Source: a virus. Taken from it: 34,781 nucleotides of DNA. Position 1 is the stretch's first letter; every line of letters begins with the position of its first letter. The position numbers were made by a program, and so were the translations under genes. The stretch spans positions 1-34,781 of IMG/VR virus record IMGVR_UViG_3300047377_000453, one strand, 5' to 3'. Under the pieces are notes generated by a model, which saw nothing but the letters and a program-made list of their open reading frames with translations, searched no databases and was not told the origin of the DNA. This document shows positions 1 to 34,781 of this stretch, one piece after another.

Positions 1-1
1 T

Positions 2-865
2 CTGCTAGATAACACCATTGGTGGAGTCATTTGGAGCCGCCAGCCGGGCTCTGTGGTGCCTCTGGCGACCCCTGAGCTGTCACCGCTCACTATGAATGTA
101 GTTCAGATGCTTAAAGCTGATGGTGATGAGCGAAATGGCATGTCTGGGCTGGCTAAAGGCATGGAAATGGGGGCGGTCAACAATCAGAACGCCTCTGACA
201 TGGTTGACAAGCTGACTACTGCCGGGCGCCGGCGGGTCACGATGGCCGCCAGGGACTTTGCCAGGACGCTTTTGGTGCCGTTAAGCCAGCATATTTGCAA
301 ATTGGCGATGGAAAACGACAAAACGCAGGATCAGATTGAGATGAAGGGGCAGATGATCCCGGTAATTCCGTCTCAATGGTCAGATGATGACCTAGAGATG
401 GAGGTTGCTGCCGCCCTGACGCCTGATGAGGCGCAAAGAAACGCCGCGCAGCTGTTAATGATCCATCAGAGCATGATGCAAGACCCAGCAATGGCTGAAA
501 TCTACGGTGTTACGCAACGTCACAGCCTGTTTGACCATATTTTTGACCTGATGGGCGTGAAGAACACCGCTACATTCATGATGAGCCCCAATTCCCCTGA
601 GTTCCAGCAGATGCAGGCGCAGAAACAGGTGCAGATGCAGTCTCAGCAACAGGAGGCCGCTGTACAGGCTGAATTGCAGAAGGGATTGGTTGCTGCGCAG
701 ACCGCGGCGCTTGAGATGCAGGGCCAGGCGGCATTGACCAAGGCTCAGGTGGATCAGGCTGACAAGATGTTTGATAACACCATGAATCAGGATGAGCTTG
801 ACCACACCAAGTTCGTTGATATTGAGAAGTTGGCGATTGAGAGGGAGAAGATCAATGCCGGCTAA
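2..865 (+). CDS. Phage portal protein, C-terminal part (5' end outside window)
   Basis: The reading frame is open from base 2 and enters the window in mid-gene; an in-frame GTG at 53 is internal, since the residues before it (IWSRQPG) continue a typical podovirus portal segment ending in a PL-A-TPEL stretch. The rest is the helical stem/crown part: a Met-rich region, then a Gln/Ala-rich helical barrel tail (about residues 200-260 of the visible part). The portal forms the dodecameric ring at the capsid vertex through which DNA is packaged and ejected. Its place just before scaffold and capsid genes fits. The stop overlaps the start of the next gene by 11 bases. The assignment rests on motif and order. 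Confidence 0.85.
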   Translation: MLDNTIGGVIWSRQPGSVVPLATPELSPLTMNVVQMLKADGDERNGMSGLAKGMEMGAVNNQNASDMVDKLTTAGRRRVTMAARDFARTLLVPLSQHICKLAMENDKTQDQIEMKGQMIPVIPSQWSDDDLEMEVAAALTPDEAQRNAAQLLMIHQSMMQDPAMAEIYGVTQRHSLFDHIFDLMGVKNTATFMMSPNSPEFQQMQAQKQVQMQSQQQEAAVQAELQKGLVAAQTAALEMQGQAALTKAQVDQADKMFDNTMNQDELDHTKFVDIEKLAIEREKINAG

Positions 866-1202
866 GTTCAGTTTGCCAAAGGCTATTCGAGAGCGAGAGA
901 AGCCTGCGGAAATCCGCGAGGGGTTGCATCCCCTCATTCGTAAACGGCTATTAGAGAGGGAAGAGCAAAATGGCCCAGACAAACGCAGGAAGTTCCTCGC
1001 AGCCCGATATTCAGTCGATTCTGGAAGCGGGCAACCAGGCAGCGCAACTACTGAACAGTCCGATATTCAACATAGCGTATCGGGAGACAGTGAACAGATT
1101 CTTCAACGAGTGGCTGACAACGAAGGTCGACCACTCGAAGGAGAGGGAAACGATTTATTCGAGGGTGACGGCGCTACAGACGGTAGCAACGACACTGAGT
1201 GA
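855..1202 (+). CDS. Small hypothetical protein overlapping the next gene
   Basis: 115 residues, starting with an ATG inside the portal stop region and preceded by a good Shine-Dalgarno run (GAGGGAGAAG, 841-850). The first 38 residues are basic and helical (KFSLPKAIREREKP, HPLIRKRLLERE). From 970 on it shares DNA with the following gene in another frame for 233 bases, and there the product turns into a low-complexity acidic tail rich in G, S, D and E. If this gene is not real, 866-969 would be a non-coding gap, unusual in this tightly packed block. The N-terminal half looks like a true protein; the C-terminal half may only be tolerated. Function unknown, in the head-assembly region. Confidence 0.55.
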   Translation: MPAKFSLPKAIREREKPAEIREGLHPLIRKRLLEREEQNGPDKRRKFLAARYSVDSGSGQPGSATTEQSDIQHSVSGDSEQILQRVADNEGRPLEGEGNDLFEGDGATDGSNDTE

Positions 1203-1278
1203 GTTTGTGCAGCAGGCTGAGACAATCCAGCAGCAGCAGCAGAATGAAGAATTTAGGCCAGAGGAGTATTCGAGATGA
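970..1278 (+). CDS. Hypothetical protein between portal and scaffold
   Basis: 102 residues with an RBS (GAGGGA, 955-960) at normal distance and an in-frame stop at 952 that fixes the start close by. The product is mainly helical and ends in a Gln-rich run (QQQQQ) and an acidic tail. The central part (residues 25-80, including NRFFNEWLTTKVDHSKER) reads like an ordinary folded protein, so this frame is preferred over the overlapping 855-1202 frame where they compete. It ends in an ATGA overlap with the scaffold gene, so the two are probably translationally coupled. I recognise no family; a head-assembly accessory role is inferred from position only. Confidence 0.8.
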   Translation: MAQTNAGSSSQPDIQSILEAGNQAAQLLNSPIFNIAYRETVNRFFNEWLTTKVDHSKERETIYSRVTALQTVATTLSEFVQQAETIQQQQQNEEFRPEEYSR

Positions 1279-2243
1279 GTGAAGACGCTACCCCTAGCTT
1301 TCGTGAGCAGACCATGAGCCGCCTTGCTGAAGAGAGAGGCAATCGCGTGGAAGAGCCTGCACCAGAAAACGTACAAGGCACAGCCCCCGAGGCCATTGAA
1401 GATGAGCCTATTGGGACACCTGAGCTTGCTACGGAAGAGCTTGATGAGCTCGAAGCTCAAGCCGTGGAGGACGAAGTTGAATCTCTGGATGACGAATCAT
1501 CTGAAGAGGCACCCGACGAAGTCGAACACGATTGGGAGCAGCGGTATAAGGACTTGCAGTCCGAATATACCAAGCTGACGCAGAATCGAGAGGAATTTGA
1601 GTCAGAGATGGCTACACAACTGACAGAGGTTAAGCGCCGTGAGTTTGAGCTGGATGATGTCCTGCATGAATCCCGGCAACATGCGGAGCTTCTGGTAAAT
1701 GCCATGAAAGGCCAAGCTAACCAATATCGCACGATGAATTGGTCTGCTATCCCGGCTGATCAGTTGCCGCAGTACAAGCAAGCGGCAGAGCAGGCATTTG
1801 CTCAGGAGCAACAGGTAACGCAGGCACTGGAGGCGATAAAAACCCGCCAGGAAGGTGCGTTTAAGCAGCAGATTGAGAGAGAGGCTGCGCTATCCCTGAC
1901 CCGTTTACGCAAGACTATCCCTGGTTGGAATAACGAGGTATATGGAAATTTGCGTGAGTATTCGCAGAAGCGTGGGCTAGACCCGCAGTTGTTTGATGCG
2001 ATTACCAACCCTGCAGTGATTGAGATGATCCATGACTCTTATGCCTATCGTTCTGCAAACAGCAAAGCAAAAACTGTTTCTAAACGTAAGTCACAAAAAG
2101 TTCCGACAGCCAATAGTCCAGGCCGAGTCCGAGATGCTCGAGGCAAGTTTGCATCTGCCCAGCAGGCATTTAACGAAACCCCTAACCAACGGGGAGCGTT
2201 TGCCAAGATGAAGCAGGCTCAATTGGCGATGGAAAATAAGTGA
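1275..2243 (+). CDS. Capsid scaffolding protein
   Basis: 322 residues. The N-terminal 90 are strongly acidic (many E, D, P), followed by a predicted coiled coil (about 90-215, with QRYKDLQSEYTKL and later Glu/Gln/Lys-rich heptads) and a basic, lysine-rich C-terminus (270-322). Acidic N-terminus, coiled-coil middle and basic tail directly before the capsid gene is the classic layout of podovirus scaffolds, where the basic tail binds the coat protein during procapsid assembly. It starts by ATGA overlap with the upstream gene. Sequence similarity alone would be weak, as scaffolds diverge fast; the call rests on composition and order. Confidence 0.8.
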   Translation: MSEDATPSFREQTMSRLAEERGNRVEEPAPENVQGTAPEAIEDEPIGTPELATEELDELEAQAVEDEVESLDDESSEEAPDEVEHDWEQRYKDLQSEYTKLTQNREEFESEMATQLTEVKRREFELDDVLHESRQHAELLVNAMKGQANQYRTMNWSAIPADQLPQYKQAAEQAFAQEQQVTQALEAIKTRQEGAFKQQIEREAALSLTRLRKTIPGWNNEVYGNLREYSQKRGLDPQLFDAITNPAVIEMIHDSYAYRSANSKAKTVSKRKSQKVPTANSPGRVRDARGKFASAQQAFNETPNQRGAFAKMKQAQLAMENK

Positions 2244-2273
2244 CTGAGCTGACAATACCGTAGGAGGTAAATC

Positions 2274-3203
2274 ATGGCTCAGGTAGACAATACATATCAT
2301 CAGACGCGACAAGCTGAAGATGTCCAGGATGTTATTTACAACATCTCACCAATCGACACCCCCGTGGTGTCTATGTCTAAGACTATCCGCGCAACGGGTA
2401 AGTTGCATGAGTGGTCAGAAGACGATCTGAACGCGCCAGGCGAGAACGCTTTGGTTGAAGGTGCCGCTGCTGGCTCCGATACCTCAAAGCCTATCGTAGA
2501 GCGAAGCAACGTATGCCAGATTATGGGCAAAGTGGCAGAAGTCACCGGCACCCTTGAGAAGGTAGACAAGTATGGCCGTGACTCCGAAATGGCGTACCAG
2601 CTTGAGCTGCGTTATGGCGAGCTGGCTAATGACCAGGAGTGGGCTGTAGTCGGTGCTCAGCAGACTCAGGTGCTGGGTCAGGCAGCGGATGGTGATGCGC
2701 CTATGTACACCCCCAACCCGCCTGCCCGCAAGATGACATCGTTCGTCCCTCAGTTGGATTCATCTGTTGTGATTGACGGGTCTGGAGCAACTGACGCTGC
2801 TGGTGTTGAAGAGCTGCTTTTGGAAGCTCATCTGGCCACTTACATGGCTGGCGGTAACCCCTCGTACCTGATCACTGATCCGGCTACTGCGGGCATCGTT
2901 TCCAGCTTTGCTCTGGCGGCAGGCCGTCAGCGTGACATCCGTAACGAGCGCAAGATCGTGAACGTTATCGATCTGTATGTCTCTACTTACGGTGAGCTTG
3001 ACGTTGTTTTGGATCGCAACATGGAAGCAGGCACGATGCTGTTGGTTGACTTCAACTACGCTGCAACGCCTGTACTGCGTCCTACTGCGGATTGGCCCAT
3101 TGCGAAGGTTGGCGATAGCGACAAGCGCCAAATCTTGTGGGAGGGCACCTACGCCGTCCTCAACGCTAAGGCTCACGCCGCGGTAACTGGTGTGTCTATC
3201 TAA
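2274..3203 (+). CDS. Major capsid protein (SU10/DUF5309-like)
   Basis: 309 residues behind the strongest RBS in the structural region (TAGGAGGT, 2262-2269), as expected for the most abundant protein. The N-terminus carries the signature of SU10-type coat proteins: QAEDVQDVIYNISPIDTP at residues 13-30, then a K..HEWSEDDLNAPGENA segment that marks the DUF5309 family and a typical HK97-fold N-arm/E-loop region. A conserved GNPSYLITDPATAG stretch lies near residue 195, and the C-terminal part (DVVLDRNM) is the A-domain. It assembles the icosahedral head with the scaffold gene just upstream. No frameshift or C-terminal decoration domain is seen. Confidence 0.92.
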   Translation: MAQVDNTYHQTRQAEDVQDVIYNISPIDTPVVSMSKTIRATGKLHEWSEDDLNAPGENALVEGAAAGSDTSKPIVERSNVCQIMGKVAEVTGTLEKVDKYGRDSEMAYQLELRYGELANDQEWAVVGAQQTQVLGQAADGDAPMYTPNPPARKMTSFVPQLDSSVVIDGSGATDAAGVEELLLEAHLATYMAGGNPSYLITDPATAGIVSSFALAAGRQRDIRNERKIVNVIDLYVSTYGELDVVLDRNMEAGTMLLVDFNYAATPVLRPTADWPIAKVGDSDKRQILWEGTYAVLNAKAHAAVTGVSI

Positions 3204-3204
3204 G

Positions 3205-3555
3205 ATGTCAGATTATCGACATCGAGTTGTAAAGGCTGGGGGCGCAAGCTCCCAGACCTTTTCATTTGAGGATGGCAAAGGCTATCGCGGTTATCACTTT
3301 GATACCGAGCAGGCCAAGGCGCACGTTAAATATAAGCAAGACATCGATGACCATAGAAAAGGAAAGGATTGGCGCTATGTCGGTTCAATCCCTATGGAGA
3401 CGGTGATAAAATATCAACACCAGCTGCCCGAAGATGAGAGAGCGGATTTCTGGCATTTGTTTGCAACGTGCAAACTTACAAAACAGAAATTTCTGACCTG
3501 GTTTCAGCAGAATTATCCTGAGCTGTTACCTGGTCACTCGAGGACGGGTAGATGA
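3205..3555 (+). CDS. Hypothetical protein downstream of capsid
   Basis: 116 residues. ATG at 3205 is chosen because it follows the capsid stop by one base; a GTG at 3190 in the same frame lies inside the capsid gene and has no RBS. No clear Shine-Dalgarno is present, so translation probably depends on ribosomes finishing the capsid gene. The product is hydrophilic and aromatic-rich, with DWRYVGSIPMETVIKYQ in the middle and WFQQNYPELLPGHS near the end. It ends in an ATGA overlap with the adaptor gene. I do not recognise a family; position between capsid and adaptor suggests a head-completion or connector-associated role. Confidence 0.8.
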   Translation: MSDYRHRVVKAGGASSQTFSFEDGKGYRGYHFDTEQAKAHVKYKQDIDDHRKGKDWRYVGSIPMETVIKYQHQLPEDERADFWHLFATCKLTKQKFLTWFQQNYPELLPGHSRTGR

Positions 3556-4349
3556 GGTCATATAACGATCTGCTGAATGACGTTCGTTCATTCCTAAACC
3601 GTAAGGATCTCGACGCTGAGATCCCTCGTTTTATTATGCTGGCCGAGCAAGACTTGTTTCGGCGGCTGCGGGCAACGTGCAATGAGACAACGCTGAGTTA
3701 CACAGCGCGGTCTGTTGGCTACCCGATTAACGCTTCAGTGCGGCTACCTGATTCAGCAATTGAGCTGAAGTCTGTGATCTTCAATGGCGTACCGTTGCAG
3801 TACATCTCTGATGCTGAGTATTTCCGTAAGCTGAAGGCGTTGCCCGCCTTACAGACGGCGGTAGAGGAGCAGCCGGAGGCCGGCTTTCCCCTGCCAGAAG
3901 ACAACACCGTATCCCCAATGATGGGCGAGCTGTTGCCGCCAGAGCTGATTGCTGATGCGGAGCTAGATAGATATGCCTATCCCCCTTGGCTGACGCCAGC
4001 ACCGGGGTACTACATTGATGGCATAGCCCGCCCGGAGTATTTCACCAGGATTCAAAACTATCTCTGCTTTTGGCCGATTGCGCCGGTAGCGGTAGAAAAC
4101 GAGCTACACATTCATCTTTATCACTTTGATGGCCCCGTAGACAGCGCAAATCCCTACACCAGCACCCTTCAAGACGCTTATGCAGCGTACCTGTATGGCG
4201 CTCTCAGCCACGCTGAAGGGTTCCTGATGAACGATCCGCGCATTGCGCTGTGGAAATCCAAATTTGAAGAGACTTTAGGGCAGCTGAACGGCACCAAGAC
4301 GGACGCTGACCTGGGCTCAGTACAGGAGGTTCAGTCAGTTTATGCCTAA
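3552..4349 (+). CDS. Head-to-tail adaptor protein
   Basis: 265 residues. The N-terminus has the hallmark of podovirus/SU10-like adaptors: DVRSFLNRKDLDAEIPRFI then LAEQDLFRRLRA, that is a helical hairpin that docks below the portal. This is followed by beta-rich segments and a late helical part (LQDAYAAYLYGALSHAEGFL) that is also typical, since it packs against the portal clip. The protein would form the ring joining portal to nozzle. It overlaps the gene before it by ATGA and the one after by 8 bases (ATGCCTAA). The family call comes from the N-terminal motif and the order capsid-adaptor-nozzle. Confidence 0.82.
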   Translation: MRSYNDLLNDVRSFLNRKDLDAEIPRFIMLAEQDLFRRLRATCNETTLSYTARSVGYPINASVRLPDSAIELKSVIFNGVPLQYISDAEYFRKLKALPALQTAVEEQPEAGFPLPEDNTVSPMMGELLPPELIADAELDRYAYPPWLTPAPGYYIDGIARPEYFTRIQNYLCFWPIAPVAVENELHIHLYHFDGPVDSANPYTSTLQDAYAAYLYGALSHAEGFLMNDPRIALWKSKFEETLGQLNGTKTDADLGSVQEVQSVYA

Positions 4350-4800
4350 GAATCAGAATGTATGGAATTACGTGCCACCTCATCGTGGCGCTCGACTTGA
4401 CGGCGGTACGCCTAGTTCATTGAACAATGACAACAGCGTAGACGGCGGCTGGTCGGATCGGTCAACCCTTGGCTCATCCACATCAGGCCATGTCTATGTG
4501 GAAGAGGCTCCTTACAACGGTGAGTCGTTTGTTCGCCGTGATGGTGAGTGGAAGCCGCTATTTGAGGGTGCTGGTGCGATTGACTCTTTTCTGGCGCTGA
4601 TTGATCAGGTTCAGCAGATTGATGCGCGTTTGTCTGCGTTAGAGGTCATTGTGCAAAACCTTGAGCTATCTGCCGAAGGATGGCAGGAGTCTCGCATACA
4701 GGCCATTGAGACAACGCAGCAAAATATTCTTGATGGCAATGTCACTTTGGAAAAGGTGCTGGCTAAAAACAATATCACCGCTTACGTGGATGGATCGTAA
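4342..4800 (+). CDS. Structural protein with coiled coil, tail region
   Basis: 152 residues. The first half is Gly/Ser/Asn-rich and beta-like, with a NGESFVRRDGEWKPL segment of the kind often seen at fibre and tail attachment domains (residues 53-70). The second half (about 80-140) is a helical coiled coil (IDQVQQIDARLSALEVIVQN). It starts inside the adaptor stop and ends in a TAATG overlap with the next gene. Together with the next small coiled-coil protein it probably belongs to the tail hub or fibre attachment, but this is inferred from composition and place only. Confidence 0.8.
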   Translation: MPKNQNVWNYVPPHRGARLDGGTPSSLNNDNSVDGGWSDRSTLGSSTSGHVYVEEAPYNGESFVRRDGEWKPLFEGAGAIDSFLALIDQVQQIDARLSALEVIVQNLELSAEGWQESRIQAIETTQQNILDGNVTLEKVLAKNNITAYVDGS

Positions 4801-5039
4801 TGGCTAATCAATACATTACATCTCTGGACGCTTCTGTACCGCAGATTACTGATCCGGTAGCTGATGGCGCTGAAGAGATTAGGAATTTGAAAGAGGTAGT
4901 TAAAAACTCTTTCCCGTATGCCAACAGCCCTCTGAATGTCAGTAACGAGGCGATTGTTGACGCCATTCAGTCTATTACTGAGATGAGCAATGACATTGCC
5001 GCCTTGGCTGCCCGTATTGAGGCACTTGAGAACGCATGA
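4800..5039 (+). CDS. Small coiled-coil structural protein
   Basis: 79 residues, beginning with TAATG overlap and ending in an ATGA overlap with the nozzle gene. The N-terminal half has a short PQITDPVADGAEEIRNLK motif that recurs in fibre-like phage proteins with linear trimeric segments; the C-terminus (EMSNDIAALAARIEALENA) is a heptad coiled coil. A trimeric tail accessory or fibre adaptor is likely. Function is not established. Confidence 0.78.
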   Translation: MANQYITSLDASVPQITDPVADGAEEIRNLKEVVKNSFPYANSPLNVSNEAIVDAIQSITEMSNDIAALAARIEALENA

Positions 5040-6970
5040 TCATTCCGCATATCAATCTTGGGCAGATCGGCGTGGTGGGTGACCAGAATGGTCAAGCCCT
5101 GCCAGCTAATGCTTGGACTGATAGCTTGAATGTGCGGTTTACCCCCCTTGGCTTAGAGAAGATTGCGGAGTCAACGCTACGTATTCAAGAAAACACTAAC
5201 TTTCAGATTTTCACGACCAAATTGCGTGAAGGGAAGGTGTACATATTTGCTGCCAGCAAGGGCGGCTTGCACATGTACAACGGCGATGAGTGGTATTTCA
5301 CGCCTGCCGAGATTAGTGATGATTCGCTGTGGCAGTACACGCATTGGGGTGACACGGTAATCTTTAATTGCCCTGAGTATGCGCCGTTCATGTTTGATTG
5401 GGACACGGTAGAAGATCCTGAGAATGCCCAGAACACGTATTTCATCCCTTTGCCGAAGTGGGGGATGATCTCTACTGAATGGGACATCACCTCCGGCCAA
5501 GACCCCGGCTTTGACACAGAGGCGCGATGTGAGCGCCTGATTGCCTATAAGTCGCAGTTAGTGGCGGTAGGCATCAAGCACAAAGAGCCCATAAAGAAAG
5601 ATTTGGGCGATGGTGTGCCGACTCCAGAAAGAGATCCTTTGTATTCGTATAAGCCGCCGACTGAATATTCTCCAGGAGTAGAGCTTGAAGAGGGTGATCA
5701 GTGGTATCAGGTACTGACGAATGATTTTGATTACACCAGCCCAGACCCAGAAGGCTTGCCTTTATGGATTCGGTCAGAGGATGGCAAATGGAATCCGTTT
5801 GAAGATGACCGGCCAAAGGAATACGAAAAGACCGAATACAAAGATAAGAACAACGTAGTCTGGGTCAGTGACACCACATCAGACCCTACTTACAAGGTTC
5901 CCGAAGGCGAGGCCGGTGGGGGCGCAGATTCTGGCGTCTCTGGTGCTGTAGCGGGTGGCCCGCCATCTTGGGACTACATCAGCCCAGCAACGCTGTCTGT
6001 GCAACAGGTAGTGGGTGCGGCTGATGGTCGATATATCGCGGCAGAGCAACTGAATGAATCAATCATTATCTACACCGCAACAGCGGCACACGCGCTTATC
6101 TTTACGGGTGGTCAGTATGTTGTTCAGACCCGCCGCTTATTCATGCGCGGTGCTGCTGGCCCTCAGTGTGTGGTCGAGTTTGGCAATAACCATTTTGTTA
6201 TCGATGGTGATCAGCTTTACGTACATGACGGTTCTACAGCCACTAGGGTTGGTGAGGACATGTTCGATGTCGAGTTTTTCAAGAGAGCTGTAAACCTTCG
6301 GTCAGCAACGCTTTGCCATGATCCAGAGAACAGAGAAATCTGGATTTACTTTGACACTAATTATGGCCGCAAGTCGTGCATCTATAGCTATGCAACTGGC
6401 ACGTTTGGCTGGGGAGATGGCGAGGCAAAGGGCGAGCCAATTACCTATTCCTCTAGAGGCTATCTGCCGCAGACAGGCGCGCAATGGGGCGATATGACCC
6501 AGCCTTGGCATGAGTTGCGGAAGCCTGAAGACCCAGCGGCAGAGGATTTTTGGTCTTGGGGTGTTCAGAACACTTACACGCTAAAGCCAAAGATTTTGGC
6601 GCTTACCTCTTTTGGCCTGCATCAGAAAGAGGCGTTCTTTGCTAACAACCGTGAGTGCTGGGTGGAGCGCAAGGCAATTGACCTTGATGACGCTGGCATT
6701 AACGGCTGGGTCATAAAGCATTTAAAACAATACCACATGCAATTGGCTGGTGAGGGCAAGGTCGGCATCCGTACAGGATGGGCTGAGAGCGCACTAGCTG
6801 ACCCACAGTGGGAGAAGCCCACTTGGTTAGATGAGAACGGCGATGGTTCCTATCAGGCCGATATGCGCACTACAGGGCGCTATCTGAGTATGCGTTTTGA
6901 GTTTAAGGAAATGGGCCAGTTCCGCTGGGCCAATGGGTATATGGACATTGAAGTGAGTGGGCGTCGATGA
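5036..6970 (+). CDS. Tail nozzle-like protein (large tail tube protein)
   Basis: 644 residues, the only large tail protein between adaptor and fibres. It is rich in aromatic residues and repeated short beta motifs (GKVYIFAASKGGLHMYNGDEWY, GQYVVQTRRLFMRGAAGP, VVEFGNNHFVIDGDQLYVHDG, CIYSYATGTFGWG), the pattern of the beta-propeller-like platform in podovirus nozzle or tubular-B type proteins. A GTGGGADSGVSGAV-like flexible loop lies near residues 290-305. It would form the tube below the adaptor through which DNA leaves. It starts by ATGA overlap and ends in another ATGA overlap with a short gene. The call uses size, motif style and order. Confidence 0.78.
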   Translation: MIIPHINLGQIGVVGDQNGQALPANAWTDSLNVRFTPLGLEKIAESTLRIQENTNFQIFTTKLREGKVYIFAASKGGLHMYNGDEWYFTPAEISDDSLWQYTHWGDTVIFNCPEYAPFMFDWDTVEDPENAQNTYFIPLPKWGMISTEWDITSGQDPGFDTEARCERLIAYKSQLVAVGIKHKEPIKKDLGDGVPTPERDPLYSYKPPTEYSPGVELEEGDQWYQVLTNDFDYTSPDPEGLPLWIRSEDGKWNPFEDDRPKEYEKTEYKDKNNVVWVSDTTSDPTYKVPEGEAGGGADSGVSGAVAGGPPSWDYISPATLSVQQVVGAADGRYIAAEQLNESIIIYTATAAHALIFTGGQYVVQTRRLFMRGAAGPQCVVEFGNNHFVIDGDQLYVHDGSTATRVGEDMFDVEFFKRAVNLRSATLCHDPENREIWIYFDTNYGRKSCIYSYATGTFGWGDGEAKGEPITYSSRGYLPQTGAQWGDMTQPWHELRKPEDPAAEDFWSWGVQNTYTLKPKILALTSFGLHQKEAFFANNRECWVERKAIDLDDAGINGWVIKHLKQYHMQLAGEGKVGIRTGWAESALADPQWEKPTWLDENGDGSYQADMRTTGRYLSMRFEFKEMGQFRWANGYMDIEVSGRR

Positions 6971-7137
6971 AGGCTGATATCACTTATGCGCCGGAGCTTG
7001 TTGGAGAGGATACGCGCCTGATTGCAGAGCGTGAGTTTTTGAAGCTGCAAGTGGTTTTGTCTCAGCTTGCTGACACGATTACCAGGTTGCAAAACCGCAT
7101 TGAGGAATTGGAGGCATCGAATGCAGCCAGTAGTTAA
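6967..7137 (+). CDS. 56-residue coiled-coil protein
   Basis: This short gene starts with ATGA overlap on the nozzle stop and fills a stretch that would otherwise be empty. The product begins MKADITYAPELVGEDTRLI and ends in a clear heptad coiled coil (LADTITRLQNRIEELEA). Its own 3' end contains the Shine-Dalgarno (GGAGGC, 7109-7114) for the next gene, which starts 17 bases before this gene stops. The tight overlaps on both sides and the regular heptads argue it is real. It may trimerise with the neighbouring fibre base; function unknown. Confidence 0.75.
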   Translation: MKADITYAPELVGEDTRLIAEREFLKLQVVLSQLADTITRLQNRIEELEASNAASS

Positions 7138-7636
7138 TTACGACCACAAGACCATACAGGTACGCCGCGGCACAACAACAGAGTGGCGTCGATATGGCAC
7201 GATCTGCATCCCTGCTGAGGGCGAGATCTGTGTTGAGTTTTTCCAAAACTCTGATGGTGCGCGCAATAACAATGTAGGCATGAAGGTCGGCAACGGCACT
7301 AACGCTTACAGAGATTTGCCGTACCTGATTACCAATCAGAACATGGATGATCGGATTTCTAACGATCAGATCACCAATTGGGATGAGGCTTATGGCTGGG
7401 GTGACCACGCACTAGCGGGTTATCTCACGCAGGAGCTTGATCCCATCTTTACCAGTTCCCCCGCAGCCACTATCACGGTTCAAGACATTGCGAAATGGAA
7501 TGAGGCGTCAGCAAGTGGCGGCATGACCGACGAAGAGAGAGCAAAGCTAAATGAGGTTTACGACTGGGGGAATCACGCCGAGGCAGGCTATTTAAATCAA
7601 AACTCCGTCATTGGTGGCGGCTCATACAATTTTTAA
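7121..7636 (+). CDS. Tail fibre protein with GWG-HA repeats
   Basis: 171 residues; ATG 7121 is preferred for its GGAGGC site over an upstream GTG or TTG within the coiled-coil gene. The first 90 residues are a beta domain (KTIQVRRGTTTEWRRYG, VGMKVGNGTNAYRDLPYL). Then come two copies of a known fibre repeat, WDEAYGWGDHALAGYL (about residues 87-102) and LNEVYDWGNHAEAGYL (147-162). It ends IGGGSYNF, closely matched by the end of the next gene (IGGGNYNL). This is likely the fibre base or an adaptor that attaches the following fibres to the tail. Confidence 0.82.
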   Translation: MQPVVNYDHKTIQVRRGTTTEWRRYGTICIPAEGEICVEFFQNSDGARNNNVGMKVGNGTNAYRDLPYLITNQNMDDRISNDQITNWDEAYGWGDHALAGYLTQELDPIFTSSPAATITVQDIAKWNEASASGGMTDEERAKLNEVYDWGNHAEAGYLNQNSVIGGGSYNF

Positions 7637-7652
7637 TTAAGGAAACGTAACA

Positions 7653-8564
7653 ATGGCTAACATTCTTGTACACAAAATTGGTTCCGGTGAGCCTGCTAAA
7701 AACAAGCTGGCAACAGGCGAATTTGGAGTTGATGTAGGTAAGAAGGTTCTGTGGGTAGGTACTGACACAGGAAATGCGGTTGAGCTATCAGGCGGCGATA
7801 TTAAATGGGAGCAAATTATTGATGTCCCTGGTTCAATTGACATCATTGTCAACCCCGATAACCCCGACTACATTAGCATTTCGGATCTTGAGGACAAGAT
7901 AGATGGCAACTCTACCGCAATCAGCGATCTCCAGAGTGAGCTAATACGCATTGAAGGCAAGGTTGACGCAAACAGGTCGCTCATTGATCAAAACATCGCT
8001 GACATTGATGCAAACGCCACTCTTCTTGGCACACAAGGACAAGCGATTTCCGCAAACTCCGCTCAGATTGCACTTAACAAAACTTTAAGCGAGCAAAATG
8101 CAGCGGGCGTGGCGTCTAACCTAGCAAAAATTGAAGCGCTAGAAACCGGTCTTGAAGGCAGCTTAACTGGATTGACGTATGGCGGTGAATATGACGCCAC
8201 CAATAACGTGGTCAAGGAGCCAAGCCAAGAAGGTAAAGATGCAGGGCTAGTACATAACGAAGCTCTTCCAGCAACCGAAGGCACTAAAGGTCTTTACGTC
8301 ATTGTTACGACTGAAGGCCTGCTTGATGGTACGGGAATCAAGCCGGAAGCTGATGGCGGCAGGACTGACGGTAAGATGGCCTATAAAGGCGATTGGCTTG
8401 TGTCCGATGGCGTACACGGCTGGGTTCATCTGGAGTTTCATACCGAGCAAACGCTGTGGGGAACGATAGGTGGCAGCATTGAATTGCAGGACGATTTGCA
8501 AGCTCAGTTCGCTACCAAAGTTGGCGTTGATGACACCATTGGCGGTGGCAATTACAACCTTTAA
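7653..8564 (+). CDS. Tail fibre protein
   Basis: 303 residues with RBS AAGGAAA (7639-7645). The N-terminus (MANILVHKIGSGEPAKNKLATGEFGV) matches in style the N-terminus of the next gene (MANKLILKNGAGIPAPEKLE), the usual small attachment domain of such fibres. Residues 80-170 are a long trimeric coiled coil with Asn/Asp/Ile/Leu heptads (IDQNIADIDANATLLG). Then a globular beta part (YKGDWLVSDGVHGWVHLEF) and the end DTIGGGNYNL. It recognises or extends towards the host surface. Strongly supported as fibre by N-domain, coiled coil and place. Confidence 0.83.
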   Translation: MANILVHKIGSGEPAKNKLATGEFGVDVGKKVLWVGTDTGNAVELSGGDIKWEQIIDVPGSIDIIVNPDNPDYISISDLEDKIDGNSTAISDLQSELIRIEGKVDANRSLIDQNIADIDANATLLGTQGQAISANSAQIALNKTLSEQNAAGVASNLAKIEALETGLEGSLTGLTYGGEYDATNNVVKEPSQEGKDAGLVHNEALPATEGTKGLYVIVTTEGLLDGTGIKPEADGGRTDGKMAYKGDWLVSDGVHGWVHLEFHTEQTLWGTIGGSIELQDDLQAQFATKVGVDDTIGGGNYNL

Positions 8565-8577
8565 TTAGGAAAGAGAT

Positions 8578-9981
8578 ATGGCTAACAAGCTGATCTTGAA
8601 AAACGGGGCTGGCATTCCAGCCCCTGAGAAGCTGGAAGTGGCAGAGCTTGCTCTGGACACTCAGGACGGCTCTTTGTATTCAAAGCTCAATGATGGCTCT
8701 GTTGTGCAGCTTAACGATGGCGCTGATGACGTTGACCTGTCTGACTATGTATCTAAGAACGAGCGCAATGATGTTATTGAGGGGTCGTTTCAGCTTGTTT
8801 GGGATGATTCTGCAGACGAGAAATATCCATTTAATGGTCGGCTGGGCTACAACAGTAACGCAGATGACCCTAATTCGATGGATGGCTCTTTTCTGTACGT
8901 TCATGGCAACCGTGGCACGTTCAGCATTGGTCGTGACGGTGACGTTGAGCTACATGGCCCTTCAGAGATACAGGGTATTGCTGATGGAATAACAGGTGAT
9001 AAGCCTTGGATCACTGGATTCTCCTACGTTCAAGCTGATGATTTTCTGGACGCTGATGGCAACAGCATTATCGGCTCTGGTGGCGACGGCACAGGCTCAT
9101 CTGTACACATTGGCGACACACCTCCTGCAAACCCACAGGAAGGCCAGCAGTGGATGGAGGTTCCTGCTGATGGCGATGCCACCATGTGGATCTACGATGG
9201 TGCTAACTGGCTCCAGCAACCCGGCGGCAAGGACGGTGCTGATGGTGCTGATGGCACGAACGGCGTAGACGGCCTTTGGACTGACAACGGCAATGCCAGT
9301 ATCAGCTACATGGATGGCAATGTTGGGATTGGCACTGACACTCCGCTAAGAAAACTGCACATCTCAGAGGACACCGGAGCGGCATTCCTACAGGTAACGA
9401 CAAAAGATGACACGTCATCTGGCGGCGTATTGATGGGTAGCTCAAGCAACCCAACCGTGGGGCAGGTGTTTTATAACCACGCCACTGACTCTATGTACGT
9501 TGTTACTAGCGGCGAGGAGCGAATGATTATCGATGCTGATGGCAATGTTGGGATTGGGGTTCAGTCCCCAAGCGGGGTAATAGACGTTACTTCTAGCTTT
9601 GACAATAACAACTCTGCAAGGTTTTTCAACAGTAGCGAATCTGGTTATGGCTTGCTGGCGAAGGGCGGCGGCGCTGACAAAAATAAATACATTGCAGACT
9701 TTAGAGATAAAGACAATACAACAAGATTGCGTATCGATGGAGATGGCCGCGTAGACATTGCAGGCTCCCTGTATGTCAACGGCACACCGAAGATAGGTTA
9801 CTCAGAGCTAATCACCACCTTAGTCACCCTACGCAACGCTACTAAAGACGAGACAACCCTAGAGGGACTCAGGGACTCCATTGGTAACGCCGTTGGTGGG
9901 CTTATTGAGGAATTTGAAAACCAGATAGCAACTATGCCTGTACCAGAGCCACAGGTCGGCACACAGGAGATTAGCGAATGA
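8578..9981 (+). CDS. Tail fibre protein with collagen-like segment
   Basis: 467 residues behind TAGGAAAGAG. The attachment domain at 1-45 matches the previous fibre. Around residue 178 is a DTPPANPQEGQQWMEVPADG module followed by a WIYDGANWLQQPGG strand, then a short collagen-like run GKDGADGADGTNGVDG (about 217-232), then GIGTDTPLRKLHI, a typical beta-helical trimer repeat seen twice (GNVGIGTDTP, GNVGIGVQSP). The last 60 residues are a helical module shared with the next gene (LITTLVTLRNATKDETTLEG). It ends TQEISE, whose CAG GAG ATT codons form the next gene's RBS. A receptor-binding fibre is likely. Confidence 0.85.
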   Translation: MANKLILKNGAGIPAPEKLEVAELALDTQDGSLYSKLNDGSVVQLNDGADDVDLSDYVSKNERNDVIEGSFQLVWDDSADEKYPFNGRLGYNSNADDPNSMDGSFLYVHGNRGTFSIGRDGDVELHGPSEIQGIADGITGDKPWITGFSYVQADDFLDADGNSIIGSGGDGTGSSVHIGDTPPANPQEGQQWMEVPADGDATMWIYDGANWLQQPGGKDGADGADGTNGVDGLWTDNGNASISYMDGNVGIGTDTPLRKLHISEDTGAAFLQVTTKDDTSSGGVLMGSSSNPTVGQVFYNHATDSMYVVTSGEERMIIDADGNVGIGVQSPSGVIDVTSSFDNNNSARFFNSSESGYGLLAKGGGADKNKYIADFRDKDNTTRLRIDGDGRVDIAGSLYVNGTPKIGYSELITTLVTLRNATKDETTLEGLRDSIGNAVGGLIEEFENQIATMPVPEPQVGTQEISE

Positions 9982-11135
9982 ACCAGAGAGTAATAGCCGA
10001 TCCCTCACAGCATGGCTGGGTAGAGGTTGATGGCAAGTGGGTGTGGGATGCTGAATCTGGCGGTGCTGGTGCTGGCATGGTTATCTCAGAGACAGAGCCT
10101 ACAGATAAGGTGGAGGGGATGCAGTGGCTAAACCCTACTACGGGCCTTGTCCTGTTCTGGGATGATGAGAAGTGGCTACAGATGCCTACTACCGGCGCGG
10201 CTGGTAAAGATGGCGTTGATGGTTTGTGGACTGATGAAGGTGACGGCTCTATTAGTTATAGCAGTGATATTTCCGTTGATGGTAACGCCACGTTCACTGG
10301 CTCCGTCAATCTTGCTGGCGGTGGGTTGAAGTACAGAACGGCAAGCAATATCACATTAGATTCAGACGCTATTGCTGGATATTTAGCCGTTGGTGGGGCC
10401 GAGCATTATTCTTGGAATGCAACGGACTTCCGACCACAGACAGACGCGCAATATGATTTAGGCGCATCAAACGCTACATGGAAAGATGGTTTCTTCAGCG
10501 GAGCCGTTTATGTAAAAAACCTTGCTGTTCAAAATAAAGCCGGAGGCGCTGGCGGCACGCTCACGGTCAACGGTGATCTGCTGGCGGCTAAGTCTGATGC
10601 TGGTGCTGATGCCTTGGCTGTTGGTTATCAGGCAGGCCTGACCAACCAAGGCGCTGACGCTGTCGCTGTTGGTAACTCTGCGGGGTACAACACACAGCAA
10701 AAATGGGCAGTAGCCATCGGCCCGTATGCCGGGTATTCAGGTCAGAAAGAATCCTCAATCTCTATCGGCTACAAGGCTGGCGATATCAACCAACCCGCTA
10801 ACAGCGTCATCATCAGCGCAACGGGTACGGCAAAAAACGTCGCTAACCCGAATTGCGTATGGATAGGGGGGAATGACACTAAGCGCTTGTACTACAACGG
10901 CACTGATGAGTGGTCATTTGCAGGCGGCATTTTAAAGGTTGATGGAGTGCCTGTAACAACCTCTACAACCCTGATTAAGACCCTAGCCACCCTACGCAAG
11001 GCCACTATGGATGAGACACAGGACATCCGCGAGAGCCTGCGCTCTGCCATTGATGAATTAGTGGCGGGCTTTGAGCAGGAGATTGCCACCATGCCTGCGC
11101 CAGAGGTATCTACACAGGAGATTGCAGATGAGTGA
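9978..11135 (+). CDS. Tail fibre protein with YadA-like repeats
   Basis: 385 residues. It opens with MNQRVIADPSQHGWVEVDGK, a short domain repeated at the start of the next gene. Next is the EPTDKVEGMQWLNPTTG / WDDEKWLQMP module and a short GKDGVDGLWTDEG piece also found in the previous fibre. Residues 205-285 carry degenerate head repeats of the YadA type (ALAVGYQAGLTNQG, AVAVGNSAGYNTQQ, AVAIGPYAGYSGQ, SISIGYKAG), which fold as trimeric left-handed beta-rolls and often bind surfaces. The C-terminal helical module matches the previous gene and ends STQEIADE. ATGA overlap at both ends. Confidence 0.85.
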   Translation: MNQRVIADPSQHGWVEVDGKWVWDAESGGAGAGMVISETEPTDKVEGMQWLNPTTGLVLFWDDEKWLQMPTTGAAGKDGVDGLWTDEGDGSISYSSDISVDGNATFTGSVNLAGGGLKYRTASNITLDSDAIAGYLAVGGAEHYSWNATDFRPQTDAQYDLGASNATWKDGFFSGAVYVKNLAVQNKAGGAGGTLTVNGDLLAAKSDAGADALAVGYQAGLTNQGADAVAVGNSAGYNTQQKWAVAIGPYAGYSGQKESSISIGYKAGDINQPANSVIISATGTAKNVANPNCVWIGGNDTKRLYYNGTDEWSFAGGILKVDGVPVTTSTTLIKTLATLRKATMDETQDIRESLRSAIDELVAGFEQEIATMPAPEVSTQEIADE

Positions 11136-11415
11136 AAGAGTTATCTCAGATCCCACCGTAGCAGGCTGGGAGCTTAATCCTGACACTGGTTACTGGATGT
11201 GGGCCGCTGGATCAGAAGGTGGTGGCTCCTACGATGACACAGAGGTGAGGGGGCTGATTGCCACTAACGCATCAAACATATCTAGCAACAGTGACAGGAT
11301 TGCGGCGCTAGAGAACAACACTGGCGGCGGTGGTGATAGCTTCTGGGTTGAGGAATCACCCGGCGTCATCAAGTACACAGGCACGGCTAAGGCCACTGAC
11401 TTGGTGGCTGGCTAA
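11128..11415 (+). CDS. Short fibre protein (N-domain copy)
   Basis: 95 residues. It starts 8 bases inside the previous gene, using the AGGAG site within that gene's last codons (11116-11120). The first 30 residues (ERVISDPTVAGWELNPDTGYW) copy the N-domain of the gene before it, followed by a short coiled coil (residues 42-68) and a small beta tail. It ends in a TAATG overlap with the next gene. It looks like a fibre N-terminus separated from its tip domain, so this gene and the next may act together as a split fibre. This is inference from the module match. Confidence 0.8.
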   Translation: MSERVISDPTVAGWELNPDTGYWMWAAGSEGGGSYDDTEVRGLIATNASNISSNSDRIAALENNTGGGGDSFWVEESPGVIKYTGTAKATDLVAG

Positions 11416-12071
11416 TGGGTGTTTCGTCTACAAAGGCTTCACTGAGGGCTGTCAGGGAAGACCTTGATTTGGGCGGTGCTGGCTCTATTTTAGAGCGGGC
11501 TGTGCTGAACAAGGTAAACAAGCGGTCTGGGCCTGTCAGCCTTGCAGAGTACAAGGGAAACATTCTTGGCACTCAGCTCATCCTCCATAAAGCGTGGGGC
11601 GGCAGTCCTTGGAAGAAAATTCGTAACGAGTCAAGCGGTCACGATTACATAGACTCAGCAAACAGTGATGTTTATGTCAGCGGAAATAAGATCTGCGTCG
11701 CAGTTTGTGAGTTGCTTGGCGACAACGGAATGGAGGCCCGCCTGATTGGAAAAGTGACTGAGAGTGGGCGTTACAGGCTCACAGGAAAGTCTTACGGCCG
11801 GTTCAGCCCTTACCACAAATGGGGGCAACTGCACATATATTGCATCGCAAATCCGGCTGGCTACCTATCAGGGACTAATAAAATTAAATACGGCTTGGAG
11901 CTAAATGACACCTACGGAGCTGGAGAACAAACGCATAGTGTGGAATTTGACCTAGACACTGGCGACCCCTATATAACTTTGTGTCTTAGGCAGATAAACA
12001 AGTACGGCGGATCGATAGAATATCTAACTTTAGTTCACGACTTCTGGGATTGGAAACTGGAAAAGATATGA
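11415..12071 (+). CDS. Fibre tip-like beta protein
   Basis: 218 residues, TAATG-coupled to the short fibre gene. The N-terminus (ASLRAVREDLDLGGAG, then GPVSLAEYKGN) has the motif often found where a phage fibre meets its distal domain. The rest is beta-strand-rich with many Tyr, Gly and Trp (SPWKKIRNESSGHDYIDS, GRYRLTGKSYGRFSPYHKWG), consistent with a carbohydrate- or receptor-binding jelly roll. I do not recognise a specific family. Its stop overlaps the next start by ATGA. Confidence 0.78.
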   Translation: MGVSSTKASLRAVREDLDLGGAGSILERAVLNKVNKRSGPVSLAEYKGNILGTQLILHKAWGGSPWKKIRNESSGHDYIDSANSDVYVSGNKICVAVCELLGDNGMEARLIGKVTESGRYRLTGKSYGRFSPYHKWGQLHIYCIANPAGYLSGTNKIKYGLELNDTYGAGEQTHSVEFDLDTGDPYITLCLRQINKYGGSIEYLTLVHDFWDWKLEKI

Positions 12072-12352
12072 AATACCTACTGATAGCAGACAGCCCGGCC
12101 ACCCTCCCTTTTGCGGTTGATATAGACGAAGAGACTATTGAGCAGGCGTTAAACAGGGCTACAACAATGGAGGCCGAAGAGGGCTTCATGACCTGTCTGT
12201 TTATGGTTGATCTTGAGTCCGGTGAGGCCAAGCGAATGTACAGAGATGGTGAGGCATGGGCTGTTAGTGATACGGCCTACGAACGCAACTTAGGCGTAGC
12301 AACCCCTGATGAGTACTTTCAAGAAGCAGGCACTATGGAGATAGCTGAGTGA
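12068..12352 (+). CDS. Small protein, possible fibre chaperone
   Basis: 94 residues starting by ATGA overlap at 12068; a GTG or ATG upstream lies inside the previous gene. The product has a compact alpha/beta look (MKYLLIADSPATLPFAVDID, EEGFMTCLFMVDLESGEAKRMYRDG), contains no repeats and is acidic. Small acidic proteins after fibre genes are often fibre-assembly chaperones, so that is a reasonable guess. It ends TMEIAE, matching the TQEI tags of the two fibre genes upstream, and the GGAG of those codons (12337-12340) serves the next GTG start. Confidence 0.75.
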   Translation: MKYLLIADSPATLPFAVDIDEETIEQALNRATTMEAEEGFMTCLFMVDLESGEAKRMYRDGEAWAVSDTAYERNLGVATPDEYFQEAGTMEIAE

Positions 12353-13191
12353 GTCAGCAAATTGGCTTTTTCCGAGAGATAACGCCCTGCCCAAGCAGCG
12401 GGAAGATTACGTTTAAGCAGATAGGCGCTATCCGTCAGATCACAACGAATATCACTTGTGACAATGAGGAGTTGTTGCTTGCCAGAAAGCCGCAGCCCAC
12501 CGGAGAGCTTGACTCGTTTAACAACCCCATTTATGCGCTAAGGGAGCCGACATACGATCCCTCTGATTATTATTCTGCATATTGGGGGGCGAGCTATGAC
12601 GTAATCAAGGGTGATGACCTTGGCCCTACTCCCCTGGGTGATTGGAATGAGCAGTTTGAAGACCCGCAGCCGCCGGATGATTTTAAGGAGGCGGCAGAAA
12701 ACGCAGGGGGTAACGCCCAGTATGTAAATGGATCTCGCTCAGTGGGTTCTGTCTCAAATGGAGAAGTGCCGCACATTGAAGTGCGGTCTACGTCTGGCGG
12801 TGTATACAGCTTTTATGGCTATCAGGGCACTAATGTAATTTACAGGTGGAATTATTATCCGCGCACCGCTTACGCCATTTCATATCTATCAAGAGCAAAG
12901 GCGGGCGATAGGCTGGTTTTTTACTTTGAGTGGAAGGCCGGCAACAGTAACTGGTATGACGTTGGCTGCTCAATGCGGATCATTGGCTGGAGAGATGGCT
13001 GGATGGGCAATGATTTAAAAGAATATGCCTCAATAGGCAATTCCTCTAATCAATGGGCGAGTGAGATTGTAGAGATTGAGGTTGACCCGTCATATAGAGA
13101 TATAGCAATTGCTTTTTACCAAACCGGATCAGAAAACGGGAATTACCAGCAAGTCTGTTCCTTCCGAAACGTCCACTGTTGGAGAGCTTGA
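12349..13191 (+). CDS. Tail fibre/tail tip protein, beta-rich
   Basis: 280 residues with a GTG start that overlaps the previous TGA (GTGA) and a GGAG RBS. The first 45 residues contain two related strands (IGFFREITPCPSSGKITFKQ and IGAIRQITTN). The C-terminal 150 residues are rich in Trp, Tyr and Gly (YSFYGYQGTNVIYRWNYYPR, RIIGWRDGWMGNDLKEY, AIAFYQTGSENGNYQQ), as in lectin-like jelly-roll domains. A receptor-binding role is likely but no family is recognised. It is the last gene of the fibre block; the lipoprotein gene follows after one base. Confidence 0.76.
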   Translation: MSQQIGFFREITPCPSSGKITFKQIGAIRQITTNITCDNEELLLARKPQPTGELDSFNNPIYALREPTYDPSDYYSAYWGASYDVIKGDDLGPTPLGDWNEQFEDPQPPDDFKEAAENAGGNAQYVNGSRSVGSVSNGEVPHIEVRSTSGGVYSFYGYQGTNVIYRWNYYPRTAYAISYLSRAKAGDRLVFYFEWKAGNSNWYDVGCSMRIIGWRDGWMGNDLKEYASIGNSSNQWASEIVEIEVDPSYRDIAIAFYQTGSENGNYQQVCSFRNVHCWRA

Positions 13192-13192
13192 G

Positions 13193-14059
13193 ATGAGAGT
13201 GCTTACAATAGCTTTAATGGTTGTATTAACGGGGTGTGCTACTCAGCGCGGGAATGATCGTCACGCTCAACATGCTGCCGATCAAGTAAGGATGGTGGCT
13301 GTGCAGAGAGAAGCTATGGTGCAGGAAGCACAGGCAGAATCAGCTACTCAGGTGGCGCTTGTAGAAGCTCTCTCTAGGGTAGCGGCCTCAAACCCTGACC
13401 ATGCCCCTGCTGTGACCGTAGCGTTGGCTGTGATCGGTGTCAGGGGCGCTGACGCGGCCTCTGGTGATACTCCTGTTCTTGCCCTCCAGAGACAGCAGAA
13501 CGAAGCTCTTGAGTGGACTAAAGCCCTTGCTCCCACGGTAGGTGGATTGGTTAGTGGGCTGGGTATAGCGGCTATCAATGCTGAGACACAGCGCAATCAG
13601 TCAGACAATAACAGGGAGATCATGCTGGGTGATCAACAGCAGAACGCTCGTATTGTTGATGCTGTAGCTGGGCTGGGTACGGTAGCAAGCAACAACTCAG
13701 GCATTACGGCTGGCGGCAACATCTATCAGGTTTCGGATAATGGCTATGTTGATCAAAGCACAAACACGGATAACAGCGAAAACCAAACTGTTACATCTCA
13801 GGGAGATCTCAATACCGGCAGTCAGACGGATGACTCGTTTAACTCGTCGGCTATGGGGGTAACAGATACCCCTGCAACCTACTTGGGTCTGACAGGAACA
13901 GTGCAGGAGCTGATTGAGTATCTGGCTAACCTTGGGGCTCCATACACCTTGACCTTAAACGGCGCTGTGGTGGCGTCATCAACATCCGGCACTGGAGCCC
14001 CTGTGGCTATTGACTGTAACAGTGTGATGTTCAGCCCACGACCAGCGCAGTGTACATAG
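13193..14059 (+). CDS. Phage lipoprotein of unknown function
   Basis: 288 residues from ATG 13193 (RBS GGAGAG, 13181-13186). The N-terminus is a clear lipoprotein signal: MRVLTIALMVVLTGC, a hydrophobic stretch with the lipobox LTGC and acylated Cys at residue 15. A helical Ala/Gln-rich part (20-90), a hydrophobic helix near 110-130 (VGGLVSGLGIAAI), an Asn/Ser/Thr/Asp-rich low-complexity region (180-230), and a small Cys-containing C-domain follow. It would be anchored in the inner or outer membrane. Sitting between fibre and ejection genes it may be a superinfection-exclusion or envelope-contact protein; an o-spanin is less likely because of its length. Confidence 0.8.
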   Translation: MRVLTIALMVVLTGCATQRGNDRHAQHAADQVRMVAVQREAMVQEAQAESATQVALVEALSRVAASNPDHAPAVTVALAVIGVRGADAASGDTPVLALQRQQNEALEWTKALAPTVGGLVSGLGIAAINAETQRNQSDNNREIMLGDQQQNARIVDAVAGLGTVASNNSGITAGGNIYQVSDNGYVDQSTNTDNSENQTVTSQGDLNTGSQTDDSFNSSAMGVTDTPATYLGLTGTVQELIEYLANLGAPYTLTLNGAVVASSTSGTGAPVAIDCNSVMFSPRPAQCT

Positions 14060-14065
14060 GAGTAA

Positions 14066-14776
14066 ATGATGAGAATGTTAGACAACCCTTATCTGCAAAG
14101 CCTTATGGCTAATGGCATGAACGTGCCGGGCAGTCAATTTAACGTCCCTGGCGGCACGTACACGATGAGCGGCAAACCCGCTACTGGCCCTTTTCAAAAC
14201 AACACCAACACGCCTTTTAGAACGGTTAGTGGTATTGGCCAATACGGGCAGGGGCTCAACTCTTCAGCTGCGCAGATTTATGAGCATTTCAGTGGCGCTC
14301 AAAATGCTAATGGCCGCAAGTATTCTGATCATGGCTTAAAGCCAATCAATCCGAGGGAGCAGATTCAGTCAATTCAAGACTTCCGCAATCGTGGGAGCTT
14401 GGCGATGCCTGCCGGCCCTTCTGCGCTGGAGTGGGGCAATCTAGCTAACAACAATGATGTCCTTTCTTTTATGCGTCAGAACGGCGCTCTTGGCGGGGAC
14501 TCTCTCGATTGGATGGGCAAGTGGTTTGGCGAGTCAGGTATTGGTGGCGGTAAAGACTTCCTGACCGGCAATGTTCGACACTGGGATTACATGAATAGCG
14601 GTCTGACAGATCAGAACAAGGGCATTGTCGGTAACGCTATGAATTATCTAAATCAATTCTGGTCACCGCTCGAGCAGGGTAAAGGCATGCCGGCAGACCC
14701 GGCCCCTACAGCTCCTCCTGGCGGCATTTTCAATTTTGACCCAGAAACAATGGCTTCAATGATGAGAGGTTTGTAA
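14066..14776 (+). CDS. Putative internal virion/tail protein
   Basis: 236 residues with RBS AGGAGTAA and two adjacent ATGs; the first is used here. The product is rich in Asn, Gly, Met and Ser, with few charges (PYLQSLMANGMNVPGSQFNV, GSLAMPAGPSALEWGNLANNND). A more ordinary folded part lies at 95-205, including WMGKWFGESGIGGGKDFLTG. It opens a set of five low-charge proteins before the early region, the usual position for podovirus ejection proteins. TAATG overlap couples it to the next gene. No family recognised. Confidence 0.75.
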   Translation: MMRMLDNPYLQSLMANGMNVPGSQFNVPGGTYTMSGKPATGPFQNNTNTPFRTVSGIGQYGQGLNSSAAQIYEHFSGAQNANGRKYSDHGLKPINPREQIQSIQDFRNRGSLAMPAGPSALEWGNLANNNDVLSFMRQNGALGGDSLDWMGKWFGESGIGGGKDFLTGNVRHWDYMNSGLTDQNKGIVGNAMNYLNQFWSPLEQGKGMPADPAPTAPPGGIFNFDPETMASMMRGL

Positions 14777-15567
14777 TGAGCTACTTACTAGATATTTTCA
14801 ACAAGCGGCAGCCAGCGCCACAGGTGTCTGCGCCACAGCAATGGCAGCGCCCAATGGCTATGCCATCAGGTGGGCCTAATACGGGTGCGCCTGTACCAAT
14901 TCCCTTTTTAAATGAAGGAGTGCAAGGCGAATCAGCGCCGCAACCGGCTCAATTTAGACATCAGTATCAAGCCTCCGGGATTCAGCCTCCCAGCATGATG
15001 AGCCAGCTAAATGCTCAAAATTCCCCACCTCCAGGATTGGCTGGAATGTTCTCCGGCGGTGCTACGCCACCTCTAATGGGTGCTGGCCCTAGCTGGGCAT
15101 CTATGACCGGCAATATGAGTGGCGGCGGCATGGGCGGTGGCGCTGTTGATCAAATGCCGGCTAATCCGAGCATGGGTGGCATGTGGAGTGGGCCGGCGCC
15201 TATCCCGAGCATGGGTGGCGGCATAGGGCAAGCCAGCCCACCTCCAGGATTGGCTGGAATGTTCTCCGGCGGTGCTACGCCACCTCTAATGGGTGCTGGC
15301 CCCGGCTGGAGTGCTTCATTGAGTCCGGGCATGGGCGGCGCAGGGATGGGTGGCGGCTTTGTTAGCCAAATGCCTAGCCCGCCTAATCCCAGCATGGGTG
15401 GCGTAGGGCAGATGCCGGCTTTCCAGCCTCCACAACCAATGCCTTTTACTAACCGACCCATGCCGCAGTGGGGCGCTCCTAATTTCTCCTTGCAGAGCGG
15501 AACAATTGGTGCGCCACAGCCATCTCCTATGAACGGGATGATGAAAGGCATGTTTGGCGTCCGATAG
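14776..15567 (+). CDS. Met/Gly/Pro-rich repetitive virion protein
   Basis: 263 residues of very low complexity, dominated by G, P, M, S and A. An internal duplication is clear: a 22-residue block with PPPGLAGMFSGGATPPLMG appears twice, 71 residues apart (about 83-104 and 154-175), each followed by a related GGMGGG...QMP...NPSMGG tail. The end is basic (MKGMFGVR). A disordered, flexible protein is expected, as in some ejected internal proteins. The start overlaps the previous stop (TAATG); the next gene starts 11 bases after the stop. Confidence 0.78.
   Translation: MSYLLDIFNKRQPAPQVSAPQQWQRPMAMPSGGPNTGAPVPIPFLNEGVQGESAPQPAQFRHQYQASGIQPPSMMSQLNAQNSPPPGLAGMFSGGATPPLMGAGPSWASMTGNMSGGGMGGGAVDQMPANPSMGGMWSGPAPIPSMGGGIGQASPPPGLAGMFSGGATPPLMGAGPGWSASLSPGMGGAGMGGGFVSQMPSPPNPSMGGVGQMPAFQPPQPMPFTNRPMPQWGAPNFSLQSGTIGAPQPSPMNGMMKGMFGVR
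15024..15302 (+). repeat. Two exact 66-base direct repeats, in frame
   Basis: Bases 15024-15089 and 15237-15302 are identical over 66 positions, offset 213 bases (71 codons). The lack of silent differences means the duplication is recent or kept identical by recombination. Sequence around the copies is related but diverged, so an older larger repeat may have been locally homogenised. Confidence 0.9.
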
Positions 15568-15577
15568 GGGATAAGCA

Positions 15578-16840
15578 ATGAGCTGGTTCACAGACCTTTT
15601 TAAGAGCGAGACAGACACCACTGTCCAAATGCCGCAGTGGCAGGAGGATGCGCTGCGTGAAGGCATAACAAACCTTCAAGGCGCTGGTGTTCCTCAATTA
15701 AATCCAGACAACATGACCGCGGGGATGAATCCCTGGCTGATGGAGAGTCTTGCTGGTGCGGCCAATTATGCAACCGGCGCAGGCGCTGATCAGGTAGCGA
15801 TGATGAATGCTATGGGTCTGGGCCAAGCAAGCACTGCCGATCAAATGGCGGCTTTGGCTGGCTTGCAGACGCAGTACGGCGATATGGCTCTTTCTGGCGC
15901 TGGTAGCTGGATTATGAATGAGCTCATGGCGAATATGTCTGACGCCAAGAAGGGCGGCGGTGGCTCTTCAATGATGATGGGCGGCGGCGGAGGCGGTGGC
16001 GGCGGTTTTGGCGGCGGTGGCACTACGCTGGGCGGCGATCTGAAGTTTAAGTATGACCAAGGCACGTTTGATCAGTCATACAACAATCTGATTGGCTCTG
16101 CGCAGGGCGCTTTTGATTCGTGGTCAAACAAGACCAAGACCAACAATCTGTTTGAGAATCTGCCAGGCTTAAAGATTGGCTCGCAGATGCTTGGTGGCGC
16201 TAATACCAAGGTAGGCCAAAACGCTTCATTGCTTGATGCGCTGACTAACCAGCAGATCACTGATTACGGTGCTCAGATGCAACAGTGGGCCTCTGGTACG
16301 GCTGACGCCAATGCTATGAGGGCGGGTCAAGGCAATCAGCAGACCGCAATGGGCAAGTATCAGACAGATGTAAATGCGGCTACGAGCAGGGCTAACGCGG
16401 CGATGTCTGCGGCTGCCAGTGCGGCTAATGCAAGGCTGGCTGCTGACACGCAAAGATACAGCGCATTGGTTGGCGCTGCTGGCAATATGTTTGGTTATGG
16501 CTCTGGCCTGCTGGGTGATGCCAGTACTTCACTCTCTAACGCTAACACTGGTTATGGTCAGGCGGCTGATACGTTTGGCAATGCCAATACCCAGGCCATT
16601 AATAACCTGGATACCAGCTTGGCGGCGGGTGATTACGTTCAGAAATATGACCAGATGGCGCTGAACAATTGGAATAACGCCAACAAATACAACATGGAAA
16701 TGCCGTACAACATGCAATTGGATTACTTCAACGCGGTGAACGGCATTCCCAAAGGATCTAACGTTGACTCGAGTCCAGGTGTTATGCAGGCCATTGGTCA
16801 GACTGCCTCAATGGGTATGGGCTTTGGCCTCTGGAGCTAA
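15578..16840 (+). CDS. Putative DNA ejection/internal virion protein
   Basis: 420 residues, RBS GGGGATAAG. The N-terminus (MSWFTDLFKSETDTTVQMPQWQ) and the long Ala/Asn/Gly/Gln-rich helical parts (215-360) are typical of P22 gp7- or gp16-type and related podovirus ejection proteins, as is the end NWNNANKYNMEMPYNMQ plus YFNAVNGIPKG. A glycine run (GGGGGGGGGFGGGG, about residues 139-152) after a Met run makes a flexible hinge. The role, helping DNA cross the host envelope, is inferred from position and composition. Confidence 0.78.
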   Translation: MSWFTDLFKSETDTTVQMPQWQEDALREGITNLQGAGVPQLNPDNMTAGMNPWLMESLAGAANYATGAGADQVAMMNAMGLGQASTADQMAALAGLQTQYGDMALSGAGSWIMNELMANMSDAKKGGGGSSMMMGGGGGGGGGFGGGGTTLGGDLKFKYDQGTFDQSYNNLIGSAQGAFDSWSNKTKTNNLFENLPGLKIGSQMLGGANTKVGQNASLLDALTNQQITDYGAQMQQWASGTADANAMRAGQGNQQTAMGKYQTDVNAATSRANAAMSAAASAANARLAADTQRYSALVGAAGNMFGYGSGLLGDASTSLSNANTGYGQAADTFGNANTQAINNLDTSLAAGDYVQKYDQMALNNWNNANKYNMEMPYNMQLDYFNAVNGIPKGSNVDSSPGVMQAIGQTASMGMGFGLWS

Positions 16841-16849
16841 GGAGAGAAA

Positions 16850-18265
16850 ATGAGCTTTTTCGATAGTTATGGTCTAGGGATGCAGCAGGATGTCGGGCTT
16901 GATCTCCAGGCTCGAGACCCCCGAATGCAGAACGCGGCACCTCGTATGATTACGTCGTCTCCTGCATCTCAGGGTTCCGGTATAACGAGCTTTGAGGATC
17001 TTCAGCAAGCTATTTCTGGATCGGGCTTTGTGCCGCCTTTAGGGTCTACTGGCACTCCTCCGTGGAATCCGGCCCCGTCTGGAGGCGGCGTGTCTTCAGC
17101 ATCTCCTATGCCGGCATCCCCTGCAGTAATCAACGGTGCTACAGGTGCAGTTGAGCCGCCGGCTATAGCGCCAACATCTATTCCCATGCCAGAAGGCGTG
17201 ACGCGCCGTGACAGGCTCATGGCTGGCTTTTCTATGATGGCCGCGGCTGGTACGCCGCAGTTCTCTCAGGTGGCCGCTGGCGTCAATGTGGGGCTTATAG
17301 AGAAAGAAAAGAACGCCAGAGAGGCGCGTCAGGAGATGATGGCTTTGACGCAGCCGCAATCGTATCAAGTGAAGATGAATGACCAGATATTTTTAGCTAC
17401 TGAGCCCGCAAAAGCTCGTTATAACAAAGAGACAAACAGCATTGAAATGATCCCTGTCGAAGAGCAAGGACAACCAACGTACAAGCCTTTGCTAGATGCT
17501 CGCACTGCAACTGCTAAGGGCGCTGATCATCCTGGTGGCGCGAGCGGGTGGCGTGAGGAGGATTACGTTAAAAACTATCAAGCGCTTCCCCTAGACCAGC
17601 AGCTAGCCTTTGCAAAGTCAATGGGCGTTGATGATCGGGTTTTGTCAGAATTTGAATTGCAGACGATATGGAATAAAAACAGCGCGGGTCTTGCTGGCGC
17701 AATTGCGTCAGCGACAAAAGGGGCCAACATTAACACCGAGGCAGAGACTAACGACTTTATCCGGCTACGGGATGCAGTTGAGTACATTGACGATGATTTG
17801 GCCGATATTGATGCGCAGATTGAAAATGTTTCCAAGAGAGAGCGAGGCGGCATTTTCCAGCCGGTGGAGCAGCTGGCAAACAGAGTGCTTGCCGAGTTTG
17901 GCAGCAAAGAGGCCGCTTTAGAGGCATCAGATGAAGAGATTATGGGGTCTATGGCTATTCAGAACATGATGACCTGGTTCAAGGAGCAGGGCTTGGGCGC
18001 AAGAGGCTTGGATACGCCAGCAGAGTTTCGGGCATGGCTGCGCGCCACAGGTGGCGACCTCACTATGGACAACAGAACGGCCTTACACTTTCTTGAAAAG
18101 CGTCGAGAAGGGATGTTGCGAAATGCTGAGCGATTTAATAGGGCGCTTACATCTAACAAATACAAAAATGTTGACGGCATTGGTGATTACAAGCCTCTAG
18201 CCAATTATCGTGACCGCTATGAAAACCCAGCCCCGCCACCTGGCGCGGTAATTGACGGGCAATAA
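16850..18265 (+). CDS. Putative internal virion (ejection) protein
   Basis: 471 residues behind a strong AAGGAGA. The first 125 residues are disordered (Pro, Ser, Gly); then a helical Met/Ala stretch (RRDRLMAGFSMMAAAG) and a helical body (240-440) with charged heptads (EAETNDFIRLRDAVEYIDDD). Ordered helical body plus long disordered N-terminus is common in ejection proteins. It ends in TAATG overlap with the following gene. No known enzyme motif (lysozyme, peptidase) is seen. Confidence 0.77.
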   Translation: MSFFDSYGLGMQQDVGLDLQARDPRMQNAAPRMITSSPASQGSGITSFEDLQQAISGSGFVPPLGSTGTPPWNPAPSGGGVSSASPMPASPAVINGATGAVEPPAIAPTSIPMPEGVTRRDRLMAGFSMMAAAGTPQFSQVAAGVNVGLIEKEKNAREARQEMMALTQPQSYQVKMNDQIFLATEPAKARYNKETNSIEMIPVEEQGQPTYKPLLDARTATAKGADHPGGASGWREEDYVKNYQALPLDQQLAFAKSMGVDDRVLSEFELQTIWNKNSAGLAGAIASATKGANINTEAETNDFIRLRDAVEYIDDDLADIDAQIENVSKRERGGIFQPVEQLANRVLAEFGSKEAALEASDEEIMGSMAIQNMMTWFKEQGLGARGLDTPAEFRAWLRATGGDLTMDNRTALHFLEKRREGMLRNAERFNRALTSNKYKNVDGIGDYKPLANYRDRYENPAPPPGAVIDGQ

Positions 18266-20088
18266 TGATGAAGACAGCAACTAATCCAGAAACAGGCGAG
18301 CGATTTGTATTGGTCAATGGACAATGGCAACCAATGCAAACTGCCACAAACCCAGAGACTAATGAGCAGTTTGGATTGATTGACAGCCAATGGCAGCAAT
18401 TGTCATCCTCTGAGCCAGTGCCGGGCGCTTCTAATCCCCTCGCTCGTCAGCAGGAAATGGCGGCTAATCGCAATTCTCCCTTGGGCATAGCGCAGTCAGT
18501 TGTTGAGGGGATTACTAATCCTATTTATGGGCTTTCTCAAGTCGCCTACAACGCCGCTAACGAGTTTGCGCCGGGCATTGTTGATGGCATAGAGGCAGCA
18601 GACAGTTGGCTGTATGACAACACCGGAGGCGTTTTGGGCTCCCCTGGCGGTGACGTTAATCAACAGATAGCTGACCGCGCTGACATGATGGAGCTAAACA
18701 CAGGTTATTCGTCTGATGAGCTTAATCCCGTAGAGCTCATTTCTGAGGTGGCGCCATATTTGCTCGCTGGAGGCCCAGCAATGAGTGCGGCAAAGGGTGT
18801 GCTGGCGCCAAGTAATGTTGCAAAGCTGGGCGGTGCTGGCGCAGCTGGCGGCGCCTCCATACCGATTGAAGATGTCGATGAAAACTATTGGGCCAAGGTC
18901 GGTACAAATTCAGCGGTAGGCGCGGGAATGGGCATGGCTTTGCCTCCGCTGGCATCCGCTGCAACTAACAAGCTACTGAAGAATGTCGTCTCACCGGAGA
19001 TGGATACATTGCGACAGATGGGTGTCACCCCCTCCCTTGGTCAGCAGATCGGGGGAGCGGTTAATGACTTAGAGCAAAAAATGACTAGCATCCCGATTAT
19101 GGGTGGCGCTATAAATTCCGTAAGAGAGTCAGCCAAGGACTCCTGGCGTAATGCTACGGTTCAACGCGCACTTGATCCTGTAGACGCAAAGATAGTTGGT
19201 GCGTCTGGAGATATGCAGGGCGCAATGGCAGATTCATTTGATGCCGTCAGCGCTGCGTACACCTCTGCGCTTGATGACATTGGCGGGTTTAGGCTGTCAA
19301 ATCGCACCAATCACGACTTAGAGCGCCTGTACGAGAACGTCAAAAAGGGTGCTCTGACTGATGATGAGGTAAGTGCATTTACGCGGTTTTGGGATGGAAA
19401 CATTACGCCGAGAATTAAGGACGGCGGCATCACTGCGCAGACGTACAAAAAACTCGATTCAGAGCTATCTACTGCAATTGCCAATCAGAAAAACTCTGAA
19501 GTTAAGGGCGCGTTTTTAGAGGCAAAAGATATTCTAAGTCGCCAAGTTGCAGACGAGTTTCCAGACGCCGCAGGGCAAATTAAAGCCGCCAATGAGGCGT
19601 ATGCCAATCTTGTGCGGGTAAATAAGGCTGTGGGCAGCTCTCTTGGAAGAGACGGCAACTTTGGTGCCGGTCAGCTTTCGACTGCCATTAGAAGTGCAGA
19701 CAAGTCTGCTCAAAAGAAAGCCGCGACCACTGGCACCGCTCCTATGTCAGAAGAGGCGCGAGCGGGCAGGCGACTGATGGATACAGTTCCCAATAGCGGC
19801 ACTGCTGACCGATCGCTAACCGCTCTAGGGGTTTTGGGGGCCACTGGTCTTGCGTCAGCGTCAATAGGGCCAGAGGCTCTAACTGCGGCCCTGCCTTACT
19901 TGATTGCTGGGGGCGTTTCTACTGCAATGTCTACCCCACTAGCGCAACAAGGGCTAAGTAAGGGACTTAGAGCCGCTGCCAATGTCGCTACGTCAAATAG
20001 AAATCCGGCGTTTCATCTTGGCGTATTGGCTGATGAGCTTGGCGATGAAGAAGATGATTGGTTTTACGGGCGGTTAATAGAGCGATAA
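18265..20088 (+). CDS. Large internal virion protein with N-terminal W-repeats
   Basis: 607 residues, last gene of the late block. It starts with two 22-residue repeats, TATNPETGERFVLVNGQWQP and TATNPETNEQFGLIDSQWQQ, a module known at the start of several podovirus ejection or tail-lysin proteins, probably for docking inside the virion. Then come a hydrophobic, Gly/Ala-rich region (140-230) with possible membrane-active helices and a long helical domain (300-500). A second hydrophobic stretch (TALGVLGATGLASASIG, about 525-545) lies near the end. No catalytic motif is seen. The stop at 20088 faces the opposing operon only 11 bases away. Confidence 0.77.
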   Translation: MMKTATNPETGERFVLVNGQWQPMQTATNPETNEQFGLIDSQWQQLSSSEPVPGASNPLARQQEMAANRNSPLGIAQSVVEGITNPIYGLSQVAYNAANEFAPGIVDGIEAADSWLYDNTGGVLGSPGGDVNQQIADRADMMELNTGYSSDELNPVELISEVAPYLLAGGPAMSAAKGVLAPSNVAKLGGAGAAGGASIPIEDVDENYWAKVGTNSAVGAGMGMALPPLASAATNKLLKNVVSPEMDTLRQMGVTPSLGQQIGGAVNDLEQKMTSIPIMGGAINSVRESAKDSWRNATVQRALDPVDAKIVGASGDMQGAMADSFDAVSAAYTSALDDIGGFRLSNRTNHDLERLYENVKKGALTDDEVSAFTRFWDGNITPRIKDGGITAQTYKKLDSELSTAIANQKNSEVKGAFLEAKDILSRQVADEFPDAAGQIKAANEAYANLVRVNKAVGSSLGRDGNFGAGQLSTAIRSADKSAQKKAATTGTAPMSEEARAGRRLMDTVPNSGTADRSLTALGVLGATGLASASIGPEALTAALPYLIAGGVSTAMSTPLAQQGLSKGLRAAANVATSNRNPAFHLGVLADELGDEEDDWFYGRLIER

Positions 20089-20099
20089 TGAACCGATAC

Positions 20100-20303
20100 C
20101 TATACCCGGGCGTTCTTTGATCTCCTGTGCTTGTTTTTAGTCTCTAGACTGTCCATATACAGCCCAAACGCAACGCAGTAAATTGTGACTGACCACATGA
20201 CGTAATGCATTGGAGCGTCTCCCCACGGCACCTGTAAAAACAAAACGTCGAAAAAATTACTCAGTGTTTCTGAGGCAGCAGTTTTAAATTCGTTAAGTGT
20301 CAT
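20100..20303 (-). CDS. Small membrane protein, holin candidate
   Basis: 67 residues, last gene of the leftward operon, starting with ATGA overlap on the zinc protein before it. A single hydrophobic helix (MHYVMWSVTIYCVAFGLYM, about 32-50) is preceded by an acidic/amphipathic N-terminus and followed by a basic tail (KNKHRRSKNARV). One membrane helix with a charged tail beside the late genes fits a small holin or an i-spanin, but nothing proves it. Its final codons contain an orphan Shine-Dalgarno sequence (see the repeat entry). Confidence 0.75.
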   Translation of the reverse strand: MTLNEFKTAASETLSNFFDVLFLQVPWGDAPMHYVMWSVTIYCVAFGLYMDSLETKNKHRRSKNARV

Positions 20304-20319
20304 TCCTTTGATCTCCTGT
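20115..20319 (-). repeat. 14-base repeat carrying an SD at two gene ends
   Basis: On the minus strand ACAGGAGATCAAAG occurs at 20306-20319 and 20115-20128. The first copy encodes the RRSK tail of the zinc protein and is the RBS of the gene at 20303. The second copy encodes RRSK near the end of that gene but has no start codon after it, so it is an orphan ribosome-binding site. Confidence 0.85.
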
Positions 20320-20458
20320 ATTTGTCACGCTGTTTGCATTTGTTGGAGCAAAACATAGCCCGAGAGTCTCGGGCCTTGAATGTCTCTCCGCATTCTTTGC
20401 AGTCAACGTCACGCTGGGGACGCTTGAGGCTCAGTGCCTGGGCGTCTTTATCGGTCAT
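20300..20458 (-). CDS. Small zinc-ribbon protein (C-x2-C...C-x3-C)
   Basis: 52 residues from ATG 20458, which overlaps the stop of the membrane gene upstream by 11 bases; a longer frame upstream lacks support. Cysteines at 20, 23, 37 and 41 (CKECGETFKARDSRAMFCSN then KC) form a treble-clef-like zinc site typical of short phage DNA- or RNA-binding proteins. The tail is basic (KQRDKYRRSK). It ends ATGA into the holin-like gene. The exact partner is unknown. Confidence 0.82.
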   Translation of the reverse strand: MTDKDAQALSLKRPQRDVDCKECGETFKARDSRAMFCSNKCKQRDKYRRSKE

Positions 20459-20603
20459 TAGCGGCGCTCCGCTGTTCCATACGATACTTCCGATTACGCT
20501 CATCCCAATACGAATCTCTAATGCTGGACAAAATAAACAATAAAATTCCCAGCGCCATTGGTACTAAAACAATAAGCAGTAAGACTTGAATTGCAGCTTC
20601 CAT
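20448..20603 (-). CDS. 51-residue single-pass membrane protein
   Basis: ATG 20603 is preceded by AAGGAGAATAGAT, a strong RBS; earlier in-frame starts have none. One long hydrophobic helix at residues 4-27 (IQVLLLIVLVPMALGILLFI) is followed by a charged tail (RDSYWDERNRKYRMEQR). N-out, C-in or the reverse cannot be told. It may serve in lysis (spanin- or antiholin-like) or membrane takeover. Its start region is nearly identical to that of the gene upstream (AAGGAGA...ATGGAAGC), suggesting a copied translation start. Confidence 0.78.
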   Translation of the reverse strand: MEAAIQVLLLIVLVPMALGILLFILSSIRDSYWDERNRKYRMEQRSAANDR

Positions 20604-20631
20604 ATCTATTCTCCTTGAAGTGTGGGGCCGC

Positions 20632-20832
20632 TTATGCCAGCCCCAGTTCGTCAAATTCAACATTATCGGCGTGGCATTCATCGCATCGCTTTTCAAACGC
20701 GAATTTTTCGTCGCCGCATTCCTTGCAGATCCAATCGCCCTTTTGATTGCCCCACTGCTTTGATACTCGGACGTGGCAATCGTGCAGAGTTTTAAGTAAT
20801 TCGGCGCTGTATCTCCAAACGTGCGCTTCCAT
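20632..20832 (-). CDS. Small zinc-ribbon protein
   Basis: 66 residues from ATG 20832 with RBS AAGGAGATAG. Helical N-terminus (WRYSAELLKTLHDCHVRV), then WICKECGDEKFAFEKRCDEC (residues 38-57) gives two CxxC knuckles 13 residues apart, a zinc-ribbon. The acidic C-terminus (NVEFDELGLA) is unlike its neighbours. Possibly a nucleic-acid or protein adaptor; no family recognised. Confidence 0.8.
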   Translation of the reverse strand: MEAHVWRYSAELLKTLHDCHVRVSKQWGNQKGDWICKECGDEKFAFEKRCDECHADNVEFDELGLA

Positions 20833-20891
20833 GTCTATCTCCTTAAAAATGTGTATTACCAAACAACAAAGGCATGATGAACCCTATACCG

Positions 20892-21284
20892 CTAAGGTGT
20901 CAATAGGTAATTTTCCCTATTTTTCAGGCTCAACCCATCCAAACATTTGTAGAGATACGCGGCCACCCGTGGGTCTTCCAGGCGCTTCCAATGTTGTCTC
21001 TGATACCGCTTGTACTCGCGCCGGCACTCTGCCGCATTCAACATCGCAACGCCTGCTACGCTTTTCCAGGTGCGCCCACCCAACCGCTCTTGCACAATGA
21101 TTTCCCGGCGCTGGCGCTTCCACTTTTTCATGACCTCACGCCGCATCTCCACGGCCTGAGCTTCCAGCTGCTTTGCATGCTCTAGCGTGGACTTTGCCCG
21201 GCGGCGGTAATATGCAGCCTCCCGATCCTTGCCATCAGCAGCCTCTAGCTCCTGCGCTACAGACATTGGCACGTTGGAATACAT
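20892..21284 (-). CDS. Basic helical protein, possible transcription regulator
   Basis: 130 residues; the ATG at 21284 overlaps the stop of the tiny membrane peptide (TAATG), which fixes it over an upstream GTG. The product is strongly basic and helical: RRRAKSTLEHAKQLEAQAVEM is a coiled coil, then VMKKWKRQRREIIVQERLGG and a putative helix-turn-helix (RTWKSVAGVAMLNAAECRREY, about 78-98). This pattern is similar in style to phage late regulators of the ArpU/RinA or Q kind, and the gene sits between early and late regions, so an activator or antiterminator of late genes is a guess. Not proven. Confidence 0.75.
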   Translation of the reverse strand: MYSNVPMSVAQELEAADGKDREAAYYRRRAKSTLEHAKQLEAQAVEMRREVMKKWKRQRREIIVQERLGGRTWKSVAGVAMLNAAECRREYKRYQRQHWKRLEDPRVAAYLYKCLDGLSLKNRENYLLTP

Positions 21285-21364
21285 TACAGCTGCCCCCCCA
21301 TAGCAAGCACCGCCATGGTGACGATGCACACACAGGCCATTGCCAACCACATTTCATTCATCAT
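21284..21364 (-). CDS. Tiny membrane peptide (MMNEMW...GGQL)
   Basis: 26 residues, from two adjacent ATGs (21364, 21361), between the zinc-ribbon gene and the basic protein gene. It overlaps the former by 11 bases and the latter by TAATG. Residues 6-22 form one hydrophobic helix (WLAMACVCIVTMAVLAM). It matches, without gaps and at 10 of 26 positions, the 26-residue peptide at 29408-29488 on the other strand (shared ends MxNEMW and GGxL). The coupled starts and the paralogue argue strongly that it is a real gene. No known family; a small membrane regulator or antiholin is conceivable. Confidence 0.7.
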   Translation of the reverse strand: MMNEMWLAMACVCIVTMAVLAMGGQL

Positions 21365-21527
21365 TGGTTTTCCCCCACCAAATCTCGTAGTAGGCGCCGC
21401 ACTCGCCGCAGCTGAGGTTTGTCACGATCAGGTGCTCATCGTTATCAGCATCATTATCGCCACCCCAAATCAAAATACCGTCCTCGCAATGCCAACACTT
21501 ACGCCGGTTGTCGTTTTCTTTAGTCAT
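21354..21527 (-). CDS. 57-residue zinc-ribbon protein
   Basis: ATG 21527 overlaps the previous stop (ATGA) and has a GAGAGG site. Cysteines at 11, 14, 40 and 43 (RKCWHCEDG and LSCGECGAYYEIWW) make two CxxC knuckles, a classical zinc ribbon. The linker is acidic (GGDNDADNDEHL). The aromatic C-terminus (YYEIWWG) is common in ribbons that bind protein partners. The stop is inside the start region of the tiny membrane peptide. Confidence 0.8.
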   Translation of the reverse strand: MTKENDNRRKCWHCEDGILIWGGDNDADNDEHLIVTNLSCGECGAYYEIWWGKTNDE

Positions 21528-21643
21528 GTCAGCTGCCTCTCGTAAATTTCAGTCCACGCCTCAATTGCTTGAGTCCGGTTCTGATCTTCAACTATCACCA
21601 CCTTGATCGGGCCTCTCCCGCTCACTTGAAAATAGTGGCTCAT
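21524..21643 (-). CDS. Small protein, start uncertain
   Basis: About 39 residues if begun at ATG 21643 (YFQVSGRGPIKVVIVEDQN, then RTQAIEAWTEIYERQ). It overlaps the zinc-protein gene upstream by 56 bases. No good RBS is seen; other starts are GTG in the same frame further on, or ATG at 21673 or 21676. The end overlaps the next gene by ATGA, which supports it. It has the look of a small beta-alpha protein of the phage DUF type, function unknown. Confidence 0.5.
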   Translation of the reverse strand: MSHYFQVSGRGPIKVVIVEDQNRTQAIEAWTEIYERQLT

Positions 21644-21743
21644 CGTTTTCGTACAAAATAGCTTCTGTATCATCATAATCTTCTGCCTCCGGGCAGTTAG
21701 GGTGATGTCCATTTACACATAAACACTCGCTACAAAATCTCAT
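21588..21743 (-). CDS. Small Cys-rich protein
   Basis: 51 residues, started by ATGA overlap. The N-terminus has four Cys and two His in the first 17 residues (FCSECLCVNGHHPNC), enough for one zinc knuckle, followed by a long acidic tail (EAEDYDDTEAILYENDEP). Acidic tail plus zinc knuckle suggests a protein-binding or DNA-mimic regulator, but no family is known. It overlaps the next gene by 56 bases. Confidence 0.7.
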   Translation of the reverse strand: MRFCSECLCVNGHHPNCPEAEDYDDTEAILYENDEPLFSSERERPDQGGDS

Positions 21744-21895
21744 AGCCTTTTTTCTCTACCTATCGCCTTGTCATAGTGCCGGCATGCCGGGCAGTAAAAC
21801 CCGACCAGCTTTAAACTTTCTGCCCTGCGCACTGGCTGCGCGGTTGCGCCACATTTCTCGCAGGGCTTACAATCTTTTATGCTTGAGTCTGCCAT
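21740..21895 (-). CDS. Small zinc-ribbon protein
   Basis: 51 residues, ATG 21895 with GGAG 12 bases before it. Cysteines at 9, 12, 15 and then 35, 38 (DCKPCEKCGATAQ; FYCPACRHYDKA) form a ribbon similar to the other mini-proteins of this cluster. Basic end (GREKRL). It overlaps the start of the opposing VRR-NUC gene by 17 bases, head to head, and ends in ATGA. Confidence 0.8.
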   Translation of the reverse strand: MADSSIKDCKPCEKCGATAQPVRRAESLKLVGFYCPACRHYDKAIGREKRL

Positions 21896-22166
21896 ACAGA
21901 AAAAAATCTCCGATTATCTGACCGCGCTGCCAGAGTGCTGGACATGCAAAGTGGTGGCAGCAAACAAGCGCGGAGTTCCCGACATCCTGGCCGTGATCAG
22001 CGGCCGATTTGTCGCAATAGAAGTTAAAGCCCCAGGCGGCAAACCGTCCAAGCTACAACTTGCGCAGCTTAGGCGCATTGAGGCGGCAGGCGGTATTGCC
22101 ATATTGGCCGAGTCAGTCGATGAAGTCATAGCGTCCCTCGCCAGCGCCGATATAGAGCTAGGTTAA
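21879..22166 (+). CDS. VRR-NUC domain nuclease
   Basis: 95 residues, an almost bare VRR-NUC domain of the PD-(D/E)XK superfamily: KKISDYL at the start, NKRGVPDILAVISGRFVAIE at 30-48 with the catalytic Asp35 and E-V-K (48-50), Gln60 in GGKPSKLQ, and the RRIEAAGG helix. Such proteins cut branched or flapped DNA and in phages usually sit beside an SF2 helicase. Here the gene is on the opposite strand to its helicase neighbour and overlaps it tail to tail by 41 bases. Only a weak RBS (CAGGGC) is seen. Probably real, given all catalytic residues. Confidence 0.88.
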   Translation: MLESAIQKKISDYLTALPECWTCKVVAANKRGVPDILAVISGRFVAIEVKAPGGKPSKLQLAQLRRIEAAGGIAILAESVDEVIASLASADIELG

Positions 22167-23319
22167 AATCTTTTTTATCTGTCACTCTGTTAAAAACCTC
22201 ACGGCTAATCCCGCCGTTGGTCACAATGAAATGAACAGTCGCATCGCCCTGGCGCATGATGTTGATGCCGCGCTCTCTCCGCTGCGCATGCTTGGCGCCG
22301 CTAAAGTCAGTGCCGGCAACGACAAAATCTTTGTACTCGGAAAGGTCAACGCCTTCAGCGTGAGCGTTCGATGAGAGCAGCCTGGCTTTTTTAAACTTAC
22401 GCTCGAACACATGCCGGGTGCTGACGTAGTGACACATCAAGGCCAGCTTATCGTGATCGCCAAATGTATCAAGGATGTAATCAGCAACTTCATCGTGCTC
22501 AGTTTGCCAGTAATCATCGCCAATCTTTAGGCCGCCATACTCCAGCTGATGAATTGCCAAACGCTCACTGATAATTGACTCAAACAAAACCTCGTTGCCA
22601 TGTACTTCAAGCACACCATCGCGCACTTGTTTAATTAGCGCCTTAGTCTCCGGCAAGAGCTTAACAACGTGCAGCTCATCAACTGCCTCGCCCACAATGC
22701 CGGCATCCTCTTGCGTCATGGTCACAACAAAATCAGCAATGCGCTCATCAAGTGACGCCTTGCATCGGTTGTACTGCTCAATCGTGCGCCCCTGGACGGT
22801 CATGGTGTTGGGAATGCCGTAGTGCTTAAAGAATTTATAGAAGCTAATAAACTCCAAAGTAAACGGGCCGTATTTACTGATAGCCGTCTGATGATAAATA
22901 GCTAACGGCGTCTCTATCGTCATGGTTCCCGACATAATCAGTAGCGGCTTGTGCCATGCCACACGGCGTATGTTTTCAAACCGTTTATTAGGCTTGCCGC
23001 GATTGCCCAGGCGGTGGCTTTCATCAAGAATCACAAAATCAAAATCATCTTTGTTGAGCTTGTGCGCCTGCTCATAATTGGTAACAGTGATGTTTACCTT
23101 GGTGCCGGTGCGCTCAATTTCACTGTGCCACCCGGGGATCGCCGCCTTGGGCGTAAACACCAGAACACTGTCAAAATGCAGCAGCTCGCACACCCGTATG
23201 GCCGTGGCAGTCTTGCCCGACCTGGGGGCGCCCGCCAGGGCAGCAAAGCTGTCGCGCTCAATGCGATCCGCAATATCTTCGCTGGCCTGAATTTGATGGG
23301 GGGCGTATGGCATTTTCAA
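22126..23319 (-). CDS. SF2 (SNF2-like) DNA helicase
   Basis: 397 residues, ATGA-coupled to the gene upstream. Motif I GAPRSGKT at 30-37, motif II ILDESH at 97-102 (DExH), motif III SGT at 130-132, and motif VI-like RRERGINIMRQG near 350. N-terminal Q-motif-like PHQIQASEDIA is present. The short length and SNF2-like walker set match the phage helicases that pair with VRR-NUC and DUF2800/2815 proteins, acting in recombination or replication-fork repair. ATP-dependent translocation on DNA is expected. No accessory domain is seen. Confidence 0.9.
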   Translation of the reverse strand: MKMPYAPHQIQASEDIADRIERDSFAALAGAPRSGKTATAIRVCELLHFDSVLVFTPKAAIPGWHSEIERTGTKVNITVTNYEQAHKLNKDDFDFVILDESHRLGNRGKPNKRFENIRRVAWHKPLLIMSGTMTIETPLAIYHQTAISKYGPFTLEFISFYKFFKHYGIPNTMTVQGRTIEQYNRCKASLDERIADFVVTMTQEDAGIVGEAVDELHVVKLLPETKALIKQVRDGVLEVHGNEVLFESIISERLAIHQLEYGGLKIGDDYWQTEHDEVADYILDTFGDHDKLALMCHYVSTRHVFERKFKKARLLSSNAHAEGVDLSEYKDFVVAGTDFSGAKHAQRRERGINIMRQGDATVHFIVTNGGISREVFNRVTDKKDFNLALYRRWRGTL

Positions 23320-24149
23320 TCACCACAAAAACACGCAATGGTTTCATCCCCAGCCAAGTCAAGCTGGCCTTGCTCTCTGGCTATGACTTGCATCTGCCCA
23401 TAGGTTGGGCGGTCATTGCGCCATTTAGCCCCTGATTGCCTTGTGGCTGGACACTCACGCTCCATCCTTGCCCACCAATCAGCGCGGCTAGGATTCTCAA
23501 GAATTAACGACTCAATGAGATTCGCGCCTTTGAGATAGCACAGGTCGCAGTTGCCGTGAGGGGTGACGCCGTTGACGTTAGGCAAGCCAAGGTCAAACGG
23601 TTGCTGCGCCCAAAACGCAGATACGGTTTCTTTAGTGACACCGGCTGCAACCAATGGCCTGCGGTGCGGCTCAATCTTGGCGGCTCTGCGTTGCTCGTCG
23701 GCGCGTATGCCGATAATCGACATAGATTCAGCGATTGCCATATCTTCTGATAGCCCTTGCGCCACTAGGTATCGGGCAATGGTTTTAATCTTCATTTCAA
23801 TAGTGCAGAACCGCGCCACAGGATTAGGTAGATATTTCTTGGCGTGAATCAGAGCCTCAAACGGCTCGCCCTCTCTTGCGGCAGTGTCGAAATCCACCAC
23901 CTTAAAGCGATCCTTTGTTTTCTCTGCCCACTGATATTCCAGCCAGACAATCGGAACGTCCCAATACTTGCCGCAGTCCCTGACAAATTCCAGCGTCTCC
24001 TCTGCCTCCTTGCCGGTATTGGCAAAGGTCACAATGCAGTCATCAGGCAGACCGTCATTGGCGTCGATGAAGCGCCAAAGCATGTATGCGCTGGTTCTGC
24101 CGCCGCTAAAGCTGATGCAGCTAGGCTCTGTTAGCTTAAAAATATTCAT
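23316..24149 (-). CDS. PAPS reductase/DndC-like PP-loop protein
   Basis: 277 residues with RBS GGAGTAATAA. The PP-loop SFSGGRTSAYML (13-24) binds ATP/PAPS-type substrates; ANTGKEAEETLEF follows (43-55), as in adenylyl-activating sulfurtransferases. The middle has NPVARFCTIEMKIKTI, the C-terminal half HGNCDLCYLKG and ECPATRQSG, ending CFCGD, so Cys pairs may hold a metal or cluster. Genes of this type are frequent in phages, often near recombination or DNA-modification genes, but their substrate is unknown. Whether it modifies DNA, nucleotides or tRNA here cannot be told. Confidence 0.88.
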   Translation of the reverse strand: MNIFKLTEPSCISFSGGRTSAYMLWRFIDANDGLPDDCIVTFANTGKEAEETLEFVRDCGKYWDVPIVWLEYQWAEKTKDRFKVVDFDTAAREGEPFEALIHAKKYLPNPVARFCTIEMKIKTIARYLVAQGLSEDMAIAESMSIIGIRADEQRRAAKIEPHRRPLVAAGVTKETVSAFWAQQPFDLGLPNVNGVTPHGNCDLCYLKGANLIESLILENPSRADWWARMERECPATRQSGAKWRNDRPTYGQMQVIAREQGQLDLAGDETIACFCGD

Positions 24150-24204
24150 TTATTACTCCAAATAAGGTGCCGCAATTTAGCTCCCCGGGATGCGGCCAAC
24201 CGAG

Positions 24205-24225
24205 TTGGGGGGAAGGGTTCCCCAA
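24205..24225 (-). other. GC-rich hairpin after the HNH-like gene
   Basis: TTGGGGGGAA-GGG-TTCCCCAA makes a stem of up to eight pairs with two unpaired G, just beyond the stop of the leftward gene at 24227. On the minus strand no T-run follows, so it is not a standard terminator. It may mark an RNA processing or stability site in the 77-base gap. Confidence 0.35.
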
Positions 24226-24226
24226 T

Positions 24227-24661
24227 TTAAAATTTATTTTTCCCTTCACCGTTAGCAGAATGCCATTGCATGTGGCAGGCTTGGCAAAGCCACCTAACTT
24301 CTAACGGCTTTAAATAATCATCATGGTGAGCAACAACAGCAAAATCAGAATCGCAGTTTTCGCAGTTATCTTTTTTAACAATTTTCCCGTTTACTTTTGC
24401 TCGAATTACCGCGCTATGTGCGCGTAACTGATTAACAGTGCGATTTTGCTTGCCTCGCCTTTCCTTTCTGCCCCTATCGTATTTCAAGATAGCTTCCCGA
24501 AATTTAGGGTTAAATCTGCGAGCCCTGTCATCTTCCTTGGCGCATTCTTTGCACTTGCCCAGCAATCCATCTTTCATTTTGGGGTGCGCATAAAAATCAG
24601 TGCGGGGCTTTTCAGCCCCACACTTAAAGCACTCTTTCAAATCAGAAGGGCGCTGAAGCAT
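24227..24661 (-). CDS. HNH/endonuclease VII-like nuclease
   Basis: 144 residues if begun at ATG 24661 (24664 is the alternative), 20 bases inside the previous gene. The N-terminal zinc site CFKCGAEKPRTDFY...CKEC is the treble clef common in small phage HNH proteins; the C-terminal half carries NCENCDSDFAVVAHHDDYLK and WLCQACHMQWH (about 105-135), the HNH/EndoVII-type metal-binding and catalytic His pair. In between is a basic stretch (RKERRGKQNR). A structure-specific or homing-type nuclease is likely. RBS is weak, so translation is probably coupled. Confidence 0.85.
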   Translation of the reverse strand: MLQRPSDLKECFKCGAEKPRTDFYAHPKMKDGLLGKCKECAKEDDRARRFNPKFREAILKYDRGRKERRGKQNRTVNQLRAHSAVIRAKVNGKIVKKDNCENCDSDFAVVAHHDDYLKPLEVRWLCQACHMQWHSANGEGKNKF

Positions 24662-25169
24662 CATCGTCGCCATCGCTGACATCATCAAACTCATCCATTG
24701 AGAATGAGTCGCCGCCGCCAAACGCCTCGCCATCACGATTAAACTGCACCGCGTTCAATTGCGCCTGGACAAACTTGCCGTAATTGTTTTGGAAGGCGTA
24801 AATGCTAATGCTGGCATTGACATAACAGCCGGCGTAGATCACACCATCCTCTTCCGTTACGGCAGACTTGTCTTTATTGATTATGACGGGCCGCTTTTTG
24901 GTGCTGGCTTTAACAGCCCAGACGCCTTCATAGCCGTCATAGTCTTTTGTGTCGCCATCAAGCAAGCACAATTTCGCCTTGCTCCACTCTTTGCCGAGCA
25001 CTTCCATGCCAACTTCCTTAATGGCCGCTTGCACTTCCTTTGCAATATCCGAATCTTTCGGAATCAAAAAGGTAGCCTCATACTTGTCCAGACTTTGCCC
25101 CTGATAGGACGCATGCTCAAACAGTGAAGGGAAGGATAGACGCACATCTTTTAACATTAACTTTGACAT
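24642..25169 (-). CDS. ssDNA-binding protein, DUF2815 type
   Basis: 175 residues with RBS GGAGAACC. MSKLMLKDVRLSFPSLFEHA, KYEATFLIPKDS, and the late YAGCYVNASISIYAFQNNYG segment are characteristic of the phage DUF2815 family, an OB-fold ssDNA-binding protein comparable in role to T7 gp2.5. The last 25 residues are strongly acidic (DEFDDVSDGDDDASAPF), as expected for SSB tails that recruit replication proteins. It is the usual partner of the DUF2800 nuclease encoded just before it. Confidence 0.9.
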   Translation of the reverse strand: MSKLMLKDVRLSFPSLFEHASYQGQSLDKYEATFLIPKDSDIAKEVQAAIKEVGMEVLGKEWSKAKLCLLDGDTKDYDGYEGVWAVKASTKKRPVIINKDKSAVTEEDGVIYAGCYVNASISIYAFQNNYGKFVQAQLNAVQFNRDGEAFGGGDSFSMDEFDDVSDGDDDASAPF

Positions 25170-25192
25170 TTTTTGGTTCTCCGTTATTGAGA

Positions 25193-26248
25193 TTAAAGCT
25201 CATCGAAATCATCGATGGCGTTGGTTAAAGCCGGTCTTTTATCATCAAGACCAGCCAGGGTTGGCGAGCCACGCTTTTCTGTCATGGCATCGACCAATTC
25301 TCTACCGAGTAACGCATCAGCTGCGGTTACCCCAATCAGTTTTTTCTCATAGGCATCATCGCCCAGGGTATCGACTAATGCCTCTTTGCCGGCGTTAGTA
25401 AAGCGGCGTACTGCCCTGCCCTCAACAACCTTAGTGCCGGCGATAGGCTCGCCACGGTGTGAGCGGTCAAGAGCGTATGACCATACCTTTTTCATCCATT
25501 GCTCTACCTTGGAGCGGTTCAACACTACGGTTGCTATCTGCTCATCGGTCAGCTTTTCTGGATCTGTCAGGTCAGTGAAGTCACCTTGAACCACGGCAAG
25601 CTGCTGCTTGTAAAGAGCTGGGCATTCGGGTGCGGCCTTGCAGTAACGGCAGGCATCGTCTGATGGGTTCCTAGGGGCGCCTTCCTTTAGCGCAACCTCA
25701 GAGATTTCCATCAGCGTGTCGGCAAACGCATTAAGGTCTAGCAGGCTAACGTGCGACTCATCGCCACTGCCGCCCTGCCAGATGTGGACGTAAATGTCTT
25801 TCTCGAATCCATCAAAGTTAGCCGCGGCGCCCAAGGCGTAAGCCAGGAGTTGCGGGTTGTCGGCACATGCCACCGGGTGCTGCCCGGTCTTGAGATCAAT
25901 AACATGTATCTCATCCTCGCCAACAATCAACGCATCGACGCTACCCCGCATGCCGGGAACGTAGGCATTAAGGTCAACCATTTCCTCAACGTACAAGTGA
26001 GCATCAGGCCCAACGCGGTCTTTAACGTAGCGGCAATAGCTCATCAATTGTTGATGCTCTTCCGCGGTCAGGTCTGTTGCATCAGTAAAGCCAATGCGCA
26101 GCATCTCTTCTGCCATACCGTGAATCAAAGTGCCGCGCTCTGCTGCAGGGCTTGAGGTGTCGGGGATGCCATCTGATGCTAAGACGCTGCCGGGGCATTG
26201 GAACATCCGGTGCAACATCGATGGGCTGATAAGAGAATGGTCGGACAT
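25193..26248 (-). CDS. PD-(D/E)XK exonuclease, DUF2800/RecB type
   Basis: 351 residues from ATG 26248 (RBS AAAGGAAA); the longer frame to 26377 lies in the promoter region and is rejected. ISPSMLHRMFQCPGS opens the domain; RGTLIHGMAEE, GSVDALIVG (D105), IDLKTGQ (D118, K120) and NPQLLAYA (Q133) are the catalytic motifs of RecB-family nucleases. Cys18 with CRYCKAAPEC (200, 203, 209) can hold a 4Fe-4S cluster, as in AddB and Cas4. It likely resects DNA ends for recombination. First gene of the leftward operon. Confidence 0.9.
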   Translation of the reverse strand: MSDHSLISPSMLHRMFQCPGSVLASDGIPDTSSPAAERGTLIHGMAEEMLRIGFTDATDLTAEEHQQLMSYCRYVKDRVGPDAHLYVEEMVDLNAYVPGMRGSVDALIVGEDEIHVIDLKTGQHPVACADNPQLLAYALGAAANFDGFEKDIYVHIWQGGSGDESHVSLLDLNAFADTLMEISEVALKEGAPRNPSDDACRYCKAAPECPALYKQQLAVVQGDFTDLTDPEKLTDEQIATVVLNRSKVEQWMKKVWSYALDRSHRGEPIAGTKVVEGRAVRRFTNAGKEALVDTLGDDAYEKKLIGVTAADALLGRELVDAMTEKRGSPTLAGLDDKRPALTNAIDDFDEL

Positions 26249-26296
26249 GCTTGCTTTTTCCTTTCGTCGTGCCGGGCATCCCCCAGCGGAAAGCCG

Positions 26297-26325
26297 ACAG
26301 TAACAAAGCACAAACTCGTTGACAA
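26297..26325 (-). promoter_or_regulatory. Weak promoter for the leftward operon
   Basis: On the minus strand TTGTCA (-35, 5 of 6) is 17 bases from TACTGT (-10, 3 of 6). It is the only candidate in front of the nuclease gene and shares bases with the -35 of the rightward promoter. Confidence 0.45.
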
Positions 26326-26329
26326 GTTT
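26312..26329. promoter_or_regulatory. Dyad overlapping both -35 boxes (operator candidate)
   Basis: AAACT-8 bases-AGTTT is an inverted repeat lying over both -35 elements. A regulator bound here could block both promoters; the Cro-like protein encoded next to it is the obvious candidate. Inference only. Confidence 0.4.
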
Positions 26330-26347
26330 TTTTTTGCTGATAATAAT
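26319..26347 (+). promoter_or_regulatory. Sigma-70 promoter of the rightward early operon
   Basis: TTGACA (perfect -35), 17-base spacer with a T run, then AATAAT (5 of 6 match to TATAAT). Transcription should start near 26354, 25 bases before the GTG of the regulator gene. This is the best promoter match I find in the window. Confidence 0.8.
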
Positions 26348-26378
26348 TAGCGTCCGGTTAAGTCTTGAGGAGGACACC

Positions 26379-26615
26379 GTGAGCAGGGGTAATCATTATC
26401 GTGAAAGAGTTAAGCCAGAGGTTTGGGAGATGGTCATGCGCCATTACACCAGTAAGGAATTGCAGGAGCTCTTGGGCATTAGCCGCCAGGCTGTTCATTC
26501 AGCAATAGAGCGCCGCACCATGCCGCCTGTTTGGGCGAGCAAAATTCACCGGGACACCAAGGGCATTCTTGATGCTCGCATTCTGTGTCCAGAAGTTTTT
26601 ATGGGGGTGTTCTGA
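26379..26615 (+). CDS. Cro/CI-type helix-turn-helix regulator
   Basis: 78 residues from GTG 26379, chosen for the strong RBS GAGGAGGA just before it. Residues 25-46 (SKELQELLGI then SRQAVHSAIERR) form a helix-turn-helix of the Cro type. It has no dimerisation or cleavage domain, so it is a small repressor acting on nearby operators. It sits first in the rightward operon directly after the divergent promoters, so autoregulation is probable. It overlaps the next gene by TGATG. Confidence 0.85.
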   Translation: MSRGNHYRERVKPEVWEMVMRHYTSKELQELLGISRQAVHSAIERRTMPPVWASKIHRDTKGILDARILCPEVFMGVF

Positions 26616-26818
26616 TGAACGGGAAACTTGTGATGTTGAAGTGCGACGATCCTGACAGGGATGAGGTGTGGATACCAGTTAAAAATATTCTGCTGGTTCA
26701 GGTTAACGAGTTCAAAACGAGCAGATTCTTGGTTTGGTACAAGGGCGCTAGCGGCAAGACTGAATCTGTTACATGCGACGAGTCTGACGCGTATAGAGCT
26801 ATGGAGTTTATTAAATGA
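26615..26818 (+). CDS. Small hypothetical protein
   Basis: 67 residues, coupled by TGATG to the regulator and by ATGA to the primase-helicase. A compact beta-rich protein (KLVMLKCDDPDRDEVWIPVK, SRFLVWYKGASGKTESV). No family recognised; perhaps a regulator or helicase partner, on position only. Confidence 0.75.
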   Translation: MNGKLVMLKCDDPDRDEVWIPVKNILLVQVNEFKTSRFLVWYKGASGKTESVTCDESDAYRAMEFIK

Positions 26819-28992
26819 AATGGACTCTTTTTAACGGCGTAAAAGACGCTAATAAAAAAGACCGCGAGGGCTCCTGGGATGATTTTGTGGACGATGTGAA
26901 AGGCGCAGAGGCCGCTGATGTAAAGACAGACTTGCCTATGATTAAGCTGGCTGAGTTCGGTGATAACCGGGCGGGCGGCCAATCGCTGCGCAACACCGAC
27001 AACATCGGGCGGTTTTACGGCATTGAGGCTGATTACGATGAGGGCAAGGTCAGCATGCAAGAGGCGTTTGACCGCCTAAATAGCGCCGGGATTCGCTGTT
27101 TACTGCACACCAGCGCCCAACATACCCCTGAGAAGCCCAGATGGCGCGTTCTGGCGCCGTTTTATGAGCCCGATGGTGAAACCCTTGAGGTGCGAACAAC
27201 GTGCTTAAACAGGCTCAACGGCGTTCTGGGGGGCATTCTGGCACCCGAAAGCTGGACGCCAGCACAGTGTTATTTCATAGGCTCACTGAGCGGCCAGGCT
27301 GCGCAGGAGGTGCTTGAGACTGACGATATGTGCGGCTACATCGATGCTATGGCGCATCTGGACGATATAGCTATTGGGGCGGGCTCACGTATTAGACAGA
27401 CAACAGTGGGTCAGAGAGCCCGGGTGGCGCCTGTGCCCCCAGGCACTAGGCTGGCCGAGGGCGACGGCCGTCGCGAGATGCTGAAAAGCTACGGCGGGGC
27501 ATTACGGGCCGATGGGGCCGATGCGGATGCGATATTTGAGGCGTTTAAAGAGTTTGCCGATATGCACTTCGATTCAGAGGGCATTGATTGGGACAATCTC
27601 AGGGCGCTTGCTGTCTGGTGTGGCGGCAAATCTACCCGGGAAGAGATGCTGGTGGCTGAGTTTGAGGGCGTTGTCGGGGTGACCGCGCCACAGTTACCTA
27701 AGAAGGCTAAACGCTCCAGGGTCGATTGGTCTGATTATGTGTTTGTGCAGCAGGAAAACCGCGTCATGCGGCTCTCTACCGGGGGCATGTCTACGGTGCC
27801 TGCCTTTAACGCCGCCATGCAGGGCGAGGATAGGCGGGTGCCGGCGGCTAACAACAAGACTAAAGAGGTCAGCGCCATTACCTATTTGATGGACTACAAA
27901 AAGGTGCCGCCGGTCTTTTTCCGTATGTATATGCCTAGTGTCGGGAAGTTTTTTGAGCACGGCGGCGAGCCCTGCGTCAATTCATATCAGCCCGAGCTGG
28001 TGCCCGAGGCCGATAAAGATTGGGTGTTTAGTGGCGCATGGCGAATTGTTGAGGAGCACCTTCATACGCTTTTTGAGGACCCCAAGGATGGCGACCTGAT
28101 CCTGGATTGGATGGCGCACAATGTGCAATTTCCAGGGCGCAAAATACTGTGGGCGCCCATTATCAAGGGCACCCAGGGCGATGGTAAGAGCACCATTCGC
28201 AACATCCTGACGCTGGTGATGGGGCACCAAAACGTGCGCGACATTACGCACTCCGACCTAACAAGCTCGTTCAACGCCTACGCAGAGGGCGCCTGTGTGG
28301 CCGCTCTCGAGGAGATTCGGGTGGTGGGGCACTCCAGGTTTGATGTGATGAACGCGCTAAAGCCGCTTATCACCAACGAGATCATATCGGTCACGCGCAA
28401 GGGCCAGGACAGCATTCAGGTGCCCAACACCCAAAACTATATCGGCTTTACCAACTCAGACGATGCGCTGCCTATCGACGCCAACGATAGACGCTATGGG
28501 ATTTTCTACACCAAGTACGAAACCCGAGAGCAGCTGTGGGCTGATCGCAGCGAGGCGTACTGGGAGAGACTGCACAGCGCCTACCGTGATGATGTGGGGG
28601 CGATTAGGGGGTGGCTGCTGGATCGTGATTTGTCTGGCTTTAATCGGCTATTCCCGCCGGCAATGAACACATCAAAGCAGCGCATGATTGACCAGAGCAG
28701 GCCCGTAGATGACCAGATGATTGTCGAGGCAATCGAGGATCTTGAGGATTTCTTCACCGGCAAAGATGTGGTTCGCGAGGTGCGAGCTCTGGGCGGCCAT
28801 GTTCACGTTAAACGGGTGGGGAAGGTGGCGACTGAGATGGGCTTTACAAGCCATCGAATTAGGGTCGAGGAAGGGGAGCGAGAGCGCATTTGGGTGTCTG
28901 CCGATGTGACCCAAAAGAATCACGAAACAGCGATGTTGAGGCACCTTGTGCAGGCGACAAGAGTGAAAAAAGCAGGGGCGGTGTTTGAATGA
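26815..28992 (+). CDS. AEP-type primase fused to SF3-type helicase (DUF5906-like)
   Basis: 725 residues. The N-terminal primase-like domain has FYGIEADYDEG (D73, D75 metal pair), then LLHTSAQHTPEKPRWRVLAPF (His and Arg of the AEP motif) around 96-115. The C-terminal half has the Walker A GTQGDGKST (452-460) and flanking DUF5906/SF3 features (YIGFTNSDDALPIDANDRRY near 540, with the Walker B-like and arginine-finger stretch). A winged-helix-like tail ends the protein. It both primes and unwinds DNA at the origin. Coupled by ATGA to the small gene upstream; the gap after it may be the origin. Confidence 0.9.
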   Translation: MKWTLFNGVKDANKKDREGSWDDFVDDVKGAEAADVKTDLPMIKLAEFGDNRAGGQSLRNTDNIGRFYGIEADYDEGKVSMQEAFDRLNSAGIRCLLHTSAQHTPEKPRWRVLAPFYEPDGETLEVRTTCLNRLNGVLGGILAPESWTPAQCYFIGSLSGQAAQEVLETDDMCGYIDAMAHLDDIAIGAGSRIRQTTVGQRARVAPVPPGTRLAEGDGRREMLKSYGGALRADGADADAIFEAFKEFADMHFDSEGIDWDNLRALAVWCGGKSTREEMLVAEFEGVVGVTAPQLPKKAKRSRVDWSDYVFVQQENRVMRLSTGGMSTVPAFNAAMQGEDRRVPAANNKTKEVSAITYLMDYKKVPPVFFRMYMPSVGKFFEHGGEPCVNSYQPELVPEADKDWVFSGAWRIVEEHLHTLFEDPKDGDLILDWMAHNVQFPGRKILWAPIIKGTQGDGKSTIRNILTLVMGHQNVRDITHSDLTSSFNAYAEGACVAALEEIRVVGHSRFDVMNALKPLITNEIISVTRKGQDSIQVPNTQNYIGFTNSDDALPIDANDRRYGIFYTKYETREQLWADRSEAYWERLHSAYRDDVGAIRGWLLDRDLSGFNRLFPPAMNTSKQRMIDQSRPVDDQMIVEAIEDLEDFFTGKDVVREVRALGGHVHVKRVGKVATEMGFTSHRIRVEEGERERIWVSADVTQKNHETAMLRHLVQATRVKKAGAVFE

Positions 28993-29105
28993 GTGCCCTG
29001 GGCCACAAAATTGTGGGTCTGGGCCACATTAAAAATTGATTTGGGACAATCTGTAAGTCATTGATTTTTCATTTTCTTTTTTCTTATTGTCCTATGTCCC
29101 TTTTT

Positions 29106-29125
29106 AAATAAATAAATAAATAAAT
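29106..29125 (+). repeat. AAAT tandem repeat (5 copies)
   Basis: Five exact AAAT units, part of the AT-rich block in the candidate origin. Confidence 0.9.
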
Positions 29126-29150
29126 AATAAAAGAGAATATAGGATAAGGG

Positions 29151-29167
29151 ATATATATATATATATA
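29151..29167 (+). repeat. AT dinucleotide repeat (8 copies)
   Basis: Eight AT units plus A, ending just before the RBS (CGGAG, 29168-29172) of the next gene. Confidence 0.9.
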
Positions 29168-29181
29168 CGGAGTAGAAAACT

Positions 29182-29415
29182 ATGCGGGACACGGGTCAGC
29201 GGGACAAACTCAACGAAATTTTAAAGAAGGCGAAAGGGCAGGGGCCGCTGCCCTGGTCGCATTATCGGGACGCCTATTGCGGGCGGGGGAAGAAGTCCAG
29301 CAAGTTTGCTGAGCTGATGATGGAATATGCTCAGAGGTGGCCAAAGCGTATTATCATCACCCGACCATACAACGTCAGCGAGAGCCCAATGATCGAGGTG
29401 CTCGCAGATGGATAA
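29182..29415 (+). CDS. Small hypothetical protein
   Basis: 77 residues, ATG 29182 with GGAG at 29169-29172. Basic, helical N-terminus (RDKLNEILKKAKGQG), a WSHYRDAYCGRGKKSSKFAE middle and a beta end (KRIIITRPYNV). No family recognised. It ends inside the start of the tiny membrane peptide gene (ATGGATAA overlap). Its first codons carry two GGGACA copies, the motif seen in the gap upstream. Confidence 0.72.
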   Translation: MRDTGQRDKLNEILKKAKGQGPLPWSHYRDAYCGRGKKSSKFAELMMEYAQRWPKRIIITRPYNVSESPMIEVLADG

Positions 29416-29488
29416 TGAGATGTGGTGGGGATTAGGATGGGTGATATTGTTCAGCTTGGTCATGCTGCACATTGGTGGCGCCCTATGA
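29408..29488 (+). CDS. Tiny membrane peptide (MDNEMW...GGAL)
   Basis: 26 residues, overlapping the previous gene by 8 bases and the next by ATGA. One hydrophobic helix (WWGLGWVILFSLVMLHI, 6-22) between MDNE and GGAL. It aligns end to end with the minus-strand peptide at 21284-21364: both are 26 residues long and share MxNEMW at the start, GGxL at the end and ten identical residues in total. Because both lie in coupled gene strings, they look like true paralogues. Function unknown. Confidence 0.7.
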   Translation: MDNEMWWGLGWVILFSLVMLHIGGAL

Positions 29489-29661
29489 GCGATGCCAATG
29501 ATGTCATTGTGTCCGTTAAGGCCGCCCAGGTGACCGCCAATATGTTCAAAGAGCCCGCCGTCATCATGTTCGATCTGAGCGTCAAGCGTGAATCCGAGCT
29601 GGCAGCGGGCGAGCATTATCTTGAGAAAGTGCGCCCGGATACTTGCTGGCAGGCTGATTAG
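29485..29661 (+). CDS. Small hypothetical protein
   Basis: 58 residues from ATG 29485, ATGA-coupled to the membrane peptide; a longer upstream GTG start would overlap it fully and is not preferred. Beta-rich (DVIVSVKAAQ, AVIMFDLSVKRE), acidic and ending with DTCWQAD. No family recognised. Last gene before the terminator at 29739. Confidence 0.7.
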   Translation: MSDANDVIVSVKAAQVTANMFKEPAVIMFDLSVKRESELAAGEHYLEKVRPDTCWQAD

Positions 29662-29700
29662 CGTGATATAACCGTCTCTGATATGACTCCCAAAGTCTTA

Positions 29701-29712
29701 TCAAACGTTTGA
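29701..29712. promoter_or_regulatory. 12-base perfect palindrome TCAAACGTTTGA
   Basis: Perfect self-complementary 12-mer in the gap before the terminase genes. Could be a regulator-binding site for late transcription; no promoter boxes are visible around it. Confidence 0.35.
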
Positions 29713-29738
29713 AGCTAGGTTGATATGGGTTCGTTATT

Positions 29739-29773
29739 GCCCGGTTGGTTGCGGCTACCGGGCCTTTACTTTT
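29739..29773 (+). terminator. Rho-independent-like terminator
   Basis: Stem GCCCGGT (29739-29745) with ACCGGGC (29757-29763), 11-base loop, followed by CTTTACTTTTC. It separates the early rightward operon from the terminase genes. The T-run is broken by A and C, so strength is uncertain. Confidence 0.6.
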
Positions 29774-29807
29774 CTAACAGGCGGTCAAGAGGTTAGCAAC
29801 AAAGTGT

Positions 29808-30128
29808 ATGCCTAGTAGAGCGGGTAGCCCAAACAAGAACAAAGCCTTCCTGCTGAATCGCTTACAGGACATGTACGGCGATGATTTTCATCCCATCATG
29901 CGCATGGCTGAGAATGCTGCGCTGTTGCATGATCAGGCCCGCAACACTTCTGACGCTAACGACCTAAAGGCCAGCATTGACGCCTGGGACAAGATAGCGG
30001 CATACACAGAGCCCAAGCTAAAGGCGAGCGAGGTCAACTTAAACGCTAAGGTTGAGGCTACTGAGGTGGACATGACGGGCATCTCAGATGAGCCCGAGCC
30101 GGCCGGCGAGGACTTGTTCGGTGGCTAA
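29808..30128 (+). CDS. Small terminase subunit
   Basis: 106 residues, ATG with AGAGG upstream. SPNKNKAFLLNRLQDMYGDDFHPI (7-30), followed by ASIDAWDKIAAYTEPKLKAS, is a known pattern of podovirus small terminases: helical DNA-binding core and oligomerisation helices, then an acidic tail (DEPEPAGED). It recognises the packaging site and stimulates the large subunit. Overlaps the large subunit by GTGGCTAA. Confidence 0.86.
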   Translation: MPSRAGSPNKNKAFLLNRLQDMYGDDFHPIMRMAENAALLHDQARNTSDANDLKASIDAWDKIAAYTEPKLKASEVNLNAKVEATEVDMTGISDEPEPAGEDLFGG

Positions 30129-31593
30129 CTGGAGCTCACCCGCGGCCCGCTCGCATAGTGTCGAGCCGGTTCACCGCCTACGATACAAGCCACAGGGCAA
30201 GACCCTAAAAGAGTTTCACCTGGACAAGTCATACATGCGGGTACTGGTCGGGCCGCTAGGCAGCGGCAAGACCCAGGCCAGCATCGTTGAGATTTTGCAT
30301 CGAATCATGACGCAGCCGCCCAGCAAGGACGGCATTCGCAAGTCACGCTGGTTGGCGGTACGGAACACGCTGCCCGATCTTGAGTCCACCACGATTAAAG
30401 ACTTCAAGGCCATCACTGAGGGTATGGGCATAGGCACCTGGAAGAACGTCAGCCCGGTGACATGCACCATCGACACAATCGGCACCGATGGCGTCCCGGT
30501 CAAGGCCGAGATCATGTTCCGCTCGTTTGATAGCGGGCTGGATGAGAAGAAAGCCCGAGGTATGCAGCTGACCGGGTGCTGGCTCAATGAGCTGAAGGAA
30601 TTGCACAAAGGCAACGTCGATATGATCCTGTCGCGGGTGGGTCGATACCCCGCCCGGGCAGAGTGCCGGGATAGCTGGTACGGCGCTATTGCTGACAGTA
30701 ACTGCCCTGACTCTGATCACTGGTTGGGCCAGTTCATGCAGGGCAACAAGCCCGATAACTGGTGGATTGGTAGACAGCCTGGTGCGGTGACTAAGGTAGA
30801 TGGCCGCTGGGTTGTGAATGAGCTCGCAGAGAACATCCGCAATCTGCCCGATGCGTACTACGACAATCTGCGCCAGGGTAAGGCTGAGAATTGGATACGG
30901 GCTAACCTTGGTAACGAGCTGGTGTATGTCACCGATGGTCGCCCCGTCCACCCTAGCTTTAACGAGAGCGTCCACGTACAGCACTGTGGGCCACATCCCG
31001 GGCAGAAGGTATACGTTGGCCTTGATTGGGGTAGAACCCCTGCAGCGGCCTTCTGCTGCCTCAATGCGGATGGCACATGGTCGGTGTTCGATGAGCTCGT
31101 TACTGAGAACATGAGCGCGTACACGTTTGGCGGCATTCTCAAGGATCACATCTCAAGACATTACGCCGGGCATGACATTGAGCTGTACGGTGACCCTGCC
31201 GGCACACAGCGAGGCCAGGCTACTGATCACTCATGCTTTGAGATGCTCGAGCGTCACGACCTGTACGCCACGCCCTGCCACACCAACAAGTTTGAATTGC
31301 GGGCTGGTGCATTGGATAGCCAGCTTCAGAGACTTCAGCATGGCAAGCCCCAGATCGCCTTTGACCCTAAGTGCCGCACTCTGGTTAAGGGATTGGCGGG
31401 TGCTTATCAATTTAAGAGGCTCCAGGTTAGCGGCGATGACAGATTCAAGGATGTACCCGATAAAGGCCCAGAATCGCACGTAGTTGAAGCCTTGCATTAT
31501 GTGCTTCTGAGTGTTGATCAAGGAAGTTTTGATCAGTGGGGCGGCGTTGAAGAGCTCATAGAGTATGAGCGTGACCTGAGCGTGTTCGAGTGA
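30121..31593 (+). CDS. Large terminase subunit (packaging ATPase/nuclease)
   Basis: 490 residues from GTG 30121 within the stop of the small subunit. Walker A GPLGSGKT at 44-51; ATPase motif region MQLTGCWLNELKEL near 150-165 (NE in place of DE at the Walker B). The nuclease has GLDWG (D302), YGDPAG (D358) and ESHVVEALHY (451-460), the RNase H-fold acidic triad. It threads DNA through the portal and cuts concatemers. The nuclease has a late E in place of the usual D, a mild variation. Confidence 0.93.
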   Translation: MANWSSPAARSHSVEPVHRLRYKPQGKTLKEFHLDKSYMRVLVGPLGSGKTQASIVEILHRIMTQPPSKDGIRKSRWLAVRNTLPDLESTTIKDFKAITEGMGIGTWKNVSPVTCTIDTIGTDGVPVKAEIMFRSFDSGLDEKKARGMQLTGCWLNELKELHKGNVDMILSRVGRYPARAECRDSWYGAIADSNCPDSDHWLGQFMQGNKPDNWWIGRQPGAVTKVDGRWVVNELAENIRNLPDAYYDNLRQGKAENWIRANLGNELVYVTDGRPVHPSFNESVHVQHCGPHPGQKVYVGLDWGRTPAAAFCCLNADGTWSVFDELVTENMSAYTFGGILKDHISRHYAGHDIELYGDPAGTQRGQATDHSCFEMLERHDLYATPCHTNKFELRAGALDSQLQRLQHGKPQIAFDPKCRTLVKGLAGAYQFKRLQVSGDDRFKDVPDKGPESHVVEALHYVLLSVDQGSFDQWGGVEELIEYERDLSVFE

Positions 31594-32051
31594 GCAAGCT
31601 GCCCAGCAATGCGGTGCCTACTGCATATGCAGGCTATTACGCCACTCCCGAGGGTGATGTGTGGTCAACAAAGAAAGGCACTAAAAAACTAAAGCGCCTT
31701 GCTAACAAGCAATACGTCAAACATCACCTATATGTAGAGGGGCGTTTGATTAACAAGCTAGTTCATGTGCTTATTGCGGAGACGTTTATTGATAATCCGC
31801 ATGAGTATCCAGAAGTTAATCATAAAAATGGCGACAAGCATGATTGTTCTGTCTCCAATCTGGAATGGACAACAAGAAAAAAGAACATGGAGCATGCTGC
31901 TAATGAGCTAAAGCGTTGGCGCACTGCTAAGTATGTTTTTTTAGCAAGAGAGCTTGTGGAAGACGGCTGGACATATAGAGAAATTGGCGCGGTTGTTGGC
32001 CGCTCCGCTGCATCAGTTTACACGGCGGTGAAACGTGTCCAAACGCAGTAA
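31590..32051 (+). CDS. HNH homing endonuclease
   Basis: 153 residues, GTG start overlapping the terminase stop (GTGA). It has a NUMOD4-like N-terminus (YYATPEGDVWSTKKGTKK), then VHVLIAETFIDNPHEYPEVN and NGDKHDCSVSNLEWTTR with NMEHA, that is the HNH_3-type core, and a C-terminal helix-turn-helix (WTYREIGAVVGRSAASVYTA). Free-standing HNH genes next to terminase genes are common mobile elements of phages. It probably cuts a cognate intronless or homologous locus and is copied into it. Confidence 0.9.
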   Translation: MSKLPSNAVPTAYAGYYATPEGDVWSTKKGTKKLKRLANKQYVKHHLYVEGRLINKLVHVLIAETFIDNPHEYPEVNHKNGDKHDCSVSNLEWTTRKKNMEHAANELKRWRTAKYVFLARELVEDGWTYREIGAVVGRSAASVYTAVKRVQTQ

Positions 32052-32250
32052 CAGAACAAGAGGCAATCGGCCATTGAACATGGGCCGGTCATTACGTGCC
32101 AGGCAGATGAGTCCTGGCCCTATCCGGAAGCGCCCGGCTGGTGGAGTTGATGTAGATCCAGACTTAGCTGATCCAGCGGTATATCCGATTTGGGATGAGG
32201 CTGGCGTGTTGATGGTGACGGAGAGTGATTCAGCGATGGTGATGCAATGA
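32035..32250 (+). CDS. Small hypothetical protein
   Basis: 71 residues from GTG 32035, 17 bases inside the HNH gene. The N-terminal 35 residues are very basic (Arg/Lys-rich: KRSNRTRGNRP, RSLRARQMSPG), and the rest is acidic with WDEAGVLMVTESDSA. Probably a small head or fibre accessory. GTG start and RBS are moderate; it ends in an ATGA overlap with the fibre gene. Confidence 0.65.
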   Translation: MSKRSNRTRGNRPLNMGRSLRARQMSPGPIRKRPAGGVDVDPDLADPAVYPIWDEAGVLMVTESDSAMVMQ

Positions 32251-33767
32251 GCGATCAAGACACAAAGGCAGCAGGCACAAAGTTCAGCCAGTTTCCCGCT
32301 GTTGATGGCGAGGGAGTGCAGGGTGTTGGCCTAAAAGACGGCCAGAACGTCCGATTTAATCTAACGACTGATGCGGTTGCAGTTAACCCAAATCCTTTCA
32401 GAGATGCTAAGGGCCGATACGCTTTAACCCCTAAAGAATTAGAGAACATCAATAACCAGCGTGATGTAAACGAGTTTCTGTACGAGAAAATCCAACAGGT
32501 TGAAGCTGGCGAGATCCCACCCGGAACCATTGTCTCTGAAGACCCGCCTGAGAATCCTGAAGAGGGGCTGTGCTGGTATGACACTGGCAGGCTGGAGCTG
32601 TTTGTTTATGCGCAGGGCGGTTGGTTCCCTTGCTCTCCGTTAGGCGCAAGGGTGGACGCTGGTGAAGCGTTACAGGCTGAGATTCTTGGCAGGGTTGAAG
32701 CGGGCGAGGCAAAGCAGGCGACTATCGAGAGTAGCGCGTTAAAGACATCTGGTAGCAACACGGTTGATACATCGTGGCGGATCAAGAGCGACGGCAAGAC
32801 AATCGTTTCTGGCGCTGAGTCGGGCAAGATTAAGATCTACCACCTTGCAGAGCCCACCGATGGCGACCATGCCGCCACTAAGAGCTATGCGGACGGAAAG
32901 CTAAGCAAGGAAGGCGGCAGTCTGTCCGGCATTTTGAATATGCAGGACAACTACATTGCTGGCGTAAAGACGCCCAGCAGTGGAACTGATGCGGCTAACA
33001 AGTCCTATGTGGATGGCAATTTCATAGGCAGAGCGTCCTACACCGTTGTGGAGGATGACTGGAGCGTTAAGCAAAAGAATGAAGAGCTAAACAACCGCAC
33101 ACTGTTCAGCGCCTCTGGCGGTTCGCTTAACGTTTACAACCTAAATGAGCCAACCGACACTCACCATGCCGCCACAAAGAATTATGTTGATGGGGTTGCT
33201 GACCTGAAACTTGATCTTTCGGGTGGCACTGACAGCAAGATGACCGGCAACCTGTACATGGGCGGCAATAAGATTGCTGGGCTAGAAACTCCCTCGCTTG
33301 ATACTGACGCCGCCAATAAAGCCTATGTTGATACCGCTGTTGCTGGCGCTGGCTCTATTGATCCTTACTACACCAGAAACTACATACTCAACGAGTACAG
33401 TCTTGTTGGCTCTGCTGACCCTGTGGGTGGTGAGGGTGCGTTTAAGTGGGTTAGAGAGGATGGAAGCGGCTTCACTAGTCTGAGGGACGCTCATGGTGTC
33501 TGCTTTGACATCCGAAAGGTTCCTGAGTTTTACGACGAATTGAGGCTGAAGCTCGACATTGGTACGCCCTACGGCAGTGCATTTGTTTATGTGTGGGACG
33601 AGGATGAGCAGTCCGCGTACTCGCTGATCGCAAAGTTCAGAATCAACAAAAAGGGTGATTACGACACCCAGGGCGGTGGCTCAATCATTATCTACGGTGA
33701 TCAGTGCTTTATTGGTGAGAGCGACTCAACCACACATAAATACCGTCTTGAATTGGTGGGGTTTTGA
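32247..33767 (+). CDS. Tail fibre protein with EPTD-HAATK-YVDG repeats
   Basis: 506 residues. After an N-terminal domain (TKFSQFPAVDGEGVQG) it carries DPPENPEEGLCWYDTGRLE, the same module as in the fibres at 8578 and 9978. Then come repeats: LAEPTDGDHAATKSYADG, TPSSGTDAANKSYVDG, LNEPTDTHHAATKNYVDG and TPSLDTDAANKAYVDT, spaced to give a trimeric beta-helical shaft. The C-terminal 150 residues are a different beta domain (likely tip). Host-surface recognition is expected. Confidence 0.83.
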   Translation: MSDQDTKAAGTKFSQFPAVDGEGVQGVGLKDGQNVRFNLTTDAVAVNPNPFRDAKGRYALTPKELENINNQRDVNEFLYEKIQQVEAGEIPPGTIVSEDPPENPEEGLCWYDTGRLELFVYAQGGWFPCSPLGARVDAGEALQAEILGRVEAGEAKQATIESSALKTSGSNTVDTSWRIKSDGKTIVSGAESGKIKIYHLAEPTDGDHAATKSYADGKLSKEGGSLSGILNMQDNYIAGVKTPSSGTDAANKSYVDGNFIGRASYTVVEDDWSVKQKNEELNNRTLFSASGGSLNVYNLNEPTDTHHAATKNYVDGVADLKLDLSGGTDSKMTGNLYMGGNKIAGLETPSLDTDAANKAYVDTAVAGAGSIDPYYTRNYILNEYSLVGSADPVGGEGAFKWVREDGSGFTSLRDAHGVCFDIRKVPEFYDELRLKLDIGTPYGSAFVYVWDEDEQSAYSLIAKFRINKKGDYDTQGGGSIIIYGDQCFIGESDSTTHKYRLELVGF

Positions 33768-33768
33768 A

Positions 33769-34781
33769 ATGACGAATCTTCCTGAAAAACCTTGGGAAAA
33801 AGACAATACCTTCACCAACGAAGAGACAGGTGTTGAGTACACCTTTGATGGTGAGAAATGGCTAGCGTCTGGCGGTGAAGAGGCCGATCTGTCTGGCTTT
33901 GCTACTAAGGCGTTTGCTGATGAGGTTGATCGCACTAGCCAAATGCGCGATGAAGCTCTAGACGCCAAGATAGATCAAGAGTCTAACTTAAACACTGTCG
34001 CCCATCTGAAGTTCGAGGATCAGATTCTGCGTTGTTACGCTTGGTCTGAGGGTGACAATGAAAGTCTCGAAAGAAAGCTTACCAAGGTCGACGAAGGGTT
34101 ACAGGCGCAGATTGATGATCTGCCCACCACTGAATACGTAGACACTGGCGACCGAACCCTACAAGGCGAGATAGACCAGATCGCGCTCGCGCTTGAGGCG
34201 CTACTGGTACAGCGAGAACACGGCCAGTGGAAGTATGTTGGGTTCTCTGGCGATAACATCCCGCGCAACGCTGGCGAGTTTGCGTTGATCTCTGATGATC
34301 TATCAGCAAGCGACAATATCATCACGCTGAACACAACGGACTTGGAAGGAACGGTTCACGGCTTTGGTGATGTTGAGGTCGGTGATTACGTTGAGATCGT
34401 CGACCTTGATGAGCCTGCAAACTACGTCCTGTTTGTAGTGACTAAAGCGCCAGAGGGATCAGGCATTGTCAACGTCGAAGTCTCGCTGAAGGATAAGGGT
34501 CAGAACATTCTGATCGGTGAGACTTGTGAAATCCGCTTTTTTCAAGTCAATGACCAAAACCTGCAATTAGAAGATTTAGATAATCGCTATCTTAGATTGT
34601 CTGGCGGCGAGATGGCGGGGTCTGCAACGATCAAGGTTAATAACCTTGAGCCTGTCAATACGCCGATGATTCAGTACAACGGCGACCCAGACTCTACTCA
34701 TGCGGCGGGTCTTATCAACCGCGAGATGATGAGGCGTTACGTTGCGGCAGAGCTTGACAAGTCTCCTCAGTCTAGCTCGCC
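33769..34781 (+). CDS. Tail fibre protein (3' end outside window)
   Basis: 337 codons without stop, running off the right edge; ATG 33769 follows the previous stop by one base. It opens with PWEKDNTFTNEETGVEYTFDG, a fibre attachment module, then a coiled coil (ADEVDRTSQMRDEALDAKID), a YVGFSGDNIPRNAGEFALIS domain (about 157-176), and near the end the shaft-like LRLSGGEMAGSATIKV plus HAAGLINREMM. The style matches the fibre before it. The gene continues towards the portal if the genome is circular. Confidence 0.82.
   Translation, partial: MTNLPEKPWEKDNTFTNEETGVEYTFDGEKWLASGGEEADLSGFATKAFADEVDRTSQMRDEALDAKIDQESNLNTVAHLKFEDQILRCYAWSEGDNESLERKLTKVDEGLQAQIDDLPTTEYVDTGDRTLQGEIDQIALALEALLVQREHGQWKYVGFSGDNIPRNAGEFALISDDLSASDNIITLNTTDLEGTVHGFGDVEVGDYVEIVDLDEPANYVLFVVTKAPEGSGIVNVEVSLKDKGQNILIGETCEIRFFQVNDQNLQLEDLDNRYLRLSGGEMAGSATIKVNNLEPVNTPMIQYNGDPDSTHAAGLINREMMRRYVAAELDKSPQSSS

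Follow-up and report, generated by a model that had tools for sequence, protein, structure and literature searches.

Two divergent members of a family of probable membrane microproteins in the accessory regions of a marine phage

INTRODUCTION

CydX (YbgT/YccB, PF08173) is a single hydrophobic helix of about 30 residues that binds its partner and has few conserved residues, among them a tryptophan at the N-terminal end of the helix (PMC4325964). KdpF and AcrZ are tiny single-span proteins that modulate or stabilize a larger membrane complex. YohP, the 27-residue single-span product of an E. coli stress gene, lowers the membrane potential, and positively charged residues often flank membrane-acting toxins and small membrane proteins (PMC12719787). 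Among the small membrane proteins of phages, which can be single-span, are the holins and pinholins. The lambdoid nin regions are made up of tightly packed, overlapping small genes that are swapped between phages (PMC8022706), and families of conserved, unannotated phage genes encoding fewer than 50 amino acids have been described (PMC11323111).

The peptides described here, which we have named NEM, share with CydX the approximate size, the single hydrophobic helix and the placement of conserved residues, including a tryptophan, at its N-terminal end. They differ in lacking the CydX motif YxxWxxGx15E/D (PMC4325964), having no tyrosine, and in matching neither PF08173 nor any other Pfam or NCBIfam family up to E 10 (six members searched); no cydAB genes lie near them, and they are encoded in phage accessory regions. 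KdpF and AcrZ resemble NEM in being tiny and single-span, but the same Pfam and NCBIfam searches returned no KdpF family match, and PDB sequences gave none for the one member searched (that of contig L289, below). YohP agrees with NEM in length and single span, whereas NEM peptides lack basic residues, carry an invariant NEM motif and are found in phage operons. Unlike holin and pinholin genes, NEM genes do not stand beside lysis genes, match no known holin family and have no supported dual start. Their surroundings are reminiscent of lambdoid nin regions, but tblastn of both window peptides against a collection of 50,697 annotated phages, for which a 26-residue query is near the limit, found no membrane micro-gene of the NEM type. 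The sole match in PHROGs, obtained for the member from contig L008, was weak and to a family of unknown function. NEM is also separate from the small-protein families noted above (PMC11323111), being defined by its neighbors, its frame conservation and its apparent movement between operons.

Genes of fewer than 30 codons are routinely missed. Sequence by itself is enough to show that NEM, from a phage of uncultivated marine bacteria, is conserved and under selection; one genome has two copies, and the genes that precede it are of four unrelated kinds. Defined by its motif and with Halieaceae as likely hosts, the family adds to the little-known membrane microproteins of phages.

RESULTS

Two related peptides in separate operons

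The window, meaning the whole stretch of DNA analyzed here, is an entire virus record of 34,781 bases. The two peptides (P1 and P2) and the features that surround them are as follows.

29182 to 29415, plus strand: ORF77 (77 amino acids), upstream of P1; its TAA stop is nucleotides 6–8 of P1
29395 to 29398, plus strand: Shine-Dalgarno-like GAGG, 9 nucleotides ahead of the P1 start
29408 to 29488, plus strand: P1, a 26-residue single-span membrane peptide reading MDNEMWWGLGWVILFSLVMLHIGGAL
29485 to 29661, plus strand: ORF58 (58 amino acids), downstream of P1; its start overlaps the P1 stop by 4 nucleotides, as ATGA
29739 to 29763, plus strand: weak candidate terminator (GC-rich hairpin, then a U-rich tail) in the gap between ORF58 and TerS
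29808 to 30128, plus strand: terminase small subunit TerS, a landmark, 78% identical in kin contig L010
20892 to 21284, minus strand: 130-residue ORF, downstream of P2; its start overlaps the P2 stop by 1 nucleotide, as TAATG
21284 to 21364, minus strand: P2, a 26-residue single-span membrane peptide reading MMNEMWLAMACVCIVTMAVLAMGGQL
21354 to 21527, minus strand: zinc-ribbon gene (57 amino acids), upstream of P2; its TGA stop is nucleotides 9–11 of P2
21372 to 21376, minus strand: G-rich Shine-Dalgarno-like GGGGG ahead of the P2 start

P1 lies upstream of the terminase genes, 320 nucleotides before TerS, while P2 is part of a recombination-type operon on the opposite strand. The overlap with the preceding gene is 8 nucleotides for P1 and 11 for P2. 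The original prediction had described two peptides of equal length at these positions, with MxNEMW at the start, GGxL at the end and 10 identities in 26 ungapped positions, each locked by overlapping starts and stops between neighbors that are unrelated for the two copies; every one of these particulars was recovered when re-read from the sequence.

The neighbors themselves are conserved to varying extents. ORF77 has homologs in contigs L010 (66% identity) and L289 (57% over 68 residues), each with a NEM peptide next after it. ORF58 is 88% identical in L010 and missing in L289, where a C5 DNA methyltransferase gene comes after the peptide instead. The zinc-ribbon gene is 57% identical to a gene of contig L012 that likewise precedes a NEM peptide, and the 130-residue ORF behind P2 had no match below E 0.01 in Pfam or PHROGs. 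The hairpin after ORF58 recurs at the same place in L010, and neither hairpin folds better than shuffled sequence. Of the parts expected in a moron, an insert complete with its own promoter and terminator, no sigma-70 site was seen upstream, and the terminator would be this weak candidate.

Among all same-length ATG-initiated ORFs of 22–34 residues in the window, P1 and P2 form the top-scoring start-anchored pair (BLOSUM62 score 53). When the window was shuffled 60 times with its dinucleotides preserved, the highest pair score was 39, or 19 among hydrophobic ORFs, and the probability of at least 10 identities after shuffling the residues of P2 was 1.5e-5. The ten identities by themselves are weaker evidence, as 4 of the 60 shuffled windows reached 10 or more among all ORFs.

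Relatives in kin phages

Our kin set comprised the window and six contigs, most of which are fragments; five were found by a scan with the large terminase subunit (TerL) and one by a pattern scan of bacterial genomes. In four of the five TerL-found contigs the sequence extends upstream of TerS, and each of these has a related micro-ORF in that part; the fifth (L011) begins within TerS. The pattern scan gave 17 matches, one of which was a hydrophobic 26-residue peptide. The resulting members, beyond P1 and P2, are listed below.

L010: MGNEMWWGLGWVILFSLIMLHVGGAL, with neighbors as for P1 and 23 of 26 residues identical to P1
L012: MDNEMWIAAVSWSLACGCFLLWMELVA, behind a zinc-ribbon gene
L008: MDNEMVISLLAVIVMSAVILAGDMGCAL, with a C5 DNA methyltransferase gene before and an HNH gene after it
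L009: ...YNEMWVSLAITLGVCVFILMM, shortened, with the initial ATG lost, behind a NinG-like gene
L289: MDNEMWIAFALICLVTLAVLAMSGTL, at 8407–8327 of an 18.5-kb contig in a Halieaceae metagenome-assembled genome (MAG) from the North Sea

Relatives are thus present in five kin contigs; the original prediction would have failed had kin phages lacked them. It had further called two copies of so small a gene unusual, and this agrees with what we see: a second NEM copy was found in none of the other kin contigs, among which L012 alone is near whole (34,194 bases, one NEM peptide).

At all seven places the upstream gene terminates within codons 2–4 of the peptide, always in the same frame, either with TAA at nucleotides 6–8 or with TGA at nucleotides 9–11, and in most of them the 3' end overlaps the next start as ATGA or TAATG. 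Four kinds of gene occupy the upstream position (ORF77, zinc-ribbon, methyltransferase and NinG-like). Because similar 8-nucleotide overlaps join other genes of these phages (for instance the methyltransferase and Zn-ribbon genes of L289), we regard the overlap as the style of the region and not as a special device. For the same reason we give less weight to the notion that upstream proteins ending in 'DG*' mark out the peptide as a special supplier of stops. The NEM gene changes upstream neighbors between phages and so roams a nin-like accessory region, and we describe it as a probable accessory element of such regions. Its carriers appear to be marine podovirus-like phages of a rare lineage.

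DNA patterns for MxNEMW in viral contigs gave, beyond L010 and L012, chance matches only among the matches listed; scans with the helicase and primase reached distant phages, none with a NEM peptide, and a TerL scan of bacterial genomes found none. With the zinc-ribbon protein as a guide, a NEM peptide followed in L012 only among the best 80 relatives, so the pairing is local. That protein (motif in the window CWxCxxGxLIWGGDxD...CGxCGxYYExWWGK) belongs to a family that is very common in marine phages, with at least 548 confirmed IMG/VR relatives and others in cyanophages and pelagiphages, and its neighbors are always changing. Two further contigs, L195 (position 7345) and L205, encode a 56-residue, two-span holin-like protein with a NEM-like start (MTNEMWLGVARHILTVIGGGFVAKG); we rejected it as a relative, because the likeness of its initial MTNEMW was selected by the search pattern itself.

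Relationship of the two copies

Contig L289 is itself from a kin phage. Its identity to the window is 69% for the exonuclease, 75% for the single-stranded DNA-binding protein (SSB), 79% for the helicase, 80% for a VRR-type ORF and 82% for a 51-residue ORF, and it has the same primase and an ORF77 homolog. Its NEM peptide lies directly behind that homolog, in the syntenic position of P1, yet is closer in sequence to P2 (17 of 26 residues identical; E 5e-7, or 6e-8 in a search of seven contigs) than to P1 (11 of 26; E 6.5e-4 in the seven-contig search). A peptide that is P2-like and yet sits at the P1 locus places P1 and P2 in one family, of which we consider them two divergent members. The methyltransferase encoded after it shares 50% identity with the one that precedes the L008 peptide.

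The two copies had been called paralogous. Their homology and their single-span character hold up, but a recent duplication does not: in a nearest-relative comparison P2 is nearer to the L289 peptide (17 of 26) and P1 to the L010 peptide (23 of 26) than they are to each other (10 of 26). P2 thus looks to have been acquired or to have split from P1 anciently. The left arm of L289 lacks the stretch with the zinc-ribbon gene and P2 but elsewhere matches the window at 69–82%, and the pair of zinc-ribbon gene and NEM peptide is common to the window and L012; together these observations suggest that P2 came with the zinc-ribbon gene.

Halieaceae are the likely host group of NEM-carrying phages, as judged from a single MAG bin; a profile search of 140 genomes of the family and 391 of the order found no second carrier near that bin.

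Anatomy of the peptides and conservation of the frame

NEM peptides are 26–28 residues long and consist of the motif M-x-N-E-M-[W/V]-phi-[G/A/S] followed by one hydrophobic span, usually ending in G/S-G/C-x-L. M1, N3, E4 and M5 are invariant in all six full-length members. The conserved N terminus overlaps the upstream gene, and conservation of codons 2–3 may be partly at the DNA level; codons 4–5 lie past the upstream stop in P1, L010, L012, L008 and L289 and are still invariant. No member contains K or R. Among the 531 ATG-initiated ORFs of 22–32 residues at the seven loci (window and kin), those that are hydrophobic and without K or R are family-member sub-starts only. Hydrophobic moments of 0.03–0.11 indicate spans and not amphipathic helices. 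As there are no basic residues and the N terminus is acidic, an outward-facing N terminus is plausible from charge.

Each of the six members that begin with an ATG at codon 1 has a Shine-Dalgarno-like site ahead of it, with energies of −5.5 to −9.3 kcal/mol that fall in the top 1–12% of ATGs (P1, −7.2 kcal/mol, top 3.7%; P2, −8.4, top 2.3%). The energies for the invariant ATG at codon 5 are weak (−3.7 to +0.3 kcal/mol).

Differences between P2 and the L289 peptide are distributed 9/3/15 over the three codon positions, and none of 5000 random sets with an equal number of substitutions was as conservative. We read this pattern as the mark of purifying selection on the protein. P1 and its L010 counterpart differ at 7 nucleotides (2/1/4 by codon position; P = 0.0016 against random substitutions), and between positions 29437 and 29484 the changes are silent or conservative in the P1 frame, with residue changes in the overlapping ORF58 frame. 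NEM thus has both homologs in independent phages and signs of selection on its frame, as expected of a conserved microprotein family, and the view that P1 and P2 are homologous, real and translated-looking single-span membrane peptides is supported by these comparisons.

DISCUSSION

Proposed role of NEM

We tentatively propose that NEM is an accessory, single-span, partner-binding membrane effector of nin-like regions rather than a lysis hole, and would put the probability of this reading at roughly 0.45. The NEM gene would be translationally coupled, through the overlaps, to whichever gene lies upstream, and its peptide presumably co-translated early or in mid infection. It would insert into the host inner membrane as a single helix, its acidic N terminus probably outward for want of a basic residue that would keep it inside, and might bind a host or phage membrane protein through the conserved N-terminal end and small residues. 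The mode of action would be like that of the small subunits KdpF, CydX and AcrZ, and no lysis hole would be made. The second copy, P2, could serve as an extra dose or have a different partner preference.

A more specific version of the same proposal, which we regard as unlikely, is that a roaming NEM micro-subunit retunes a host inner-membrane complex involved in respiration, transport or DNA entry, with the copies diverged for different partners or for pairing with each other. The gene would move between operons as its first codons provide the stop of the upstream gene.

Alternative explanations

Other functions can be imagined, for which a possible order is superinfection exclusion, then depolarization, then a holin. 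An inner-membrane peptide could, in the superinfection block that the original prediction also offered, prevent DNA entry by related phages or a receptor-linked channel that they use, with two divergent copies widening the block. The early or mid-infection location is compatible with such a role, and a span that diverges fast in a gene exchanged among phages would fit an arms race. We nevertheless think exclusion distinctly unlikely: NEM shows no homology to described exclusion proteins in Pfam, NCBIfam or PHROGs (apart from the one weak match mentioned above), and no sigma-70 site was found upstream as a promoter of its own, so that expression from a lysogen would be conjecture. To our knowledge, the superinfection-exclusion proteins reported so far are larger than NEM peptides.

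NEM could instead be a depolarizing microprotein whose oligomers let protons through the membrane and dampen the metabolism of the infected host. Its size and single span are those of YohP (PMC12719787), but the basic residues that would flank the span of a type I toxin or depolarizing peptide are absent, no member having any K or R, and the helices are not amphipathic. We consider this role quite improbable.

The original prediction had offered a holin/antiholin pair, which would have P1 and P2 make the lysis hole or set its timing, and this idea we find doubtful enough to rank below depolarization. NEM peptides are single-span membrane peptides, no other holin was recognized in the window, and P1 stands 320 nucleotides before TerS, the relative Y3 having a holin just ahead of TerS. 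Yet the window proteins scanned with PHROGs and Pfam included no recognizable endolysin or spanin, and within the structural module (12349–20088) no endolysin, holin or spanin family was found. P2 and the kin members are located among DNA-metabolism (recombination) or nin-like genes, and the basic C terminus of a holin is lacking. The weak Shine-Dalgarno energies at codon 5 do not speak for a dual start of the lambda S kind, and the 56-residue MTNEMW holin of L195 and L205, as a product of the search pattern, lends no help. A membrane hetero-oligomer was also part of that prediction; an obligate hetero-pair of P1 and P2 is unlikely because near-whole L012 has one copy, which counts against the holin/antiholin pair as well.

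Another reading is that the micro-ORF merely couples translation of the adjoining genes and that the peptide itself is inert. The upstream stop carried in frame within the 5' end at seven of seven places, and the overlap of the 3' end with the next start in most of them, are what such a device would look like; the 9/3/15 pattern with its conservative residue changes, pointing to selection on the protein, and the hydrophobicity retained in all members largely refute it, and it seems to us very improbable.

That P1 and P2 are chance ORFs, alike by accident or because longer frames run across them, for example an extended ORF58 (whose frame does stay open across P1, as a 79-residue GTG-initiated ORF), is refuted by a pair score above that of all 60 shuffles, by changes between 29437 and 29484 that fit the P1 frame and not that of ORF58, and by the relatives in five kin contigs.

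Other features of these phages

Two candidate membrane proteins are encoded at 20100–20303 and 20448–20696 (minus strand) of the window. A VRR-NUC-like ORF (MLESAIQKKISDYL...; 21879–22166, plus strand) is situated on the strand opposite the helicase operon, which it overlaps at its ends, and is 80% conserved in L289 (14951–14667). Genes of the PAPS reductase and HNH types (23319–24149 and 24230–24736, minus strand) are inserted between those for SSB and the helicase, and are absent from the otherwise collinear L289. HNH endonuclease genes also occur around TerL, in the TerS–TerL gap of L011 (L050) and after TerL in the window (31590–32051); their differing sites among kin phages suggest mobile insertions. 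Finally, (ATAA)n and (TA)n repeats mark an AT-rich tract in the gap between the primase gene and ORF77 (29100–29170); the tract recurs at the same place in L289 (about 8660–8740) and is possibly a promoter or replication site.
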